Below, piece by piece: positions 1 through 64,000 of a stretch of 64,000 nucleotides of DNA; positions within the stretch are counted from its first letter, which is position 1; every line of letters begins with the position of its first letter. Source of the stretch: Cohaesibacter intestini. Lineage in GTDB: Bacteria > Pseudomonadota > Alphaproteobacteria > Rhizobiales > Cohaesibacteraceae. The stretch covers positions 744,001 through 808,000 of the forward strand of contig NZ_QODK01000003.1 of the NCBI RefSeq assembly GCF_003324485.1, written 5' to 3'. The position numbers were made by a program, and so were the translations under genes. The notes below the pieces were generated by a model, which saw only the letters and a list, made by a program, of their open reading frames with translations, did not search any database and had not been told where the DNA came from.

Positions 1-449
1 AAATTTTGCAGGAAGATGCCACCATGCCCGTTGCCGAGATTGGGCGGCGTGTAGGCCTGTCGACGACCCCTTGCTGGCGCCGCATCCAGAAGATGGAGGA
101 AGAGGGGGTTATCACGGGCCGTGTCGTGCTGCTTGACCCCGAAAAAGTCAATGCAAAAGTGACCGCCTTCGTCGCGGTTACCACCAACGAACATTCCGCC
201 GACTGGTTGAAGCGTTTTGCCGATGTCATTCGCGATTTTCCAGAAGTGGTGGAGTTTTACCGCATGGCCGGGCAGGTCGATTATCTGCTTCGCGTGGTGG
301 TGCCTGACATCGATTCCTACGATACCTTCTACAAAAAACTCATCTCACGCATTGAAGTGGGCGATATTTCCACTACATTTGCTATGGAACAGATCAAATA
401 CACCACGGCCTTGCCGCTGAATTATCTGCCGGAAAAAGAGACACGCTGA
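1..449 (+). CDS. Lrp/AsnC family transcriptional regulator (5' end cut off)
   Basis: DNA-binding regulator of the Lrp/AsnC family, normally an oligomer that senses amino acids or related small molecules. The reading frame is open to the window edge and begins in mid-domain (I-L-Q-E-D), so the first dozen or so codons lie outside; the TTG at 6 is not a believable start. A helix-turn-helix follows (PVAEIGRRVGLS, then TPCWRRIQKMEEEGVI), then a C-terminal ligand-binding RAM domain including VEFYRMAGQVDYLLRVV. Stop is TGA at 447-449. The ligand cannot be told from sequence. It converges on the dehydrogenase gene at 554-1426 with one bidirectional terminator between them. Confidence 0.9.
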   Translation, partial: ILQEDATMPVAEIGRRVGLSTTPCWRRIQKMEEEGVITGRVVLLDPEKVNAKVTAFVAVTTNEHSADWLKRFADVIRDFPEVVEFYRMAGQVDYLLRVVVPDIDSYDTFYKKLISRIEVGDISTTFAMEQIKYTTALPLNYLPEKETR

Positions 450-500
450 TCGCATCCTCTGACCTTCTTGCGACACAAGACAGGATCCTCAGCAAAAAGA

Positions 501-534
501 AAAACCCGCGCTATCCGAGCGCGGGTTTTCTTTT
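501..534. terminator. Bidirectional rho-independent terminator
   Basis: GC-rich stem (AACCCGCGCT / AGCGCGGGTT, with a short CCG loop) flanked by A-rich sequence on the left and TTTTCTTTT on the right. It can serve both the Lrp-type gene and the convergent dehydrogenase gene that ends at 554. Confidence 0.85.
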
Positions 535-553
535 GCATAGCCGCCTTCAAACC

Positions 554-1426
554 TTACTTCTTGTCGAGCAGGGTGATCAGCGAGGAGGTATCCCAGCGAT
601 TGCCGCCCTGCGCCTGCACTTGGCTGTAGAATTGATCGACAATCGAGGTAACAGGAAGATGAGCGCCATTGGCGCGCGCTTCATCGAGCACGATGGACAG
701 ATCCTTACGCATCCAGTCGACCGCAAAGCCATAATCAAACTTGCCTGCCGCCATGTTTGAGGCGCGGTTTTCCATCTGCCATGAGCCAGCCGCGCCCTTG
801 GAGATCACATCGACCACAGCGTCGACATCAAGCCCTGCCTGTTTGGCGAAATGTACGCCCTCCGACAGGCCTTGAACCAGACCGGCAATACAGATCTGGT
901 TGACCATCTTCGTCAACTGACCTGCGCCAACCGGCCCCATCAAGCCAACCATCCGGGCATAGCACTCGATCACTGGCTTGGCTTTGGCAAACACCGCCTC
1001 GTCGCCGCCACACATCACGGTGAGGACGCCGTTTTCCGCGCCTGCCTGGCCGCCAGACACCGGGGCATCGATGAAGCCTACCCCTTGGGCATCGGCAACT
1101 TCGAACAATTCGCGGGCCACTTGGGCGCTGGCGGTGGTGTTGTCGATGAAGATCGAGCCTTCTGCCATCGTGGCAAAAGCGCCGTCATCGCCAATGGTCA
1201 CTTCGCGCAAATCATCGTCATTGCCAACGCAGCAAAAGACGAAGTCTGCGCCTTTGGCGGCTTCTGCCGGGGTTGCAGCGAAAGCGCCGCCATGCTCGAC
1301 CACCCATTTTTCCGCCTTGGCGGTGGTGCGGTTGTAAACGGTGACCTCGTGGCCGCCCTTGTTTTTCAAATGCGCCGCCATTGGATAACCCATGACGCCC
1401 AAACCGAGAAACGCAACTTTTGCCAT
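554..1426 (-). CDS. 3-hydroxyisobutyrate dehydrogenase-family NAD(P)-dependent oxidoreductase
   Basis: Beta-hydroxyacid dehydrogenase of 290 residues, the usual family length. The N-terminal Rossmann fold shows GLGVMG (residues 8-13). The substrate-binding segment DAPVSGGQAGAENG lies at about 120-133, and the catalytic lysine is K173 in GAGQLTKMVNQ. Family members reduce or oxidise 3-hydroxyisobutyrate, tartronate semialdehyde, succinic semialdehyde and similar compounds; the substrate here is not decidable. The ATG at 1426 is chosen because a strong GGGGAGAAG site lies just upstream and the protein then starts MAKVAFLGLG. It lies downstream of glyS on the same strand, but a terminator separates them, so it is probably its own unit. 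Confidence 0.9.
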   Translation of the reverse strand: MAKVAFLGLGVMGYPMAAHLKNKGGHEVTVYNRTTAKAEKWVVEHGGAFAATPAEAAKGADFVFCCVGNDDDLREVTIGDDGAFATMAEGSIFIDNTTASAQVARELFEVADAQGVGFIDAPVSGGQAGAENGVLTVMCGGDEAVFAKAKPVIECYARMVGLMGPVGAGQLTKMVNQICIAGLVQGLSEGVHFAKQAGLDVDAVVDVISKGAAGSWQMENRASNMAAGKFDYGFAVDWMRKDLSIVLDEARANGAHLPVTSIVDQFYSQVQAQGGNRWDTSSLITLLDKK

Positions 1427-1480
1427 TTGTCTTCTCCCCTCGTGATTGGCCAATCCCTCGCAGGTCGGGACAAGGAGGCC

Positions 1481-1511
1481 AAAAAAGAAAAGGGTGGCAT
1501 CGGGCCACCCT
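1481..1511 (-). terminator. Terminator after glyS
   Basis: Stem AGGGTGGC / GCCACCCT (1491-1498 and 1504-1511) with a 5-base loop. On the minus strand the stem is followed by a T-rich run (complement of 1481-1490). It sits between the glyS stop and the next minus-strand gene. Confidence 0.8.
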
Positions 1512-1524
1512 CTCAATGTGATTT

Positions 1525-3597
1525 TCAGCCGGCGATTTTCGAGAAATCGGCAACCGTCAGCGTGGTGCTGCGAATATGAGTCAACATCCGCAGGCGATTG
1601 GTCCGCACCTCTTCGCGCTCATCATTCACCAGAACCTTTTCAAAGAAGGCGTCGACTGGCTCGCGCAGGATGGCAAGCGCAGTCATGGCGGCTTCAAAGT
1701 CTTCCGCAGCAACCGCTTCTTGCGCTGCTACGCGGGCCTTTTCAACGGCGCTGGCCAGAGCAATCTCTTCTGCCTCGTGCAAATGCGCCCCTTCGATGGT
1801 GCCATCAAAGCTTTCGCCGGATTTCTTCTCTTCGGCGCGCAGAATGTTGGCCGCGCGGCGATAGCCAGCCAGCAAATTGGCTCCGTCATCACTTGACAGG
1901 AAGGAGCCAAGAGCTTCAACCCGTTTGGCAATCATCAAAATGTCGTCCTGATCCCCAAGGGCAAAGACCGCATCCAGCAGATCGTGTCGTGCGCCTTTGT
2001 CTTTGAGGTGAACGCTGAGGCGATCAGCAAAGAAGGACAGAAGGTCATCGGACTGGGCAAAGCCATCGCGTGCCGTCACAAAGATGTCCTGCAGCGACAG
2101 ACGGATCTGGTTGCTTTCCAGAATGCGGATCACACCAAGAGCAGCACGACGCAGGGCAAACGGATCTTTCGAGCCGGTTGGCTTTTCATCAATCGCCCAG
2201 AAGCCGGTCAACAGATCAAGCTTGTCGGCCAGAGCCACGGCGATGGCGACCGGATTGGTCGGCACGTCATCGGATGGACCCTGCGGCTTGTAATGCAGCT
2301 CGATCGCTTCGGCGACGGATGGATCTTCCTTCTGGGCAATCGCATAGTAGCGGCCCATCAGGCCCTGCAATTCAGGGAATTCAAACACCATGTCGGTGAC
2401 CAGATCGGCCTTGGCCAATTGCGCCGCACGCGCTGCCAACTCAGGATCTGCACCAACCAATGGGGCCAGAGCCTTGGACAGAGCCACAAGACGGGCAACG
2501 CGCTCGCTCTGGGTGCCGAGCTTTTCATGGAAGACCATATTGTCAAGGCGACCAAGGCGGGCCTCAAGACCATTTTTCAGGTCGGTTTCCCAGAAAAACT
2601 TGGCGTCAGACAGACGGGCTCGAACCACTTTCTGGTTACCGGCCACAATCGTGTCGCCACCATCACTTGCGATCAGGTTGGAAACCAGAATGAACTTGTT
2701 CGACAGCTTGCCGGTTTTGGCATCTTTCAGAACGAAACATTTCTGATGCTCGCGGATCGAGGTCTGGATCACCTCGTCCGGCATGTTGAGGAACACTTCA
2801 TCAAAGGCCCCCATCAGAACCGTTGGCCATTCAACCAAACCAGCGACTTCTTCGAGCAGACCCGCATCTTCAACCAACTCCAGCCCTTGCGCAAAGGCGA
2901 GGGTCTTGGCGTCGTTGAAGATGATTTCCTTGCGCTCGTCCAGATCAAGAATAACCTTGCGCTCTTTGAGGCCAGCTTCGTAATCGTCAAAGCGTTTGAC
3001 AGCAAAATCTTCTCGGCCATGGAACCGGTGACCTTGGGTGGTGTTGCTGCTTTCGATGCCCTCAATCGAGAAGTTGATCACCTCGGAGACATCGCCATCC
3101 ACCGACAGGCTGCAAAGGATCGAATGCAGCGGACGCACCCAGCGCAGGGCGCCTTCGCCCGCCTGACCCCATTTCTGGCTCTTTGGCCAAGGGAATTTGC
3201 GCACCACGTCGGGAACCAGATCGGTGATGATGGCCTCGGCCTTGCGGCCCGGCTTGTTGATCACCGCAACATAGAAATCGCCTTTTTTAGGATCGGACTG
3301 GATGGTTGCCTCATCGATGGAAGCAAGCCCAGCGCCGCGCAAAAAGCCTTCGAGTGCTTTTTCCGGTGCGCCGACGCGTGGGCCTTTGCGCTCTTCGGAA
3401 ATGTCAGGGGAAGCGGCGGTCAGGCCAACGATGTTCAACGCCAGACGGCGCGGCGTCGCATAGGCCCGCGCGCCCTCATAAGTCAAACCGGCATCCACCA
3501 GACCCCCGGTGATCAGTTTTTTCAAATCTTCGGCAGCGCGGCGTTGCATCCGGGCCGGGATTTCTTCGGAAAAAAGCTCAAGCAGAAGGTCTGGCAT
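1525..3597 (-). CDS. glyS: Glycyl-tRNA synthetase beta subunit
   Basis: Beta chain of the bacterial alpha2beta2 glycyl-tRNA synthetase, which binds tRNA and completes the enzyme that charges tRNA-Gly. It is 690 residues, the normal size. It begins [17 protein letters not shown], a hallmark of the family, has the HD-like central domain ([14 protein letters not shown]), and ends in a DALR-type anticodon-binding region. The start at 3597 follows the family N terminus; an in-frame ATG further upstream would add 18 residues of no family resemblance. The partner glyQ often sits directly upstream, but here an amino acid ABC transporter operon and its terminator occupy that place, so glyQ must be elsewhere. 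Confidence 0.97.
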
Positions 3598-3690
3598 GGT
3601 CGTCTCGAATTCGATCAGGAATGGAAGTGTTTCAGGTGGTTGCTCTAGCAAGCCACAGGCGAAAAGTCACTGATAAAATGGCATTCTGAC

Positions 3691-3714
3691 AAAAAGAGGG
3701 GGCCTGAAGCCCCC
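3691..3714 (-). terminator. Terminator of the amino acid ABC operon
   Basis: Stem GGGGGC / GCCCCC (3698-3703 and 3709-3714) with a 5-base loop. On the minus strand it is followed by CTCTTTTT. It separates the permease gene from glyS. Confidence 0.75.
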
Positions 3715-3741
3715 AAATTTTGCACCCGCTGTGAACGGAGA

Positions 3742-4596
3742 CTAGCTGCCATCGCGTCGCAGATGACGGGTCAGGCGATGTTCCAGAATGTCCCAAAGCC
3801 GCCGCATGATCTCGACAAACAGCAAATAGAAAATCGCGGCATAAATATAAGCCTGAAAATCATAGGTTTGCGAGAAGGCGCGGCGGGTCTCTCCCATCAG
3901 ATCATAGACCGAAATGATCGACACCACGGCCGAGCCTTTGACCATCAGAATGATCTCGTTGCCATAGGGGCGCAACGCGACGATCAGGGCCTGTGGCAGG
4001 GTGATCTTGAAGAAAGTGACGAGCCTTGGCAGACCAAGGCTCATGGCACCTTCGATCTGGCCACGCGGCACATTCATCACCGCACCGCGCAAAATCTCGG
4101 CCTGATAGGCAGCGGTGTTGAGCGTGAAGGACAGAAGCGCAATTGACCAGCTGTCGCGGAACAGCCACCACATATTGATATCCTGCCAAAAATGACGGAA
4201 CTGGCCAAAGCCGTAATAGAGCAGGAACAACTGCGCCAGCAAGGGCGTGCCACGGAAGAAATAGATATAGCCGAACGAGATCTTGTTGAGCAGCTTGTTC
4301 TTGGCCATTCGGCCATAAGCCAACGGCAGCGACAGGATGCCTCCGAGCAGAAGGGAGGAAATCACCAGTTCCAAGGTCGTCCAGAAACCCTTGATATATT
4401 TCGGCGCATAGCGCGAAACATAATCTGCATCGTAGGAAGTGTAGAGGAACCAGACTATGCCAACGAAAAACAAAATCCATGAAATCAGGAAGACGAGTCC
4501 AATGGCGCGCGACAAGGTGATCAAATCACCGCGCGCATCCGCCGGACGGGGGCGGGCTTCGAGCATCGTCTGGGCGATATAGGCTTGGCTCTTCAT
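3742..4596 (-). CDS. Polar amino acid ABC transporter permease (HisM/ArtM type)
   Basis: Inner-membrane permease of a polar amino acid importer, 284 residues. A long N-terminal cytoplasmic segment (about 30 residues) precedes the first membrane helix, and several more follow. The binding-protein-dependent transport motif (EAA loop) is visible as EILRGAVMNVPRGQIEGA and the following GLPRLVTFFKITLPQAL. It overlaps the preceding permease gene by four bases (ATGA), so the two are translationally coupled and form a heterodimer. Substrate is most likely a basic or other polar amino acid, judged from the binding proteins upstream. No ATPase gene lies in this operon. Confidence 0.92.
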   Translation of the reverse strand: MKSQAYIAQTMLEARPRPADARGDLITLSRAIGLVFLISWILFFVGIVWFLYTSYDADYVSRYAPKYIKGFWTTLELVISSLLLGGILSLPLAYGRMAKNKLLNKISFGYIYFFRGTPLLAQLFLLYYGFGQFRHFWQDINMWWLFRDSWSIALLSFTLNTAAYQAEILRGAVMNVPRGQIEGAMSLGLPRLVTFFKITLPQALIVALRPYGNEIILMVKGSAVVSIISVYDLMGETRRAFSQTYDFQAYIYAAIFYLLFVEIMRRLWDILEHRLTRHLRRDGS

Positions 4597-5303
4597 GTCC
4601 GAACCTCCCCGCGACGCACGCGCTTCTCAATTTTCTCCAGCCCAATCGAGGATACGAAGGTCAGCACAAGATAGATGACGCAGGCCAGTGAGAAGAACAG
4701 GAAGGCTTCCTTGGTGTTGCGCGCGGCAAGTCCGGTCTGGCGCATTGTGTCGGCAAGGCCGATGACCGAGACGAGCGAGGTTTCCTTAAGCAGGATCAGC
4801 CACAGATTGGACAGGCCGGGCAGGGCAAGCTTGATCAGTTGCGGCAGGATGACCAGACGCATGGTTTTGTACCATGACAAGCCCAGCGCATTGGCCCCTT
4901 CATACTGGCCCTGATTGATACCCTTGAAGGCGGAGAGAAAAACCTCGCTTGAATAGGATGCAAAGACGAAGGACAGGGCGATCATGCCGGCAACGAAGCT
5001 ATTCACTTCCACCTGAATGCCGAAAACCTTCTGGAACAGCAGATTGATGAGAATTTGACCGCCATAATAGACGATGAACAGCGTCAGAAGTTCTGGCAGA
5101 CCGCGAAAAATCGTGGTGAAAATCTTGGCTGAGTTTCTAACCGTCGGTTCCTTGGCATTTATGCCCATGGCCAGAAGAAAGCCAAATGCCAGTCCAAATG
5201 GCAGGGTTGCCAAACCCAGAGAAACCGTAATCCAGATCCCCGATGCAATCTCGTCTCCCCAGCCATTCGGGCCGAAGGACAAAAGCGCAAGATAGTCCGT
5301 CAT
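4593..5303 (-). CDS. Polar amino acid ABC transporter permease (HisQ/ArtQ type)
   Basis: First permease of the importer, 236 residues with about five membrane helices. The motif regions LPFGLAFGFLLAMG and IFRGLPELLTLFIVYYG are typical of the family, and the EAA loop reads EVFLSAFKGINQGQYEGANA. The gene begins 67 bases after the stop of the binding protein gene, past a strong stem-loop, and its TGA overlaps the ATG of the next permease gene. Confidence 0.92.
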   Translation of the reverse strand: MTDYLALLSFGPNGWGDEIASGIWITVSLGLATLPFGLAFGFLLAMGINAKEPTVRNSAKIFTTIFRGLPELLTLFIVYYGGQILINLLFQKVFGIQVEVNSFVAGMIALSFVFASYSSEVFLSAFKGINQGQYEGANALGLSWYKTMRLVILPQLIKLALPGLSNLWLILLKETSLVSVIGLADTMRQTGLAARNTKEAFLFFSLACVIYLVLTFVSSIGLEKIEKRVRRGEVRT

Positions 5304-5325
5304 CTACTGCTTACCTACATTAAAA

Positions 5326-5347
5326 GCCCGGCGGAAAGCCGCCGGGC
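5326..5347 (-). promoter_or_regulatory. Intercistronic stem-loop between binding protein and permease genes
   Basis: Near-perfect hairpin GCCCGGCGG / CCGCCGGGC around AAAG. On the minus strand it is followed by TTTTA. It can act as a partial terminator or an RNA-stabilising 3' end, giving more binding protein than permease, as is common in ABC importer operons. The role is inferred from position. Confidence 0.6.
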
Positions 5348-5370
5348 AAAAAGATCGAAAATGGCTTCAA

Positions 5371-6144
5371 TCAATCGCCATAAACGTCAAATGGGAAATA
5401 TTTGTCGTTGATTTCTTTGTATTTGCCATTTGCGCGGATTGCTGCGATCGCTGCGGTGAACTTGTCCGCCAGCTCGGTTTCGCCTTTGCGAACCGCGATG
5501 CCTGCACCAGCACCGTGGATTTCTGGTACAGATTTCAGCGGGCTCAGGATTTTGCAGCATGCGCCATCATCAGTCTTCAGCCAGTCAGACAGCACGATGA
5601 TGTCATCGACAACACCATCAAGACGGCCAGCCTGCAGGTCGAGCTTATATTCGTCCGCGGTCGGATACAGCTTCAGCTCGATGCCTTCCATTTTCTTCTC
5701 GGCAAATTCCGAGTGCGTGGTGGACGACTGGGCACCAATCAGCGCGCCTTTAAGGGATTCGGCGGAAGCGTCTTTCAGCTTGGAATCCTTAGGCACAGCC
5801 AAGGCTGGTGGGGTGTTGTAATATTTCTTGGAGAAGTCGACTTTCTTCAGACGATCCGGCGTGATCGACATGGAAGCGATAATAGCGTCGAATTTGTTGG
5901 CGATCAGGGCTGGGATCATACCGTCCCAATCCTGTACAACGAATTCGCACTCGACTTTCATTTCCTCACACAGGGCATCAGCCATGTCGATGTCGAAACC
6001 GACCAGCTTGCCATCAGCGGTGAGGCTGTTGAATGGAGGATAAGCACCCTCGGTGCCGATACGGACTTTGTCTGCAGCCTGTGCGCCACCAGCAGCCATC
6101 ATGACAGCCGCTGCGGTGATTGCGATTTTCTTCAAGAGACGCAT
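5371..6144 (-). CDS. Amino acid ABC transporter periplasmic binding protein (copy 1)
   Basis: Periplasmic receptor of 257 residues in the lysine/arginine/ornithine/histidine-binding class (SBP family 3). The signal peptide ends near ...GGAQAA at residue 23, and the mature protein starts KVRIGTEGAYPPFNS. The family motif GFDIDMADALCEEMKVECEF follows. Two cysteines in GACCKIL probably form a disulphide with or near each other. The start at 6144 has an AGGGAGAAACC site. It is closely related along its whole length to the protein at 6606-7382, so the pair comes from a duplication. It delivers its ligand to the permeases encoded downstream. Confidence 0.95.
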   Translation of the reverse strand: MRLLKKIAITAAAVMMAAGGAQAADKVRIGTEGAYPPFNSLTADGKLVGFDIDMADALCEEMKVECEFVVQDWDGMIPALIANKFDAIIASMSITPDRLKKVDFSKKYYNTPPALAVPKDSKLKDASAESLKGALIGAQSSTTHSEFAEKKMEGIELKLYPTADEYKLDLQAGRLDGVVDDIIVLSDWLKTDDGACCKILSPLKSVPEIHGAGAGIAVRKGETELADKFTAAIAAIRANGKYKEINDKYFPFDVYGD

Positions 6145-6560
6145 TGGTTTCTCCCTCTTGCCTCATGCATCGTGCGACAACATCCGAACAAATTTGTCGT
6201 AATGGTCGGCACGTTCTGGACCTGTTGCAGGTTCCTATCATTGCGCGGGTTGCCCGCGTGGGCAGCATATTCCCACTATTTTCGGCAAGTTGACAACAGG
6301 CAATGCGCCAAAATTCGCTTCACAGCCAAAAACCATCCATTTTCCCCAAAAATTCGGAAGAAAAATGCGCATGGTTCTGGCGTTTCAGAATGATGTGCGG
6401 AATCGAGGCTGAACTGGTGAAAGAGGGGATCCGTTATTTTGCCGGACCTGATCAAAAAGGCGTCAGATTGCCCATTCCTTAAGCAGAATGATGTGCTCTT
6501 TTGTCTCAGGCTTTGTACGGTTTCTCGGCCTTTCCGAGGAGAGATTCTATCTTGGGACAC
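6145..6560. other. Intergenic region upstream of binding protein copy 1
   Basis: About 415 bases without a convincing gene. It must hold the promoter of the transporter operon, since a terminator (6561-6590) ends the upstream transcript. The short open frames here lack family resemblance and good start sites. No repeat stands out. Confidence 0.5.
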
Positions 6561-6590
6561 AAAAAAGCCGGGCATCCTGAGACACCCGGC
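6561..6590 (-). terminator. Terminator after binding protein copy 2
   Basis: Stem GCCGGG / CCCGGC (6567-6572 and 6585-6590), followed on the minus strand by a run of six T. It lies just past the stop of the second binding protein gene at 6606. Confidence 0.85.
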
Positions 6591-6605
6591 TTTGATGGAT
6601 TTCAA

Positions 6606-7382
6606 TCATTCACCGCCATAGACGTCAAAGTCGAAATATTTGGCGTTGATTTCCTGATATTTGCCATTGGCCCGCAGGGCTGCAATGGCGGCGCTGAACT
6701 TGTCGGCCAGCTCTTTGTTGCCTTTCTTGACCGCGATACCAGCACCATTGCCATGAATTTCCGGCACTGGCTTGATCGGCATCAGGATCTTGCAGCAAGC
6801 GCCTTCCTCGGATTTCACCCACTCGGACAGGACCACGATGTCATCGACGACACCATCGAGGCGGCCGGATTCAAGATCGAGTTTATACTCGTCCGGGGTT
6901 GGATAGAGGTGCAGGTCGATATCTGCGATTTTCTTCTCGGCAAAGTCTGCATGGGTCGTGGAAACCTGTGCGCCGATGGACAAACCTTTCAGCTCATCAA
7001 GGCTTTCGCCCTTCAACTCGCTATCTTTCATCACAGCGATGGCGGATGGGGTATTATAGTATTTCTTGGAGAAGTCGACTTTTTTCAGGCGATCCTCGGT
7101 GATCGACATGGACGCGACAATGGCGTCGATCTTGCCGGCCATGACAGCCGGGATCATGCCGTCCCAATCCTGCATGACGAATTTGCACTCGACCTTCATC
7201 TCAGCACAAAGCGCGTTGGTGATGTCAACGTCAAAGCCGATCAGTTTACCGTCAGAGGTCAGCTGGTTGAAGGGAGGGTAGGCGCCGTCGATACCGATAC
7301 GGACCGGATCACCCGCCTGTGCGGACAGGCTGGCAGCGGCGAGAAGGGAAGCAGCAGCAAGGATGGTTTTTGTGAATTTCAT
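6606..7382 (-). CDS. Amino acid ABC transporter periplasmic binding protein (copy 2)
   Basis: Second family 3 periplasmic receptor, 258 residues, with a signal peptide (MKFTKTILAAASLLAAASLS, cleavage near AQA-GD). The mature sequence runs parallel to copy 1 throughout: DGAYPPFN, GFDVDITNALCAEMKVEC, DWDGMIPA, the GACCKIL cysteine pair and a C-terminal YFDFDVYGGE. Differences lie mostly in charged surface positions. The ATG at 7382 is preferred over a TTG ten codons upstream because it gives a clean signal peptide, though the ribosome site is weak. It has its own terminator, so it is probably transcribed apart from the permeases and widens the ligand range of one transporter. Confidence 0.94.
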   Translation of the reverse strand: MKFTKTILAAASLLAAASLSAQAGDPVRIGIDGAYPPFNQLTSDGKLIGFDVDITNALCAEMKVECKFVMQDWDGMIPAVMAGKIDAIVASMSITEDRLKKVDFSKKYYNTPSAIAVMKDSELKGESLDELKGLSIGAQVSTTHADFAEKKIADIDLHLYPTPDEYKLDLESGRLDGVVDDIVVLSEWVKSEEGACCKILMPIKPVPEIHGNGAGIAVKKGNKELADKFSAAIAALRANGKYQEINAKYFDFDVYGGE

Positions 7383-7625
7383 TGTAAGAGTCCCGATTTT
7401 GGGTTCGGCCAATCAGGCCAAGCAGATTGCGAAAGCGTGGACGGGCGAAAAGCGGTCTAAGACGCTCCTACCAAGCTGGTGACGCACGGTCTCGCGCTGC
7501 TCTCTCATCGACCAAAATTGCCTATTTGACAAGCAAACTGGCGATTTGCAGGGCATCCATTCGGGTAAATTTGACAAATTACAGGCCGATCTTGGCAATT
7601 TGCTCAATTTGACGGTCAGAACCGT

Positions 7626-8222
7626 CTATTTGCCAATCGGCGGCAGCTGCATTCTGTTGATAATGAAATCCGCAATTTTACGCACCTGATCGAGTTGAAA
7701 CTCTGGCAAATTGTGTGGGTTGGCCATTGCACCTATGGTCTCGCTGGCAATCGCCACGATATTATTGTCGTCCGGCGAGAGGGGCGTCTGATCCTTGGCG
7801 TCAGCCCTGCGCACTTCGAGCTTGGGGAAGGCTTCATTCTTATAGCCCTCCACCACCACCAGATCGCAGGGCGAGAAACGCGGCAGGATGTCGCCAAGGA
7901 ACGGTTCCTCATCCCAGGCATCCCGGCATTCGTGCATCAAAGCCCAGCGCGTTCCTGCTGCGACGAGGGCCACCTCGCGCGATCCGGCCTCCCGGTGACG
8001 AAAGCTGTCAGTGCCGGGCTTGTCGATGTCGCAGGCATGATGGGCATGCTTGACCGATGAAATCCGGTAACCGCGCCCACTCAATTCGGCAATCAGTCGG
8101 GTGACGAGGGTGGTCTTGCCCGAATTCTTCCAACCGGTCACCCCGAACACTTTGTGGCCGTGCCAGATGAAGGGCGTGTCACGGGGGGCGCTTTCCTTCC
8201 CTTTGATTGTCATCGCGCTCAT
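7626..8222 (-). CDS. mobB: Molybdopterin-guanine dinucleotide biosynthesis adaptor MobB
   Basis: GTP-binding partner of MobA, 198 residues. The P-loop GVTGWKNSGKTT is at residues 27-38, and HAHHACDIDKPGTDS and VEGYKNEAFPKLEV are typical of MobB. It is not strictly required for cofactor synthesis in E. coli but binds MobA and nucleotides. The first ATG (8222) overlaps the mobA stop as ATGA, so the two are coupled; an internal ATG three codons later is the other possible start. No clear terminator follows in the 240 bases before the next gene. Confidence 0.93.
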   Translation of the reverse strand: MSAMTIKGKESAPRDTPFIWHGHKVFGVTGWKNSGKTTLVTRLIAELSGRGYRISSVKHAHHACDIDKPGTDSFRHREAGSREVALVAAGTRWALMHECRDAWDEEPFLGDILPRFSPCDLVVVEGYKNEAFPKLEVRRADAKDQTPLSPDDNNIVAIASETIGAMANPHNLPEFQLDQVRKIADFIINRMQLPPIGK

Positions 8223-8965
8223 CCTTCCGCCTGTTCCTTGAGGCCGGATGCAATGGCCTCGGCCACCGGGACATCATCCGGTTCATTGACGTTGAAGAAA
8301 GGGTCGATTTCGATATCGTCGATCATCTGACCGGAAAAATGGGCGTGGCTACAGGTCTGGCTCTCAGCCCAGAGGCGGGTCTTGCGTTCGCCAGAAGCGA
8401 GAAACGCTTCCAGACTGTCTGCTAGGGCAATCGGCCAGAGGCCAAAGGTCGGATGCACTCGATCGCCAGACTGCGCCAGCACGATTGCGGGCTCCGGCCC
8501 ACCCATCGCCATGATGAACCGGTCCACAAGCGTGTCGGGAAAGAAGGGTGTGTCCACTGCGACCGTGGCGATCCAGAAGACCTCCGGGGCGTTTGCCTCT
8601 GCCCACCGCATCGCAGACAGAATACCGGAGAGGGGACCTGCATGGTCAGGCAAAAGGTCCCCGACCACATCCCAGTTCGCCCCGAAGCGCTCGTCACCAT
8701 CATGACCGCTGACCACGATCTTGCCCACCTGTGGCTGAAGGCGCGTGGCACAGTGAGAGAGCATGGTCTCGCCGTCTATCTCGATCAATGCCTTGTCCTG
8801 CCCCCCCATGCGCGAAGATTGCCCCCCTGCGAGCACGACCCCAAGGGTCCTGTGGGCCCAGCGATTGCGGGCCAGAGCGGGATCGCCATCAAAGGCAGCC
8901 AGTTGGCCTGCCAGATCCATCGCTTTGAGATCAAGGGCTTCGAGCCGTTCTTTTTCGCCTGTCAT
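8219..8965 (-). CDS. mobA: Molybdenum cofactor guanylyltransferase MobA
   Basis: Transfers GMP from GTP to Mo-molybdopterin, giving the bis-MGD cofactor of DMSO-reductase-family enzymes. The nucleotidyltransferase signature LAGGQSSRMGGQDKA spans residues 45-59. DTPFFPDTLVDRF and the C-terminal IDPFFNVNEPDD also fit. The start at 8965 has a GGAAGGATACC site and gives 248 residues, with about 38 residues ahead of the core; a start inside this extension cannot be excluded. The gene is first in a two-gene unit with mobB, divergent from the Mrp/ApbC gene. Confidence 0.95.
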   Translation of the reverse strand: MTGEKERLEALDLKAMDLAGQLAAFDGDPALARNRWAHRTLGVVLAGGQSSRMGGQDKALIEIDGETMLSHCATRLQPQVGKIVVSGHDGDERFGANWDVVGDLLPDHAGPLSGILSAMRWAEANAPEVFWIATVAVDTPFFPDTLVDRFIMAMGGPEPAIVLAQSGDRVHPTFGLWPIALADSLEAFLASGERKTRLWAESQTCSHAHFSGQMIDDIEIDPFFNVNEPDDVPVAEAIASGLKEQAEG

Positions 8966-9238
8966 GTTGGTATCCTTCCACCGGGCATTTGGCCTTCTAG
9001 TCTGACTGTTTGTCTTTGCAAACCACGTGACTATAATCAAGCCTTGTCTTGAGGCCCAGCTTGTCGCCGGTTTGAGCACTGCGCATGTGACCCGTACCTT
9101 TGACAGGCAGCGACAAAACGCCCGTTTGGCCTTGACCTTCGGCAAGCAAATGGCCAGCTATGGGCGATAGGGTCGAAGAATCCATGATCGGGCTTCATGG
9201 TTTGCTGCCCCATTCACTGAACAAAAAGGCCGCCACAC

Positions 9239-10411
9239 GTGTTTTGGAAAAATAGAAAAGATGCATCCGTGACCAAAGACGCCATTCACGCAAAGCTGAA
9301 AGAGATCAAGACACCCGACGGGCGCAGTGATCTGGTTTCTGCCAATATGGTCTCCGAAATTTTCATCAAGGACGGATCGGTGATCTTCTCGCTCAATGTC
9401 GAGGCTGATGAGGCCAAGGCCATGGAGCCTGTGCGCCAGCAGGCCGAACGTGCAGTGCTTGCGCTGCCGGGGGTGGAAAAGGCGATGGTCGCGCTGACCG
9501 CTGAACGCAAACCCGGTACGGCCTCCGCGACAGCCAAGCCCAATCCAGCCCCGAAACCGCCGCAACAGCCCAAACAGCGTGCTCAGGGCGGCAGCGCCCG
9601 GATCACCGTTGAAGGGGTTCGTCACATCGTGGCTGTCTCATCGGCCAAGGGCGGGGTTGGCAAATCGACATCGGCCGTCAATCTGGCTCTGGCCCTGAAA
9701 GCCAATGGCCTCAAGGTCGGCATTCTTGATGCCGATATTTACGGCCCCTCCATTCCGCGCCTGCTTGGCATTACCGACAAGCCTGAAATGATCGAAGGCA
9801 CGCGCACCTTAAAGCCGATGGAGGCCTACGGCATTGTTGCCATGTCGATCGGTTTTCTGGTTGAGGAAGATACCCCGATGATCTGGCGCGGCCCAATGGT
9901 TGTCTCGGCCCTGACGCAGATGTTGCGCGATGTGGCCTGGAACATCAATGGCGAGCTTGATGTGCTGGTCGTTGATATGCCTCCGGGTACCGGCGACATT
10001 CAGCTAACCATGGCGCAACAGGTGCCTCTGTCAGGCTCGGTCATCATTTCCACGCCGCAGGATCTGGCTTTGCTAGACGCCAGAAAAGGCATCGCGATGT
10101 TCGAGAAGGTGCAAATTCCAATCCTTGGTCTGATTGAGAATATGAGCTACTTCCAGTGCCCAAATTGCGGCGAACGGCACGAGATATTCGGTCATGGCGG
10201 CGCGCGTCAGACCGCCGCCGATATCAATGTTCCGTTTCTGGGCGAAGTGCCGTTGCATATCGATATCCGCGAGCGGGCGGACAGCGGCACACCGATTGTT
10301 GCAACAGAGCCGGATAGTGACCACACCGCCATCTATCTCAATCTGGCCCAGTCGGTCGCCAATGGACTGCAAAATGCAGGCAGGGTCGCGCCAAAGATCG
10401 TCTTTGAATAA
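9239..10411 (+). CDS. apbC: Mrp/ApbC-type Fe-S cluster carrier ATPase
   Basis: MinD/ParA-like P-loop ATPase that carries Fe-S clusters to apoproteins in the cytosol. The N-terminal MIP18-type (DUF59) domain is at about residues 10-90. A proline/alanine-rich linker follows, then the deviant Walker A KGGVGKST at 137-144, DMPPGTGDIQLT, and the cluster-binding CPNC pair at about 307 and 310. The frame opens with GTG at 9239; a second GTG at 9269 gives VTKDAIHAKL, which looks more like the family N terminus, so the true start may be 9269. A role in supplying clusters to MoaA or molybdoenzymes is suggested only by neighbourhood. Confidence 0.93.
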   Translation: MFWKNRKDASVTKDAIHAKLKEIKTPDGRSDLVSANMVSEIFIKDGSVIFSLNVEADEAKAMEPVRQQAERAVLALPGVEKAMVALTAERKPGTASATAKPNPAPKPPQQPKQRAQGGSARITVEGVRHIVAVSSAKGGVGKSTSAVNLALALKANGLKVGILDADIYGPSIPRLLGITDKPEMIEGTRTLKPMEAYGIVAMSIGFLVEEDTPMIWRGPMVVSALTQMLRDVAWNINGELDVLVVDMPPGTGDIQLTMAQQVPLSGSVIISTPQDLALLDARKGIAMFEKVQIPILGLIENMSYFQCPNCGERHEIFGHGGARQTAADINVPFLGEVPLHIDIRERADSGTPIVATEPDSDHTAIYLNLAQSVANGLQNAGRVAPKIVFE

Positions 10412-10442
10412 ACGGATCTACGCGATCCAACGACCAGACCAA

Positions 10443-10467
10443 AAAAGGAGCCTTTCGGCTCCTTTTT
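10443..10467. terminator. Bidirectional terminator
   Basis: Stem AAGGAGCC / GGCTCCTT around TTTC, with A-run on the left and T-run on the right. It serves the Mrp/ApbC gene and the convergent MFS exporter gene. Confidence 0.85.
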
Positions 10468-10491
10468 CAGTTTACCGCAGGTGTGTTGGCC

Positions 10492-11712
10492 TTAGTCGGT
10501 TTCGGCAAAGGTGAGAAACTGCACCAGATACCCAAACACGAGGGCAATGCCTGCGGTGAAGCACATCAAAAGCCCCATCGGCAGAACGCTGTCGGTCAGC
10601 ATGAAGGCAACAATATAGCTGAAACCGGCACTGACCAGAGTGACAATCGAGCCGGACAGACCGGATGCGCTGCCTGCAAGGCGCGGGATGACACTGACCA
10701 CCCCGACGCTGGCGCTGGGCATCACAAGCCCGTTGCCGATTCCAAGAAAGAAGGTTGCACCAAACAGGTAGGCCGGACCTTCAAGGCCAAGCAGACTTAG
10801 TATGACCACCGAAGCGGACGCTGCCAGCGTCAAAAGACAGCCAATCAGGATCATCTTGAACAGGCCGAGCCGCGAGGCATAGCGACCGGACAGAAAGTTG
10901 CCAATGCTGTAGCCAACTGCCACCAGAACGAAATAGAAGCCATAATGGGTTGGTGTCAGATGGAACATATTCTGGCTGACATAGGGCGCACCGCCCAGAA
11001 AAACGAAAAAGGTTCCAACCCCAAAGGCGCTGATCAGGGTGTAGATCCAGAAGCTGCTCATACCAAGCAGGGTGCGATAATCTGCCAACATGGCGCGGAT
11101 CGAAGGGGCCTGACCCAGATGCTTGTTGGTCTCGGGCAAAGAATACCAAGCCCAGGCAACCGCAATCAGCGTCATCAATCCGGTGAAGATGAAGCCCGCC
11201 CGCCAATCTGCGAGGTCATCGAGCACACCGCCAATGATCGGCGCAACCATCGGCGCCATCGCCATGCCCATAGTCACATAGCCGAGCATACTCGCCGCTT
11301 CGGACGGTTTCCTGATATCGCGGACGATGGCGCGGCCCAAGACAAGCCCGGCAGCCCCGCCAGCCACCTGAATGACACGCCAAACGATAAGCATGTCCAG
11401 CGACGAAGACAGCGCACAGAGGAACGAGGCCAGTGCGGCGAAAAGCAAACCACCAAGCAACACGGGCCTGCGCCCGAACTGATCAGACAGGGGGCCTATG
11501 ATTGGCTGAGTGAAGGCCGTTCCGACCAGACCAAGGGACAAGGTGAGCTGAACCAGCGTTGCAGGGGCGTTGAAATGGTCCTGCACGCTCGGCATGGAAG
11601 GGACATAAATATTCACGGCCATCGGGTTGACGGCCGTGACCGCTACCAGAATGACGATGGAGGGCAATAAGGCACCAGATGGCGCACGCATGGTTGGCGT
11701 CGCAAGACTCAT
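10492..11712 (-). CDS. MFS drug-resistance transporter, Bcr/CflA family
   Basis: Proton-driven exporter of the inner membrane, 406 residues with about 12 hydrophobic segments. The conserved loop GPLSDQFGRRPVLLGG after helix 2 and the helix 4 region RVIQVAGGAAGLVLGRAIVRD are typical of the Bcr/CflA group, which exports bicyclomycin, chloramphenicol, sulphonamides or cysteine-related compounds. ATG at 11712 is chosen; a TTG two codons upstream is possible. It is not in an operon with a regulator. The substrate cannot be told. Confidence 0.9.
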   Translation of the reverse strand: MSLATPTMRAPSGALLPSIVILVAVTAVNPMAVNIYVPSMPSVQDHFNAPATLVQLTLSLGLVGTAFTQPIIGPLSDQFGRRPVLLGGLLFAALASFLCALSSSLDMLIVWRVIQVAGGAAGLVLGRAIVRDIRKPSEAASMLGYVTMGMAMAPMVAPIIGGVLDDLADWRAGFIFTGLMTLIAVAWAWYSLPETNKHLGQAPSIRAMLADYRTLLGMSSFWIYTLISAFGVGTFFVFLGGAPYVSQNMFHLTPTHYGFYFVLVAVGYSIGNFLSGRYASRLGLFKMILIGCLLTLAASASVVILSLLGLEGPAYLFGATFFLGIGNGLVMPSASVGVVSVIPRLAGSASGLSGSIVTLVSAGFSYIVAFMLTDSVLPMGLLMCFTAGIALVFGYLVQFLTFAETD

Positions 11713-11938
11713 AGACAAATCACTTCAAAACTTGGCCTGAATGCGGACAAAAACAGACCAGCAGACCGAAAGGGGGGAATTGAGGGCGCAAGGCAACTAA
11801 GGGGGGCTTGAAGGCCTCGCGTCCTCTAGGATGTAACATTGTAGTGAGGGTCTGCCAAGACGCATACGCATTTTTGAGTCGAACCTGCAAAATCGGAACG
11901 GCAACTTTGGCAGACGGACCAGAAGCTTTGAAAGGCGA

Positions 11939-12904
11939 CTAACCGCCAGATTCCGCAGCCTCTTTGGCTTGGGCTTGCCGGCGCATGCGCGAGACAGTCC
12001 TCTCCCTGAAAATCGTGTAGATGCCGGAGGCAAGAATGAGGGCAATGCCGAACCATGTCTGCAGATCAGGAATGTCACTGTAGAAGACATAGCCATAGAA
12101 GAGCGAGATCGGCATCGAAATATAGCGGAAGGAGGAAACCACCGAGATCTCACCATTGTTCATCGCAATCACGATGGCATATTGGCCAAGGGTCAGGAAC
12201 ACTGCAGCCAGCGCCAGCATCAGCATGCTAATGGTCGATACTGGTTCCCAGCTTTCCGTCAGGTTCAACAGGCCACCGCCGATGGTTGACATCAGCATGG
12301 TGATGAAGGTCACGCCCCACAAAGGTGCACCGACCGGGATACGGCGTGTGATCACGTCACGTGCTGTTGCGCCGATCACAGCGCCCAACGCAAACAGCGA
12401 ATAGAAAGTGAAGCCTTCCAGTCCGGGGCGAACGATCGCCATCACGCCCACAAAGCCCACCACAATGGCACTCCAGCGGCGTATCCCGACCTGTTCGCCA
12501 AAGAAAATCGCTGCCGCTGCTGTCGACGCCAGCGGAATCGTCAGCATAATGGCCCCGATGTTGGCCAACGGCAATTGCGCAAGCGCGGTCAAAAACAAAA
12601 GAGCCGCGATGGTTTCGCATGCCGCGCGCAACAGGATTGTCGGATGCAAAGCCGCCCGCAGACGCTTATATTCCTTTGTCCACGCCAACATGCAGGCCAG
12701 CAGCGTAAGGGCCACAATGCCGCGAACCACCACGACCTGGCCAGTCGAAAGGGATTCGCCACCCATTTTGGTCAGCAAATCGTTGGTCACAAAGAAAAGG
12801 ATCGCAACCTGCATGATCATGATGCCATACAGATTGCCTTTGTCGGTACGGATCGCAGCCGCATCAACGCGCGTTGCGACCGTTCCTTGCGGCGCGGTAG
12901 TCAT
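11939..12904 (-). CDS. EamA/DMT-family transporter
   Basis: Drug/metabolite transporter superfamily protein of 321 residues, with ten predicted membrane helices in two EamA repeats. The first repeat contains NDLLTKMGGESLSTGQVVVVRG and the second begins near ALGAVIGATARDVITRRIP. Members export amino acids, purines or other metabolites; this one resembles the RhaT/S-adenosylmethionine-transporter-like branch only in outline. It lies 68 bases downstream of moaA on the same strand and may be cotranscribed with it. Confidence 0.88.
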   Translation of the reverse strand: MTTAPQGTVATRVDAAAIRTDKGNLYGIMIMQVAILFFVTNDLLTKMGGESLSTGQVVVVRGIVALTLLACMLAWTKEYKRLRAALHPTILLRAACETIAALLFLTALAQLPLANIGAIMLTIPLASTAAAAIFFGEQVGIRRWSAIVVGFVGVMAIVRPGLEGFTFYSLFALGAVIGATARDVITRRIPVGAPLWGVTFITMLMSTIGGGLLNLTESWEPVSTISMLMLALAAVFLTLGQYAIVIAMNNGEISVVSSFRYISMPISLFYGYVFYSDIPDLQTWFGIALILASGIYTIFRERTVSRMRRQAQAKEAAESGG

Positions 12905-12972
12905 GAAGTCAGACCTTGCTTTATTCGGGGAGGCGGCAAACGCAGCAAGACAAGCGATGAATGCTTGATCTT

Positions 12973-13998
12973 CTAGCCACCGGTAACAGACATATGTCTG
13001 CCAATAGAGGGGCGATTATTATCTCTGTCAATGATAAAATCATGACCCTTGGGTTTGCGGGCAATTGCCGACAGGATTGCCTCGGTCAACGGGCCATCGC
13101 TCTCGGAAGCCCGCAAGGGGGCGCGCAGATCGGCGGCATCCTCCTGACCCAGGCACATATAGAGAGTGCCGGTGCAAGTGACCCGGACCCGGTTGCAGCT
13201 TTCACAGAAATTGTGGGTCATTGGCGTGATGAAACCGACGCGTCCTCCGGTTTCCTTTACCGTCACATAGCTGGCCGGACCGCCCGTCTTGTGCGCTGAA
13301 GGCTCCAGAGTCCAGCTCTGGGCCAGATCCCGTTTTAGCTCCGACAAGGGCAAATACATGTCAAGGCGCTCATGGTCGATCTCGCCCATTGGCATGGTTT
13401 CGATGAAAGTCACATCCATACCGCGCTGGTGGCAAAAACGGATCATCTCATCATATTCATCATCATTCACACCGCGCAGGGCAACGGCATTGAGCTTGAG
13501 CTTGATCCCGGCGGCAAGGGCGGCCTCGATACCATCCATAACCTGATCAAAACGGCCCCATCGGGTAATTTCCTTGAAGCGGTCCTCGCGCAGACTGTCC
13601 AGAGAAACGTTGATCCGCTTCACGCCAAGCGCCGCCAGTTCACTGGCATATCGCTTCAGTTGCGAGCCGTTGGTCGTCAGGGTCAGCTCTTCCAGCGCTC
13701 CGCTGTCCAGATGGCGCGACAGGGACCCGAACAGCGTCATGATGTCCTTGCGCACCAAAGGTTCCCCGCCAGTCAATCGCAGCCGTTTCACACCAAGGGA
13801 GACAAAAGAGGAGCAAAGGCGATCCAGTTCTTCAAGGCTGAGGACCTCCCTTTTGGGCAGGAAGTTCATATTCTCGGCCATGCAATAGAAACAGCGGAAA
13901 TCACATCGATCCGTGACAGACACACGCAAATAGTTGACATGACGTCCGAACAGATCGATCAATGGCGCGTTTGCCTGTGCCAACTCATCATGCTGCAT
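12973..13998 (-). CDS. moaA: GTP 3',8-cyclase MoaA
   Basis: Radical SAM enzyme that, with MoaC, converts GTP to cyclic pyranopterin monophosphate, the first step of molybdenum cofactor synthesis. The N-terminal SAM cluster cysteines are C32, C36 and C39 (CDFRCFYC). The C-terminal cluster cysteines lie in [19 protein letters not shown], and the chain ends in the conserved Gly-Gly. It is 341 residues, near the family norm. moaC is not in the window. Together with mobA and mobB nearby it shows that this organism makes bis-MGD-type molybdoenzymes. Confidence 0.97.
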
Positions 13999-14217
13999 TG
14001 GGTCACTCTTTCTCTTACAAGACAGGGTCGTTTGGGATCTCGCACGAAAGATAGGGTGTGCGGGGCGGCCTAGTCAATCCTACTGAGGTTCAGCAAAGCG
14101 TGAAGTGATTTTCATGCAAACTGTCATTGAACCGGAGATGAGCATGGCATAAGTCTGGAAGGATACACTTGACTTTTTCGTAACTGCGGTGATGTCCGAC
14201 AGGAAAGAAAGCCTTGC

Positions 14218-14574
14218 ATGACCAATCCATGGCCAACCGAATTGCGCCTGTCTGAAGACAGGAAAACGCTCACCATCTCGTTTGACACGGCAGAAAGTTA
14301 TGTCTTCACCGCGGAATTTCTGCGGGTGACATCGCCAAGTGCCGAGGTGCAGGGACACAGCGAACAGGAACGAAAGACTGTTGGCGGCAAACGAGACGTC
14401 GAGATCATGAAAATCGAGCCGGTTGGCAATTACGCGGTCCGCATTTCCTTCACCGACTTGCATGACACGGGCTATTTCAGCTGGGACTATTTCCTGAAAT
14501 CAGGCCGGGACCATGAAGCAATCTGGGATGCGTATCTTCAGGCGCTCGAGGAAAACGGCCTCAGCCGTGACTGA
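14218..14574 (+). CDS. DUF971 (gamma-butyrobetaine hydroxylase N-terminal-like) protein
   Basis: Small soluble protein of 118 residues made of a single DUF971 domain: PTELRLSEDRKTLTISFD, then a segment with RDVEIMKIEPVGNYAVRISF and the strongly conserved HDTGYFSWDYF. In some organisms this domain is fused to Mrp/ApbC ATPases or to gamma-butyrobetaine hydroxylase, hinting at a link to Fe-S biology, but the function is not settled. The start has an AGGAAAG site. The gene stands alone, divergent from moaA, and is closed by a strong terminator. Confidence 0.88.
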   Translation: MTNPWPTELRLSEDRKTLTISFDTAESYVFTAEFLRVTSPSAEVQGHSEQERKTVGGKRDVEIMKIEPVGNYAVRISFTDLHDTGYFSWDYFLKSGRDHEAIWDAYLQALEENGLSRD

Positions 14575-14599
14575 TTGGATTTGGTACGCGTGAAATGAA

Positions 14600-14632
14600 A
14601 AAAGCCGGCTCACAGGGAACCGGCTTTCTTTT
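14600..14632. terminator. Bidirectional terminator
   Basis: Stem AAAGCCGG / CCGGCTTT around CTCACAGGGAA, with A-run before and TCTTTTG after. It lies between the convergent DUF971 and L,D-transpeptidase genes. Confidence 0.85.
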
Positions 14633-14650
14633 GTCTGAAAACGTCCAGAC

Positions 14651-15253
14651 TTATTTCTGATTGGCCTGGATCACGTGAACACGGGCACCAACACGCACGC
14701 GCTCATACAGGTCGATCACATCTTCGTTGGCCAGACGGATGCAGCCCGAAGACACGGCCTGACCGATGGACCAAGGCTCATTGGAGCCATGAATGCGGTA
14801 GATGGTGGAACCGATATACATCGCACGAGCGCCGAGCGGGTTGTTTGGGCCACCTTCCATGTGGGCTGGAAGATTAGGCACGCGCTTGCGCATGGCAGGA
14901 GGAGGAGTCCAGCCCGGCCATTCCGCTTTGCGGCTTACACGATGGGTGCCTGTCCACTGAAAGCCGGGACGACCAACGCCGATGCCATATTTTACGGCTT
15001 TGCCATCGCCAAGAAGGAAATACAGACGACGTTCCTTGGTATTGACGATGATGGTGCCTTTTGCTGCATTCGCATATTTGCCATCATAGCTGACGGTGCT
15101 GCGTTTAATCGGCGAACGACCACCACGAACGGACCCGTTGACTTCTTTCCAGGTGTTGGTGGTCATGTCGAAATATTTGGATGCCTGGGCGCCTGTGACA
15201 GCAACCGTGAGACCCAGAATCATGCCTGCGGCGAGAGAGAATAGTTTGCGCAT
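14651..15253 (-). CDS. L,D-transpeptidase (YkuD domain), exported
   Basis: Periplasmic peptidoglycan enzyme of 200 residues that makes 3-3 cross-links or attaches proteins to the wall. The signal peptide covers about residues 1-24 (MRKLFSLAAGMILGLTVAVT, then GAQA). The YkuD domain runs from about 65 to 196. H155 in RIHGSNEPWSIG and the nucleophile C171 in SSGCIRLAN form the catalytic signature. Start 15253 is chosen because it gives the signal peptide; the frame upstream is not signal-like. Alphaproteobacteria usually carry many paralogues, so a specific role cannot be assigned. Confidence 0.94.
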   Translation of the reverse strand: MRKLFSLAAGMILGLTVAVTGAQASKYFDMTTNTWKEVNGSVRGGRSPIKRSTVSYDGKYANAAKGTIIVNTKERRLYFLLGDGKAVKYGIGVGRPGFQWTGTHRVSRKAEWPGWTPPPAMRKRVPNLPAHMEGGPNNPLGARAMYIGSTIYRIHGSNEPWSIGQAVSSGCIRLANEDVIDLYERVRVGARVHVIQANQK

Positions 15254-15890
15254 TAAGTTTGCCCCGAACTTATCGAAAGGTTCAGGCAGTCTTCTATATC
15301 CGCAAGATTCATGCGTCACGAAGCCCTGCCTAGGAAAAAATTGCGATAATTTTGACAGGATCTTTCCTAAGAAAGGATGATCGTTGCAAGTGCTTTTTGG
15401 CTAGGAAGCGTTCACATTTGCGTTTTTGATGCAAAGCAAATGTACGTTGTGGCGATTTCGCAACAGTTGGGACTCTTCCTAAGGGCACTTGACTGATCAG
15501 TTGCCCCGAAAATTGGCACAACTCACTCTTGAGTGGAAAAAGTTGAATGATTGCAGCAAATAGGAGTGTCGAATCAATCTTCTACACGTTGAAGTCGATA
15601 TTTCGGCCCAATCTCATGCGCTGATAGCCGAAAACTGAGGCCTTCCCTTACCTTGTTTTCCAACAAACGAATGGATCCTGTCGGCGGTGAAACATTCGGG
15701 AAACTACGACCAATCGGCAACGTTCCGATATATTTTGGCAGATTTTCTCTGGTTTTAATCATAGCCATCTAGGCGACAGGGCGCAAAAAGTGCTAAGGGC
15801 TTCGACGGGTGCTTCTTTAACGTAGAGTGGCGTTTGGTGGATGTGTGACTGATAGGTTGCATGAGAGTGGCCACGCGAAGGTTGATTGAC
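15254..15890. other. Long intergenic region, AT-rich, with small palindromes
   Basis: About 640 bases without a supportable gene between the divergent L,D-transpeptidase and barrel protein genes. It holds an inverted repeat with arms CATTTGC / GCAAATG at 15415-15421 and 15436-15442, and a perfect 10-base palindrome ACTGATCAGT at 15492-15501. Either could be a regulator site. The short open frames present have no family resemblance. Confidence 0.4.
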
Positions 15891-17201
15891 ATGAATGGAT
15901 TGGCAAAACTGATTTTGGGTGCATTGCTCCTTGTCGGATCCGTTGCCCTTCTTCCTGAAGATGCAAAAGCACAACAGGTCAGCGCTTGTAGCACTGTTAA
16001 AACCGACCCCAATTACGACCCGCTCTGCAGCAGTACCTGTAATCTGGGTGAATATTTCCAGTATGTTTTCGATGCTGCCTATCGCCCCCATCTGTGCAAC
16101 AGCATTCCGACTGCTTTTTGGTCCTATCAGAGACAAGTCGGTGAAGTCTCTTCCAATGGCAAATCGGCCAGTGGCAATGCCTCCTCTGTGAGTGCCGCCG
16201 CCAGTAACAGCAATGCCGCCAACGTCGCCTTGATGACACCCACACAGCGCGTCAGCGTTGGGTCCGCCATATTGCACTATGCGCCGACGGGCTCAAGCAG
16301 CGAAGCGTTGGACAAGATCAACGCCATGAATGGTGAGGAGGAGCCGCTCGACTATGGCGCGGCGCCTTTGGAAAAAGCGGTCTGGTTCAAGTTGCTCGGC
16401 ACATTGGGTAACAAGGATGCCACTGCCCAACTGGCAAGTATTCGCATTCAGACCGGCGGCATCATGGCCGGGACGGATTTCTATTCAAACGAATATCTGC
16501 GTTTGGGCGTGCTTGGCTCCGTGTCGGATATCTCCGTCGATATTCACGAGAACAACAACGAACTCGATGTCACCGCCTGGAAGATTGGCGGCACCGGCAC
16601 CCTCGAAATTGGTAAGTGGTATCTTGACGGTTTGGCGACTCATAGCTGGGAGAAGAACAGCGCCAGCCGAACTGTCGACATCAACGGTATGGGCGACTTG
16701 CGCAATTTTTGGTCCAAATTCACCAACCGCCGCATCAATGCCGCTTTTGAAACAGGCTTTCGATGGAATGTCGGGCGCTTGATGATTCAGCCCCTTGCCG
16801 GGGTGGATCTCAATTGGTTAAAGCAGGCCGAAGTGGTCGAGCAGGGCAACAGCTCAGCTTCTATCATCACCGCCAAGAACACGGTCTTTACCGGTTCGTC
16901 CAAGCTCGGTGTGAACCTGTCGTCGGTCATTCTGCTCGACAAAAGCTCGATCGTGCCAACCGTTGGCGGCTATTGGGGGCATCGGTTTGGTGAGCTCGAA
17001 AATGCCAACCGCATCTCCACCGATCAGGGTGTCAGCTATCAATATGTCGGAGCGAAACCGCCGCTTGATATCTTCAATCTCTATGCGTCCGTCATGCTCA
17101 ATGTTGACGAGAGTCTGGCGTTGTCGGCAGGCTATCACGGTGCCTTCAATCGCTTCGAGCGCTACCATGCAGGCAATATCGCATTGCGCATTCGCTTCTG
17201 A
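15891..17201 (+). CDS. Autotransporter-like outer membrane beta-barrel protein
   Basis: Outer membrane protein of 436 residues. The signal peptide MNGLAKLILGALLLVGSVAL is cleaved near AKA-QQ. A short cysteine-containing region follows (CSTVKTDPNYDPLCSSTC...), then a Ser/Ala-rich linker at about 95-120. The C-terminal stretch of roughly 270 residues alternates as expected of a 12-stranded autotransporter barrel and ends in the aromatic residue of ALRIRF, the usual barrel-assembly signal. The passenger is very short, so this may be a barrel-only protein. The ATG at 15891 with a GAAGG site gives a clean signal peptide and is preferred to the ATG at 15861. Confidence 0.8.
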   Translation: MNGLAKLILGALLLVGSVALLPEDAKAQQVSACSTVKTDPNYDPLCSSTCNLGEYFQYVFDAAYRPHLCNSIPTAFWSYQRQVGEVSSNGKSASGNASSVSAAASNSNAANVALMTPTQRVSVGSAILHYAPTGSSSEALDKINAMNGEEEPLDYGAAPLEKAVWFKLLGTLGNKDATAQLASIRIQTGGIMAGTDFYSNEYLRLGVLGSVSDISVDIHENNNELDVTAWKIGGTGTLEIGKWYLDGLATHSWEKNSASRTVDINGMGDLRNFWSKFTNRRINAAFETGFRWNVGRLMIQPLAGVDLNWLKQAEVVEQGNSSASIITAKNTVFTGSSKLGVNLSSVILLDKSSIVPTVGGYWGHRFGELENANRISTDQGVSYQYVGAKPPLDIFNLYASVMLNVDESLALSAGYHGAFNRFERYHAGNIALRIRF

Positions 17202-17297
17202 GCCGAAGGCTCAAGGCTGCTCCGACGCGTTCATTCGACACTTCAACATATTCCATCAAGACTTCAATAAAGTCATTCAAGTGATTCATATATAACA

Positions 17298-17326
17298 AAA
17301 AACCCGGCGACTGCCGGGTTTCTCTT
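17298..17326 (+). terminator. Terminator after the barrel protein gene
   Basis: Stem AACCCGGC / GCCGGGTT around GACT, followed by TCTCTTTT; A-run on the left allows use from the other strand, where the fumarase gene ends at 17369. Confidence 0.85.
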
Positions 17327-17368
17327 TTCGTGTTTATATCCGTGGATGGATATCCGGGCTGTTGAAGA

Positions 17369-18985
17369 TTAACCCAAATTCAGTTCAGCAAAGAAATCGT
17401 TGCCTTTGTCGTCAACCACGATGAAGGCCGGGAAATCTTCCACTTCGATCCGCCAGACGGCTTCCATGCCGAGTTCTGGATATTCCACGCACTCGACTTT
17501 CTTGATGCAATCCTGAGCGAGACGGGCAGCCGGTCCGCCAATGGATCCGAGATAGAATCCACCATGGGCTTTACAGGCATTGGTGACCGCTTTTGAGCGG
17601 TTGCCCTTGGCCAGCATGATCATTGATCCACCAAAGGATTGGAACTGATCCACGAAGCTATCCATGCGGCCTGCCGTGGTGGGACCAAAGGACCCGGATG
17701 CGTAGCCTTCCGGTGTCTTGGCCGGACCTGCATAATAGATCGGATGGTTCTTGAAATATTCCGGCAATTCCTCGCCGGCCTCAAGACGGGCACGGATTTT
17801 GGCGTGAGCCAGATCGCGGGCCACGATCAGCGGACCGGACAGAGACAGACGAGTCTTGGTCGGATGCTTGGTCAGCTGAGCCAGCTGCTCTGCCATTGGC
17901 TTGTTGAGGTCGATCTTGACAACATCGCCGCCCAGCTCCTCACCATCTACGTCCGGCAGATATTTCGCCGGATTGGCTTCCAGCTCTTCAAGGTAAATCC
18001 CGTCCTTGGTGATCTTGCCAACGCACTGACGGTCAGCCGAGCAGGACACACCGATCGAGATTGGCAGGGAAGCACCGTGACGCGGCAGGCGGATCACCCG
18101 CACATCGTGACAGAAATATTTGCCGCCAAACTGCGCACCGATGCCCATCTGCTGGGTCATCTTGTGAACCTTTTCTTCCATCTCAAGATCGCGGAAGGCA
18201 TGCGCGGTTTCAGAGCCTTTGGTCGGCAGCGTGTCATAATAATGTGCCGAGGCCAGCTTGGTGGTCTTCATGTTCAGCTCAGCAGACAGACCGCCGATAG
18301 TGATCGCCAAATGATATGGAGGACAAGCAGCGGTGCCGAGGGTTTTGATTTTCTCTTCCAGGAAGGCCAGCATCCGGTCTTCGGTCAACAGAGCGGGCGT
18401 GCCCTGATAAAGGAAGGTCTTGTTGGCCGAACCGCCACCCTTGGCGATGAACAGGAACTTATATTCGTCTTCCCCATCGGCAAAGATATCGATCTGGGCT
18501 GGCAAATTGTTGGCGGTGTTCTTTTCCTCAAACATCGTCAGAGGAGCCAGCTGGCTGTAACGCAGGTTCTTCTTGTCGTAGGCATCAAAGACGCCCTTGC
18601 TGATTGCGCCTTCATCAGAGCCGACCACATGCACATGTGAGCCCTTTTTGCCCATGACGATACCGGTGCCCGTGTCCTGACACATTGGCAGGATGCCGGA
18701 TGCAGAAATGTTGGCATTCATCAGAAGGTCATAAGCAACGAATTTATCGTTGTCGGTTGCATCCTCGTCGTCGAGAATCTTGCTCAACTGTTCCAGATGG
18801 CCCGGGCGCAACAAATGGTTGATGTCCATGAAAGCCTGTTCGGTCAGCAACCGAATGCCTTCTTCCTCGACCATAAGGACGTCCTTGCCCTTGAAGGTTT
18901 CAACGGACACATAGTCCGACGTCAATTTACGGTAGGGGGTCTCATCCTTCCCGAGTGGGAAGAGCTTGTTCACCTGAAAGCTCAT
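17369..18985 (-). CDS. fumA: Class I fumarate hydratase (4Fe-4S)
   Basis: Iron-sulphur fumarase that interconverts fumarate and malate in the TCA cycle; 538 residues, the single-chain form with alpha and beta domains fused. The N-terminal catalytic domain has [15 protein letters not shown] and the glycine-rich [13 protein letters not shown]. Cluster cysteines are in PMCQDTG, AACPPYH and SCSADRQC. The C-terminal beta domain includes [19 protein letters not shown] 18985 has an AGGACCAGAT site and gives [12 protein letters not shown], whereas the longer frame upstream is non-homologous. It is divergent from the class II enzyme gene, so the cell holds an oxygen-sensitive and an oxygen-stable form. 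Confidence 0.95.
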
Positions 18986-19373
18986 ATCTGGTCCTCGTTC
19001 AGCGAAACAGGCGGCGGTGATGCCACTTGCTTTTACTCTTGCGCATGTCACCGAAGGTGCGGGAAGCAAAAGGTCAGACTTCGCTGCACGATCAGCTTTG
19101 CTCGCCTCCATCAGTGCGCTGTTTTCCCGGATTTTTCAACCCTTGGCGGTCAAAATCCAGAGCTTCATGCCACCACAACCTGTGGTGCGACAAAATGAAG
19201 GAAAACAAGCCTTTAAAACGCACATTACTTGAATTATATCTTCAACATAGAGACGGTGAACTTCATCCTAATGGACTTGTCGTTCCTTTCCTTTGTGCTG
19301 TGTCAATCTGCACAGAGACAGCCAAAAACAATTGCCCGAAACAAATGCTAAAAACACATGCTTGGAGACGATC
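18986..19373. promoter_or_regulatory. Divergent promoter region between fumarase genes
   Basis: 388 bases between two divergent starts. It must contain both promoters. I see no clear operator; an imperfect TTGAA...TTCAA repeat near 19229-19244 is the only structure noted. Long open frames entering this region are upstream extensions of the two genes without family resemblance. Confidence 0.4.
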
Positions 19374-20762
19374 ATGACGATGCGAACGGAAACGGATTCC
19401 TTCGGCCCATTGGAAGTGCCGGAGGACAAGTATTTTGGTGCCCAGACAGCGCGCTCTCTGATCAACTTCCCGATCGGCGAGGAAAAAATGGCGGCACCCC
19501 TCATCCGTGCGCTGGGCATTGTTAAACTGTCTGCAGCCAAAGCCAATCTGGCGCTCGATAATATCGACCCGACCGTTGGCGATGCAATCGTCACCGCAGC
19601 GACAGAAGTGGCCCAAGGCAAACTTGATGATCACTTCCCTCTGTCAGTCTGGCAGACCGGCTCCGGCACCCAATCCAACATGAATGCCAATGAGGTGATC
19701 TCCAACCGCGCGATCGAATTGCTGGGCGGTATTCTGGGTTCCAAGGAGCCAGTTCATCCCAATGATCACTGCAATCGCAGCCAATCCTCCAACGACACCT
19801 TCCCGACCGCGATGCACATCGCGACCGCTGAAGAGATCAACAAGAGCCTGATCCCCGCTCTCGATGATCTGGCCATTGCTCTGGAAGCAAAATCCGATGC
19901 CTTTAAGGACATCATTAAGATCGGCCGGACGCACTTGCAGGATGCAACGCCGCTGACGCTCGGGCAGGAATTTTCCGCTTATGTCGCCATGGTCCGCAAC
20001 AGCATCCGCCGAGTGCGTGCCACCTTGCCTGCGCTTTATGATCTGGCACAGGGCGGCACGGCGGTTGGCACCGGCATCAATGCCAAAATCGGCTTTGCCG
20101 AGAAGTTTGCCGCAGAAGTCGCCGACTATACCGATCTGCCATTTGCCTCCGCGCCTAACAAGTTTGAATCGCTGGCCACCCATGACGCCATGGTCGAAGC
20201 CCATGGGGCGTTGAATAGTGTCGCGGTGAGCCTGTTCAAGATCGCCAACGACATTCGCCTGCTCGGCTCCGGCCCACGCTCGGGGCTGGGGGAAATCTCC
20301 CTGCCGGAAAACGAACCCGGCTCGTCGATCATGCCTGGTAAGGTCAACCCAACCCAGTGTGAGGCCATGACGATGGTGTGCGCTCAGGTGATGGGCAACA
20401 ACACAACGGTATCGATTGCTGGCTCACAGGGGCATTTCGAGCTCAATGTCTTCAAACCGGTTATCATCTTCAACACGTTGCAATCGATCCGCTTGTTGAG
20501 TGATGCCTGCAACAGCTTCACCGACAAGTGTGTCGTCGGCATCAAGGCCAATGAAGACCAGATTGCCGAGCTTATGGGACGCTCGCTGATGCTGGTTACG
20601 GCGCTGGCACCGCATATCGGCTATGACAATGCCACCACCATCGCCAAGACAGCCCACAAGAATGGCACCACTTTGAAAGAAGAGGCGGTCAAGCTCGGCT
20701 TCGTCAGCGAAGAGGATTATGACACGCTTGTCCGTCCTGAAAAGATGATTGCGCCCCAATAA
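19374..20762 (+). CDS. fumC: Class II fumarate hydratase
   Basis: Iron-independent, tetrameric fumarase of the aspartase/fumarase superfamily, 462 residues. Visible motifs are [54 protein letters not shown], and the signature [11 protein letters not shown] with the catalytic serine loop. ATG 19374 has a GGAGACGATC site directly upstream; the 27-residue extension in frame has no resemblance to the family. It replaces the class I enzyme under iron limitation or oxidative stress in other bacteria. Confidence 0.97.
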
Positions 20763-20784
20763 GCGGGACCGAGAGCTGAATGAC

Positions 20785-20814
20785 AAAAGCCACCGTTTCG
20801 ACGGTGGCTTTTTC
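20785..20814. terminator. Bidirectional terminator after fumC
   Basis: Stem AAAAGCCACCGT / ACGGTGGCTTTT around TTCG, with a T tail on the plus strand and a T-rich flank on the minus strand for the convergent eryD-like gene. Confidence 0.88.
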
Positions 20815-20856
20815 GTGTTCGGGTCAACGCATTTGACAGGTGAGCAGGTCTGACCT

Positions 20857-20912
20857 GCAAAGACTGGCCTGCAATGACTGGCCTACAATGACTGGCATGC
20901 AATGTCAGGCCA
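20857..20912. repeat. Four-copy imperfect 14-bp tandem repeat
   Basis: Four head-to-tail units with consensus GCAATGACTGGCCT at 20857-20870, 20871-20884, 20885-20898 and 20899-20912; neighbouring units differ at one to five positions. The last unit includes the stop codon of the eryD-like gene (TCA at 20905 on the plus strand). It is too short and too few to be a CRISPR array. It probably arose by slippage; an effect on the mRNA 3' end is possible but unsupported. Confidence 0.7.
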
Positions 20913-21858
20913 GCAAGGCGCGCGCCGTCCGCTCATCCGTGATCAGGCCAGAGAGATTGCGGCTGTTGAGAATGGCGCGGATGGCATCCACCTTTTGGTC
21001 GCCACCAGCGATGGCGACGATTTTGCTGTTGGTCATGCTGTTGCGGGATACGGACACGGTGCGCGAGGTGAGGGGTGTTTCTAGGATGTTACCATCCTGG
21101 TCAAAGAAATGGCCCAGCAGTTCGCCAATGGCACCAGATTTTGCAATCTCCGCAATCTCTGACTGTTCTATCATGCCTGAGGCGACCAGCTGCGTATCGG
21201 TGTCCACCGTACCGATCCCGACAATCTTCAGTGGTGCGCTTTCCGCCAGCTCGAAAACCTCATTGACGCCCCGTTGCGCCAACAGGATCTCTCGGTCATC
21301 GCTGGTGTTGGCAAAGAAGGGCACGGGCATCACATAGGCCTGCGCCCCGGTCTTTTCCGCCAGCATATGCATCACGTCGTGCGGGTTTGCCGAAAAATTG
21401 CGGGTCAGACCACCTAGCAGGGACACAAAACGCATCCCTTCTATGCGCATGCGCGGCAAAGTGCGGATGGCCGCCGCCAATGTGCGCCCGTGGCCGATAC
21501 CGATCAGGGTTTCCTCGCCCATATCAAGCCAACGGCGCAAAAAACTCGCTCCAACGAAGCCAAGTGTTTTGATCGGCAGGCCAACTTCTTCCAGATCGGG
21601 TGCTACCTCGCATGTATCGAGGCCATAACGCTCTGAGAGAGCGCTTTCCAACTCGATGCATTCGATGATTTCGCCTTCGATGGTTACTTTGACAGAGCCC
21701 TCGGCCACCGCTCTGGCAATCAGCCGATGGGCCTTCACCGAGGGAACGCCGATCCGTTTGGCGACCTTTGCCTGCGTCAGGCCTCCAACATAATGAAGCC
21801 ATGCAGCCCGGATCGCCAAACTGTGTTCGTTGTCCGGAAGGGGTCTCAATCCGCTCAT
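20905..21858 (-). CDS. eryD: SorC-family repressor, EryD-like
   Basis: Sugar-responsive regulator of 317 residues. The N-terminal HTH (HYVGGLTQAKVAKRIGVPSVKAHRLIARA) is followed by a sugar-phosphate-binding domain related to SIS/phosphosugar isomerases (GIGHGRTLAAAIRTLPR, SLLGGLTRNFSANPHDV, GIGTVDTDTQLVASG). In Brucella and Sinorhizobium, EryD closes the eryABCD operon and represses it until the pathway intermediate or erythritol is present; gene order here is the same. The start at 21858 has an AAGGATAGACC site; an ATG six codons upstream is less well placed. A gap of 237 bases separates it from eryC. Confidence 0.9.
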   Translation of the reverse strand: MSGLRPLPDNEHSLAIRAAWLHYVGGLTQAKVAKRIGVPSVKAHRLIARAVAEGSVKVTIEGEIIECIELESALSERYGLDTCEVAPDLEEVGLPIKTLGFVGASFLRRWLDMGEETLIGIGHGRTLAAAIRTLPRMRIEGMRFVSLLGGLTRNFSANPHDVMHMLAEKTGAQAYVMPVPFFANTSDDREILLAQRGVNEVFELAESAPLKIVGIGTVDTDTQLVASGMIEQSEIAEIAKSGAIGELLGHFFDQDGNILETPLTSRTVSVSRNSMTNSKIVAIAGGDQKVDAIRAILNSRNLSGLITDERTARALLA

Positions 21859-22095
21859 CGGTCTATCCTTATGCATCTTCCCTCATGCTCCTGTCTCAAA
21901 GAGCAAAAGCCCTGCCGCCCATCCATCAAGGAAAGAGGCGGCATGACATCATCTTGTTTTGGGCATTGTTTCTTTATGCCCGATCATAGCGTCCCGCCGG
22001 ATTATGGAACAGTCTGCTTTCGGCTGGGGAGGTACAAAATGCCATGCCCAATTGGTCCCCTTGCAGTTAACACAAAGAAAACCTTGCATTCCACC

Positions 22096-23028
22096 TCAAA
22101 TTTTGAGGCTTTGTTCCCCACTGTCGATATGAGGCGCCCAAAAGGCAACGCTTTCTGCGATATGGGGAATGACCTGCCGATCATTCGGCTCGCGCTCCTT
22201 GAAGCTCAGCTCAAGACAGATTTCATTGTCCTTCGCGCCACCCGCTTTGAAAGCGGCAATCAACGGTTCGGGCTGGATTTGCCCCTTTGCATTATATTCG
22301 GCAATGAAAGGCCGATGCCCACCCTTGTCCATCAGGCTCTGCTTGATGTGAATGATCGGACTGACTGGCGGAATGGCGCGGGCCCAGGCATAGGGGTCAT
22401 AGTCGGATGGATCCTCGGAGGTGACATCCCCATGGTCAATATCGGCCATCATCCACATTGGGATCGCCATATCAGCCTCTGAAATGCGGTCTTGCAGATC
22501 AATGCTGGCCTTGATGGTTTCGCCAAATTCACGGCCAACGCTCATCGGCTCCCAAAAGACAAAATCGAGACCGGCCCCCTTGGCATGTTCGGTCACTTCG
22601 GCCCAATGGTCGATGGCAATATCGATTAGCTCTTCACGCCGGGCCGGATCGTCAAAGTCCTTAAAAGTGAAGATGGCAAATTGAGTGCCGACCGACTTAC
22701 CGCCAAGATCGCCAATGATGTCGGCAAAGCATTTGAACCAGTCGACATAATAGCGCCGCACATTCGGGTCCGGATGGCCGAAATGATTGAGCCTGCCATA
22801 AGGCCCGGTCATGCCCGAGGTCACCCGGGCACCGGTCCGCTCCAGCGCCTTGTCCATTTGCCGTGTCAGGCGACGGATCAGCGGCGCTGGCCAGCTGGGA
22901 TTGATAAATTCATGGGTCAGCTGTATGTCGCGCAGGCGGATTTTGCCTGCGATGGCATCAATCAGATCATCCGGATCGGCAAAGCGATTGACCAGCGGAT
23001 TGGTATTGAGCGAAAGGGTAAAAGCCAT
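22096..23028 (-). CDS. eryC: Sugar-phosphate isomerase/epimerase, EryC-like
   Basis: TIM-barrel protein of 310 residues in the AP-endonuclease-like sugar phosphate isomerase fold (RDIQLTHEFINPSWPAPLI, LDFVFWEPMSVGREFGET, ADIDHGD, ICLELSFKEREP). Metal-ligand candidates are the Glu in WEPMS, Asp/His in DIDHGD and Glu in LELSF. In Brucella EryC converts L-3-tetrulose-4-phosphate to the D form, the third step of erythritol breakdown. The start codon lies one base after the eryB stop (TGATATG), so the two are tightly coupled. Identification rests on motifs and the eryA-B-C-D order. Confidence 0.9.
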   Translation of the reverse strand: MAFTLSLNTNPLVNRFADPDDLIDAIAGKIRLRDIQLTHEFINPSWPAPLIRRLTRQMDKALERTGARVTSGMTGPYGRLNHFGHPDPNVRRYYVDWFKCFADIIGDLGGKSVGTQFAIFTFKDFDDPARREELIDIAIDHWAEVTEHAKGAGLDFVFWEPMSVGREFGETIKASIDLQDRISEADMAIPMWMMADIDHGDVTSEDPSDYDPYAWARAIPPVSPIIHIKQSLMDKGGHRPFIAEYNAKGQIQPEPLIAAFKAGGAKDNEICLELSFKEREPNDRQVIPHIAESVAFWAPHIDSGEQSLKI

Positions 23029-23029
23029 A

Positions 23030-24553
23030 TCAGGATGCCTTTGCCGTTTCGTTGGTGTCCAGCGCTGCAAACCAGTCGGCAAAGGCGGCTTGCTCTTCCG
23101 CGCTCATATGCAGGCGATGTTTGGTCCGCCGCCAGATAATGTCTTCTGCGGTGCGGGCAAATTCCACATCCACCAGATAGGTGACTTCTGCCTCATAGAG
23201 ATTGCCACCAAAATGCCGCCCCAACTCTTCAACCGATTTGGAATTGCCGGCAATGGCGGCAATGCGCGAGCCATAAAGCCGACCATAATGGTTGCGCAAT
23301 GGCCGCGGCATCCACGGATAGTCCCGCTTCATCTTGTCTTGGAACAGGTCATAATCGGCATTTTCAAGGTCACCACCGGGGAGGGGCGCATTCTCGGTCC
23401 AATTGCCGCTCATGTCGGGGAAGAATTTCTTCATCCGCTTCAGGCAACCTTCAGCGATTTCCCGATAAGCCGTGATTTTGCCGCCAAAAATATTGAGCAA
23501 AGGCGCATTGTCGGTCTCGTCAAGATCAAAGACATAATCGCGGGTCACCGCGGACGGATTGCCACGGCCATCATCAAACAGGGGGCGGACGCCGGAGAAG
23601 CTTTCGATCACATCATCGCGATTGAGCTTTTCCTTAAAGTAGCGATTGACCACATCAATCAGATATTGGATCTCGCTCTCATCGGCTTCCACATCCTCGG
23701 CACGGCCTTCATAAGAAATGTCGGTGGTGCCAATCAGCGCCAGATCGCCCTCATAGGGGTTGATGAAAATAACGCGCTTGTCATGATTCTGTACCAGATA
23801 GGCATTTGCCCCGGTCCAGAATTTTGGCACGATGATATGCGATCCCTTGACCAGACGGATATTGCGCTTGGATTTGGAGTTGGCGACATTGTTGATGACA
23901 TCGGACACCCATGGACCGGCAGCATTGATGATTGCCTTTGTCTTATAAGTCTTGGTCTCGCCAGTGAAGCTGTCAGTGGTGGTGACCTTCCACGCGCCAT
24001 TCTCCCGGACCGCTTTGGTGGCAGGGCTGCGTGTGACGACGATTGCGCCCTTTTCCTTGGCCCCCACCGCATTCAGCACAACAAGACGGGCGTCATCGGC
24101 CCAACAATCAGAATATTCAAAGCCGATGCGATACTGATCCATGATCGCGGCCCCTTCCGGGTCCCGGCGCAGATTGAGCATCCGCGTGCCGGGCAGCTTC
24201 TTACGGCCCCCCAGGTGGTCATAAAGAAACAGACCAAGGCGAATGAGCGCAGCAGGGCGGTCCTGTGGGCTATGGGGCAAAACAAAGCGCAAGGGCCAAA
24301 TGACATGCGGCGCGTTTTTCATCAGAACCTCGCGCTCGGTCAAGGCCTCGCGCACAAGGCGGAACTCATAATATTCCAGATAGCGCAATCCCCCATGCAC
24401 CAGCTTGCCTGACCGTGAGGAGGTGCCCTGCGCCAGATCGTCCTTTTCACATAGAACGGTTTTCAGCCCACGTCCCGCCGCATCACGCGCAATGCCTGCG
24501 CCAAGGATACCGCCTCCAATGACAAAGAGGTCTACTTTGATTGAATCTGTCAT
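23030..24553 (-). CDS. eryB: Erythritol-phosphate dehydrogenase, FAD-dependent (GlpD family)
   Basis: 507-residue flavoprotein of the glycerol-3-phosphate dehydrogenase family. The FAD motif GGGILGAGIARDAAGRGL begins near residue 13, followed by the conserved SSRSGKLVHGGLRYLE. The C-terminal part has ESFSGVRPLFDDGRG and the cap region with FARTAEDIIWRRTKH. Brucella EryB oxidises L-erythritol-4-phosphate to L-3-tetrulose-4-phosphate and feeds electrons to the membrane quinone pool. Start 24553 is set by an AGGAGTCGAG site. It sits 55 bases after the kinase gene. A true glpD is not excluded by sequence alone, but the operon makes EryB much more likely. Confidence 0.93.
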   Translation of the reverse strand: MTDSIKVDLFVIGGGILGAGIARDAAGRGLKTVLCEKDDLAQGTSSRSGKLVHGGLRYLEYYEFRLVREALTEREVLMKNAPHVIWPLRFVLPHSPQDRPAALIRLGLFLYDHLGGRKKLPGTRMLNLRRDPEGAAIMDQYRIGFEYSDCWADDARLVVLNAVGAKEKGAIVVTRSPATKAVRENGAWKVTTTDSFTGETKTYKTKAIINAAGPWVSDVINNVANSKSKRNIRLVKGSHIIVPKFWTGANAYLVQNHDKRVIFINPYEGDLALIGTTDISYEGRAEDVEADESEIQYLIDVVNRYFKEKLNRDDVIESFSGVRPLFDDGRGNPSAVTRDYVFDLDETDNAPLLNIFGGKITAYREIAEGCLKRMKKFFPDMSGNWTENAPLPGGDLENADYDLFQDKMKRDYPWMPRPLRNHYGRLYGSRIAAIAGNSKSVEELGRHFGGNLYEAEVTYLVDVEFARTAEDIIWRRTKHRLHMSAEEQAAFADWFAALDTNETAKAS

Positions 24554-24608
24554 CTCGACTCCTAAACCAGTGCGCTTCACCGGTTGCTTCAATAATGTTG
24601 GTAAATCG

Positions 24609-26150
24609 TCACAGGTCCTGCCAGACCGGAGCCATGGCTTTGCGCGACGATTGATAAGTCTGGAAGGTGGTCTCATAGATGGGCACGAGGTCCGGATTCG
24701 GCGCCTGCTTTTCGCCTAGAAGCGGCGTCACCCAGTCGGCAATACAGGCATCCATATCCGGATAGACCCCAATGGCGACGGCGGCCATCATGGCGCAGCC
24801 CGCAGCGCCTGCTTCCTCGCGGGCAGACGCACTGACCGGCACATTGAGAGACGAGGCCAACACTTCACGCAGGGCTGGCGACCGAGCCGCTCCGCCTGTC
24901 AGGCGCAGCTCGCGCGGCATCTCGCCCATCGCCTGATAGCAATCCCGGGCAGCCATGCCGAGGCTTTCCACCACGGCGCGGACCAAATCTGGATAGCGAT
25001 GATTGAGGTTCATCCCGATGAGGCTGGCCCGTGCCTTCGCATCCACAAAGGGACCGCGTTCCCCCGCATCCGAAATATAAGGGTGATAAACAAGCCCGCC
25101 CGGTTTGGACTGCGCCATCCAGCCATCAATCCGCTTGACCAGATCTGCATGAGCGATCTTTTGCCCGTCTTCAGCCAACAGGTCATGGGCAACCGACAAG
25201 ATCCAGTCAATATTCAGCGTCGCCGCCATATTGGTCTGCACCTGCGTCACCATATTCTCCACCGGGAGGCAGATCACATAGCCAGAGCCTTCCGCATTCA
25301 GATGCACATCCTCTGAGCGCACCGAACGCATATGAACGCCCGTTGAACCAACCGCGGAGCAGGCAACCCCAGATTCGCCCGTATGAACGCCAGCCCCAAC
25401 TGTTGTCATCACCATGTCCACATAGCCAAGGGAGACGGGCGTGCCTTCCAGAAGACCGGTCGCTTCTGCAGCACTCGCACTTAGGGGGAGGGTGTCTTTC
25501 GAGCCATCAATGATGGGTGGCAGCAAATTGCGGTGGGTATAAAGACCCAAAGAATCGAGCACCGTGTCGCTATAGGTCCGGCTACGGAAATCGCCAAAGG
25601 TAAAACAGGCTTCCGACGGATCGGTGGCCCGCATGCCGGTCAAATTGAGAAACAGCCAGTCTTTGCAATGAAGGGCCACTTCTGCCCGATGCAGCAAGTC
25701 GGAATGATGCTGCGCCATATGGGCCAATTGCGTGCCCTGTTGGCAGGTATTGAGGCCCGTGCCAGTGGCTTCAAAGCGCGCCCGTTCATTGGCCCCGTGT
25801 TTCAGTCGGGCAACGGTCGGGGCCGCACGGCCATCGAGCCAGATCCAGGCATCGCAGACATCTTTATTCTGCTCACCCACCAGCCATGTGCCGTCGCCTT
25901 GCCCCGTCAATGCGATGGCCGCAACCCGAGAGGCCAGATTGTCGACTTCCTTGGAAAGACCTTTGATGGCGACAACGCACTCCGCCCACGTGCGTGGCAA
26001 GGATTGGGTCGCCGATCCATCCGGCCCCAATTCATAGCGGTTGCGAACCGCTGAGCTGGCAATCTGGTTGCCCGAAAAATCAAACGCAATTGCCTTGATG
26101 ACGGAGGTCCCGGCATCGATCCCGATGATCAGGTCTGCACCATCCGTCAT
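24609..26150 (-). CDS. eryA: Erythritol kinase, FGGY family
   Basis: Carbohydrate kinase of 513 residues that phosphorylates erythritol with ATP to L-erythritol-4-phosphate, the entry step. The FGGY N-terminal domain has the ATP-phosphate motif GIDAGTSVIKAIAFD (residues 10-24), the substrate region QGDGTWLVGEQNKDVCDAWIWLDGR, and the C-terminal adenosine motif LRLTGGAARSPALREV. First structural gene of eryABCD. An in-frame TGA two codons upstream fixes the start at or after 26150. Its own ribosome site is modest (GGGGG, nine bases off), but a short upstream ORF with a very strong site ends on its start codon (see 26147-26194). Confidence 0.93.
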   Translation of the reverse strand: MTDGADLIIGIDAGTSVIKAIAFDFSGNQIASSAVRNRYELGPDGSATQSLPRTWAECVVAIKGLSKEVDNLASRVAAIALTGQGDGTWLVGEQNKDVCDAWIWLDGRAAPTVARLKHGANERARFEATGTGLNTCQQGTQLAHMAQHHSDLLHRAEVALHCKDWLFLNLTGMRATDPSEACFTFGDFRSRTYSDTVLDSLGLYTHRNLLPPIIDGSKDTLPLSASAAEATGLLEGTPVSLGYVDMVMTTVGAGVHTGESGVACSAVGSTGVHMRSVRSEDVHLNAEGSGYVICLPVENMVTQVQTNMAATLNIDWILSVAHDLLAEDGQKIAHADLVKRIDGWMAQSKPGGLVYHPYISDAGERGPFVDAKARASLIGMNLNHRYPDLVRAVVESLGMAARDCYQAMGEMPRELRLTGGAARSPALREVLASSLNVPVSASAREEAGAAGCAMMAAVAIGVYPDMDACIADWVTPLLGEKQAPNPDLVPIYETTFQTYQSSRKAMAPVWQDL

Positions 26151-26194
26151 TGGTCATAGCCCCCGCAAAATTTGTAACGTTGACAATTTCCCAT
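26147..26194 (-). CDS. Putative 15-residue leader ORF overlapping the eryA start
   Basis: Starting at ATG 26194 on the minus strand, a frame of 15 codons (MGNCQRYKFCGGYDQ) ends in TGA at 26149-26147. This TGA overlaps the eryA ATG (26150-26148) as ATGA. Upstream is one of the best Shine-Dalgarno sequences in the window, GGGAGGAGGAAG, at ideal spacing for this ORF but about 50 bases from eryA. The arrangement is that of a translated leader coupled to the main gene. No homologue is known to me; whether it is translated is inference. Confidence 0.45.
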   Translation of the reverse strand: MGNCQRYKFCGGYDQ

Positions 26195-26618
26195 TTTCTT
26201 CCTCCTCCCACAGCTCCCGGCGTAGCTCCTTTTGGATGAATCGAAAAACACTATGAAAAACATTCGTTTACAGCGTGCTTTTCGGCGGTGCCGCGAGGTG
26301 TGTATACAAACTTCATATCATAAAAAATCTTGCCTGTGTGAATTTTTTTGCAGACAAAGTATTTTATTTCATCTATTGTTGGATCGTCGCAACCGAGAAT
26401 TAACCGGTTTCGACATGTGCCGGGCAATGTGCTGTGGAGGGTGCATCCGGTGCAAAAAGGGGAGGAGTGGGTTCGCACATTTGCGCGCCGAGACAGTCAT
26501 GTCTTCACGCTCCAAAATTGGAATTTTGCCCAATGCTGAGGCCGTCACTCTGGTCTTGCATCAGGCATCTGTTTCGGCGGCATCTAGGATCTGTCGGATC
26601 AAGCGGGAGGAGCGTAGA
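26195..26618. promoter_or_regulatory. Divergent control region between eryA and the transporter operon
   Basis: About 420 bases between two divergent units, with an AT-rich stretch near 26310-26380. It must contain both promoters and presumably the site for the EryD-like repressor. I could not pick out a confident SorC-type inverted repeat by eye. The open frame that runs through it on the plus strand (from 26232) has no family resemblance and is cysteine-rich noise upstream of the gene at 26619. Confidence 0.45.
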
Positions 26619-27287
26619 ATGGCTGCAACCATAGCCAACGCCAAATCAAGACAGGGATCGACCCAAAGATCATCAAAAGGCTGGATGATCGCTTGTACCA
26701 TGCTGGTTGCATTGGTGGGTGCGATTGCCTTGGACACCAAAGTGGTCGTGATTGGCTCTGCTGAAGATGCGCGGCAGGAAGCCTTCAACCCGGACCGCTT
26801 CGGGCAACAAAATTTCCCGCGCATTCGAGATGCGGTCATTGCCAAGGCACCTGATGCCACCGATCTGGCAGCTGGCCTGAAGAGCGACAAGAAAGCGGCG
26901 GTCAAGGAATATGCCACAATGGCAGGGGCATTTCCTGTCTTGCCTGTCAAACTGTCTGGCGTTGCTGGCAAGGGCTCTTCAGGCATCTTCCCGGTTTTGG
27001 TTGAAGGCTTGCCAGAAGGCACCAAGGTGCGGGTCCAGACCGGCCCAGCCATCAATGGCACCGAGTTGCGCGACATTGTCGGCGACATCGAGTTCGGTCA
27101 GTTCAAAAACCAAATCGAATACCAGGATGCAGGCGCAGGCATCAATCGTGCCATGGCTGCTGACATCCTGTCTGACTTGGATCGTGGCAGTCTTGAAGGC
27201 AAGTCCATCGAGGTAATTGGAGCCTTCAAACTGATTAATCCGAAAAACTGGCTTGTGACTCCGGTAAGCCTGGAGGTCAAACCATGA
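26619..27287 (+). CDS. DUF2291 family protein of a polyol/sugar ABC operon
   Basis: 222-residue protein with one N-terminal membrane segment (residues about 22-40, WMIACTMLVALVGAIAL) and a periplasmic domain rich in beta structure (FPVLVEGLPEGTKVRVQTGP, FGQFKNQIEYQDAGAGINRAM). DUF2291 proteins are found almost only beside ribose-type ABC importers, often those for polyols or pentoses, but their role is unproven; an accessory to the permease or a receptor for the binding protein would fit. The start at 26619 has a GGGAGGAG site. Its TGA overlaps the ATG of the ATPase gene, so it belongs to the transporter unit. Confidence 0.85.
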   Translation: MAATIANAKSRQGSTQRSSKGWMIACTMLVALVGAIALDTKVVVIGSAEDARQEAFNPDRFGQQNFPRIRDAVIAKAPDATDLAAGLKSDKKAAVKEYATMAGAFPVLPVKLSGVAGKGSSGIFPVLVEGLPEGTKVRVQTGPAINGTELRDIVGDIEFGQFKNQIEYQDAGAGINRAMAADILSDLDRGSLEGKSIEVIGAFKLINPKNWLVTPVSLEVKP

Positions 27288-28843
27288 CCGCAGCAACGCC
27301 AATCGCAACAGCCAGCGCCGCACCAGAAGCCGTGCGCGCCGCAGGCAAGAGCGAAGTCGTGATGAAGGCGCGGAATATTTCCAAATCCTTCGGTGCTATC
27401 CACGCCCTGCGCAATGTGAATTTCGACGTCCATAAGGGCGAAGTGACCACCTTGTTCGGCGAAAATGGCGCAGGCAAATCGACCTTGATGAAGATCCTGT
27501 CCGGCGTCTTTCGGCCCACCTCGGGCGAGATCATCCTCAATGGCGAGGATGTCAGCTTCAGCTCGACGGTCGATGCGCGTGATATGGGGGTTTCGATCAT
27601 CCATCAGGAATTGTCGCTGGCTCCCAATATGAATGTGCGGGATAATATTTTCATTGGACGTGAAATCACTAGCCCGAAAGGCGTTGATTTTGCAGAAGAA
27701 GAGCGCCAGACCCGCGCCCTGATGGAAGAGTTGCAGGAAGATATCGACCCGCTAACCTTGGTTGGTGATCTGCGGCTTGGCCAGCAGCAGCTGGTAGAAA
27801 TTGCCCGCGCTTTGTCGGTCAATTCGCGCATTCTCATTATGGATGAGCCAACTTCGGCTTTGTCGGCCTCTGAAGTGGACGTGCTGTTTGAGGTGATCCG
27901 CGACTTGAAAGCTCGCGGCGTCTCCATCGTCTATATCTCCCACCATCTCGAAGAAGCCTTGCAGATCACCGAACATGCGGTGGTGCTGCGGGACGGCACC
28001 GTCACCGCCCGCGCCCCGCGCTCGGAAATCGATCTGGAATGGATCGTACGCAATATGGTCGGCGAGGGGTTCGATCTTGGCAGTCCGCCACTTGGCTATG
28101 AGTTTGGCGAGCCAGCCCTGCAGATCGAAAATCTAACCGTCCACACCAATGGCGGCGCCCGCCTGTCGGTAGACAATTTGTCGCTCGAAGTGAAACAAGG
28201 CGAGATTATCTGTATTTATGGCCTGATGGGCGCTGGACGCACGGAGTTGATGGAATGCATCGCCGGGCGGTTGCCAGAAACAGGTGGCCGGGTGCTGTTG
28301 CGCGAGGAAGATATGGCAGGCTTGCGTATCTCAGAGCGCATCGCGCGTGGTCTGGTGCTGGTGCCCGAAGACCGCCAGAAGGACGGATTGGTTCAAACCA
28401 TGACGGTTGGGCGCAACCTGTCGCTCGCGTCGATCCGCAATTTCAGCAGGAAGTTTTTCACCAACGTCAAGGACGAGTTGGAGATTATCGAACGGTCTAT
28501 CAAGGAAGTGACCATCAAGACCGATGGGCATCAGGCTGCGATCAGCTCCCTGTCCGGCGGCAATCAGCAAAAGGTCGTGATTGGCAAGATGCTAGCGACC
28601 CAGCCGGACGTGATCGTCCTCGACGAGCCGAGCCGCGGCATCGATATCGGCGCCAAGGCCGAGGTTTTCAAAATCCTGTCGGAACACGCCAGACAGGGCA
28701 TGGCTGTCATTTATTCCACCTCCGAGGTGGGCGAATGCCTCTCCATCGCTCATCGGATCATCGTCATGCGTCGGGGCAGGATCTCGGCAGAATTTGGCCA
28801 TGACACCACAAAAGAAGCAATCATGGCCGCTTCAGGCGAGTGA
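27284..28843 (+). CDS. Sugar/polyol ABC importer ATPase (double domain, RbsA type)
   Basis: Cytoplasmic energy subunit of 519 residues with two fused ABC domains. Domain 1 has Walker A GENGAGKST (59-67), signature-like LRLGQQQLVEIARAL, and Walker B ILIMDEPTSALS. Domain 2 has a degenerate P-loop GLMGAGRTE, a canonical signature LSGGNQQKVVIGKML and Walker B VIVLDEPSRGID, as usual for CUT2 transporters. It overlaps the DUF2291 gene by four bases. By context it energises uptake of erythritol or a related polyol, matching the eryEFG or mpt transport genes of Brucella and Sinorhizobium. Confidence 0.95.
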   Translation: MTAATPIATASAAPEAVRAAGKSEVVMKARNISKSFGAIHALRNVNFDVHKGEVTTLFGENGAGKSTLMKILSGVFRPTSGEIILNGEDVSFSSTVDARDMGVSIIHQELSLAPNMNVRDNIFIGREITSPKGVDFAEEERQTRALMEELQEDIDPLTLVGDLRLGQQQLVEIARALSVNSRILIMDEPTSALSASEVDVLFEVIRDLKARGVSIVYISHHLEEALQITEHAVVLRDGTVTARAPRSEIDLEWIVRNMVGEGFDLGSPPLGYEFGEPALQIENLTVHTNGGARLSVDNLSLEVKQGEIICIYGLMGAGRTELMECIAGRLPETGGRVLLREEDMAGLRISERIARGLVLVPEDRQKDGLVQTMTVGRNLSLASIRNFSRKFFTNVKDELEIIERSIKEVTIKTDGHQAAISSLSGGNQQKVVIGKMLATQPDVIVLDEPSRGIDIGAKAEVFKILSEHARQGMAVIYSTSEVGECLSIAHRIIVMRRGRISAEFGHDTTKEAIMAASGE

Positions 28844-28894
28844 CGACAACCCAACAATATGAATGGATTTAATGTGATGCAGGAAGCGACAACC

Positions 28895-29941
28895 ATGGCA
28901 GATCCGTCATCCACCAAAACCAGAGCGCCCGCCAAGCCCGGCAATGACTTCTCTCTGATCAGAATTTTGCTCGAAGGACGCGCCTTCTTCGCGTTGATTG
29001 TCATCATCGCAATCTTTTCCTTCCTGTCGCCCAATTATGCGACAATTTCCAACTTCCTGATCATGGCCAACCATGTCGCCATTTTCGGCCTGCTGGCCAT
29101 TGGCATGCTGCTGGTCATTCTGAATGGCGGGATTGATCTCTCGGTCGGCTCGGTGCTGGCCTTGTCCGGGGTCTTTGCGGGCTTTCTGATGCAGGGGATC
29201 GAGTTGGAATCCCTCGGCATTCTGATCTATTTCCCAGTCTGGGCCGTGGTCTTGATCACCATTGCGCTCGGGGCCTTTGTCGGCTCGATCAGCGGCGTCC
29301 TCATTGCCTATTTCAAGGTGCCTGCTTTCGTGTCCACACTCGGGACACTCTATGTGGCCCGTGGCGTGGCGCTCCTGATGACCAACGGTCTGACCTACAA
29401 CAATCTTTCGGGCCGTCCGGAATTTGGCAATACCGGCTTTGAATGGCTCGGCTTTAACCGCATTGCGGGTGTCCCGATCGGTGTCATCGTGTTGGCCGTG
29501 GTTGCCCTCGTTGTCAGCCTTGTACTGTCTCGTACCGCCTTTGGCCGCTGGCTTTATTCTTCGGGTGGCAACGCCCATGCCGCCGAGCTGGCTGGCGTGC
29601 CGGTCAAGCGGGTGCAGGTCATCGTCTATACCATTTCCGGGGCTTGTGCAGCGATAGCCGGGATCGTGCTCAGCTCGCAGCTGACGTCTGCAGGCCCAAC
29701 CGCAGGCTTCACCTATGAAATGATCGCCATTGCCGCCGTTGTCGTCGGCGGAGCCTCGCTGATGGGCGGTCTTGGCACCGTGCGCGGCACCATGCTTGGC
29801 GCCTTCGTCATCGGCTTCCTGTCCGACGGTCTCGTCATTATCGGCGTGTCTTCTTACTGGCAGACCGTCTTTACCGGCGCCGTCATCGTCCTCGCCGTGC
29901 TCATCAATTCCATCAAATATAGCGGCAGAGGCGCGCGATAA
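28895..29941 (+). CDS. Sugar/polyol ABC importer permease (RbsC type)
   Basis: Inner-membrane permease of 348 residues with eight to ten hydrophobic segments. The CUT2 hallmarks are LVILNGGIDLSVGSVLALSG, TLGTLYVARGVALLMTNG and the conserved loop SSGGNAHAAELAGVPVKRV. The ATG at 28895 is chosen because an AGGAAG site sits eight bases before it; two upstream ATGs (28859, 28877) lack one. It follows the ATPase gene by about 50 bases. Confidence 0.93.
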   Translation: MADPSSTKTRAPAKPGNDFSLIRILLEGRAFFALIVIIAIFSFLSPNYATISNFLIMANHVAIFGLLAIGMLLVILNGGIDLSVGSVLALSGVFAGFLMQGIELESLGILIYFPVWAVVLITIALGAFVGSISGVLIAYFKVPAFVSTLGTLYVARGVALLMTNGLTYNNLSGRPEFGNTGFEWLGFNRIAGVPIGVIVLAVVALVVSLVLSRTAFGRWLYSSGGNAHAAELAGVPVKRVQVIVYTISGACAAIAGIVLSSQLTSAGPTAGFTYEMIAIAAVVVGGASLMGGLGTVRGTMLGAFVIGFLSDGLVIIGVSSYWQTVFTGAVIVLAVLINSIKYSGRGAR

Positions 29942-30029
29942 CTTTCTTACTATTCACTGTTCCGCCTGGGAGGAGATCCAGGTGCAAAACCGCCTTAGTC
30001 AGGCGTTTAACCAAGGGGAGACTATTTCA

Positions 30030-30977
30030 ATGATCAAGTTCACCAAACAGATTCTGCTGGCAGCCGCCACCGCATTGCCTCTGATGGCAAGCCCGGTTCT
30101 GGCCAAAGATCTGATTTCCATCATCGTGACCGATCCGGCCAACCCATATTGGTTCACTGAAGGGGAAGTGGCAAAGGCGACCGCAGAAAAACTGGGTTAC
30201 GAAGCCAATGTCTCCGCGCACAAGGGTGACACGAACGTCGAATCCAACCTTGTGGATGCAGCCATCACCAACGGCGCCAAGGCCCTCATCCTTGATCCGG
30301 CCAACGCTGATGGCTCCGTCGGTGTGGTCAAAAAAGCCACCGCAGCAGGCATCCCGGTCTTTCTTGTGAATGCGGAAATCAACGAATCCGGCATCGCCAT
30401 CGCTCAGCTCGTGTCCAACAACGCACAAGGTGCTGCTCTGGGTGCGGTTGCTTGGCAGGAAATGGTCGGCGAAAAAGCCAACTATGTCGAGTTCTTCGGC
30501 AACCCTGCTGACAACAACGCGGCCACCCGTTCCAACGGCTACAACACGGTTTTGAGCCAATATCCTGATCTCAAAAAAGTGGCTGAAGAAGTGGCCAACT
30601 GGGACCGGACCCAAGGCTATAACAAAATGCAGTCGATCATTCAGGCCCATGACAATATCGAAGCCGTTATTTCCGGCAACGATGAAATGGCTCTGGGCGC
30701 CATTGCTGCTCTGAAAGAAGCAGGCAAGCTGGACGGCGTGATCGTCGGTGGTTTTGATGGATCGCCAGACGCAGTTGATGCCGTCAAATCCGGCGAACTG
30801 GCCTACACCGTTCTCCAGCCAGTTGCTGTCTTCTCTCGTGAAGCCGTTGAGCAGGCTGATTACTACATTAAGAATGGCAAAGCCAAAGTTGCCAACGAAA
30901 AGCAGCTGTTTGATTGCCTGCTGATCACCAAGGACAATGTGGCCAACTATACCGGTCCATTCGTCCTGTCTGAATAA
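30030..30977 (+). CDS. Sugar/polyol ABC importer periplasmic binding protein (RbsB type)
   Basis: Periplasmic receptor of 315 residues. The signal peptide (MIKFTKQILLAAATALPLMA, cleaved near VLA-KD) is followed by a type I periplasmic-binding fold: IIVTDPANPYWFTEGEVAKA, the hinge ALILDPANADGS, ISGNDEMALGAIAAL and GGFDGSPDAVDAV. The AAGGGGAG site fixes the start. Last gene of the importer operon, followed by a terminator. Placement opposite eryABCD points to erythritol or another polyol as ligand; binding specificity cannot be read from sequence. Confidence 0.93.
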   Translation: MIKFTKQILLAAATALPLMASPVLAKDLISIIVTDPANPYWFTEGEVAKATAEKLGYEANVSAHKGDTNVESNLVDAAITNGAKALILDPANADGSVGVVKKATAAGIPVFLVNAEINESGIAIAQLVSNNAQGAALGAVAWQEMVGEKANYVEFFGNPADNNAATRSNGYNTVLSQYPDLKKVAEEVANWDRTQGYNKMQSIIQAHDNIEAVISGNDEMALGAIAALKEAGKLDGVIVGGFDGSPDAVDAVKSGELAYTVLQPVAVFSREAVEQADYYIKNGKAKVANEKQLFDCLLITKDNVANYTGPFVLSE

Positions 30978-31042
30978 GCAACATTCGGACGTGTAAACTT
31001 GCGACCGGGTGGGGAACTTCCCGGTTGCATGCCCGCCCAAGG

Positions 31043-31086
31043 GCCCGCCCGATCCGCAATCCAGTCGCGGGTCGGGTGTTTTTTTG
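31043..31086 (+). terminator. Probable terminator of the importer operon
   Basis: GC-rich imperfect stem (CCCGCCC ... GGTCGGG with one mismatch) followed by GTTTTTTTG. Stem quality is moderate but the T-run is strong. Confidence 0.6.
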
Positions 31087-31315
31087 CCGCTGCATATACC
31101 GGGCTTGAAACTCTGAGGAAATGTGAGAAAGTCTGAAAATAACATTAAAAAATGAGACAATAACAAAAAGAGTTGATAACATTTAGATGAGCATCGTCAT
31201 GCGCCTGTGTCTGTCGCGCTGATTTTCAGCTGGCCGAAAACAAGGCCCGAGGCGAAGTCCGTGACAAAGATTGGCACAAATAGGCGCAAACCCTCTTTTC
31301 ACAGGAGTGGAATCC
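31087..31315 (+). promoter_or_regulatory. Upstream region of the second polyol kinase operon
   Basis: No gene seen. An AT-rich stretch holds two direct copies of ATAACATT (31139-31146 and 31176-31183) and a related CAATAACAA between them. These could be sites for the DeoR protein encoded in the same operon. Evidence is positional only. Confidence 0.35.
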
Positions 31316-32857
31316 ATGGCCTACCTTCTCGGAATAGACAACGGCCTGACCAACTCGAAGGCGGTTGTCTTTGATCTTGATGGAAACGCGATTGCCACGG
31401 CACGCCGCCGCATTGCCCAGCGCATGCCACAGCCCCATTTTGTTGAACGCGATATGGTCGAGCTTTGGCTGGCCACTGCGGGGGCGATCAAGGAGGCCCT
31501 TGAAAGCGCAGCCTGTCAGCCGTCTGAGATTTTGGCGGTAGGGGCGACCGCCCATGGCGATGGGCTTTATCTGCTTGACCATGATCAGCAGCCCTTGGGC
31601 AATGGCATCCTGTCGCTCGACAGTCGGGCCGGAGACATCGTTACGGACTGGCAACAGGGCGGAACAGACCGGGCCGCCTTGGAACTGTCCGGCCAATGTC
31701 CACACTTGTCCGCACCTGCGGCGCTTCTTGCATGGATCCGTCGTCACCAGCCGGAGCGTTTTGACAAAATAGGCAGCGTCATTGCCTGTAAGGACTGGCT
31801 GCGTTTTTGCCTCACCGGAACCGTTGGCACCGATCTGACCGAAGCCAGTATTTCCTTCACCGATCCACATAGTCAGGACTATCGCGGGGACATTTTGACC
31901 CTTTACGGGCTGGAAAGTCTGTCCGGTGCCCTGCCAGACATTGCACTTCCAGACGAGATCGTTGGATATGTAACAGACGAGGCAGCCATGGTGACGGGTC
32001 TTGCCAGAGGCACGCCCGTGGTTGCGGGGCTGCATGATGTCACTGCGTCTGCCCTTGGGGCTGGTGGATATGGGGTGGGGAGCGTGGCCATTGTTGCTGG
32101 CACATACTCGATCAATGAAACCGTCTCAAACGCACCCAAGATCGATCCGCGATGGTTTTGTCGCAACGGCATCCGGCGCGGGGAATGGAACAATATGGCC
32201 ATCTCACCGGCATCTGCGGCCAATTATGATTGGGTCCTCGATACATTCTGCCAGCAGGAAAAGGCCCAACATGGCGAGGCCTTGCATATCATGATCGCCG
32301 CTGAGCTTGAGACCGCACGCGATAACGCCTCCGCCATCCTGTTCCATCCCTATCTGTTTGGCTCTCCCCATGGTCCGGGCAGTTCGGCAGGCTTTCTGGG
32401 ATTGCACGGCTGGCACGGGCGTGGTGATGTGCTCCGCGCCCTTATGGAAGGCATTGCCTTCAATCATCGCCTCCATTGCGATGCCTTGCGGGAAGGCTTT
32501 TCGCCCACGATCGCCCGACTGACCGGCGGCATTTCGCGCAATCCGGTCTATGCCCAACTCTTTGCCGATGCACTCGCTATGAAGGTCTCTGTTTCCGACG
32601 TGGACGAACCTGCTGCATGGGGGGCTGCTCTTTGTGCGGGCAGCGGAGCGGGGCTCTTTGCTTCTCCCACACATGATCCGCGCGCCGACGCTGGCTCCGA
32701 TCAAATCGCTATCTATGACCCCAATCCCATCCACCGCCAGCAGCTTGACACGCTTTATGCTTTGCATTGCGAGGCCTCGGAAGCCTTGCGTCCGATCTGG
32801 CAAAAGCTTGAAGACCTGTCCCAATCCATGGCTGCCAGCAAAGGAGTCGCGCAATGA
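31316..32857 (+). CDS. Second FGGY-family carbohydrate kinase
   Basis: 513-residue FGGY kinase. It has the ATP motif GIDNGLTNSKAVVFD (6-20), a substrate region ATAHGDGLYLLDHDQQPLGN, and the adenosine motif LTGGISRNPVYAQLF. It is only distantly like the eryA product and is closer in feel to L-xylulose/ribulokinase-type members. The AGGAGTGG site fixes the start. Its stop overlaps the DeoR gene start (ATGA), and that gene in turn overlaps an FAD polyol-phosphate dehydrogenase, so the three form one coupled unit. The likely job is phosphorylation of a polyol or ketose whose phosphate is then oxidised; the substrate is unknown. Confidence 0.9.
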   Translation: MAYLLGIDNGLTNSKAVVFDLDGNAIATARRRIAQRMPQPHFVERDMVELWLATAGAIKEALESAACQPSEILAVGATAHGDGLYLLDHDQQPLGNGILSLDSRAGDIVTDWQQGGTDRAALELSGQCPHLSAPAALLAWIRRHQPERFDKIGSVIACKDWLRFCLTGTVGTDLTEASISFTDPHSQDYRGDILTLYGLESLSGALPDIALPDEIVGYVTDEAAMVTGLARGTPVVAGLHDVTASALGAGGYGVGSVAIVAGTYSINETVSNAPKIDPRWFCRNGIRRGEWNNMAISPASAANYDWVLDTFCQQEKAQHGEALHIMIAAELETARDNASAILFHPYLFGSPHGPGSSAGFLGLHGWHGRGDVLRALMEGIAFNHRLHCDALREGFSPTIARLTGGISRNPVYAQLFADALAMKVSVSDVDEPAAWGAALCAGSGAGLFASPTHDPRADAGSDQIAIYDPNPIHRQQLDTLYALHCEASEALRPIWQKLEDLSQSMAASKGVAQ

Positions 32858-33621
32858 AGCCAAGAGAACGCAAAGATGCCATTGCTGCCTATGTGATGGA
32901 ACAGGGCGACGTGCGGATTGATGATCTGGTCGAGCGCTTTGACGTCTCGCGCATGACCATCCTTCGCCATGTTGACGCCTTGGCCGCCCAAGGGGTGCTG
33001 CGCAAACTGCATGGATCGGTCACTGCCCAGCCATCCAGTGTCTATGAAAGCCTGTTCGCCTTTCGTCAGACCCAGAATACCGAAGAGAAGTCGGCGCTTG
33101 CCAAGGTTGCCGTTGAGGAAATCGAACCGGGGCAGGTGGTGTTTATCGACGAGAGCACCACAGCGAGCGCGATAGCGCCACTGTTGGAGGCCAAGTTGCC
33201 CGTGAAACTGGTCACCAACAGTCTGGGTCTAGCCAATATGGCCGTCGAGATCGAGGACGTGTCACTCTTGTTGGTAGGGGGCGACTATCACCCCACCTAC
33301 AATGCCTTTATCGGTCATGTCTGCGAAAGCGCCATCGCGGCTTTGCGTGGCAATCTGTTTCTGTGCTCAGCTTCGGCGGTCAATGAAGGCTGCGCTTTCA
33401 TTCAGGATCCGCAAATTATCCGGGTCAAACAGGCCATGTTTCGCGCCGCGCAAAGGCGGGTTCTAATGGTGGATTCCTCCAAGTTCGACAAGGTCGCACT
33501 GCATCATTTCGCGAGCCTGGATGATTTTGATCTGGTGTTGGTGGATGCGGCGGTGCCTTCCGCGACATTGGAGGCGCTGACCGCAATGAATGTCCCACTT
33601 AAACAGGTATCGAAGCGATGA
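32854..33621 (+). CDS. DeoR-family transcriptional regulator (first of two)
   Basis: 255-residue repressor with an N-terminal DeoR HTH (DVRIDDLVERFDVSRMTILRHVDALAAQGVLRKLHGS) and a C-terminal sugar-phosphate sensor domain (VVFIDESTTASAIAPLL, LVTNSLGLANMAVE, LLLVGGDYHPTYNAF, LMVDSSKFDK). It sits between the kinase and dehydrogenase genes with four-base overlaps on both sides, so it is made in step with them and most likely controls them in response to a phosphorylated intermediate. Confidence 0.93.
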   Translation: MKPRERKDAIAAYVMEQGDVRIDDLVERFDVSRMTILRHVDALAAQGVLRKLHGSVTAQPSSVYESLFAFRQTQNTEEKSALAKVAVEEIEPGQVVFIDESTTASAIAPLLEAKLPVKLVTNSLGLANMAVEIEDVSLLLVGGDYHPTYNAFIGHVCESAIAALRGNLFLCSASAVNEGCAFIQDPQIIRVKQAMFRAAQRRVLMVDSSKFDKVALHHFASLDDFDLVLVDAAVPSATLEALTAMNVPLKQVSKR

Positions 33622-35315
33622 CCAAGGAATGCAATGCCAAGCCGGTTGATGTGCTGATTGTCGGGGCCGGGATCAATGGGGCGGGACTGTTTCGCGATTT
33701 GTGCCTGCAGGGCGTCTCGACGGTGTTGATCGACAAGGGCGACTATGGCTCCGGTACCTCGGCAGCCCCCTCGCGACTCATCCATGGCGGCATCAAATAT
33801 CTCGAAACCGGCGAATTGCGCCTTGTTGCCCAGTCGACCCTTGAGCGCAATCTGCTGCTCAAAAACGCGCCCCATGCAGTGAAACCATTGCCAACCATCA
33901 TCCCGATCTTCTCATGGTTCAATGGCGTATCAGCCGCTTTGCGCACCTTGTTCGGCTCTGTCACGGCCCCCAGAAGCCGCGGCGCATTGCTGATCGAGAT
34001 TGGTCTCATCCTCTATGATCTTTATGGTGCGCGGGACCGGGTCATGCCGCGCCATCGCTTCTGGACCAAGGCCAAGGCCTTGGCGGAAATGCCCTTTCTC
34101 ACGCCGCGGATCGTTGCGGCTGGCACCTATCACGACGCCATGGTGTGTGTTCCGGAGCGTTTGGTGCTCGAATTGGTCAAGGATGGACTTGCCACCGCTC
34201 CGCAATCCGAAGCGCACACCTACACTAGCCTTGAGCAAAGCCAAGGCGACATCGTGACGGTCTGCCATGAAGATGGCACACGGCAGACCTATCGTCCCAG
34301 AATTCTGATCAACGCTGCAGGGCCCTGGATTGATCGGGTCAACGGGCTTTTGGGGTTCGAGACGAAACTGATTGGCGGCACAAAAGGCTCGCACATTATC
34401 ATTGATAGTCCAGAACTGGTCGCCGCCCTCAAGGGGCGTATGGTCTATTATGAAGCCGATGATGGCCGCATCTGTTTGGTCTTTGACTATCATGGCCGTG
34501 CTCTGGTTGGCTCGACGGATGTCTTTGCTGATGATCCGGATAAAGTGCGTTGCGAAGACGACGAAATCGCCTATTTTCTGGAGAGTCTTTCTGGTCTGCT
34601 GCCCGACCTGAAACTGGAGCGCAGCCAGATCGTCTATTGTTATTCCGGCATTCGGCCATTACCAGCGGCCGACAACACAGAGGCAGGTCTCGTCAGTCGA
34701 GATCATTCTTCCCCGCGTCACGCACCCGATGAAATGCGTCCCTATCCGGTCATTTCCCTTGTTGGTGGCAAATGGACAACCTTCCGAGGATTTGCTGAAG
34801 AGGTTTGTAATCGGTTGCTCGGTGAGTTGGGCCTAGAGCGACAAATTTCGACACGCGCTGCTCCGATCGGTGGAGGGGTCAATTATCCGCAGAGTGATCA
34901 CGACAAGGCCAATTGGTTGAAACAGCAGAGGCAACTGCATGCGGTCAGCGAAACGCGGGCATGGCTATTGTTCGAGCGGTATGGCACGACCGCGAGCCAG
35001 ATCATTGCGCTCGAGGCGTCCGGTTATCGGCTGATCAATGGCACTCGCGACCATTCTGACGTTGAAATTGACTGGATTGTTCGTAACGAAGGTGTCTGCC
35101 ACGTGATGGACATACTGGTCCGCCGCACCTTGATCGGCGTTGATGGATCGCTGACGATCAACGCCCTTGATGACATTGCGCGCATTTGCGGGAACGCGCT
35201 GGGTTGGAGTGATGCCCGTATCCAGTCAGAAATCGATGATGCAGCGAGACAGTTGGCTGAGCGGCATCGGGTCACAATTTCCTCTGAAGGGTCCGGCTAT
35301 GCCCCACTAGGATGA
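33618..35315 (+). CDS. FAD-dependent polyol-phosphate dehydrogenase (GlpD family), second copy
   Basis: 565-residue flavoprotein of the glycerol-3-phosphate dehydrogenase family. FAD motif GAGINGAGLFRDLCLQGV starts near residue 14, followed by SAAPSRLIHGGIKYLETGE. The conserved CYSGIRPLPAADN and GGKWTTFRGFAEEV are present, as is a C-terminal helical cap. It is about 60 residues longer than the EryB-like protein and clearly divergent from it. Coupled by ATGA to the DeoR gene. It could be a genuine glycerol-3-phosphate dehydrogenase or act on the product of the adjoining kinase; the coupling favours the latter. Confidence 0.9.
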   Translation: MTKECNAKPVDVLIVGAGINGAGLFRDLCLQGVSTVLIDKGDYGSGTSAAPSRLIHGGIKYLETGELRLVAQSTLERNLLLKNAPHAVKPLPTIIPIFSWFNGVSAALRTLFGSVTAPRSRGALLIEIGLILYDLYGARDRVMPRHRFWTKAKALAEMPFLTPRIVAAGTYHDAMVCVPERLVLELVKDGLATAPQSEAHTYTSLEQSQGDIVTVCHEDGTRQTYRPRILINAAGPWIDRVNGLLGFETKLIGGTKGSHIIIDSPELVAALKGRMVYYEADDGRICLVFDYHGRALVGSTDVFADDPDKVRCEDDEIAYFLESLSGLLPDLKLERSQIVYCYSGIRPLPAADNTEAGLVSRDHSSPRHAPDEMRPYPVISLVGGKWTTFRGFAEEVCNRLLGELGLERQISTRAAPIGGGVNYPQSDHDKANWLKQQRQLHAVSETRAWLLFERYGTTASQIIALEASGYRLINGTRDHSDVEIDWIVRNEGVCHVMDILVRRTLIGVDGSLTINALDDIARICGNALGWSDARIQSEIDDAARQLAERHRVTISSEGSGYAPLG

Positions 35316-35345
35316 GGTGGGCAATCGTGCTTTTTTCCAGCCTTG

Positions 35346-35374
35346 GCCGCCCTTTGAAACAGGACGGCATTTTT
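35346..35374 (+). terminator. Weak candidate terminator
   Basis: Stem GCCGCCC / GGACGGC with one C-A mismatch and a 9-base loop, followed by ATTTTT. It lies about 30 bases past the dehydrogenase stop. Confidence 0.4.
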
Positions 35375-35554
35375 CCTGCCTTGTTGCACACTCATATCGA
35401 TAATTGGCTCCTGTGGGCAGGGGGCGTTCATCGCGCAGGATGACCCTTGCATGTAGGGGCGCTGTGGCTATGGTGAGATCAGACTCAGGCGTGGTTGATA
35501 TGCATGATCCTTGCATCTTCAAAGCATGTTTGGTTGAAAAATATCACGAATAAA

Positions 35555-35600
35555 AATCACAAAATAACACAAAATTATTGATTTTGAGATGTTATGTGTT
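35555..35600 (+). promoter_or_regulatory. Candidate DeoR/EryR operator upstream of eryR-tpiA2
   Basis: AT-rich block with ATCACAAAA (35556-35564), AACACAAAAT (35566-35575) and TGATTTTGAG (35579-35588), followed by GTTATGTGTTACA. The same three words in the same order recur between rpiB and tkt (38127-38171). It lies 44 to 90 bases before the DeoR-type gene. The link to that regulator is inferred from the shared words and position. The rest of the roughly 330-base gap holds no gene. Confidence 0.5.
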
Positions 35601-35643
35601 ACAAATCAAAGGTCCGTAGAAATGCCGGACGTGGAGGTGTCGC

Positions 35644-36408
35644 GTGAGAGGCGAAGACCGTAGACAATTCATTATGGATCTCCTCGTGGAGCACAGGGCC
35701 GTCGATATTGATGACCTTGCCCAGAGATTCAGCGTGTCGAAAATGACCATTCACCGGGATCTGGACGAGCTTGAACAGAGCGGTGTCTTGCGGAAAGTGC
35801 GTGGCGGGGCGACGGCTGATGCCGGCAACCAGTTCGAAAGCGATTTTCGCATTCGCGCTCGGCAGGATGCCGATGCCAAAAACCGGATGGCTGAAGAGGC
35901 TCTCAAGCTGATCGAACCGGGCATGACGGTGATGATCAATGATGGCTCGATGTCAGCTGTTTTGGGCTCAATGCTGAGCCAGAAGCGACCTCTCACTGTC
36001 ATTACCAACAATCAGGCCATCATCAGCGCCCTGCTGGGCGAGGTTGGTATTACATTGTTGGTTCTGGGCGGGATCTATTCAGCCAAGTTCAACGCCTATA
36101 GCGGTGTGGTGACCGAAGAGACACTTCAGCGGTTGCGGGCCGATATTGCTTTTATTTCTGCACCGGCAGTCTCGGGGCTGCAGGCATTTCATATGGATGA
36201 CAACATTGTGCGGGCCAAGCAGGCGATGATGCAGGCCGCCACCCGCAAATGTCTGCTGGTAAACCATTCCCGTTTCAATCGCACAGCGCTTCACGTTTTG
36301 TCGGATCTCAGGAGTTTCGACTGGATCATCACCGATGGTGAGCCCGATGCTAACGTGTCCGAAGAGCTCAAAGGGGCGGGATTAACCCTCACTGTTGCAA
36401 GGACTTAA
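35644..36408 (+). CDS. eryR: DeoR-family regulator, EryR-like
   Basis: 254-residue DeoR repressor. HTH: AVDIDDLAQRFSVSKMTIHRDLDELEQSGVLRKVRGG. Sensor domain: VMINDGSMSAVLGSML, VITNNQAIISALL, LLVLGGIYSAKFNAYSG, CLLVNHSRFNRTALH. The start is GTG at 35644 with a GGAGGTG site. tpiA2 follows after three bases. The same eryR-tpiA2-rpiB grouping belongs to the Brucella/Sinorhizobium erythritol locus, where the DeoR protein is named EryR. It is only loosely similar to the DeoR protein at 32854-33621, so the two probably answer different effectors. Confidence 0.88.
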   Translation: MRGEDRRQFIMDLLVEHRAVDIDDLAQRFSVSKMTIHRDLDELEQSGVLRKVRGGATADAGNQFESDFRIRARQDADAKNRMAEEALKLIEPGMTVMINDGSMSAVLGSMLSQKRPLTVITNNQAIISALLGEVGITLLVLGGIYSAKFNAYSGVVTEETLQRLRADIAFISAPAVSGLQAFHMDDNIVRAKQAMMQAATRKCLLVNHSRFNRTALHVLSDLRSFDWIITDGEPDANVSEELKGAGLTLTVART

Positions 36409-36411
36409 CCC

Positions 36412-37188
36412 ATGACTGTCACCCCTCGTTTCTGGATCGGCACAAGCTGGAAGATGAACAAGACGCTGGCCGAAGCCGTCACCTTTGCAGAAGGTCTGAA
36501 GGCAGCGGACGCCAGCCGTGATCCGCGTATCCAGCGCTTTGTCATTCCGCCGTTCACCGCTGTGCGCGAAGTCAAGGCCATGTTGTCGGACAGTTCGGTC
36601 AAGGTCGGTGCGCAGAATATGCATTGGGATGATGCCGGCGCTTGGACGGGGGAAGTCTCGCCCTTGATGCTCACCGACTGCAATCTTGATATTGTCGAAC
36701 TGGGACATTCCGAGCGGCGGGAATTTTTTGGTGAAACCAATGAGACGGTCGGCCTCAAAACCGAAGCGGCTGTCCGTCACGGTCTAACCCCCTTGATCTG
36801 CATCGGTGAAACCTTGGCAGACAAGGAAGCGGGAAAAGCGGCAGACGTGCTGGCTGAAGAAGTGCGTGGCGCGTTGGGCAAACTGAGTGGCGAACAAAAA
36901 GAATCCCAGATCCTTTTGGCTTACGAACCCGTCTGGGCCATTGGGGTGAATGGCATTCCGGCCAGCGCAGACTATGCCGACGCGCGGCAGGCCGAAATTC
37001 TCGATGTGGCCGAGGAAATGCTGGGCTATCGCCCGCTTTGCCTCTATGGCGGCTCAGTCAATCCGGGCAATTGTGAAGAGCTGATTTCCTGCCCGAATAT
37101 TGACGGTCTGTTCATCGGACGGTCCGCATGGCATGTCGAGGGCTATCTCGATATCCTGACCAAATGCTCTGCCAAGTTAGACGCTTAA
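36412..37188 (+). CDS. tpiA2: Triose-phosphate-isomerase homologue of erythritol breakdown (EryH/TpiA2)
   Basis: TIM-barrel isomerase of 258 residues. Catalytic H99 (ELGHSERR) and E172 (YEPVWAIG) and K14 are kept. Canonical TpiA has Asn two positions before the lysine (G-N-W-K-M-N); here the segment is GTSWKMNK, placing Ser12 at that point. The second phosphate loop reads FIGRSAW instead of the usual VGGASL. These changes are those I recall for the erythritol-locus paralogue, EryH, which converts D-3-tetrulose-4-phosphate to D-erythrulose-4-phosphate in Brucella. It is not the glycolytic enzyme, whose gene is elsewhere. It is cotranscribed with eryR. Confidence 0.9.
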   Translation: MTVTPRFWIGTSWKMNKTLAEAVTFAEGLKAADASRDPRIQRFVIPPFTAVREVKAMLSDSSVKVGAQNMHWDDAGAWTGEVSPLMLTDCNLDIVELGHSERREFFGETNETVGLKTEAAVRHGLTPLICIGETLADKEAGKAADVLAEEVRGALGKLSGEQKESQILLAYEPVWAIGVNGIPASADYADARQAEILDVAEEMLGYRPLCLYGGSVNPGNCEELISCPNIDGLFIGRSAWHVEGYLDILTKCSAKLDA

Positions 37189-37208
37189 GAGCCTGGATAA
37201 GGCGAATT

Positions 37209-37236
37209 TTGGGCGCGGTCTATCCGCGCCTTATTC
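37209..37236 (+). terminator. Candidate terminator after tpiA2
   Basis: Stem GGCGCGG / CCGCGCC around TCTAT followed by TTATTC. The T tail is poor. Confidence 0.45.
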
Positions 37237-37248
37237 GTAAGCAAGACA

Positions 37249-37290
37249 AACAAAAACGCCGCATCAACCCCATATGGTTGGTGCGGCGTT
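37249..37290 (-). terminator. Terminator of rpiB
   Basis: Long stem AACGCCGCA(T)CAACC / GGTTG(G)TGCGGCGTT at 37255-37290. On the minus strand it is followed by TTTTTGTTTG. It lies downstream of rpiB and faces the end of tpiA2. On the plus strand there is no T-run. Confidence 0.75.
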
Positions 37291-37466
37291 CCCGTCTTGA
37301 AAACTGTAATCGAGTGATAAAAATCACATCTCAGACCTGCGGTCTTGCGCCAAATTGCTGCTCACGATGGCGGTGACCTTGAATGAGGGCGAGCGGGGCG
37401 GCCTGTTGCCAGACGGGAGAGATCTGCCCCGGTTCGGTCCTGCGGAGGTCAGAGACCGAACAGCCC

Positions 37467-37922
37467 TCAAGCTTGATTATACTTTGCGTCAACCGCATCG
37501 ATCGCGGCAACGTTGCTCGCAGAGCGACCTTCTGGATCAAAGCTCTCTTTGAGGAATGTGTCGGCAATCGTCTTGGCGACTTCAGCACCGATGACCCGTG
37601 CGCCCATAGTGATGATCTGCGCATTGTTCGACAGGGCGGCGCGCTCTGCGGAATAGGTGTCATGGGTGAGAGCGGCACGAATGCCCGGAACCTTGTTGGC
37701 AGCAATGCACACGCCGATCCCCGTGCCGCACACCAGAATGGCGCGGTCATAGGTGCCATCAATCACTTTGGAGGCAACCCGGTCGGACAGGTTGGCATAA
37801 AAGGCGTCTGGTCCGTCTTCGGTGCGCGAAATCTCTGACACGTCGTAAGAATCCTTGAGATGTTCGGCCAGAATCTTGGCGAGGCCTTCTCCGGCGCTGT
37901 CGCCTGCAATTGCAATTTTCAT
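37467..37922 (-). CDS. rpiB: RpiB-family sugar-phosphate isomerase (EryI-like)
   Basis: Isomerase of 151 residues, the normal RpiB/LacAB length. Catalytic Cys65 is in [15 protein letters not shown]; the phosphate-binding and helix region [13 protein letters not shown] is conserved; the N terminus [13 protein letters not shown] is typical of the Brucella-type paralogue rather than the E. coli enzyme. EryI turns D-erythrulose-4-phosphate into D-erythrose-4-phosphate, the last special step of erythritol use. GGGAAGGAAG site sets the start. It is transcribed away from transketolase from a shared control region. An RpiA is also encoded at 44611, which supports a specialised job here. Confidence 0.92.
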
Positions 37923-38125
37923 GATGGCTTCCTTCCCTGAGACATTGGCCCTGAGGCTCCAAATCAAGTGGTTCAAACATGATGAACCTTAAAACGACAC
38001 CGGTCGCTGACCGGCGGGTCATTGTTGCTGATCTCCGCGGATGGTTGTCTGGGGCGCTTTGCTTGGTGCGCGGCACCGGTTCGCCCATCCGTTTGAGTAG
38101 CTTGTGACTCTTTTTAACGCCGAAA

Positions 38126-38237
38126 CATCACAAAAACAACACAAAATATGTGATTGAGTTGTGATTTTGAGGGAATTGTCGCCAATAAATCACATAATTC
38201 TTTAAGATTTGTGATTTTCAGTTGTGATTATGTGATG
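38126..38237. promoter_or_regulatory. Candidate operator cluster between rpiB and tkt
   Basis: AT-rich block inside the 351-base divergent region (37923-38273), which holds no gene. It contains ATCACAAAA (38127-38135), AACACAAAAT (38138-38147) and TGATTTTGAG (38162-38171), in the same order as at 35556-35588. There are three direct TTGTGATT copies (38159, 38209, 38222) and a perfect inverted repeat ATCACATAAT / ATTATGTGAT (38189-38198 and 38227-38236). A DeoR-type regulator is the best candidate ligand. Confidence 0.55.
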
Positions 38238-38273
38238 TTTGGTGTAGGTAAGGGGCCATAGGAGGACAGTGTG

Positions 38274-40283
38274 ATGATCAGTGACCCATTCATTGCCAGC
38301 AAAGAGAAGCTGGCTCCCGAGAATTTTGCACTCGCCAACTGCATTCGCGCACTTTCGATCGACGCAGTCAATGCCGCCAATTCGGGCCATCCAGGCGCAC
38401 CGATGGGCATGGCAGATGCGGCGACCGTGTTGTTTCGCAATCATCTGAAATTCGATGCATCCCAACCCAACTGGCCGGATCGGGACCGCTTTGTGCTGTC
38501 CAATGGCCATGCATCCATGATGCTTTATTCGTTGCTGCATCTGACCGGCTACGAAGACATGACCATTGAGGAAATTCGCAATTTCCGCCAGTGGGGATCC
38601 AAGACGGCAGGTCACCCGGAATATGGTCACGCGCAGGGCGTTGAAACCACTACCGGCCCGCTGGGGCAGGGCATTGCCACTGCTGTTGGTATGGCCATGT
38701 CCGAGCGTCTTCTGGCCGAGGAATTTCCGGGTCTGGTTGATCACAACACCTATGTCATGCTCGGCGACGGTTGCTTGCAGGAAGGCATTGGTCAGGAAGC
38801 CATCAGCCTTGCCGGCCATCTGGGCCTGGGCAAACTGATCGTGCTTTATGATGACAATGACATCACCATCGACGGTCCGACTTCGATTTCCTTTTCTGAA
38901 AATATTCCCGGTCGCTTCGAAGCTTGCGGCTGGCATGTGCAATCCTGCGATGGCCACGACGCCAATGCCATCGATGCAGCCCTTTCTGCTGCCAAGGCGG
39001 TGACAGACAAGCCTTCGATGATCGCCATGAAAACCGTCATTGGTTTTGGGTCTCCCAACCGGGCTGGTACGGCTGGCGCGCATGGTGCACCACTTGGGGC
39101 CGAAGAGGGCGAAGCTGCCAAACAGGCGCTTGGCTGGACGGCTGAGCCGTTCGAAATTCCGTCCGATCTCGCCCAAGACTGGCGCGCCATCGGAGCCAAA
39201 GGCCAGACCGCCCGCATGGATTGGGAAACGGCACTTTCCGAGCATCCGCAAGCGAATGATTTCATTCGGCGCCAAGCCACACATTTGCCGCAAGCCTACG
39301 AAACCGCTTTGTCAGACGCGCGCGCCGCGCTCTTTGCTGAACCAGCCAAGGTCGCGACCCGAAAGGCGTCGCAAATGGCGCTTGAAGCCTTGGCAGGGTC
39401 TCTGCCAGAGCTGGTCGGCGGCTCTGCGGATTTGACCGGCTCGAACCTCACCCGTGTCCCTGCGGTCGATAGCCAGTTTACCCGCGAAAAACCCGGCCGT
39501 TACATCGGCTATGGCGTGCGAGAATTCGCCATGTCTGCGGCGATGAATGGCATGGCGCTGCATCGGGGCTTCATCCCTTACGGCGGCACCTTTCTGGTTT
39601 TCAGTGACTATGCCCGCAATGCCATCCGCCTATCAGCTTTGATGGGCATTGGCACGATCTACGTCATGACCCATGACAGCATCGGCCTCGGTGAAGATGG
39701 CCCGACCCACCAACCGGTCGAGCATATGGCAAGCTTGCGGGTCATTCCGGGGCTTCAGGTCTTCCGCCCGTGCGATGCGATGGAAACGCTGGAATGCTGG
39801 GACATTGCCATCCGCTCGCGCACCACGCCAAGCCTGATGGCTCTGTCCCGTCAGGGCGTGCCACAGCTGCGCACCGAGGCTGGCGATGAAAATCTCACCG
39901 CCAAGGGGGCTTATGTTCTGCGGCACTATGGTGAGGGCCGCGACGTGACCCTGATCGCCACCGGCACCGAAGTGATGCTGGCGGTTGAAGCGGCTGAAAA
40001 GCTGCATGCGGACGGTCTCAGCGTGGCGGTTGTCTCCATGCCTTGCTGGGAATTGTTCGACGCCCAGCCACAAACCTATCGCGATGATGTGCTGGGCACC
40101 GCGCCGCGCATTGCCATTGAGGCGGCCAGCAAGTTTGGTTGGACCCGCTATGTGGCAAGCGAAGATGATGTGATCGGAATGGATGGCTTTGGTGCTTCGG
40201 CACCAGCTGAGCGCCTCTACGAGGAGTTTGGCATCACGTCTGACGCCATCATTGCCCGCGCTCGCACACTCTGCGGTAAATAA
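38274..40283 (+). CDS. tkt: Transketolase
   Basis: Thiamine-diphosphate enzyme of 669 residues that moves two-carbon units between sugar phosphates. N-terminal [15 protein letters not shown], the ThDP motif from [16 protein letters not shown] to the following LYDDN, the proton-relay glutamate in GYGVREFAM, and [15 protein letters not shown] are all present. AGGAGG is eight bases before the ATG at 38274; the GTG one codon earlier is less likely. It begins next to rpiB on the opposite strand. Its product route uses erythrose-4-phosphate with xylulose-5-phosphate, so it is the natural exit of the erythritol pathway. It may be a dedicated paralogue beside a separate housekeeping copy. Confidence 0.96.
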
Positions 40284-40356
40284 AGAGTCCACGTGGCGGT
40301 TCGACCCGAAGCGGTCGCCCGCCACCTTGCAAATATTTCTTGGAAAGGACTGGGGC

Positions 40357-41013
40357 ATGGCCCAGATCGTGTTTGATCTTGATGGAACGTTGATCGACAG
40401 CGCTCCGGATTTGCAGGCGGTTGCCAACAAGGTGCTGGCGGACGAAGGCAAGCATCCTGTGTCACTGGCACAAGTCAGTGCATTTCTCGGATGCGGAACG
40501 CCCACCTTCGTCCAAAGAATGTGTGAAGCATCGGGCATTTCTCAAAGCGAACATAAACGCCTGTTGGCAAACTTTCGTGCGCTCTATGACGGGGCGGTGC
40601 ATCACACCAAGCCTTATCCCGGTGTTCGCGACGCTTTGCATCAATTGGCCTCAGACGGGCACCAACTGGGAATCTGCACCAACAAGCCGATGAGCCCATG
40701 TCTGTCTGTCCTGCGTCATTTGCAGCTCGATCCGCACTTTGACTCCATATTGGGCGGCGATAGCTTGCCGGTTCATAAGCCCGATCCGGCCCCTTTGTTT
40801 GCCACCTTTGATGCGTTGGGCAATGGGGATCGCATCTATGTCGGCGACAGCGAAGTTGATGCCGAAACCGCGCGACGGGCAGGAGTGCCGTTTCTGCTCT
40901 ATACCGAGGGCTATCGCAAACAGGCGATTGAGGAAATGCCGCACACCGCAACCTTTACCCATTTTGACGAACTGCCCGGGCTCATCACCCAGACTCTGGC
41001 ATCCATTCACTAG
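40357..41013 (+). CDS. HAD-family phosphatase, phosphoglycolate-phosphatase-like
   Basis: 218-residue haloacid-dehalogenase hydrolase. Motif I is DLDGTLIDSAPD (residues 7-18), motif II lies in GICTNKPMSP, the lysine is in HKPDPAPLF, and motif IV is YVGDSEVDAETA. The N-terminal cap insertion is of the Gph type. GGAAAGGAC site sets the start; it follows transketolase by 73 bases and precedes transaldolase, so it is probably cotranscribed. Removal of a toxic phosphate side product of the pathway is an attractive role, but the substrate is not known. A related protein is encoded at 43515-44189. Confidence 0.88.
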   Translation: MAQIVFDLDGTLIDSAPDLQAVANKVLADEGKHPVSLAQVSAFLGCGTPTFVQRMCEASGISQSEHKRLLANFRALYDGAVHHTKPYPGVRDALHQLASDGHQLGICTNKPMSPCLSVLRHLQLDPHFDSILGGDSLPVHKPDPAPLFATFDALGNGDRIYVGDSEVDAETARRAGVPFLLYTEGYRKQAIEEMPHTATFTHFDELPGLITQTLASIH

Positions 41014-41158
41014 AGACGCCACAACAGCCACAACCCGCCGACAGATCGGCACAATCAGACGAATTCAACCGCGCCTCGTAACGGCCCCCGGCGACTGATC
41101 CAACCAGATACGCACAGGCAATGCCGCCCCCACGAGACGCTTACTGGAGGAATGAGAA

Positions 41159-41812
41159 ATGAAATTCTTTGTCGATACCGCAATCATCGAAGATATCCGT
41201 GAACTGAATGATTATGGCCTGCTTGATGGCGTGACCACCAATCCTTCGTTGATCGCCAAATCTGGCCGTGACTTCAAGGAAGTGATCGCTGAAATCTGCG
41301 CGTTGGTCGAAGGCCCGGTTTCCGCCGAAGTGGCCGCCCTCAATTTTGACGGCATGGTCGCCGAAGGTGAGCATCTGGCAGGCATTGCCGACAATGTGGT
41401 GATCAAGCTGCCCTTGACTTTGGATGGCCTGAAGGCTTGCCGCCACTTCACCATGAAAGGCATCAAGACCAACGTTACCCTGTGCTTCAGTGCCAACCAG
41501 GCTTTGCTTGCTGCCAAGGCTGGCGCCACCTTCATCAGCCCGTTCGTCGGTCGTCTTGATGACCTCAATATTGAGGGTATGGAGCTGATCAGCGATATTC
41601 GTCAAATCTACGACAATTATGACTTCAAGACCGAAATCCTGGCCGCTTCGGTCCGAACCGCCAACCATGTCAAGGATGCTGCTTTGGCCGGTGCCGATGT
41701 TGCCACCATTCCGCCTGCGGTCATCAAAGGACTGGCAGGCCACGTGCTGACCGACAAGGGGCTTGACCAGTTCGCCAAGGACTGGGCATCCACCGGCCAA
41801 TCAATCCTCTGA
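41159..41812 (+). CDS. tal: Transaldolase, short TalC type
   Basis: 217-residue TIM-barrel aldolase of the TalC/fructose-6-phosphate-aldolase subfamily. Schiff-base lysine K83 is in VVIKLPLT. Two positions separate true transaldolases from aldolases: Glu57 (SAEVAA) and Phe129 ([10 protein letters not shown]) are both of the transaldolase kind, whereas the E. coli aldolase has Gln and Tyr. So the enzyme most likely moves a dihydroxyacetone unit between fructose-6-phosphate and erythrose-4-phosphate. TGGAGGAATGAG site before the ATG. It closes the tkt-HAD-tal unit and is followed by a strong terminator. Confidence 0.94.
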
Positions 41813-41860
41813 ACCTGATTTTCGGGCGATTGTCTTCATCGCTTCAGTGATTTGATACAA

Positions 41861-41893
41861 GCAAAGGCGGCTGCGTGTCGCCTTTGCTTTTTT
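41861..41893 (+). terminator. Terminator after transaldolase
   Basis: Stem GCAAAGGCG / CGCCTTTGC followed by TTTTTTG. One of the clearest terminators in the window; it ends the tkt-HAD-tal unit. Confidence 0.9.
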
Positions 41894-42124
41894 GTTTGAC
41901 GCGACCGAATGGGAATGCCAGAGGTCAGATCTGGTTAAAACCGTCAGTTTGTATCCAATTTTGATAAGTGCTCTGTTTCGTGAAACGTCAAGACAGGTGT
42001 ACATTCAGATTTTAGAAATGCTACAGGGTCGTGGCGCTCCGGGCCTTTGCAGGGTTTTCCCGAAGCAGATTTGCAATTCGATGGTCGATCGGTCTGCGCG
42101 GTTGCGACCAAACGAATATTGTAT

Positions 42125-42134
42125 ATGATATCAT
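42125..42134. promoter_or_regulatory. Palindrome ATGATATCAT upstream of the GntR gene
   Basis: Perfect 10-base palindrome about 106 bases before the GntR start, in the 430-base gene-free stretch after transaldolase (41813-42240). FCD-type GntR proteins commonly bind short palindromes near their own promoter. The assignment is inferred. Confidence 0.35.
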
Positions 42135-42240
42135 TACCATAACGGGCCGGTGCGGATCTTTTGCTTCTTTCGAGTTGCGATGGCTGTGCGGGTCTTGACC
42201 ACACGTGACGCCAAAACCCGGATCTGGATAGCAAGAAACA

Positions 42241-42900
42241 ATGGCTCAAATCCTCCGACGTACGACCACCAACATTGTTGCAGATGAACTGCGCAAACGC
42301 ATTATGTCTGGACAGTTGCGCGAAGGGGAGCAGGTGAGGCAGGAAGCGATTGCGACCGAGCTGGGTGTCAGTCGCATTCCGGTGCGCGAGGCCTTGCGGC
42401 AGCTGGAAGCAGAAGGGCTGATAACGCTGGTCTCGCACAAGGGTGCGGAAGTTACCCGGCTGGAACCATCCGAAATCGCTGAACTGTTCGAAGTCCGCAT
42501 CATGTTGGAAAGCTGGATGTTCGAACATGCCATCGAGCATATCACGGAAAGCCACCTGGAAGCGGCGGAAAAGCTGATTGCCTCAATGCGCAATGACGCG
42601 ATGATCGAAGAGTGGGGTGCGTTAAACTGGCAGTTTCACGAAACCCTCTACACGCCTGCCCGTAAGCCGGCCACGATGAAGATCCTGCGCCGTGTCCACG
42701 ATAATATTGACCGTTATGTGCGCCTGCAGATTACCTTGACAGAAGACAGTCAGGAGCGGGCGCATAGGGAGCATCAGGCCATCGTTGATGCCGCGCGCAA
42801 CAAGAATGCCAAAGTCGCGGTCGCTTTGCTCAACGATCACATCAATCATGTGAAAGAGCAGTTGCTGGCGAACCTTGTATCCAAGGAAAGCCATGAATAG
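42241..42900 (+). CDS. GntR-family regulator, FCD subfamily
   Basis: 219-residue regulator. Winged HTH (NIVADELRKRIMSGQLREGEQ, then ATELGVSRIPVREALRQLEAEGLI) and a C-terminal all-helical FCD domain with metal/ligand residues (Glu/His in FEVRIMLESWMFEHAIEH, NWQFHETLY, HREHQAIVDAARN). FCD members respond to small organic acids, sugars acids or amino acids. The ribosome site is weak. It has its own promoter region and terminates against a convergent hypothetical gene. A link to the polyol island is suggested only by location. Confidence 0.92.
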   Translation: MAQILRRTTTNIVADELRKRIMSGQLREGEQVRQEAIATELGVSRIPVREALRQLEAEGLITLVSHKGAEVTRLEPSEIAELFEVRIMLESWMFEHAIEHITESHLEAAEKLIASMRNDAMIEEWGALNWQFHETLYTPARKPATMKILRRVHDNIDRYVRLQITLTEDSQERAHREHQAIVDAARNKNAKVAVALLNDHINHVKEQLLANLVSKESHE

Positions 42901-42913
42901 GATTGGCCATCGC

Positions 42914-43243
42914 TCAGTTTGAAGGCGTCCCTGCGGTTTGACCCGCTATGGCTGCCAAGTGCGGCAGACGGGCTTCCATCTCACAGAGATAGGCTCCATC
43001 GAACAAATGCACCTTCTGCCCAATTTCTACCTGCATGGCAGCCAACTGGACGCGATCGCCTGTCTTTGTGCTGACCTCATCTGAACGGGTAGCTTTGGAC
43101 GCTTCGATTGCCTCAGACGCACCCGTTGGTGCCTTGAAGGCCGTAAAGGCCATCACCTGATAGGATTGGGCATAGACGAAGGCGCTGTAAAGCATCAGCA
43201 TTTTGAACCAGTATTTGCCACCACCATTTTTCAATACGCGCAT
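42914..43243 (-). CDS. Small hypothetical protein with one membrane segment
   Basis: 109-residue frame with GAGAGGTCCC just before its ATG. It has a basic N terminus, a hydrophobic segment at about residues 13-36 (FKMLMLYSAFVYAQ) and a polar tail without a motif I recognise. It converges on the GntR gene with 13 bases between stops. It might be an exported or inner-membrane small protein. No family assigned; it could be a chance frame, but the ribosome site and the lack of any other gene here favour it. Confidence 0.5.
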   Translation of the reverse strand: MRVLKNGGGKYWFKMLMLYSAFVYAQSYQVMAFTAFKAPTGASEAIEASKATRSDEVSTKTGDRVQLAAMQVEIGQKVHLFDGAYLCEMEARLPHLAAIAGQTAGTPSN

Positions 43244-43514
43244 GGGACCTCTCTCATTTTTTGACGCATCTTTACCCGACTGGGTCGGGACGAGTGTCGC
43301 CGCAAAAAGGTTAAGAAAAATGCGTGAAAATGCCTATGCAAAGCTGCATAAGGCTCTGAAATGCCGACTCAATGATTTTGTGGTGACCACCAACTTAAAA
43401 TCGTTGGTAAAGAAACCTTTGCTCAAAAATGGGACAAGGTTTAATCGATTTGAGAGGAAAGTGAAAACGGATTCACGGCGCATGCCAGCCGCAGTCTCTC
43501 AGGCGGGGATCTCG

Positions 43515-44189
43515 TTAGGATAGCTTCGCCAGCGCATCCGGCAGGGCGTCGAAATGGTCGATCACCAGATCGGCCCCCAATGTTTCGACCGGGATTGGCG
43601 TATAGCCATGACTAAGCAATATGACCGGAATGCCCGCGGCCTGCGCAGCGTCGACATCGGTTTTGGTGTCGCCAATCATTACGCTTTGTTCTGCAATCCC
43701 ACCCGCCGTCGCAATAGTATGCAGGATGTGCTGTGGATGGGGTTTGTGATGGGCAACCGAGTCGGCTCCGCAAATGGCGTGGAACAGCTCTGCCAGACCC
43801 AGCTCCTGCAACAGTCGCTGCGACAGATACTCTTTCTTGTTGGTGCAGACCCCAAGACGCAGATTTGCTTCAGCCATGGCGCGGAGCAGACGGTCGGCGC
43901 CCGGATAGGGACGGCTGGTGGCGCTGATATTGGCAATGTAATGGTCAAGGAATGGTGCGTGGCAGGTTTTTAAAAAATCATCATCCACCACACGCTGATG
44001 ATAGGCAAACCCCCGTTTCAGCGTGGCAATCGCGCCATGTCCCACATGAGAGCGGATATGCGCGTCGGGCACACCGGGCAGATCATGCATAGCCAGAACA
44101 TGATTGAGAGCCCCGATCAGGTCGGGAGCGGTGTCAACAAGAGTGCCATCCAGATCAAACAGGATGCAGGAAAAACGATGGTCTTGCAT
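43515..44189 (-). CDS. gph: Phosphoglycolate-phosphatase-like HAD hydrolase
   Basis: 224-residue HAD hydrolase of the Gph type. Motif I is FDLDGTLVDTAPD, motif II in GVCTNKKEYLSQ, Lys in HHKPHPQHI, motif IV MIGDTKTDVDAA. Gph removes phosphate from 2-phosphoglycolate arising from DNA repair or oxygenase reactions. The ATG at 44189 with GGAG is preferred to the GTG two codons upstream. It is divergent from rpiA; gph and rpiA are common neighbours in Hyphomicrobiales. It is a paralogue of the HAD protein at 40357-41013. Confidence 0.92.
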   Translation of the reverse strand: MQDHRFSCILFDLDGTLVDTAPDLIGALNHVLAMHDLPGVPDAHIRSHVGHGAIATLKRGFAYHQRVVDDDFLKTCHAPFLDHYIANISATSRPYPGADRLLRAMAEANLRLGVCTNKKEYLSQRLLQELGLAELFHAICGADSVAHHKPHPQHILHTIATAGGIAEQSVMIGDTKTDVDAAQAAGIPVILLSHGYTPIPVETLGADLVIDHFDALPDALAKLS

Positions 44190-44610
44190 GGGCACTCCGG
44201 CGACGCGGTGAGGGTGTCGTATATATGATCCAGACAGGCCGGAACAGCTGGTGATTGGTGCGACGGTTCATAAAGACCCTGTTGCTCTTTCTTTTACCTC
44301 ATGCACCAATCCGGTTCAATCGCAACAGGTTGCCGCAAGAGACAGCACCTACGACCATGGCGAACGAGGTGGTGTGTATTTTCAAATGTGGAACCTTTGA
44401 CCACAGGGAACAAGGGGGCTTTCTGCGCGTCGGCCCTTTTCCATTGGTTGATGCCGTGCTAAGAGCTTGGCGAACAAGGAAAGACCATCGCCCCGGCTTG
44501 TCCGCCATATCGTGCGAGGCCGTGAGTGCCGGGCACCCGATAAGGGCGCCTTTGTGCAACCATTCGGGCAAAAGCTTTTGGGCAAAAGGTCAGTAGGGAA
44601 GAGCATCATC
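44190..44610. other. Divergent intergenic region between gph and rpiA
   Basis: 421 bases. It contains both promoters presumably. An open frame of 113 codons (44255-44596) lacks a good start site and family features, and the rpiA frame itself stays open upstream; neither is convincing. No tRNA or hairpin of note. Confidence 0.4.
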
Positions 44611-45309
44611 ATGAGTGAAGATCTAAAACGCCAAGCCGCAGCGGCAGCGCTCAACTATGTAAAAGACAATATGAAACTGGGAATTGGCACTGGTTCGACC
44701 GCCGTCCATTTTATTCGTCTGCTTGGTGAGCGTGTCGCCAATGGCTTGACGGTCATCGGTGTGCCCACCTCTGAGGAAACCGCGAATCTTTGCCGTGAAG
44801 TGGGCGTGCCGCTTACGACGCTCGATGAGACGCCGGAACTGGACCTGACAGTCGATGGTGCGGATGAAATTGACCCGCAACTGCGTCTGATCAAGGGTGG
44901 CGGAGGCGCATTGCTGCGCGAAAAGATCGTCGCCAAGGCATCTCGGGACATGGTTGTCATTGCGCATAAATCGAAGGTCGTCGAAACCCTTGGCGCATTT
45001 CCGCTGCCAATCGAAGTCATGCCCTTCGGTTTGGCTGCAACGACCCTTGCGGTCAAGAATGTCTGCGCCCGCTTCGGCATGCAGGGAGAGATCTCTGTGC
45101 GCAAGACTGCGGACGGTGAAAATTATTTAACCGATGGCCAGCATTTCATCCTCGATGCCACATTTGGCCGCATTTCCGATGTAGATGGCCTTGATATGGC
45201 ATTGCGGGCCGTCCCCGGCGTGGTGGAAACAGGCCTCTTCATCGGCATCGCATCGACCGCCGTTGTTGCAAGCGATGACGGAATTGAAATTTACAAGCCA
45301 CAGGCTTAG
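44611..45309 (+). CDS. rpiA: Ribose-5-phosphate isomerase A
   Basis: Housekeeping pentose phosphate enzyme interconverting ribose-5-phosphate and ribulose-5-phosphate, 232 residues. Signature motifs: [25 protein letters not shown] with catalytic Asp/Glu, and [15 protein letters not shown] with the catalytic lysine region. The GGGAAGAGC site and family N terminus fix the start at 44611, although the frame is open further upstream. It lies in front of a DUF2059 gene on the same strand. Its presence next to the RpiB-type gene island gives both isomerase families within 8 kb. Confidence 0.96.
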
Positions 45310-45372
45310 ATGCCCTCCAAAGGCATCATTTGAAGATATAGCGACATTCGAGACCTTTAAGAGGATTGAACC

Positions 45373-45882
45373 ATGAAAAAGACCACGATCGTGTCTATCT
45401 GTGCGGGCGCCGCGATGAGCGTTTGTCTTGCCTTGCCAGCCCTTGCGCAGGATGCGAAGGCCAACGATACGCACCTTCAGGCAGCGATCGACGTTGTGGA
45501 GCAAACCGGCAACATGCCCGAGTTTGAAAAACAGCTCGAGCTGATTGTCAAAAACTCCAAGGTTTGGCTGGTGCGCCAGAATCCAAATGCGGAAAAAGAC
45601 ATCTATGAAGTGGTCGACAAGATTGCTGAAAACTACAAGGATGACCGGAAGAACCTGGTCGCCAGCGCTGCCGTCGCGTGGGCGCGGTATCTGAAAGAAG
45701 ACGAACTGAAAGACGTGCTGGCTTTCTTTAAAACCGAATCCGGTCAGAAATTCGCAACTTATCAGCCGCGTATTCTTGGTGAAATGCTTGGCAATATTCA
45801 GGCCTACTCGAAGGAAACGACCCAGCGCATCGTGGCTCAGTCCATCAAGGAACTGAATGCCAAAGGACACAAGTTCCAGTAA
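45373..45882 (+). CDS. DUF2059 domain exported protein
   Basis: 169-residue protein with a clear signal peptide (to about ALPALA-QD, residue 25) and a DUF2059 domain centred on YLKEDELKDVLAFFKTESGQKF, a helical motif typical of this family. It is likely periplasmic. Function is unknown in general. It follows rpiA by 63 bases and often does so in related genomes, so the two are probably cotranscribed. A strong terminator follows. Confidence 0.88.
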   Translation: MKKTTIVSICAGAAMSVCLALPALAQDAKANDTHLQAAIDVVEQTGNMPEFEKQLELIVKNSKVWLVRQNPNAEKDIYEVVDKIAENYKDDRKNLVASAAVAWARYLKEDELKDVLAFFKTESGQKFATYQPRILGEMLGNIQAYSKETTQRIVAQSIKELNAKGHKFQ

Positions 45883-45908
45883 GCGTTGCCGATCGTGCGT
45901 TACAATCA

Positions 45909-45941
45909 GCGCCTCCAACTTCGGGTTGGGGGCGCTTTTTT
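45909..45941 (+). terminator. Terminator after the DUF2059 gene
   Basis: Stem GCGCCTCCAAC / GTTGGGGGCGC (one G-T pair) around TTCGG, followed by six T. Confidence 0.9.
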
Positions 45942-46134
45942 GTCTGTATCAGGCGTAGTTTGGTTGCAAGAAAATCGCGGATTTGTGATCACTTGTCATG
46001 TGTCATCGCGGGCGATGATCAGGCTAGGGGCTTTCAATCTCTGTCCCACCCCTTATGTTTGAGACAAATGAGCGGGGTGAATGATCCTGCTGGGATTGAT
46101 CACTGACGCTGTCGGGATGAAGAAAGAGGCGAAA

Positions 46135-47514
46135 ATGAGTGAATTTGATTATGACCTGTTCGTAATTGGCGCTGGCTCCGGCGGCGTTCGGGCTGCCCGC
46201 ATGGCGGCAACCTATGGTGCCAAGGTGGCAATTGCCGAGGAATACCGTGTTGGGGGAACATGCGTGATCCGTGGCTGTGTGCCAAAGAAGCTGATGGTCT
46301 ATGCTTCGAAATTCTCTCATGAATTTGAGGACGCGGCAGGCTTTGGCTGGACGGTCGGGGAGAGCCAGTTCGACTGGAACACGCTGATCGCGAACAAGGA
46401 TGCGGAAATTGATCGGCTCAATGGCCTCTATATCAAAAATCTCGAACGACACAATGTCGAGATCATCCAGTCACGAGCGGAGCTCGAAGCGCCGCATCGG
46501 ATCCGGCTGACCGGTGAGGATCGCTCCGTCACGGCCCGCACCATTCTGATTGCCACCGGTGGCGTACCCAACCTGCCGCTGGACCTGCCGGGTGTTGAAC
46601 ATCTCATCACCTCCAATGAAGTGTTCCATCTCGACGAACAGCCAAAACGGGTGTTGATCACTGGCGGCGGATATATTGCGCTGGAATTTGCTGGCATTTT
46701 CAACGGTTTGGGCACCGAGACAACGGTTCTTTACCGCGGCGAAGAAATTTTGCGTGGTTTCGACGATGATGTCCGCGCCACCCTGCACGAGGAAATGGAG
46801 AAACGTGGCGTCCGGATCGTGCTCCATGATGTCCTGACCTCTGTTGAGAAGAAGGCTGATGGTCTGCATGTCACCACCAAACAGGGTGAGACGATGGTTG
46901 TTGATCAGATCCTGTCAGGGATTGGCCGCTCGCCCTACACCAAGGGGCTGGGACTGGAAACGGTCGGCGTCGAACTGGATAGCAAAGGTGCGATCAAGGT
47001 TGATGCGCAGAACCGCACCAATGTCGACCATATCTATGCGGTCGGGGACGTCACCAACCGGGTCAATTTGACACCGGTCGCCATCCGTGAAGGGGCTGCC
47101 TTGGCCGAAACCCTGTTCAACGACAATCCGACAATTGTCGACTATGAGAATATTCCCACTGCAGTCTTCACCCAGCCGGAAATCGGCACCGTTGGCATGA
47201 CTGAAGCAGAAGCTATCGCAACCCATGACAATCTCGACATCTATCTCGCCAAGTTCCGTCCGATGAAAAACACGTTGGCGGGCAATGACGAGAAGATGCT
47301 GATGAAGCTGATTGTTGATGCGGACAGCGACAAGGTGTTGGGCTGTCATATTCTGGGCCCGGATTCTGGTGAAATGTCCCAGCTTCTGGGTATTGCCATC
47401 AAGATGGGGGCAACCAAGGCCAATTTTGATGCCACAATGGCAGTGCATCCGACCGCTTCGGAAGAGCTGGTCACGATGAAAGAGCCATCCAAACGCATCC
47501 GCAAGGATGACTGA
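46135..47514 (+). CDS. gor: Glutathione-disulphide reductase
   Basis: FAD/NADPH enzyme of 459 residues that keeps glutathione reduced. FAD motif VIGAGSGGVRAARMAA, redox-active pair C43 and C48 (GGTCVIRGCVPKK), NADPH-binding ITGGGYIALEFAGIFNGLG, and the C-terminal active-site HPTASEE are all present. AAAGAGGCG site fixes the start at 46135; the 18-residue extension in frame is unlikely. The next gene, a GNAT acetyltransferase, overlaps it by eight bases, and a gamma-glutamylcyclotransferase-like gene follows. Confidence 0.96.
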   Translation: MSEFDYDLFVIGAGSGGVRAARMAATYGAKVAIAEEYRVGGTCVIRGCVPKKLMVYASKFSHEFEDAAGFGWTVGESQFDWNTLIANKDAEIDRLNGLYIKNLERHNVEIIQSRAELEAPHRIRLTGEDRSVTARTILIATGGVPNLPLDLPGVEHLITSNEVFHLDEQPKRVLITGGGYIALEFAGIFNGLGTETTVLYRGEEILRGFDDDVRATLHEEMEKRGVRIVLHDVLTSVEKKADGLHVTTKQGETMVVDQILSGIGRSPYTKGLGLETVGVELDSKGAIKVDAQNRTNVDHIYAVGDVTNRVNLTPVAIREGAALAETLFNDNPTIVDYENIPTAVFTQPEIGTVGMTEAEAIATHDNLDIYLAKFRPMKNTLAGNDEKMLMKLIVDADSDKVLGCHILGPDSGEMSQLLGIAIKMGATKANFDATMAVHPTASEELVTMKEPSKRIRKDD

Positions 47515-48013
47515 CACGCTCATCTTGAGGCCCATCAAACCAAATGACGTCGAGCCCGCAACCCAATGCGGCCTCGACGCTTGGTGTGGTGGAATTCTAC
47601 CCTTGCTCAATGGCTTTGGTGCGTTGGATTTTCTGCGCATCGAGCGACTGTTTCATGACTTTCTTCTTGCCGGCATAGAGACAAAGGATGACCAACTGAT
47701 CGTCGCCGATCTGGAGGGCCAAATTCTCGGATTCTATTGCCTTGAAACCCGAACCGGCGAGTTGACGGACCTCTGGCTCGCTCCTCAATGGCATGGAAAA
47801 GGCATTGCAACACGCATGTTTGGCGATGCCAAGGAGCGGAGCAGGCGCGCTGGCCGCGAAGAACTCAAACTGAAAGTGTTGGTCGGCAACCAAAGGGCCT
47901 TGGCATTTTATCGCAAAGAAGGCATGGAAGAGGCGGGTCGGCAGACTGCATTTGATGCGGCGCTCCAACAGAGGCTGGAAAAAATCATCATGCGGCTGAG
48001 GCTTGATGGCTGA
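47507..48013 (+). CDS. GNAT-family N-acetyltransferase
   Basis: 168-residue acetyltransferase with the N-terminal LILRPIKPNDVEPATQC and the acetyl-CoA motif around LTDLWLAPQWHGKGIATRMFGDAKERSRR (key Q/W-H-G-K-G-I-A). The end ALAFYRKEGMEEAGR is the usual motif B. Substrate unknown. The start overlaps the end of gor, so it is translated after it. Confidence 0.9.
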   Translation: MTDTLILRPIKPNDVEPATQCGLDAWCGGILPLLNGFGALDFLRIERLFHDFLLAGIETKDDQLIVADLEGQILGFYCLETRTGELTDLWLAPQWHGKGIATRMFGDAKERSRRAGREELKLKVLVGNQRALAFYRKEGMEEAGRQTAFDAALQQRLEKIIMRLRLDG

Positions 48014-48055
48014 TCACAGCCTCGCTCAGCCCATCCAGAAACGGAAAAGATCAAA

Positions 48056-48694
48056 GTGACGCTCGAACAGGTACGAGAAAAACCACAAGAATGGGTCGGC
48101 TATTTTGGTTATGGCTCCCTCGTCAATGACGATACACGCAATGCAGAAAGCTTTGGCTTTGCCGGTCGTTTGAAGGGATATCGCCGCCGCTGGTCGATCT
48201 GGTCTGCCAGTGCAGAACGCCGCGCCTTCGGGTTCGGAGGGGTGGCTGCCTTGTCGGTGACTGCCAATGCCGAGAGCCTCTGCGATGGCCTTCTGATTTT
48301 TGACCGCAAGGACCATTTGCCCAAAGTTGACGAGCGCGAGGCAATGTATGATCGGGTAAAGCTGGACTTGTGCAATTTCTCCAGCAAGGAGAACCTGCCC
48401 GCTGGCATCGATTGTTACATCTATGTTGGCCACACCCCACACACCGAAGTCGCCGATCCGGATTATCCCATTCTACAGTCCTATGTGGACGCGGTGATGC
48501 AAGGGTTCCTGCACAAGTTCGGAGAAGAGGGCGTTGCGCGCTTTGTTGCGGAAACCGACGGCTGGCAAACCCCCATCGTTCAGGATCGCGACCGTCCCTT
48601 CTATCCGCGCTCAGTCACACTGAACCTGGAAGAAGAGGAGCTGATCGATCATTATGTGAAACTCAGCGGTGCCCCTCAGGTGTCTCTGCCCTGA
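48056..48694 (+). CDS. Gamma-glutamylcyclotransferase-like protein
   Basis: 212-residue protein of the gamma-glutamylcyclotransferase fold (BtrG/AIG2/ChaC-related). It has the substrate-binding YFGYGSLV at residues 16-23 and a candidate catalytic glutamate in VDEREAMYDRV. The start is GTG with a GGAAAAG site. Members release 5-oxoproline from gamma-glutamyl compounds, including glutathione. The position after gor suggests glutathione turnover; that link is inferred. Confidence 0.82.
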   Translation: MTLEQVREKPQEWVGYFGYGSLVNDDTRNAESFGFAGRLKGYRRRWSIWSASAERRAFGFGGVAALSVTANAESLCDGLLIFDRKDHLPKVDEREAMYDRVKLDLCNFSSKENLPAGIDCYIYVGHTPHTEVADPDYPILQSYVDAVMQGFLHKFGEEGVARFVAETDGWQTPIVQDRDRPFYPRSVTLNLEEEELIDHYVKLSGAPQVSLP

Positions 48695-48724
48695 TCGATC
48701 CGATGCAACTTACCGACTTTTGAC

Positions 48725-48752
48725 AAAGGGCCTCAATTGGGGCCCTTTTTGT
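48725..48752 (+). terminator. Terminator after the cyclotransferase-like gene
   Basis: Stem AAAGGGCC / GGCCCTTT followed by TTG; A/T runs on both sides. Confidence 0.85.
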
Positions 48753-48938
48753 TGGCTTTTCGGCTGGTTTGGCCTCCGTTTCACCCAGTCGGTGCATTGA
48801 GCCTTGGCGAATGGGAAAACTTTCGCTAAAAGCGAGCAACACCATATCTAAGAATTGGCGGCGCGTGGCTCGGGATAGAGGCCCTGGCCCGGTCCCGACA
48901 TATCGGGCCGACAGCGCTCAACAAGAAGGCAAGTCTGA

Positions 48939-49640
48939 ATGACAATCATTGACTCCATCAAAAAAAGCGTGGTCCCGATCCATCCGGAAGGCTATCCCTT
49001 CATTGCGCTGTTTGCCCTTGCATCCTGTGTGCTTGGATGGTTCTTCTCGCCTCTCTTCTGGATTGGAACCTTCCTTACCCTCTGGTGCGCCTACTTCTTC
49101 CGCAACCCGGAACGTGTGACGCCGCTGGAACAGGGGCTGGTTATCTCTCCTGCTGATGGCATGGTGTCAAGCGTTGGCCTTGCCACGCCGCCACCAGAGC
49201 TGAACCTGTCCACCGAGCCGATGATGCGCGTCTCTGTCTTCATGAATGTCTTCAACGTCCATGTGAACCGCGCCCCGGTGCCGGGCAAGATCAGCGCGGT
49301 CGCCTACAAGCCGGGCAAGTTTCTCAATGCCGAACTGGACAAGGCCAGCGAAGACAATGAGCGCAACAGCCTGATCATCGACAGTGCCTATGGCCCGATT
49401 GGCGTCACCCAGATTGCCGGCCTGATTGCTCGCCGGATCGTCTGCTGGTCAAAGCCTGAAGACACAATCGAAGCCGGCGAACGCTTCGGTCTGATCCGCT
49501 TTGGCAGCCGTGTGGATGTCTATATGCCTGCCCACATCATCCCGTCGGTGATTGTCGGCCAAACCATGATTGCCGGGGAAACCATTCTTGCCAATCTGGA
49601 AGGTGAACAACGTCCCGCCAAAGACCATCGCATCCAGTAA
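48939..49640 (+). CDS. psd: Phosphatidylserine decarboxylase, short form
   Basis: Pyruvoyl enzyme of 233 residues that makes phosphatidylethanolamine at the inner membrane. Two N-terminal hydrophobic segments (about 19-40 and 40-53) precede the catalytic region with [15 protein letters not shown]. Self-cleavage should occur between G189 and S190 in RFGSRVDVY, leaving the pyruvoyl group on the small chain. This is the short, alphaproteobacterial/archaeal class rather than the E. coli class. pssA follows after 54 bases. Confidence 0.96.
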
Positions 49641-49694
49641 TCCGCAAACAGACTAGCACCAGAACTTGAACTGCCCGCAAGGGGACAAAGGACC

Positions 49695-50579
49695 ATGATG
49701 GAAGACAATTCGGATCACGGCATCACCAATCCGTTTCAAAGCTTCGATCCGGATGAAGACGAACCCAAGCGCCGCTTCAAGGCCGTTCCGTTTCGATTGC
49801 TGGCGCCCAATCTGGTTACGCTGATGGCGCTCTGCTCTGGTTTGACCGGGGTGCGGATGGCCATTGAAGGGCGGTTCGAGCTGGCTATGATTGCCATTGC
49901 TGCCGCAGCCTTTCTCGATGGGGTCGACGGGCGTGTGGCTCGCATGCTCAAGGGAACTTCGCGCTTTGGAGCCGAACTGGACTCGCTCACCGACTTCGTC
50001 AATTTCGGTGTGGCACCGGCGCTCATCCTCCATGTCTGGATTCTCCATGCCATCCCGTCGATTGGCTGGATTGCCTCGTTGCTGTTTGCCATTGCGATGA
50101 TCTTGCGTTTGGCCCGCTTTAACGTGGCACTTGATGACAAGAACAAACCTGCCTGGCAGAAGGATTTCTTCGTTGGTGTCCCGGCACCTGCTGGCGCTCT
50201 GGCCGTCTTGGCTCCCATCTATCTTGAACTGGCAGGCATGCCGCATCATGATGAACTGGCGCTGATCGTCGTGCTCTATACGCTGTTGATCGCCATGCTG
50301 GTTGTCTCGTCTCTGCCGACCTATTCGGGCAAAACCGTTGGCCTGCGCATCAATCGCGCCTATGTGCTGCCGTTGATGGGGGGCTTTGTCGCAGCGGTTG
50401 CCATCCTCTTTTCCTATCCATGGGAAAGCCTGTTGGTGATCGTGTTTGGCTATCTGGTTTCCATTCCCTTTGCCCGCCGTGCATGGCACCGCAAAAATCG
50501 CATGATGGTTGCGGGTGAGCTGGGCGACGACGAGATCAAGACAGAGGCCGATTTGTTGGCCAACAAGGACGATGACTAG
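49695..50579 (+). CDS. pssA: CDP-diacylglycerol-serine O-phosphatidyltransferase
   Basis: Inner-membrane phosphatidylserine synthase of 294 residues, with about eight hydrophobic segments. The CDP-alcohol phosphotransferase motif is complete: DGVDGRVARMLKGTSRFGAELDSLTDFV, with the Asp residues that bind the metal. It supplies phosphatidylserine to the decarboxylase encoded just upstream, so the pair forms a phosphatidylethanolamine operon. AAAGGACC precedes the first of two ATG codons. Confidence 0.96.
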   Translation: MMEDNSDHGITNPFQSFDPDEDEPKRRFKAVPFRLLAPNLVTLMALCSGLTGVRMAIEGRFELAMIAIAAAAFLDGVDGRVARMLKGTSRFGAELDSLTDFVNFGVAPALILHVWILHAIPSIGWIASLLFAIAMILRLARFNVALDDKNKPAWQKDFFVGVPAPAGALAVLAPIYLELAGMPHHDELALIVVLYTLLIAMLVVSSLPTYSGKTVGLRINRAYVLPLMGGFVAAVAILFSYPWESLLVIVFGYLVSIPFARRAWHRKNRMMVAGELGDDEIKTEADLLANKDDD

Positions 50580-50607
50580 GACGCTTGCGGCCTCTCCGCT
50601 TGGCAAC

Positions 50608-50646
50608 AAAAAAGGGCCCGCCGAATGGATCGGCGGGCCCTTTGCT
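50608..50646. terminator. Bidirectional terminator
   Basis: Long stem AAAGGGCCCGCCGA / TCGGCGGGCCCTTT around ATGGA, with A-run on the left and T-rich sequence on the right. It separates pssA from the convergent RND gene. Confidence 0.9.
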
Positions 50647-50665
50647 TTGCTCGTGTCGCAAGCTT

Positions 50666-53600
50666 TTATTCTGCTGCCTGAGGCAGCTCGGATGGATGGC
50701 TTGGTTGTTCATCCTTCTTGCGCGGCTTCAAAGCCACCAAAGTACCCGTGTCCTTGGCCGCCAGATCAGACGCCTTTTCCGCCGAAGTCTCTTCAGCCAA
50801 AGGCTCCGATCTTTCTGTCTTGTCTGCCTTGCGCAGCCCGACCAGACGGGCCAGCAGCCCGAAGAACGGTCTCAATGTGACCGATGGGAAGGCCAGCAGC
50901 ACAGGGATCAGCACCAGCGTCAACAGGGTGGAGAATGCAAGGCCTGAAATGACGGCGGTAGAAAGCTGGATCCACCAGGCGGCGGTGATCGACCCGACGG
51001 AGATCACACGGTTGAAGAAGTCGAAGTTGATCCCGGTCGCCATGGGGATGAGGCCGGCAATAGTGGTGATCGTCGTCAACAGGATCGGGCGGATCCTCTG
51101 GGCGGCGGTCTTGACCACGGCTTCGATCACGTCAACCCCTTCGTCTATGAAGCGGTTATAGGTATCGATCAACACGATGGCGTTGTTCACCACGATCCCT
51201 GCCAGAGCCACAACCCCGGTGCCGGTCATGATGACCGAGAAGCCTTGTCCGGTCACCAGCATGCCCAGCAATACGCCAAAGATGGACATCACCACTGTCG
51301 TCAGCGTCAGGAAGGTCTGATAGAAGCTGTTGAACTGGGTGATGAGGATCATCGCCATGATGAACAGTGCACCAATGGCCGCTTTACCAAGAAACTCGCC
51401 TGACTCCTTCTGGTCTTCATCCGCACCGCGGAAATTGAAGGTCACTCCGGCCGGCCAGTCCTGTGCCTTGATCCAGCTGTCGATCTCCTTGACCTTATCA
51501 TCCACCGTCGTGCCATCACTCTTGTCCACTGTCGCCTTCACATTCATGGCAAAGAAGCCATCCTTGCGGGTGATGGAGGAGACCTTGGGCTTGGCTTCGA
51601 TGCGGACGAAGTTGGAGATCGGAACCTGTCCGTTACTAGTCGGCAATTTGAGCATGTCTAGCTGGTCGAGATTGCGCTGTTCTTTGGGCAGGCGGACACG
51701 GATATCCAACTCGTCCTCGGAATCGTCGGGACGATACTTGCCGATCAACAAGCCATTGGTCACCAACTGGACCATCGAGCCGACTGGGGCGATGGCAGCA
51801 TTGTAGCGGCCGGCTTCTTCCCGGTCGATTTTGAGCTCCCATTCTATGCCGGGCAGGGGACGGGCGTCCTCAATCTCCATCAGCTTATCGACATCCTCGA
51901 AGTGATTGCGCACGATGCCAGTCATTTCTGCGACCTGATCATAGTTCGCAGAAGAGATCTGAAGATTGATGTCCTTGCCTGTTGGCGGGCCTTCTTCCTT
52001 TTTGTTCACGGAGACGCGAATGCCGGGTATGTCAGCCGTACGGGCACGGATTTCCTCGAAAATCTGTTCCGCAGGGCGTCGGCAGCAATAATCCGTGAGT
52101 TCGAGATTCAGTGTACCAATGGCGTCGCTTGGTTTGTTGCTGTCACTGCCAAGCCCACCACCGCTGCTGATGCCGGACGGGTTCGAGACGGTAACGACAT
52201 CACGAACGCCCTTGACCTGCAGCACTACATCCTCAACGCTTTTCACCAGTGCTCGGCTCTCAAGTGCGGACATGTTGCCCCGCGCCGAGACATGCACCAT
52301 GGCGATGCGCGGCTCGTCATTCACGAAAAGCTCTGTCCCGGCGTTGTGCACCATGTAGGAGGTGACGATCATGAAGCCAAGACCGAGCACCAGCCCGATG
52401 GTCGCAAGGTTGCCAAGCGGGTTGGAGACGAGCATGTGCAGCCCGCGAATGTAGAAACCGGTGAGGCCGGTGACTTCCTTCGGGTCGAAGTGATGCCCGC
52501 CAGAAAGATGCTTGGCATTCTCGATTTCGATTTCACTCGCATGGGACTTGCCGATGAAGCTGCCAATGACCGGCAGGAACACCATGGCCGTGAGCAGGGC
52601 AACCGAAAGGACAATAATCACCATGATCGGCAAATAGCTCATGAACTCACCAATCATACCCGGCCATAGCAGCATGGGCAGGAAGGCGGCGAGCGTCGTG
52701 CCTGTCGAGGCAGCAACGGGCCAGAACATCAGCTTGGCCGCCCGGACATAGGCTTCCTGTCGCTTCAGTCCTTCGGCGATCTTGCGGTCGGCATATTCCA
52801 CGATCACGATGGCGCCATCGACGAGCATCCCCACAGTCAGCACAAGCCCGAACATCACCATGGTGTTCAGTGTCATGCCGATCAGTGAGAGCACGAGGAA
52901 GCCCATCATGAAAGAGGTGGGGATCGCGATGCCGATCAGCAGTGCCGAGCGGAAGCCCAACGCAGCCAATACAAGCATCATAACCAGTGCGACAGCGGTC
53001 ATGATCGAGGATTCAAGCGAGCCCAGTGTGTCGTTGACCGGCTCGGCCTGATCAAGCAGGAAGTCCACCTTGATGGCCGGGTTCCATGTTTTGATCTCGG
53101 CCTCAACCGCCTGACGTACTGCCTCGTTATTCTCGATGATGTTGGTTCCCAGGCGCTTGGAAACCTCCACGGTGATGGCGGCCTTGCCATTGACACGCGT
53201 GATGGTGGTCGGGTCCTTGAATGTCCGCTTGATCGTGGCGATATCACCCAGTGTAACGACACCTTCGCCATTCTGCTTGATGGGAATGGAGTAGACATCC
53301 TCGGCATCCTCGATGAGGCCGGGAACCTTGAGGTTAAAGCGCCCCTTGCCATTGTCGAGGAACCCAGCTGGCACCAGCTGGTTGTTGAGCGAGACCGCAT
53401 TGATCAGCTCCGTCTGGGTCACATTGTAGGATTCCAGCCGCAACTGGTCGATCTCGACCACCAGCATTTCCTCACGCTGGCCAGACAAATTGGCCTCAAG
53501 AACCGTCGAGATGCCTTCAATCTCATCCTTTAACTTGCGCGCATGTTGATAGAGCGTCCGCTCAGGAACCGCACCGGATAGGGCGATGTAGAGAGTCGGC

Positions 53601-54007
53601 TGTTGCGACATGTTGAATTCGGAAATCGTCGGTTCATTGGCGTCCTCTGGCAATTCTGCCTGTGCCTGATTGACCTTGTCGCGCACGTCCGCAAGGGCTT
53701 GGTCCTTGTCGAAATCAATCGAGAATTCGAGCAGAATACCGGCATGGCCTTCTGAGGCTGTCCCGGTTAGCTCCTTGAGGCCATCAAGGCTCTGGAGCTT
53801 GTTCTCCATCGGCTTGACCAGCAGACGCGCAGCATCTTCAGGCGAAATGCCACTCTGAGAGATCGAGACATAGAAAATCGGGACGTCAATGTCGGGACTA
53901 TCTTCCTTGGGGATGCCGATATAACTGGCGATGCCACCCATCACCAATACCGTCATCAGGGTCATGACGACGCGTCGAGCCCGCAATATGGCTTCAAGAA
54001 TACCCAT
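50666..54007 (-). CDS. RND multidrug efflux pump, inner-membrane subunit
   Basis: 1113-residue transporter of the AcrB/hydrophobe-amphiphile efflux family with 12 membrane helices and two large periplasmic loops, driven by protons. Typical parts are the N-terminal FYVSISQSGISPEDAARLLVKP-like loop, GMLVDGAIVIVEYADRK in helix 4 and AGIVVNNAIVLIDTYNRF in helix 10. Compared with AcrB, only one of the two helix 4 aspartates is kept (D-G instead of D-D) and the helix 10 lysine is Asn. The C-terminal tail is long and charged. It starts five bases after the adaptor gene. An outer-membrane factor is not encoded nearby. Confidence 0.93.
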   Translation of the reverse strand: MGILEAILRARRVVMTLMTVLVMGGIASYIGIPKEDSPDIDVPIFYVSISQSGISPEDAARLLVKPMENKLQSLDGLKELTGTASEGHAGILLEFSIDFDKDQALADVRDKVNQAQAELPEDANEPTISEFNMSQQPTLYIALSGAVPERTLYQHARKLKDEIEGISTVLEANLSGQREEMLVVEIDQLRLESYNVTQTELINAVSLNNQLVPAGFLDNGKGRFNLKVPGLIEDAEDVYSIPIKQNGEGVVTLGDIATIKRTFKDPTTITRVNGKAAITVEVSKRLGTNIIENNEAVRQAVEAEIKTWNPAIKVDFLLDQAEPVNDTLGSLESSIMTAVALVMMLVLAALGFRSALLIGIAIPTSFMMGFLVLSLIGMTLNTMVMFGLVLTVGMLVDGAIVIVEYADRKIAEGLKRQEAYVRAAKLMFWPVAASTGTTLAAFLPMLLWPGMIGEFMSYLPIMVIIVLSVALLTAMVFLPVIGSFIGKSHASEIEIENAKHLSGGHHFDPKEVTGLTGFYIRGLHMLVSNPLGNLATIGLVLGLGFMIVTSYMVHNAGTELFVNDEPRIAMVHVSARGNMSALESRALVKSVEDVVLQVKGVRDVVTVSNPSGISSGGGLGSDSNKPSDAIGTLNLELTDYCCRRPAEQIFEEIRARTADIPGIRVSVNKKEEGPPTGKDINLQISSANYDQVAEMTGIVRNHFEDVDKLMEIEDARPLPGIEWELKIDREEAGRYNAAIAPVGSMVQLVTNGLLIGKYRPDDSEDELDIRVRLPKEQRNLDQLDMLKLPTSNGQVPISNFVRIEAKPKVSSITRKDGFFAMNVKATVDKSDGTTVDDKVKEIDSWIKAQDWPAGVTFNFRGADEDQKESGEFLGKAAIGALFIMAMILITQFNSFYQTFLTLTTVVMSIFGVLLGMLVTGQGFSVIMTGTGVVALAGIVVNNAIVLIDTYNRFIDEGVDVIEAVVKTAAQRIRPILLTTITTIAGLIPMATGINFDFFNRVISVGSITAAWWIQLSTAVISGLAFSTLLTLVLIPVLLAFPSVTLRPFFGLLARLVGLRKADKTERSEPLAEETSAEKASDLAAKDTGTLVALKPRKKDEQPSHPSELPQAAE

Positions 54008-54012
54008 TGCGC

Positions 54013-55134
54013 CTACCTTTCAGATTCTGAGCTGGCAAGCTGATTGGCTTGCGCATTGACAATCTCGACCGGCTGGCCATTCTTCACATATTCCTGCCCG
54101 ACGGTGATGACCTGAGCCTCTTGCGGCAGACCGCCGAGCCACATGCCGCCACTGTCGTTGGACAGGATTTTGACAGGGGTGAACTGTGCTTTGCCATCCA
54201 CGACCAGCATCACGCCGACCAGACCGTCATCGGAAAGAGTGAGATGCGCCGGACTCATGTGATGGGCCATCACGGGCTTGAGATCGAGACGCGCTTCCGC
54301 CGTCACCCCGTCACGCAAAGATTTGTCTTTGTTGGGAATTTCAACCTCAACAAGAAAGGTCCGGGTTTCAATGTCGGAAGCAGGGCTAACATAGCGAACA
54401 GTGCCATCCAGTGTTTCGCCGGTGACAAGGCGGACATGGGCCTTTGCGCCTTCCGAAACCTGGGCAATGTCACGCTCGGACACCTGACCGACAACAAGCA
54501 TCGGATCGGGCTGCATCAGCGTTGCGCAGGCGTCGCCTGCCTTGAGCTGATCCCCGACTTCCGCGATAGTCCCCTGAACAATGCCCGAAATCGGCGCAAG
54601 AATCCGAATGCGATCCAGTTCAAGACGGGCTTCCTTGGTGCCCACCAGAGCCGCGTCGCGCTGGGCCTTGAAGGCGGCCAGCTGGGTATCGGACGCATAC
54701 CCCTTCTTGGAGAGAGCCGCTTTGGCCTGATAGTCGAGTTCGGCCTGAGCAAGAGCCGCTTCAGCCCGAGCCAACGCTGCTTCGCGGGAGCCGACATCGA
54801 GTTCACACATGAGGGCACCCTTGTTGACCCACTGACCCTTCTCGATCGGGCGTGCGCGTATAATCGCGGTGGTTTCGGAGCGAACGGTCACCTTGGTGTC
54901 CGCTTCCGTGCGGCCTCGAATAGTCAGTGAGGTTTCCATCGGCTCAATGTCGAATGCTGTAACAGCAACCCGTGTTGCCTTGATTTCAGTCTGATGGTTG
55001 CGGACCGCAGGAGGAGGTAGGGATCCGTCCTTATCCTGACCACTGAATACGGCCTGTCCGGTTGCCATCCAGCCAACAATGCCCGTTGTGAACAACAGGG
55101 CGAGGCCGTAGGAGCCTTTAAGACGCAATGCCAT
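54013..55134 (-). CDS. RND efflux periplasmic adaptor (membrane fusion protein)
   Basis: 373-residue adaptor of the HlyD/AcrA type. An N-terminal membrane anchor (about residues 8-30) is followed by the lipoyl half-motif IRARPIEKGQWVNKGALMCELD, an alpha-hairpin (AALARAEAALAQAELDYQAK), the second lipoyl half LAPISGIVQGTIAEVGDQLKAG and beta-barrel domains. GAGGATAAC site supports the start at 55134. It bridges the RND pump to an outer-membrane channel and is translated just ahead of it. Confidence 0.93.
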   Translation of the reverse strand: MALRLKGSYGLALLFTTGIVGWMATGQAVFSGQDKDGSLPPPAVRNHQTEIKATRVAVTAFDIEPMETSLTIRGRTEADTKVTVRSETTAIIRARPIEKGQWVNKGALMCELDVGSREAALARAEAALAQAELDYQAKAALSKKGYASDTQLAAFKAQRDAALVGTKEARLELDRIRILAPISGIVQGTIAEVGDQLKAGDACATLMQPDPMLVVGQVSERDIAQVSEGAKAHVRLVTGETLDGTVRYVSPASDIETRTFLVEVEIPNKDKSLRDGVTAEARLDLKPVMAHHMSPAHLTLSDDGLVGVMLVVDGKAQFTPVKILSNDSGGMWLGGLPQEAQVITVGQEYVKNGQPVEIVNAQANQLASSESER

Positions 55135-55221
55135 AAGAGTTATCCTCGTTATTTCACTTATTAAAAAGTGTATTCGCACAATAGGTTACGGTGCCGCGGA
55201 CAGAGTTGCCCGCAGCTGAAA

Positions 55222-55830
55222 TCAGCTTGCCTGTTGTTCGCTTGAGACCAAATTTGCAGCCTGACCTTCCTCTGCCAGTGCCACAAGTTCCACACCATGA
55301 GTCTTTAGATAGTCAATCGCTGACTGAAGACAAGCGCGTCCGTAGTCTCGAGCCCAATTTCCTGCATTTTCGAAGACTTCGGACTGTTCAACGTCCAGAT
55401 TGCCTTCAGTCTGCTGTCGTTCGGGTGAGGTACAGGCGTCGATCAGGCCCATTTCGTCTTCCAGATGCACAATCTGCCGCGCCACTGCGGCCTCCACATC
55501 CTGAGGCTTCATGACACCAGCAAACAGCGAAATCATCAGAAACTCGGACCGATAGATATCCGGCTTGTGCGGTTGCATCAATTCGATCAACAGGGCTGCC
55601 CGTCCAGCATCCGTGATGGAATAGACCTTGCGTGCCGGTTTGCCGTCTTGCGTTTCATGGCGACAGGTCACCAACCCTTCCGCTTCCAGACGATTCAATG
55701 CCGGATAGATGGATCCATAGCTCGCCTCGACGAAAAAGCTGAAGTCGCCTTCCGTCGAAAATTTGCGGATGTCATAACCGGTCTTGTCGCCACAAAAGAG
55801 AATGGCAAGACAGATGCTGCGTACATTCAT
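55222..55830 (-). CDS. PadR-family transcriptional regulator
   Basis: 202-residue regulator with an N-terminal winged HTH of the PadR type (GYDIRKFSTEGDFSFFVEASYGSIYPALNRLEAEGL, then the wing KVYSITDAGRAAL) and a C-terminal dimerisation helix region. PadR proteins release efflux genes on binding toxic compounds. The gene heads the unit PadR-adaptor-pump, and an inverted repeat lies about 110 bases upstream of its start, so autoregulation is likely. Confidence 0.92.
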   Translation of the reverse strand: MNVRSICLAILFCGDKTGYDIRKFSTEGDFSFFVEASYGSIYPALNRLEAEGLVTCRHETQDGKPARKVYSITDAGRAALLIELMQPHKPDIYRSEFLMISLFAGVMKPQDVEAAVARQIVHLEDEMGLIDACTSPERQQTEGNLDVEQSEVFENAGNWARDYGRACLQSAIDYLKTHGVELVALAEEGQAANLVSSEQQAS

Positions 55831-55923
55831 AAGGTATCCTGATCTGAACTTCGGGGCTGTTCGTATCCCTCAACAAAGGGATTAAGGTTTTTTACGATAT
55901 CGCGGGGCAATATATGCTTGTTT

Positions 55924-55966
55924 GATATATTTGTCCATCGCATATATCCATGCGATATATGCATGA
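55924..55966 (-). promoter_or_regulatory. Candidate PadR operator
   Basis: Perfect 8-base inverted repeat CATATATC / GATATATG at 55941-55948 and 55954-55961, with a further GATATAT at 55924-55930 and GCATG nearby. PadR-type sites are AT-rich inverted repeats of this kind (ATGT...ACAT or ATAT-rich). It lies in the gap between the PadR gene and a divergent small membrane protein gene. Confidence 0.5.
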
Positions 55967-56069
55967 CAGGCATGCGGTAATGCGTCTCAGGATAATTGCT
56001 TGATTTCGATGGCAACGCTGCGAGACAATAGAATTGGTCAAAAACTAGAAACCCCAGAGGAGCAGATCC

Positions 56070-56375
56070 ATGCCGATCAACGACCTTGTGCCGCCGGAAC
56101 GGCGGCAGGAAAAGGGCATTAAGGGCATCTTTCGAGATCCGCTCATGCGGCTGCTGGCGATCAATTGGGTCATCGGGTTATTTGCAACCATCATCGTCTT
56201 TGTCGGGCTGATCCTGACCAATGCTGCCGGGCTGCAAGACTTGATTTTCGGTAGCGACGAGCCTCTGATCCCGATGGCTCTGTTGTTCTTTGGGCTGCTG
56301 ATCACCATTTGCAGTGTCGCGATGGGCATGGCCGTGATGATGGTGCCCAAGGATGACGATGACCAGATCTACTAG
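56070..56375 (+). CDS. Small two-helix membrane protein
   Basis: 101 residues: a basic amphipathic N terminus, membrane segments at about 28-50 (AINWVIGLFATIIVFVGLIL) and 67-92 (ALLFFGLLITICSVAMGMAVMM), and an acidic C-terminal tail DDDDQIY. Strong site AGAGGAGCAG. I do not recognise a named family; similar small proteins are common in Hyphomicrobiales. It is divergent from the PadR operon, and shares its promoter region. Confidence 0.75.
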   Translation: MPINDLVPPERRQEKGIKGIFRDPLMRLLAINWVIGLFATIIVFVGLILTNAAGLQDLIFGSDEPLIPMALLFFGLLITICSVAMGMAVMMVPKDDDDQIY

Positions 56376-56672
56376 GTTACCCTGTGATGGCGCGGTCCCT
56401 GCCGCATACCAAGTGTTAACGCTATCACACCCTGTTTGGCGCGAATTGCAAAGGGAAGGTGGGTAAGCCCTGCGCCACCCTTCCGGCATTCATACTTCGC
56501 AAACCCTGTCAGCAGAAATGCGCCTCTAGCGTGCAAAATCCCCGCCAGTCTTTACGCGCCACAGAAACTTTCTGCGTCATTCTGAACAAGTAAATTGAAC
56601 CTGAAGCGTGGTCAGCGCGTTTAATGAATGAAGAAAAATTAAACAGACATATTTCAGGCGGGGGCTAGAACA

Positions 56673-56993
56673 TTGAATTTCAAACGAGGTTTCGAGGCAC
56701 AAATATCGGCCGATGCGGTGAAGCAGGCCGCGTCCGCATTGGCATTGCAAATTCTGATCAAGGCAAGGGGCAGGGTTGCTGCTGTTGATCCTATCCGGAC
56801 AATTCAGAAGACCGGGTTGCAGCTGGGGCTTTATTGCCTGTTGGTGGCCGGTTCGCTTGGCGTTGTGGTCAATGGCAGCAAACTGATTGTCGATCAGATT
56901 CATGCAAAGATGTTCGAAATGGGCTATGAAGTTGCCAAACAGAATTTGCCGAAAAAGATCCAGACGGCCAGCATTCGGTCTTCGGTCGAATAA
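56673..56993 (+). CDS. Hypothetical protein with one membrane segment
   Basis: 106-residue frame starting at TTG 56673 after a G-rich ribosome site (GGCGGGGG). A possible helix at about 50-68 (LQLGLYCLLVAGSLGVVV) divides a basic N-terminal half from a C-terminal amphipathic half. No family recognised. A strong terminator directly after it supports transcription. The roughly 300 bases before it hold nothing else that I can support. Confidence 0.6.
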   Translation: MNFKRGFEAQISADAVKQAASALALQILIKARGRVAAVDPIRTIQKTGLQLGLYCLLVAGSLGVVVNGSKLIVDQIHAKMFEMGYEVAKQNLPKKIQTASIRSSVE

Positions 56994-57020
56994 AGAGCCA
57001 TCGTACCATATCAATGAAGG

Positions 57021-57050
57021 AAGGGCGTCCTGATCAAGACGCCCTTTTTG
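57021..57050. terminator. Bidirectional terminator
   Basis: Stem AAGGGCGTC / GACGCCCTT around CTGATCAA, followed by TTTG. It lies between two convergent hypothetical genes; the minus-strand side is only weakly T-rich. Confidence 0.8.
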
Positions 57051-57644
57051 TTATTCGGTGACTTCGAAAGGCAGGGAGAACTGGGTTTGCTTTTCGGAAT
57101 TCTGATCCTTTAGGACATAGTGCGAGATATAGTTGCCCGGTTGCAGACCAGTTAGATTGATGGTCAGGGTCAGGTGGATTTCGCGGTTATGCATGCCAAG
57201 CGGCACGTTGACTTTGAGAAACTCATTTCGCTGGAACAGGCTCGCCCCTTGTGTGTCCGTCAAATTGTAGTCAACAGCCCAAGCGGCAAAAATCTTGCCA
57301 TCGTCCCGAACGCCATACCCGAAACCAACCGGTTCTACATAGATGATCTGAGGTTCATTGACCTTGAAGATCGGCACCCGCTCTGAATAGGTGCCATAAC
57401 CAGTGATGTTGGTCGCAAAGGTCGCTTTCTGGACAAACATCGGAATGCGTTGCCAATAGTCGTCTACGACCGAATTCAGGACCGCATAGGCCGCCTTGGG
57501 CTGACCGGAGTTGATCAAGGCGTCGGCCTCTTTCAACCGCTCTGCCGGATCGCTGGTTGACTGAGCGTTGGCAAGGGAAGGGACAGCGCCAATGGCACAA
57601 AGAACCAGCAAGAAGCTGGCCAGAAATGAACGCAGACTACGCAT
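57051..57644 (-). CDS. Exported hypothetical protein
   Basis: 197 residues with a signal peptide (about residues 1-27, ending ANA-QS). A short helical repeat-like segment (ERLKEADALINSGQPKAAYAVLNSVV) is followed by a beta-rich domain that contains IYVEPVGFGYGVRDDGKIFAAWAVDY and ends with YISHYVLKDQNSEKQTQFSLPFEV. The layout suggests a periplasmic Ig-like or carrier domain. Conserved in related alphaproteobacteria as far as I recall, but without known function. GGGAGC site before the ATG. Confidence 0.8.
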   Translation of the reverse strand: MRSLRSFLASFLLVLCAIGAVPSLANAQSTSDPAERLKEADALINSGQPKAAYAVLNSVVDDYWQRIPMFVQKATFATNITGYGTYSERVPIFKVNEPQIIYVEPVGFGYGVRDDGKIFAAWAVDYNLTDTQGASLFQRNEFLKVNVPLGMHNREIHLTLTINLTGLQPGNYISHYVLKDQNSEKQTQFSLPFEVTE

Positions 57645-57767
57645 GGAATGAGCTCCCCAAAAACACGCGATAATAAGAGATAGACTGAATATAAGGCTAG
57701 GTTACCATGGAACGGCAGGGGCGAGAACCAAGGAAATGGTCGCGCCCTGGCCGGTGAATGCTGCCTG

Positions 57768-58508
57768 CTATGCGTGGCTTTGGCGATATTCCTGTCGCGA
57801 TTGAACAAGGATCAACTGGGCTGAACGCAGGAACAAGCCTGCCATGGCAATAGCGACCAGAATGTCTGGCCAGGCCGAGTCCGTGACAAACACCATCAGA
57901 CTCGCCCCCATGACGGCGACATTGCCAATCGCATCATTGCGTGAGCAGAGCCAGACAGAGCGCACGTTGGCGTCTCCATCCTTGTAGCGGCGGAGCAAAA
58001 GCACCGAGCCCAGATTGGTTGCCAGGGCCATCAGACCGATGACGCCCATCACTTCAGCCTTGGGAACATCCAGAAACATGATCTGATAGAGCGTCGCGGA
58101 AAGCACCCAAAGGCCCATCAGCAACAAGCTGATACCCTTGACCATAGCCGCCGTCGCGCGGACTTTAAGGCTCATGCCAATCACGGCAAGGCTCATGCCA
58201 TAGGTCAGGCTGTCACCCAGAAAGTCGAGCGCATCGGCTTGCAAAGCCTGAGATCCCGCCAGCTTACCTGCCAGCAACTCTATCAGGAACATGCCGCTAT
58301 TCAATCCGATCACCGTCCAGAGAATCGTCTTGTAGCGCTGATCCATCCCATCAAACACCGGATTGCCCGAGCAGCCACAGGCAGTGCCCGTTGCCTCTTG
58401 TGTGTCATGCATGGCTGTCTGTGCGTGATCATGCGGGTGATCCTTTGCCCCGCCGCAACAAGAGGAGGGGGCAGCCTGCGAGGAAGAATGGGAACAACTT
58501 GCGCTCAT
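57768..58508 (-). CDS. CDF-family cation transporter with Cys/His-rich N terminus
   Basis: 246-residue inner-membrane exporter of the cation diffusion facilitator family. The N-terminal 50 residues are rich in Cys and His (CSHSSSQ, SCCGGAKDHPHDHAQ, CGCSG), likely a metal buffer or sensor. About six membrane helices follow. The metal site in helix 2 reads ADALDFLGDS (D-x-x-x-D instead of the usual H-x-x-x-D of zinc exporters) and helix 5 reads RNDAIGN. Metal specificity is therefore open. It is divergent from a MerR-type gene that shares its promoter and likely turns it on. Confidence 0.88.
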   Translation of the reverse strand: MSASCSHSSSQAAPSSCCGGAKDHPHDHAQTAMHDTQEATGTACGCSGNPVFDGMDQRYKTILWTVIGLNSGMFLIELLAGKLAGSQALQADALDFLGDSLTYGMSLAVIGMSLKVRATAAMVKGISLLLMGLWVLSATLYQIMFLDVPKAEVMGVIGLMALATNLGSVLLLRRYKDGDANVRSVWLCSRNDAIGNVAVMGASLMVFVTDSAWPDILVAIAMAGLFLRSAQLILVQSRQEYRQSHA

Positions 58509-58565
58509 GATCGTGGCCTTTCTGAACTACTCTTTATCGTAGAGCTGGATTTCAATCAGTCACCA

Positions 58566-58598
58566 TGACTATAATTGCTCTAGTGACTAGAGCTTCAA
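58566..58598 (-). promoter_or_regulatory. MerR-type promoter with 19-bp spacer
   Basis: On the minus strand TTGAAG and TATAGT are separated by 19 bases, longer than the optimum and typical of MerR-activated promoters. Between them lies the perfect inverted repeat GCTCTAG / CTAGAGC with a 3-base centre (58577-58593). It drives the CDF gene; the MerR gene lies on the other side. Confidence 0.8.
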
Positions 58599-58614
58599 GG
58601 GGCAAAAACGCAAA

Positions 58615-59025
58615 ATGTTTTCGATCGGTGAACTATCAAAGTCGAGTGGCGTAAAGGTGCCGACCATTCGCTATTACGAACAGATTGGTTTGTTGGAACC
58701 CACTGACAGAAGTCAGGGCAATCAACGGCGCTATGAAGCGGAGGGACTCAAACGCCTGACCTTCATCAAGCATGCTCGCGATCTGGGTTTTTCTCTCGAT
58801 GGTATCCGGTCGCTCCTGCAGCTGAGTCAGCAGGAAGGCAAAGCTTGCCGCAAGGCGACTGCCATTGTGCAGGAACATTTGACCGACGTCCAAAAGCGCA
58901 TCCAGAAACTCCAGCGACTGGAAAGTGAACTCGACCGCATGCTCGATTGTCACGAAAACTGTAAGGCCCAATGCTCCGTTCTGGAAAGCTTGTCTGACCA
59001 CAGCCATTGCCTGAGTGAGCACTGA
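58615..59025 (+). CDS. MerR-family metal-responsive regulator
   Basis: 136-residue MerR protein of the ZntR/CadR/PbrR type. HTH and wing: SIGELSKSSGVKVPTIRYYEQIGLL, then GNQRRYEAEGLKRLTFI. A long dimerisation helix starts near residue 80. Metal-ligand cysteines are C78, C112, C116 and C120, with a His/Cys tail (SHCLSEH). It twists the 19-base-spaced promoter next to it to activate the divergent CDF exporter gene when metal binds. Zinc, cadmium, lead or cobalt are possible. Confidence 0.94.
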   Translation: MFSIGELSKSSGVKVPTIRYYEQIGLLEPTDRSQGNQRRYEAEGLKRLTFIKHARDLGFSLDGIRSLLQLSQQEGKACRKATAIVQEHLTDVQKRIQKLQRLESELDRMLDCHENCKAQCSVLESLSDHSHCLSEH

Positions 59026-59127
59026 GGCGTATAGAAAGGCCTCAATCCTGTGCGTGACCGCACGCCATCAGCAAAAACAGCATTATGCCTTGTCCATGAA
59101 GGGATCGGGCAAGAGGGGTGCGGCTCT

Positions 59128-59580
59128 ATGAACTGGTCTGTCTATCTGTCCGGAGAAATTCACACCAACTGGCGCGAGGAAATTGAGGCTGGAGCCAAGG
59201 CGCTCTCCCTCCCGGTCTCTTTTGCGGCCCTGGTTACCGACCATGGTGCTTCGGATGATTGCGGCGTGGAAATCCTTGGTGCCGAGGCTGACAAATTCTG
59301 GCACGATCACAAGGGCGCGCAAATGAATGCCATTCGCACCCGTACCTTGATCGAGGCTGCCGACATCGTCGTCGTTCGGTTTGGCGACAAATATCGCCAG
59401 TGGAATGCAGCCTTTGATGCAGGCTATGCCGCGGCCCTGGGCAAGCCGATCATCGTCATGCACAATGACGAGCATCAACATGCCCTCAAGGAAGTGGATG
59501 CAGCCGCTCTTGCGGTCACCAAGACGCCAGAGCAGGTTGTTCGCATTCTCAATTATGTCATTGAGGGAAAGCTGGGGTGA
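59128..59580 (+). CDS. YtoQ family protein
   Basis: 150-residue soluble protein of the YtoQ family, with a Rossmann-like nucleoside-2-deoxyribosyltransferase-type fold. Conserved pieces are WSVYLSGEIHTNWREEI, a DHGASDDCG segment, ADIVVVRFGDKYRQWNAAFDAGYAAALGKP and IVMHNDEHQHALKEVD. Function unknown. The start at 59128 is preferred because the family begins at this point and AGAGGGG precedes it. Confidence 0.88.
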   Translation: MNWSVYLSGEIHTNWREEIEAGAKALSLPVSFAALVTDHGASDDCGVEILGAEADKFWHDHKGAQMNAIRTRTLIEAADIVVVRFGDKYRQWNAAFDAGYAAALGKPIIVMHNDEHQHALKEVDAAALAVTKTPEQVVRILNYVIEGKLG

Positions 59581-59690
59581 AGCGTTCGTCCCGTCCATCA
59601 CTCAATGCAGGGCGCAATAATCAAATTAATTGATACCCTATAAAAATCAATTCATATGACGGATGGGTCTGGCCCGTCTATAAAGAATCC

Positions 59691-60482
59691 ATGTGTGCAA
59701 AAAGACTTACCGATGACAGTATGACGCCCTCGCGCCTGTTTCTTGCAGGCGCCGCGCGCTCTGTCCCGATCATTCTCACCGCAGGGCCATTCGGGGCCTT
59801 GTTCGGTGCTCTGGCCATCGAAAACGGACTGACGGTCTTTGATGCTGTGTTGATGAGTTTGACCATCTTTGCCGGGGCAAGCCAGTTGGTCGGCCTTGAG
59901 CTGTTTGGCCAGAATATTCCCGGCTGGATCATCGTCCTGTCGATCTTTGCGGTCAATTTCCGTCATATCCTCTATTCCGCAGCCATCGGCCACCATCTGG
60001 CCAAATGGTCTTGGCCCAAGCAGATCGCCGGTTACTTCTTCTTGGTTGATCCGGCCTTTGCTGAATCCGAACAGCGCGCAGAGAAGGGGGAGGATGTCCA
60101 GTTTGCCTGGTATCTCGGGCTGGTCATTCCGACCTATCTGGCCTGGAATCTGTTGACCTTTATGGGCGCAATCTTTGGCAATTTTTTACAGGATTCCTAT
60201 CGCTGGGGCATCGATTTCATCTTGCCGATCTATTTCATGGGACTGGTTATGGGCTTCCGCCGCCGGTCCTTCTGGTTGCCAGTGGTTGTCGTCTCTGCCT
60301 CCGCCTCGATCATCGCCAGCAAGACCATCGGCTCCCCTTGGCATGTCTCGGTTGGAGCGGTTGCCGGTGTGCTTCTTGCTGCCTTTGTATCGCCTGCAGC
60401 ACGCGCCAAGCCGCAAAAGATTGATCCGGCGACCGACCGCATCGATCTCAACGCTGCCAAAAATGAAGAGGGACAGGCATGA
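59691..60482 (+). CDS. azlC: AzlC-family branched-chain amino acid exporter, large subunit
   Basis: 263-residue inner-membrane protein of the AzlC/BrnF family with about seven helices. Conserved GPFGALFGALAIENGLTVFDA, FAGASQLVGLELFG, and VNFRHILYSAAIG are visible. With AzlD it exports branched-chain amino acids or similar compounds. A second ATG ten codons in (59721) is possible as the start. It overlaps azlD by four bases (ATGA). Confidence 0.92.
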   Translation: MCAKRLTDDSMTPSRLFLAGAARSVPIILTAGPFGALFGALAIENGLTVFDAVLMSLTIFAGASQLVGLELFGQNIPGWIIVLSIFAVNFRHILYSAAIGHHLAKWSWPKQIAGYFFLVDPAFAESEQRAEKGEDVQFAWYLGLVIPTYLAWNLLTFMGAIFGNFLQDSYRWGIDFILPIYFMGLVMGFRRRSFWLPVVVVSASASIIASKTIGSPWHVSVGAVAGVLLAAFVSPAARAKPQKIDPATDRIDLNAAKNEEGQA

Positions 60483-60778
60483 TTTCGAGCACCCTTCTGA
60501 TCATAATTGGCGGTGCCATCGTCACCTTCATGACCCGCATTGGCGGCTATCTGGTTTTGTCCCGGTTTGAAACCATTCATCCACGGGTGCAGGCGGGGTT
60601 GGACGCCGTGCCCGCTGCAGTTCTCACCACATTGGTTGCCCCTGCCGTGGTCAATGGTGGTCCCAACGAGTGGCTCGCCTTCACAGCCGCGGTGATTGCG
60701 GGCCTGCGCCTGTCCATGGTGCCGACTGTGATGATTGGCACTCTGCTGCTTATTGTCTTGCGTTATTTCAATGGCTAG
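60479..60778 (+). CDS. azlD: AzlD-family small subunit of amino acid exporter
   Basis: 99-residue protein with four hydrophobic segments, the usual size for the AzlD/BrnE subunit. Motifs: FMTRIGGYLVLSRFE and LDAVPAAVLTTLVAPAVV. Translation is coupled to azlC by ATGA overlap. Confidence 0.92.
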   Translation: MISSTLLIIIGGAIVTFMTRIGGYLVLSRFETIHPRVQAGLDAVPAAVLTTLVAPAVVNGGPNEWLAFTAAVIAGLRLSMVPTVMIGTLLLIVLRYFNG

Positions 60779-60817
60779 GATCGCCACCCGACCATTTGCG
60801 AAACAAGGTTTGACGGC

Positions 60818-61546
60818 ATGAAAATCGGAATCCTGGCGACCTCTGCCCTGAATGAAGATCTGGCTGCACGGTTCGGCGACTTGCCATCGATGTTTTCCAA
60901 ATTGCTTTCACCGCAAGACAGCAGCCTGACATTCGAAACCTTTGCTGTTTTTCAAGATGTGTTTCCCTCAACCATCGAGGCCTGTGATGCGTGGCTGGTT
61001 ACCGGATCGCCCAACAGTGCCTATGAACGCCTGCCATGGATGCTGAAGCTGGAAGACTTCATCCGCCAGACATTGGCCGCCGGCATTCCGATGGTTGGCA
61101 TCTGCTTTGGTCATCAGATCATGGCGCAGGCCATGGGGGGCAGGGTTGAAAAGGAACAGCAGGGCAAATGGGGCATTTCTGTCCATGATTACAGCCTCTC
61201 GCTGAATGGCTCCGAGCGTCCCGGATGGATGGATGGCGATGCGACACGCTTTGCCTTGCAAGCTTCCCATCAGGATCAGGTGACCGCATTGCCCGAAGGG
61301 GCAGAGCGGATCGCAGGCAATGATTTTTGTCCCAACGGCATGATGCTCTATGGCAAGGCAGGCCTATCGATGCAGTTGCATCCAGAATTGCCGGCTGACT
61401 TCATCTCGTTTCTGATAGAAAATCGCCGCGGCTCTGCTATGGATGATGCTGATGCCGACGCTGCCGTGATCCGGGTGGCCGATCCTGTCGATGATCAGTT
61501 GATCGCCCGTTGGATCGTCAATTTCATGAAGTCGGCTCATGCCTGA
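60818..61546 (+). CDS. Class I glutamine amidotransferase-like protein
   Basis: 242-residue amidotransferase domain. The nucleophilic Cys is in GICFGHQIMAQAMGG and the His/Glu pair in MQLHPEL; SPNSAYERLPWMLKLEDFI before it is typical of the GMP-synthase-like stand-alone group. Such proteins may hydrolyse gamma-glutamyl compounds (PuuD-like) or act in purine or amino acid use. It sits between amino acid exporter genes and a dipeptidase gene, all on one strand, suggesting a common theme of peptide or amino acid turnover. Confidence 0.88.
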   Translation: MKIGILATSALNEDLAARFGDLPSMFSKLLSPQDSSLTFETFAVFQDVFPSTIEACDAWLVTGSPNSAYERLPWMLKLEDFIRQTLAAGIPMVGICFGHQIMAQAMGGRVEKEQQGKWGISVHDYSLSLNGSERPGWMDGDATRFALQASHQDQVTALPEGAERIAGNDFCPNGMMLYGKAGLSMQLHPELPADFISFLIENRRGSAMDDADADAAVIRVADPVDDQLIARWIVNFMKSAHA

Positions 61547-61606
61547 TTGCCAGCGCTTTGATGCATGCATGAGCCATATGGTTTAACGAAAACAAAGGAG
61601 ACAGCC

Positions 61607-62653
61607 ATGTCCAAGCCTGCACTGCCTATTTTTGACGGTCATAATGACACGTTGTTGCGGCTTGAAATGGCCCGGAGGAATGGTGCTCCGATTTCCTTTG
61701 TCGATGGGCATCCGAGTTTGCAGATTGATCTTCCCAAGGCTACCAAGGGCCATTTTGCTGGTGGTCTCTTTGCGATGTTTGTGCCGCCTATTCTCAATAA
61801 TGCAGAAAAGAATGATCCCGTCGCCCGTCAGAAAGCCATCGAGGCGTCTGATGCCGTCGATTGGACACTCGGTATGATCGCCGAGGCCTGTCGGCTTGAG
61901 CGTGCGTCCAATGGACGGGTGCGGATCTGCCGCTCCCGTGCCGACATCAAGCAGGCCATGGCCGATGAGGCTTTGGCTTTGATGCTCCATATCGAGGGGG
62001 CTGAGGCGATCGGTGCGGATTTTAACGCCCTTGAAGCGTTCTATGCTGCAGGCCTTCGCTCTCTTGGTCCGGTCTGGAGTCGGGACAATATTTTTGGCGC
62101 CGGTGTGCCGTTCGACTTTCCCGGATCTCCCGATCATGGCCCCGGCCTGAGTGATCTTGGCAAGGAACTGGTACGTCGCTGCAACCAACTTGGCGTGATG
62201 ATCGATCTGTCCCACTTGAATGAAAAAGGATTCTGGGATGTTCAGAAACTCTCGGACAAGCCTTTGGTCGCTTCCCATTCCAACGTGCACAAATTGTCGC
62301 AAAGCCGCCGAAACCTGACCGACAAGCAACTTGATGCCATCGCCGAAAGCAAGGGGCTGGTCGGACTCAACTATGCGGTCGGGTTCTTGCGTTCCGATGG
62401 TGAAAAATTCAAACGCGATGTCTCGCTGGATCTGATGGTTGACCATCTTGCCTATCTGGTCGAAAAGCTTGGCGAGGATGGGGTGGGCCTAGGCTCGGAT
62501 TATGATGGCGCAACGGTGCCCGATGTGGTGGCGGACGTGTCTCTCAACCAGAAACTGATCGATCATATGCGTCACCGCGGGTTCGGTGAAACGCTGGTCG
62601 AGAAAATCGCCTTCAAGAACTGGCTAGGCCTGCTGGAGCGCACCGGCATCTGA
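61607..62653 (+). CDS. Membrane dipeptidase (renal dipeptidase family M19)
   Basis: 348-residue zinc dipeptidase. Metal ligands are in FDGHNDTLLRLE (His and Asp, residues 8-19), a glutamate in HIEGAEAIG, and histidines in DLSHLNEKGF and ASHSNVHKLSQSRRN; the aspartate is in GLGSDYDGA. It cleaves dipeptides, including some D-amino acid and beta-lactam substrates. No signal peptide is seen, so it is probably cytosolic. AAAGGAGACAGCC site; the 14-residue extension in frame is rejected. Confidence 0.94.
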   Translation: MSKPALPIFDGHNDTLLRLEMARRNGAPISFVDGHPSLQIDLPKATKGHFAGGLFAMFVPPILNNAEKNDPVARQKAIEASDAVDWTLGMIAEACRLERASNGRVRICRSRADIKQAMADEALALMLHIEGAEAIGADFNALEAFYAAGLRSLGPVWSRDNIFGAGVPFDFPGSPDHGPGLSDLGKELVRRCNQLGVMIDLSHLNEKGFWDVQKLSDKPLVASHSNVHKLSQSRRNLTDKQLDAIAESKGLVGLNYAVGFLRSDGEKFKRDVSLDLMVDHLAYLVEKLGEDGVGLGSDYDGATVPDVVADVSLNQKLIDHMRHRGFGETLVEKIAFKNWLGLLERTGI

Positions 62654-62733
62654 TTGACATTGGCTGGCGGGCAGGGGGGCCATGCCAATCCTGCCACTCT
62701 GGCGTTTGCGAGCATTCTTCCATCACAAACAGA

Positions 62734-62760
62734 AAAGCCCGGTTTTTAACCGGGCTTTTG
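62734..62760. terminator. Bidirectional terminator
   Basis: Stem AAAAGCCCGGTT / AACCGGGCTTTT around TTT, with T-run on the plus strand and T-rich sequence on the minus strand. Confidence 0.88.
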
Positions 62761-62786
62761 GTATGCATTCAGAAGCAGTATCGATC

Positions 62787-63374
62787 TTAATCGTCGAATT
62801 CCTGATCTTCGTAATCGTCCTGCACTGGTGCACGTTGCGGGCGCTCGCTGACTTCGCGACCAATACGGTCGGCAATGTGGGCAAGATCAATGAAATGGTC
62901 TGCCTGTCGGCGCAGTTCGTCGGCGATCATTGGTGGTTGGGTCGACATGGTGGATACCACGCTGACCTTGCGGCCACGGCGTTGCAACGCTTCAACCAAT
63001 TTGCGGAAGTCGCCATCACCGGAAAAGATCACGAAGTGATCAACATGCTCGACCAGTTCCATCGCATCGATGGTCAGTTCGATATCCATGTTCCCTTTGA
63101 TCTTGCGACGGCCAGCAGAATCGGTGAATTCCTTTGTTGGTTTGGTCACCACATGATAGCCGTTATAATCAAGCCAGTCGATCAACGGGCGGATGGAGGA
63201 ATATTCCTGGTCTTCGGCCAGTGCTGTGTAATAGTAGGTGCGCAGCAGGTAGCCTTTTCCACGAAATTCCTTTAGGAGACGCTTATAGTCGATATCGAAG
63301 CCAAGTGTCTTGGTAGTAGCGTATAGATTGGCTCCATCTATGAAGAGCGCGACCTTTTCACGAGGATCAAACAC
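62787..63374 (-). CDS. NYN-domain (LabA/DUF88-like) putative RNase
   Basis: 195-residue protein with the NYN (PIN-like) nuclease fold. Acidic residues likely to bind metal are in ALFIDGANLYA (Asp13), GNMDIELTIDAMEL and IFSGDGDFRKLVEALQRRG. The C terminus is acidic and disordered (DDYEDQEFDD). Members act as endoribonucleases or structural variants; the target is unknown. It is divergent from rpoZ. Common in Hyphomicrobiales next to rpoZ and folK. Confidence 0.9.
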   Translation of the reverse strand: MFDPREKVALFIDGANLYATTKTLGFDIDYKRLLKEFRGKGYLLRTYYYTALAEDQEYSSIRPLIDWLDYNGYHVVTKPTKEFTDSAGRRKIKGNMDIELTIDAMELVEHVDHFVIFSGDGDFRKLVEALQRRGRKVSVVSTMSTQPPMIADELRRQADHFIDLAHIADRIGREVSERPQRAPVQDDYEDQEFDD

Positions 63375-63748
63375 GGATTTTCCTTCTTATGCTGGTTTTC
63401 TTTGGACCTAATTCCGTGCGGGAATGGCTGGTTTTGAAGAGAGAATGGCGGCAATTGCCATTATTGTCATTCAAACAATTCCGAACCATCTTTTTGAATG
63501 GGCATTCAGATGGTGCAATCACAAGAAACTAAATCGATTCATATCCTATAGGGATCTACCAATTATCACTATCGAGAATTTCAAAATACGGACGAAAACG
63601 CAATCTTTTTCAGATATATTACCAGAATTGCCACATTTCAGCGACAAAAAACCATAAACAAAGTGGCGATTTCGTCTGCTTCTCTCTTGTCAAGGACGGC
63701 TTTTGCCTTTAATGAGAAGAACGAATCCCCCCAATCAGGAGATAGTCT
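63375..63748. other. AT-rich region upstream of rpoZ
   Basis: 374 bases without a gene I can support; noticeably AT-richer than the neighbours. A promoter for rpoZ is plausible: TTGTCA at 63687-63692 and TAATGA at 63710-63715, spaced 17 bases, with transcription likely starting near 63722. A 77-codon open frame at 63424-63657 lacks family features. Confidence 0.45.
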
Positions 63749-64000
63749 ATGGCACGCGTGACCGTTGAGGACTGCGTCGATAAAGTTGAAAATCGTTTTG
63801 AACTTGTGCTGCTGTCCAGCCATCGCGCTCGCATGATTTCAAGCGGATCTTCCATCACGGTTGATCGCGACAACGACAAGAACCCGGTTGTGGCCCTGCG
63901 CGAAATCGCGGATGAGTGCGTATCCCCGGGTGACTTGAAGGAAGATCTCATTCATTCCCTGCAGAAATATGTTGAAGTGGATGAGCCTGAGACTGAAGAA
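63749..64000 (+). CDS. rpoZ: RNA polymerase omega subunit (3' end outside window)
   Basis: Starts [20 protein letters not shown], the standard omega N terminus; [21 protein letters not shown] continues the family pattern. CAGGAGATAG site precedes the ATG. 84 codons lie in the window; rhizobial omega is about 130 residues, so the end is missing. It binds beta' and helps assemble RNA polymerase; in this group relA/spoT often follows. Confidence 0.95.

Follow-up and report, generated by a model that had tools for sequence, protein, structure and literature searches.

A kinase–DeoR–dehydrogenase triplet in a complete erythritol locus as a possible separately regulated branch for a second polyol, with L-threitol as the leading candidate

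The 64-kb stretch of Cohaesibacter intestini DNA analysed here as a whole (the window) contains a complete erythritol locus, which hosts three genes in the order KIN2, DeoR and GlpD2, all on the plus strand, between eryG and eryR-eryH (Table 1). The genes are tied by two ATGA overlaps, at 32854-32857 (KIN2/DeoR) and 33618-33621 (DeoR/GlpD2), and the coordinates, strand and both joins given in a preliminary description of this DNA proved exact on re-check. The triplet itself thus exists as described, but it was wrongly counted as the second of its kind, since the erythritol genes form no first one: eryA-eryB-eryC are accompanied by eryD, a regulator with a Sugar-bind domain. The locus is of the R. 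leguminosarum type (PMC3599248), with eryABCD, eryEFG and eryR-tpiB-rpiB in the window and rpiB on the opposite strand; in that work the breakdown of further polyols is not expected for such loci.

Table 1. Features of the erythritol locus and its neighbourhood (positions in the window)
Feature	Position	Strand	Remarks
eryD, regulator, Sugar-bind domain	20905..21876	-	PF04198
eryC, TIM-barrel erythrulose-1-phosphate epimerase	22096..23082	-	PF01261
eryB, erythritol-phosphate dehydrogenase (GlpD family)	23030..24676	-	
eryA, erythritol kinase	24609..26150	-	
ORF with DUF2291 lipoprotein, head of eryEFG operon	26232..27287	+	PF10054 residues 158-348; true start probably further downstream
eryE, sugar ABC transporter ATPase	27284..28843	+	
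eryF, permease	28859..29941	+	
eryG, substrate-binding protein	30027..30977	+	start approximate
Probable intrinsic terminator, eryG/KIN2 gap	31046..31085	+	12-pair stem, 9-nt loop, T tract
Tandem 21-nt direct repeat, candidate operator of triplet DeoR	31128..31169	+	copies 71% identical; weak by itself
KIN2, FGGY carbohydrate kinase, predicted tetritol (L-threitol?) kinase	31316..32857	+	513 aa; PF00370/PF02782
DeoR-family regulator, presumed repressor of triplet	32854..33621	+	255 aa; DeoR/GlpR models; ATGA overlaps both sides
GlpD2, predicted FAD-dependent polyol-phosphate dehydrogenase, GlpD fold	33618..35315	+	565 aa; PF01266/PF16901
eryR, second DeoR-family regulator	35644..36408	+	
eryH (tpiB), TIM-family isomerase	36412..37188	+	triose-phosphate isomerase models
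eryI (rpiB), D-erythrulose-4-phosphate isomerase	37467..37922	-	NF051858, PF02502
Transketolase, first gene of pentose-phosphate block	38271..40283	+	
HAD, pentose-phosphate block	40357-41013		
Transaldolase-like, pentose-phosphate block	41159-41812		
GntR, pentose-phosphate block	42241-42900		label from translation alone
rpiA, pentose-phosphate block	44611-45309		

The isomerases of the locus are central to the reading given below. EryI scores 254.7 bits against NF051858, above the cut-off of 240 for the D-erythrulose-4-phosphate isomerase of the tetritol pathway. By analogy with LerI, EryH would convert L-erythrulose-1-phosphate to D-erythrulose-4-phosphate, the chemistry of EryC, LerI and DerI being described in an extract of PMC10733421. 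Because EryH is present in 12/18 genomes of the host genus and EryA in 2/18, EryH has uses beyond erythritol.

The triplet is probably its own control unit, separated from eryG by the probable terminator and provided with its own DeoR gene. The terminator region (31020-31100) folds at -35.8 kcal/mol (z -2.85); the hairpin is absent from the output of a consensus terminator scan, which takes loops of 3-8 nt only. A TTGACGTTAA-type motif precedes KIN2 in all nine relatives examined and was not found upstream of the KIN2 gene of the window. The motif TTGTGATTTT, sought as a shared DeoR operator, occurs exactly at 35553, 38159 and 38209, upstream of eryR and tkt, and is not found upstream of KIN2; with at most one mismatch it gave 13 matches versus 5.5 expected, as many being reached in 1 of 100 shuffles. 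A scan for sigma-70 consensus promoters gave 2 matches versus 3.0 expected, neither of them preceding KIN2 on the plus strand. The triplet DeoR matched models of the DeoR/GlpR type, every one under its equivalog cut-off.

Characterised FGGY kinases act mostly on ketoses or other sugars and not on polyols. KIN2 belongs to this family according to its FGGY_N (PF00370, 182.8 bits) and FGGY_C (PF02782, 82.9 bits) domains, the catalytic Asp241 kept in 83/83 KIN2 sequences, and an AlphaFold model (pLDDT 85.7) whose top PDB matches are FGGY kinases. The pocket signature GDSDI, found in 80 of the 83 sequences including that of the window, is near GDCDV of EryA (65/71) and unlike REYDF, which is carried by the GlpK of the same genome and corresponds to R83 E84 Y135 D245 F270 of GlpK in an extract of PMC3245297; at the position of Glu84 all 83 KIN2 sequences possess D82, versus N in 7/7 kinases of a sister clade. 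The pocket of KIN2 speaks against a GlpK, and its 119.5 bits against NCBIfam TIGR01311 stay far below the cut-off of 590.35; KIN2 also falls outside EryA, with a separate clade and a different signature.

GlpD2 has DAO and DAO_C domains and is a member of the GlpD family by fold and FAD domain, with E. coli GlpD and alpha-glycerophosphate oxidase as structural matches, while it does not reach the GlpD equivalog cut-offs (263.1 versus 360 for NF008899 and 230.5 versus 352 for NF009906). His259, Arg346, Arg361 and Lys385 are invariant (86/86) and common to EryB and GlpD. Lys60 is likewise present in 86/86 GlpD2 sequences, with R instead in EryB (21/21), the sister clade (6/6) and the GlpD of the same genome, at what we take to be an active-site position of GlpD. 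As a result of this replacement and of a 19-residue insertion (residues 97-115; the sister clade has one too) the stereochemistry of GlpD2 could differ. Judged by sequence, KIN2 and GlpD2 are probably not glycerol enzymes.

The preliminary description called the enzymes clearly divergent from eryA/eryB, which is borne out by aligned identities of 25.3% (kinase) and 27.1% (dehydrogenase); together with the trees these values rule out a recent eryA/eryB duplication as the origin of the pair. The kinase tree comprised 15 of 83 KIN2, 13 of 71 EryA, 7 sister kinases and 10 own paralogs, and the dehydrogenase tree comprised 15 of 86 GlpD2, 11 of 21 EryB, 6 sister dehydrogenases and the own GlpD. Since the paralog branches of the kinase tree are very long and one row (L026_own) is apparently a wrong-frame translation, only the KIN2-plus-sister clade and the EryA clade are taken from it. 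The dehydrogenase tree places GlpD2 outside EryB, pairing EryB with the own GlpD and GlpD2 with the sister clade, subject to a long-branch warning. This sister clade contains the nearest relatives found for both KIN2 and GlpD2 (37-40% identity), which are paired there too.

In other genomes the recurring core is the kinase and the dehydrogenase; in 23 of the 80 top-ranking database loci a DeoR gene separates the two. The pair adjoins eryG in 72 of these 80 loci, in 71 of them together with eryA, and KIN2 is downstream of eryG on the same strand in 67 of the 72. All 11 tested pair genomes have eryA (53-70%) and eryH (70-81%), and where no ery genes were present in the stretch fetched around the pair, the genome still contained eryA and eryH (7/7). 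A class-wide sample matched 8/289 genomes, namely the genome studied here and seven of sister type (38-46%), which could not test the association, so Paracoccus (the genus of G319) was sampled instead. In the Paracoccus genus group 101 genomes were searched to E 1e-100, and we divided the matches into 20 genomes of ery type (E 1e-260 or better) and 6 of sister type (E 1e-167 to 1e-178). In this sample eryA accompanied the ery-type pair in 20/20 and occurred without it in 17 (Fisher p 2.4e-11), whereas the sister-type pair had no such link (eryA in 3/6, p 0.67). Like gene order, families, pocket signatures and phylogeny, the association at the genome level was observed directly; common ancestry or a common habitat may account for part of it. 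Erythritol loci repeatedly carry the pair as an accessory.

The other neighbours of the pair are less constant. eryC was seen in 17/80 and 2/5 loci (68-83% identical), many of the fetched stretches stopping short of it; an EryH of 67-70% identity lies within 3/80 loci, and a TIM-family gene with 30-38% identity to EryH in 7/80, one of which (L100) has no ery genes nearby. No family downstream of GlpD2 recurs in more than 13/85 loci, and the gene directly after GlpD2 is of dihydroxyacetone-kinase type in 3/85.

According to these data, the triplet is best read as an additional substrate branch of the erythritol locus under separate regulation (probability about 0.5), with L-threitol as its most likely substrate. 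The broader proposal of the preliminary description, a second polyol sharing the importer and/or isomerases, is favoured by the linkage to eryG (72/80), eryA (20/20) and eryA with eryH (7/7), and feeding of a second acyclic polyol into the ery isomerases is rather probable. By inference the substrate is narrowed to a tetritol, L-threitol first, whose assignment as the actual substrate is tentative.

The reactions, the importer, the stereochemistry and the ligand of the regulator are all predictions. The second tetritol would be imported by EryEFG and phosphorylated at a terminal carbon by KIN2, and GlpD2 would oxidise the neighbouring secondary alcohol, passing electrons to FAD and presumably quinone, to give erythrulose-1-phosphate. 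EryH and EryI, with EryC first if the D form is produced, would turn this into D-erythrose-4-phosphate, which would enter the adjacent transketolase/transaldolase block, while DeoR may repress the triplet until a pathway phosphate appears. L-threitol is favoured because the oxidised carbon of its 1-phosphate has the same configuration as in sn-glycerol-3-phosphate and D-erythritol-1-phosphate, and because the predicted product, L-erythrulose-1-phosphate, would be the substrate of EryH; provided that GlpD2 retains the stereochemistry of GlpD, no tetritol other than L-threitol and erythritol fits.

D-threitol, from which KIN2 and GlpD2 would yield D-erythrulose-1-phosphate requiring EryC before EryH, has the same genomic evidence as L-threitol, and the additional enzyme would be available, its gene being present in the window and in part of the related loci; however, Fischer projections indicate that the oxidised carbon of D-threitol-1-phosphate would have a configuration opposite to the GlpD and EryB substrates, and this substrate is unlikely.

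To the same degree improbable is a pentitol (ribitol, arabitol or xylitol), which the pair would convert to a ketopentose-1-phosphate for cleavage by an aldolase. Sister-clade clusters possess a DeoC/LacD-type aldolase and an aldo-keto reductase, as the ketose-1-phosphate route needs, and related S. meliloti loci handle ribitol and L-arabitol (PMC3599248). A class II fructose-bisphosphate-aldolase (fba-type) gene occurs in the fetched stretch of 5/85 ery-linked loci, adjoining GlpD2 in L009 and L091, so that an aldolase route is conceivable at some loci; two more (L042, L099) have a match of class II aldolase type. Nevertheless, five aldolase queries found no match in the remaining 78/85 loci, fba next to rpiB is already known in ery loci where pentitols were not invoked, and an R. 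leguminosarum ery cosmid, whose pair content is unstated, failed to restore S. meliloti mutants on ribitol or L-arabitol (both PMC3599248); the D82 versus N difference from the sister clade also stands against pentitols.

A second route for erythritol itself, in which the pair would phosphorylate the other end or stand in for EryA/EryB when conditions differ, agrees with the association with ery genomes and the shared importer, and erythritol phosphorylated at that other end would, once oxidised, yield L-erythrulose-1-phosphate with no need for EryC. Such phosphorylation, however, demands the configuration opposite to that of GlpD, the triplet is preceded by a probable terminator and has a regulator of its own, and the pair is absent from 17/37 eryA genomes of the Paracoccus group, making this route quite improbable. 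Glycerol, also suggested in the preliminary description, was rejected as very improbable despite the GlpD fold and the annotation of the dehydrogenase as glycerol-3-phosphate dehydrogenase/oxidase in the database records examined, in view of the GDSDI pocket, the sub-cut-off scores and a separate REYDF kinase gene beside glpD at C3:862-865 kb.

For L-threitol, the preferred substrate, a phosphorylate-first pathway is put forward with still more caution: KIN2 as threitol kinase and GlpD2 as quinone-linked L-threitol-1-phosphate dehydrogenase would feed EryH without passing through EryB and EryC. One isomerase hub could then be served by exchangeable entry modules, namely EryABC, KIN2-GlpD2 and, in some sister species, dihydroxyacetone-kinase-type genes. 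Erythritol loci are model catabolic operons, and the unnamed pair is found in many of those from Rhizobiales and Rhodobacterales. No published description of the pair or of an FGGY threitol kinase was found in the literature searched; the pair may be mentioned in Barbier 2014, Yost 2006 or Huang 2015. If true, the pathway would correct the glycerol-3-phosphate annotations of the dehydrogenase, bring the C4-polyol routes, of which an extract of PMC12780249 names two, to three, and put enzymes at hand for threitol and erythrulose-phosphate biochemistry.

Compared with known systems, the triplet shares families, fold and reaction order with the GlpK/GlpD glycerol pathway, differing in pocket signature and curated scores, with separate glpK/glpD copies in the genome. 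With EryA/EryB of the alphaproteobacterial erythritol pathway it shares the locus, an FGGY kinase plus GlpD-family dehydrogenase and the predicted order of phosphorylation and oxidation; it differs in low identity, separate clades in both trees, pocket signature and K60 in place of R. The sister-clade clusters comprise an ABC transporter, a SorC-type regulator, an aldo-keto reductase, a GlpD2-like dehydrogenase, a DeoC-type aldolase and a KIN2-like kinase; they differ by the aldolase, by pocket N instead of D and by R instead of K60, and no ery catabolic genes were seen in the stretches examined. In the threitol and erythritol pathways of Mycolicibacterium smegmatis (EltD, LerK, LerI, DerI; Huang 2015, as given in extracts of PMC10733421 and PMC12780249), oxidation of the alcohol precedes phosphorylation of the ketose. 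In place of EltD and LerK the triplet has genes for an FGGY kinase and a GlpD-fold enzyme; L-erythrulose-1-phosphate, D-erythrulose-4-phosphate and D-erythrose-4-phosphate are the predicted shared intermediates, while the triplet pathway would start with phosphorylation and use FAD/quinone as the oxidant.

At 31316-35315 the FGGY kinase (KIN2), DeoR-family regulator and GlpD-fold FAD dehydrogenase (GlpD2) have the positions and ATGA overlaps given in the preliminary description, and this triplet is embedded in a full erythritol locus between eryG and eryR. It is best read as a second-tetritol branch of the locus, with L-threitol as the first predicted substrate. The AlphaFold models of KIN2 and GlpD2, each built from an alignment of 20 rows (the window plus relatives from genome contigs), had mean pLDDT of 85.7 and 84.6 and matched FGGY kinases and E. 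coli GlpD/alpha-glycerophosphate oxidase in the PDB, respectively. With 254.7 bits, EryI exceeded the cut-off of 240 of the curated model for D-erythrulose-4-phosphate isomerase. The ery locus is immediately preceded by two unrelated fumarases standing back to back at 17369-20762, one of class I type on the minus strand and one of class II type on the plus strand.

Features of the erythritol locus and the embedded triplet
Feature	Position	Strand	Remark
eryD, eryC, eryB, eryA		minus	erythritol locus
DUF2291, eryE, eryF, eryG		plus	ahead of triplet
KIN2, FGGY kinase	31316-32857		domain assignment clear
DeoR-family regulator	32854-33621		domain assignment clear
GlpD2, GlpD-fold FAD dehydrogenase	33618-35315		domain assignment clear
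eryR, eryH		plus	after triplet
eryI	37467-37922	minus	after eryH
transketolase (tkt), HAD hydrolase, transaldolase-like gene, GntR-like regulator, rpiA			beyond eryI

The gap between eryG and KIN2 holds a strong hairpin with a T tract behind it; the gap also contains an AT-rich stretch in which a weak tandem repeat lies. When the window was compared with nine relatives whose only DeoR lies between kinase and dehydrogenase (L012, and 8 of the 23 genome loci that have the regulator gene in this place), a TTGACGT motif was found upstream of KIN2 in 9 of the 10 sequences, the window being the sole one without it; a consensus promoter scan gave none ahead of KIN2. Judged by sequence, from the hairpin with its T tract and the motif recurrent in relatives, the triplet seems to be transcribed as a unit of its own. 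Boxes resembling TTGTGATTTT are repeated upstream of eryR (35553-35562) and tkt (38124-38231) and are a candidate EryR operator tying eryRH to the pentose-phosphate block.

Scanning a single genome for each species yielded 495 coding relatives, and among the best 80 of these both eryA and eryG adjoin the KIN2-GlpD2 pair in 71 loci, eryG without eryA in one more, and neither in 8. EryA (53-70%) and EryH (70-81%) are encoded in all 11 genomes followed up, which carry seven of the eight unlinked loci (all but L094) and four linked ones. Full 10-kb flanks were available for only two unlinked loci, L061, whose fetched stretch gave no match to EryE, EryF or EryG, and L077, with one ATPase match of 29%; some of the others, most on short contigs, may be linked after all. 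The pair stands beside eryEFG on plasmids of R. johnstonii 3841, Paracoccus seriniphilus, Pararhizobium qamdonense and Shinella, and on a Paracoccus sp. AK26 plasmid the pair stands bare, its gene table, which is incomplete, showing no sugar importer less than 10 kb away.

Among 101 genomes from the genus to which Paracoccus lichenicola (G319, locus L056) belongs, the ery-type GlpD2 was found in 20, all with eryA, which occurs in 37 overall; the pair without eryA was found in none. The Fisher p of 2.4e-11 is optimistic because species share ancestry, and in 8 of the 20 genomes GlpD2 and eryA lie on different contigs, some short. As a control, the sister-type dehydrogenase occurred in 6 of the 101 genomes, three with eryA (p 0.67). 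Informative here are this control and the asymmetry, the pair never being without ery and ery often without the pair. Together with eryG beside the pair in 72 of 80 loci, these data support the core of the earlier proposal that a second polyol uses the ery importer or isomerases.

The ery-type pair was found in 2 of 18 genomes of the window's own genus, the second being G300 (locus L176, C1:645001-665000). Its block is syntenic with the window (eryR-eryH-eryI-tkt-HAD-tal-GntR-rpiA); eryR, eryH, eryI, tkt, HAD, transaldolase, GntR, second HAD and rpiA match over their length at 82-96%, and the adjoining fumarase gene is 93% identical to that at 19293-20762. No eryC, eryD, eryE, eryF or eryG was found within the surrounding 35 kb, and neither eryA nor eryB nearby. 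KIN2 residues 1-120, the intervening DeoR and GlpD2 residues 1-218 are missing, and the leftover pieces are broken and 76-77% identical. Since eryC-G are absent nearby and both enzymes are broken, importer and catabolic gene loss accompanied decay of the pair, although any deletion taking away part of KIN2 would have this outcome.

EryH is encoded in 12 of the 18 genomes and EryA (at least 46%) in 2. In three loci (L180, L185, L186) the EryH gene adjoins genes for an ABC sugar transporter, a regulator resembling EryD and a fused DhaK-DhaL-type (dihydroxyacetone-kinase-type) kinase, with EryI and tkt in two of them; no such cluster was seen in the other seven of ten further own-genus genomes examined. 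M. smegmatis LerK belongs to this kinase family, and the cluster, which lacks eryA, is a candidate LerK-like pathway for erythrulose. A homologous kinase gene (38-42%) also lies directly 3' of GlpD2 in three rhizobial ery loci of Shinella and Peteryoungia (L013, L079, L103), and at a greater distance in two Paracoccus loci. This recurrence hints at a hub of EryH/EryI with exchangeable entries.

GlpD oxidises the carbon adjoining the phosphate-bearing carbon of sn-glycerol-3-phosphate, where the hydroxyl lies right if the phosphate is drawn at the top, and D-erythritol-1-phosphate, the EryB substrate, has the same configuration there. L-threitol-1-phosphate would be the only threitol phosphate with this configuration, and its oxidation by GlpD2 would give L-erythrulose-1-phosphate, the predicted EryH substrate; this choice presumes that neither Lys60 nor an insertion has changed the geometry which GlpD2 shares with GlpD. 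As described in PMC10733421, EryC epimerises D- to L-erythrulose-1-phosphate, LerI converts the latter to D-erythrulose-4-phosphate, and DerI forms D-erythrose-4-phosphate.

A pentitol as substrate would yield a ketopentose-1-phosphate, to be cleaved by an aldolase. Five aldolase queries found a class II fructose-bisphosphate-aldolase-type gene in 5 of 85 loci, convergent with and next to GlpD2 in two Rhizobium ery loci (L009, L091) and beyond eryH in three (L044, L045, L063). Two more loci gave a match of class II aldolase type; in the other 78 none of the queries matched. D-threitol would need the configuration opposite to that of GlpD substrates and an extra EryC step. Six loci (L167, L168, L171, L172, L174, L175) share a recurrent cluster in which an ABC transporter and an EryD-like regulator accompany an aldo-keto reductase, a GlpD2-like dehydrogenase, a DeoC-type aldolase and a KIN2-like kinase (parts not all in each locus; three of the proteins scanned); it may be a polyol pathway sister to the pair.

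Glycerol, offered earlier as one option, is unlikely. Glycerol kinase specificity is ascribed to Arg83, Glu84, Tyr135, Asp245 and Phe270 (PMC3245297). These positions, two of which are alignment-dependent columns, read GDSDI in 80 of 83 KIN2 sequences, GDCDV in 65 of 71 EryA and GN(S/A)DI in all seven sister-clade kinases, against REYDF in the genome's kinase with the top FGGY_N score, which adjoins the GlpD at C3:863619-865055; this GlpD, GlpD2 and EryB are the genome's three full GlpD-like proteins. The pocket and this separate kinase and GlpD make it improbable that the pair are glycerol enzymes. In both KIN2 and EryA a G-D pair takes the place of Arg83-Glu84; nonetheless, they form separate clades. 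Among active-site positions of E. coli GlpD, all 86 GlpD2 sequences keep His259, Arg346, Arg361 and Lys385; all 86 also carry Lys60, whereas EryB (21/21), the sister clade (6/6) and the genome's own GlpD have Arg at position 60. The dehydrogenase tree, with its long branches, places EryB next to housekeeping GlpD, and GlpD2 next to the sister clade. Separate clades in both trees bear out the described divergence from eryA/eryB and exclude the pair being their copy.

The ery genes of R. leguminosarum are listed in Geddes 2013 (PMC3599248), whose Results and Discussion are silent on the DeoR, kinase and dehydrogenase which come after eryG in that locus; no paper on the pair was found in the literature searched. 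Nine FGGY functions are listed in PMC3245297, and in the PMC10733421 system L-threitol is converted to L-erythrulose-1-phosphate via EltD and LerK. The enzyme families are already known, while the accessory branch and the predicted phosphorylate-first threitol route would be new.
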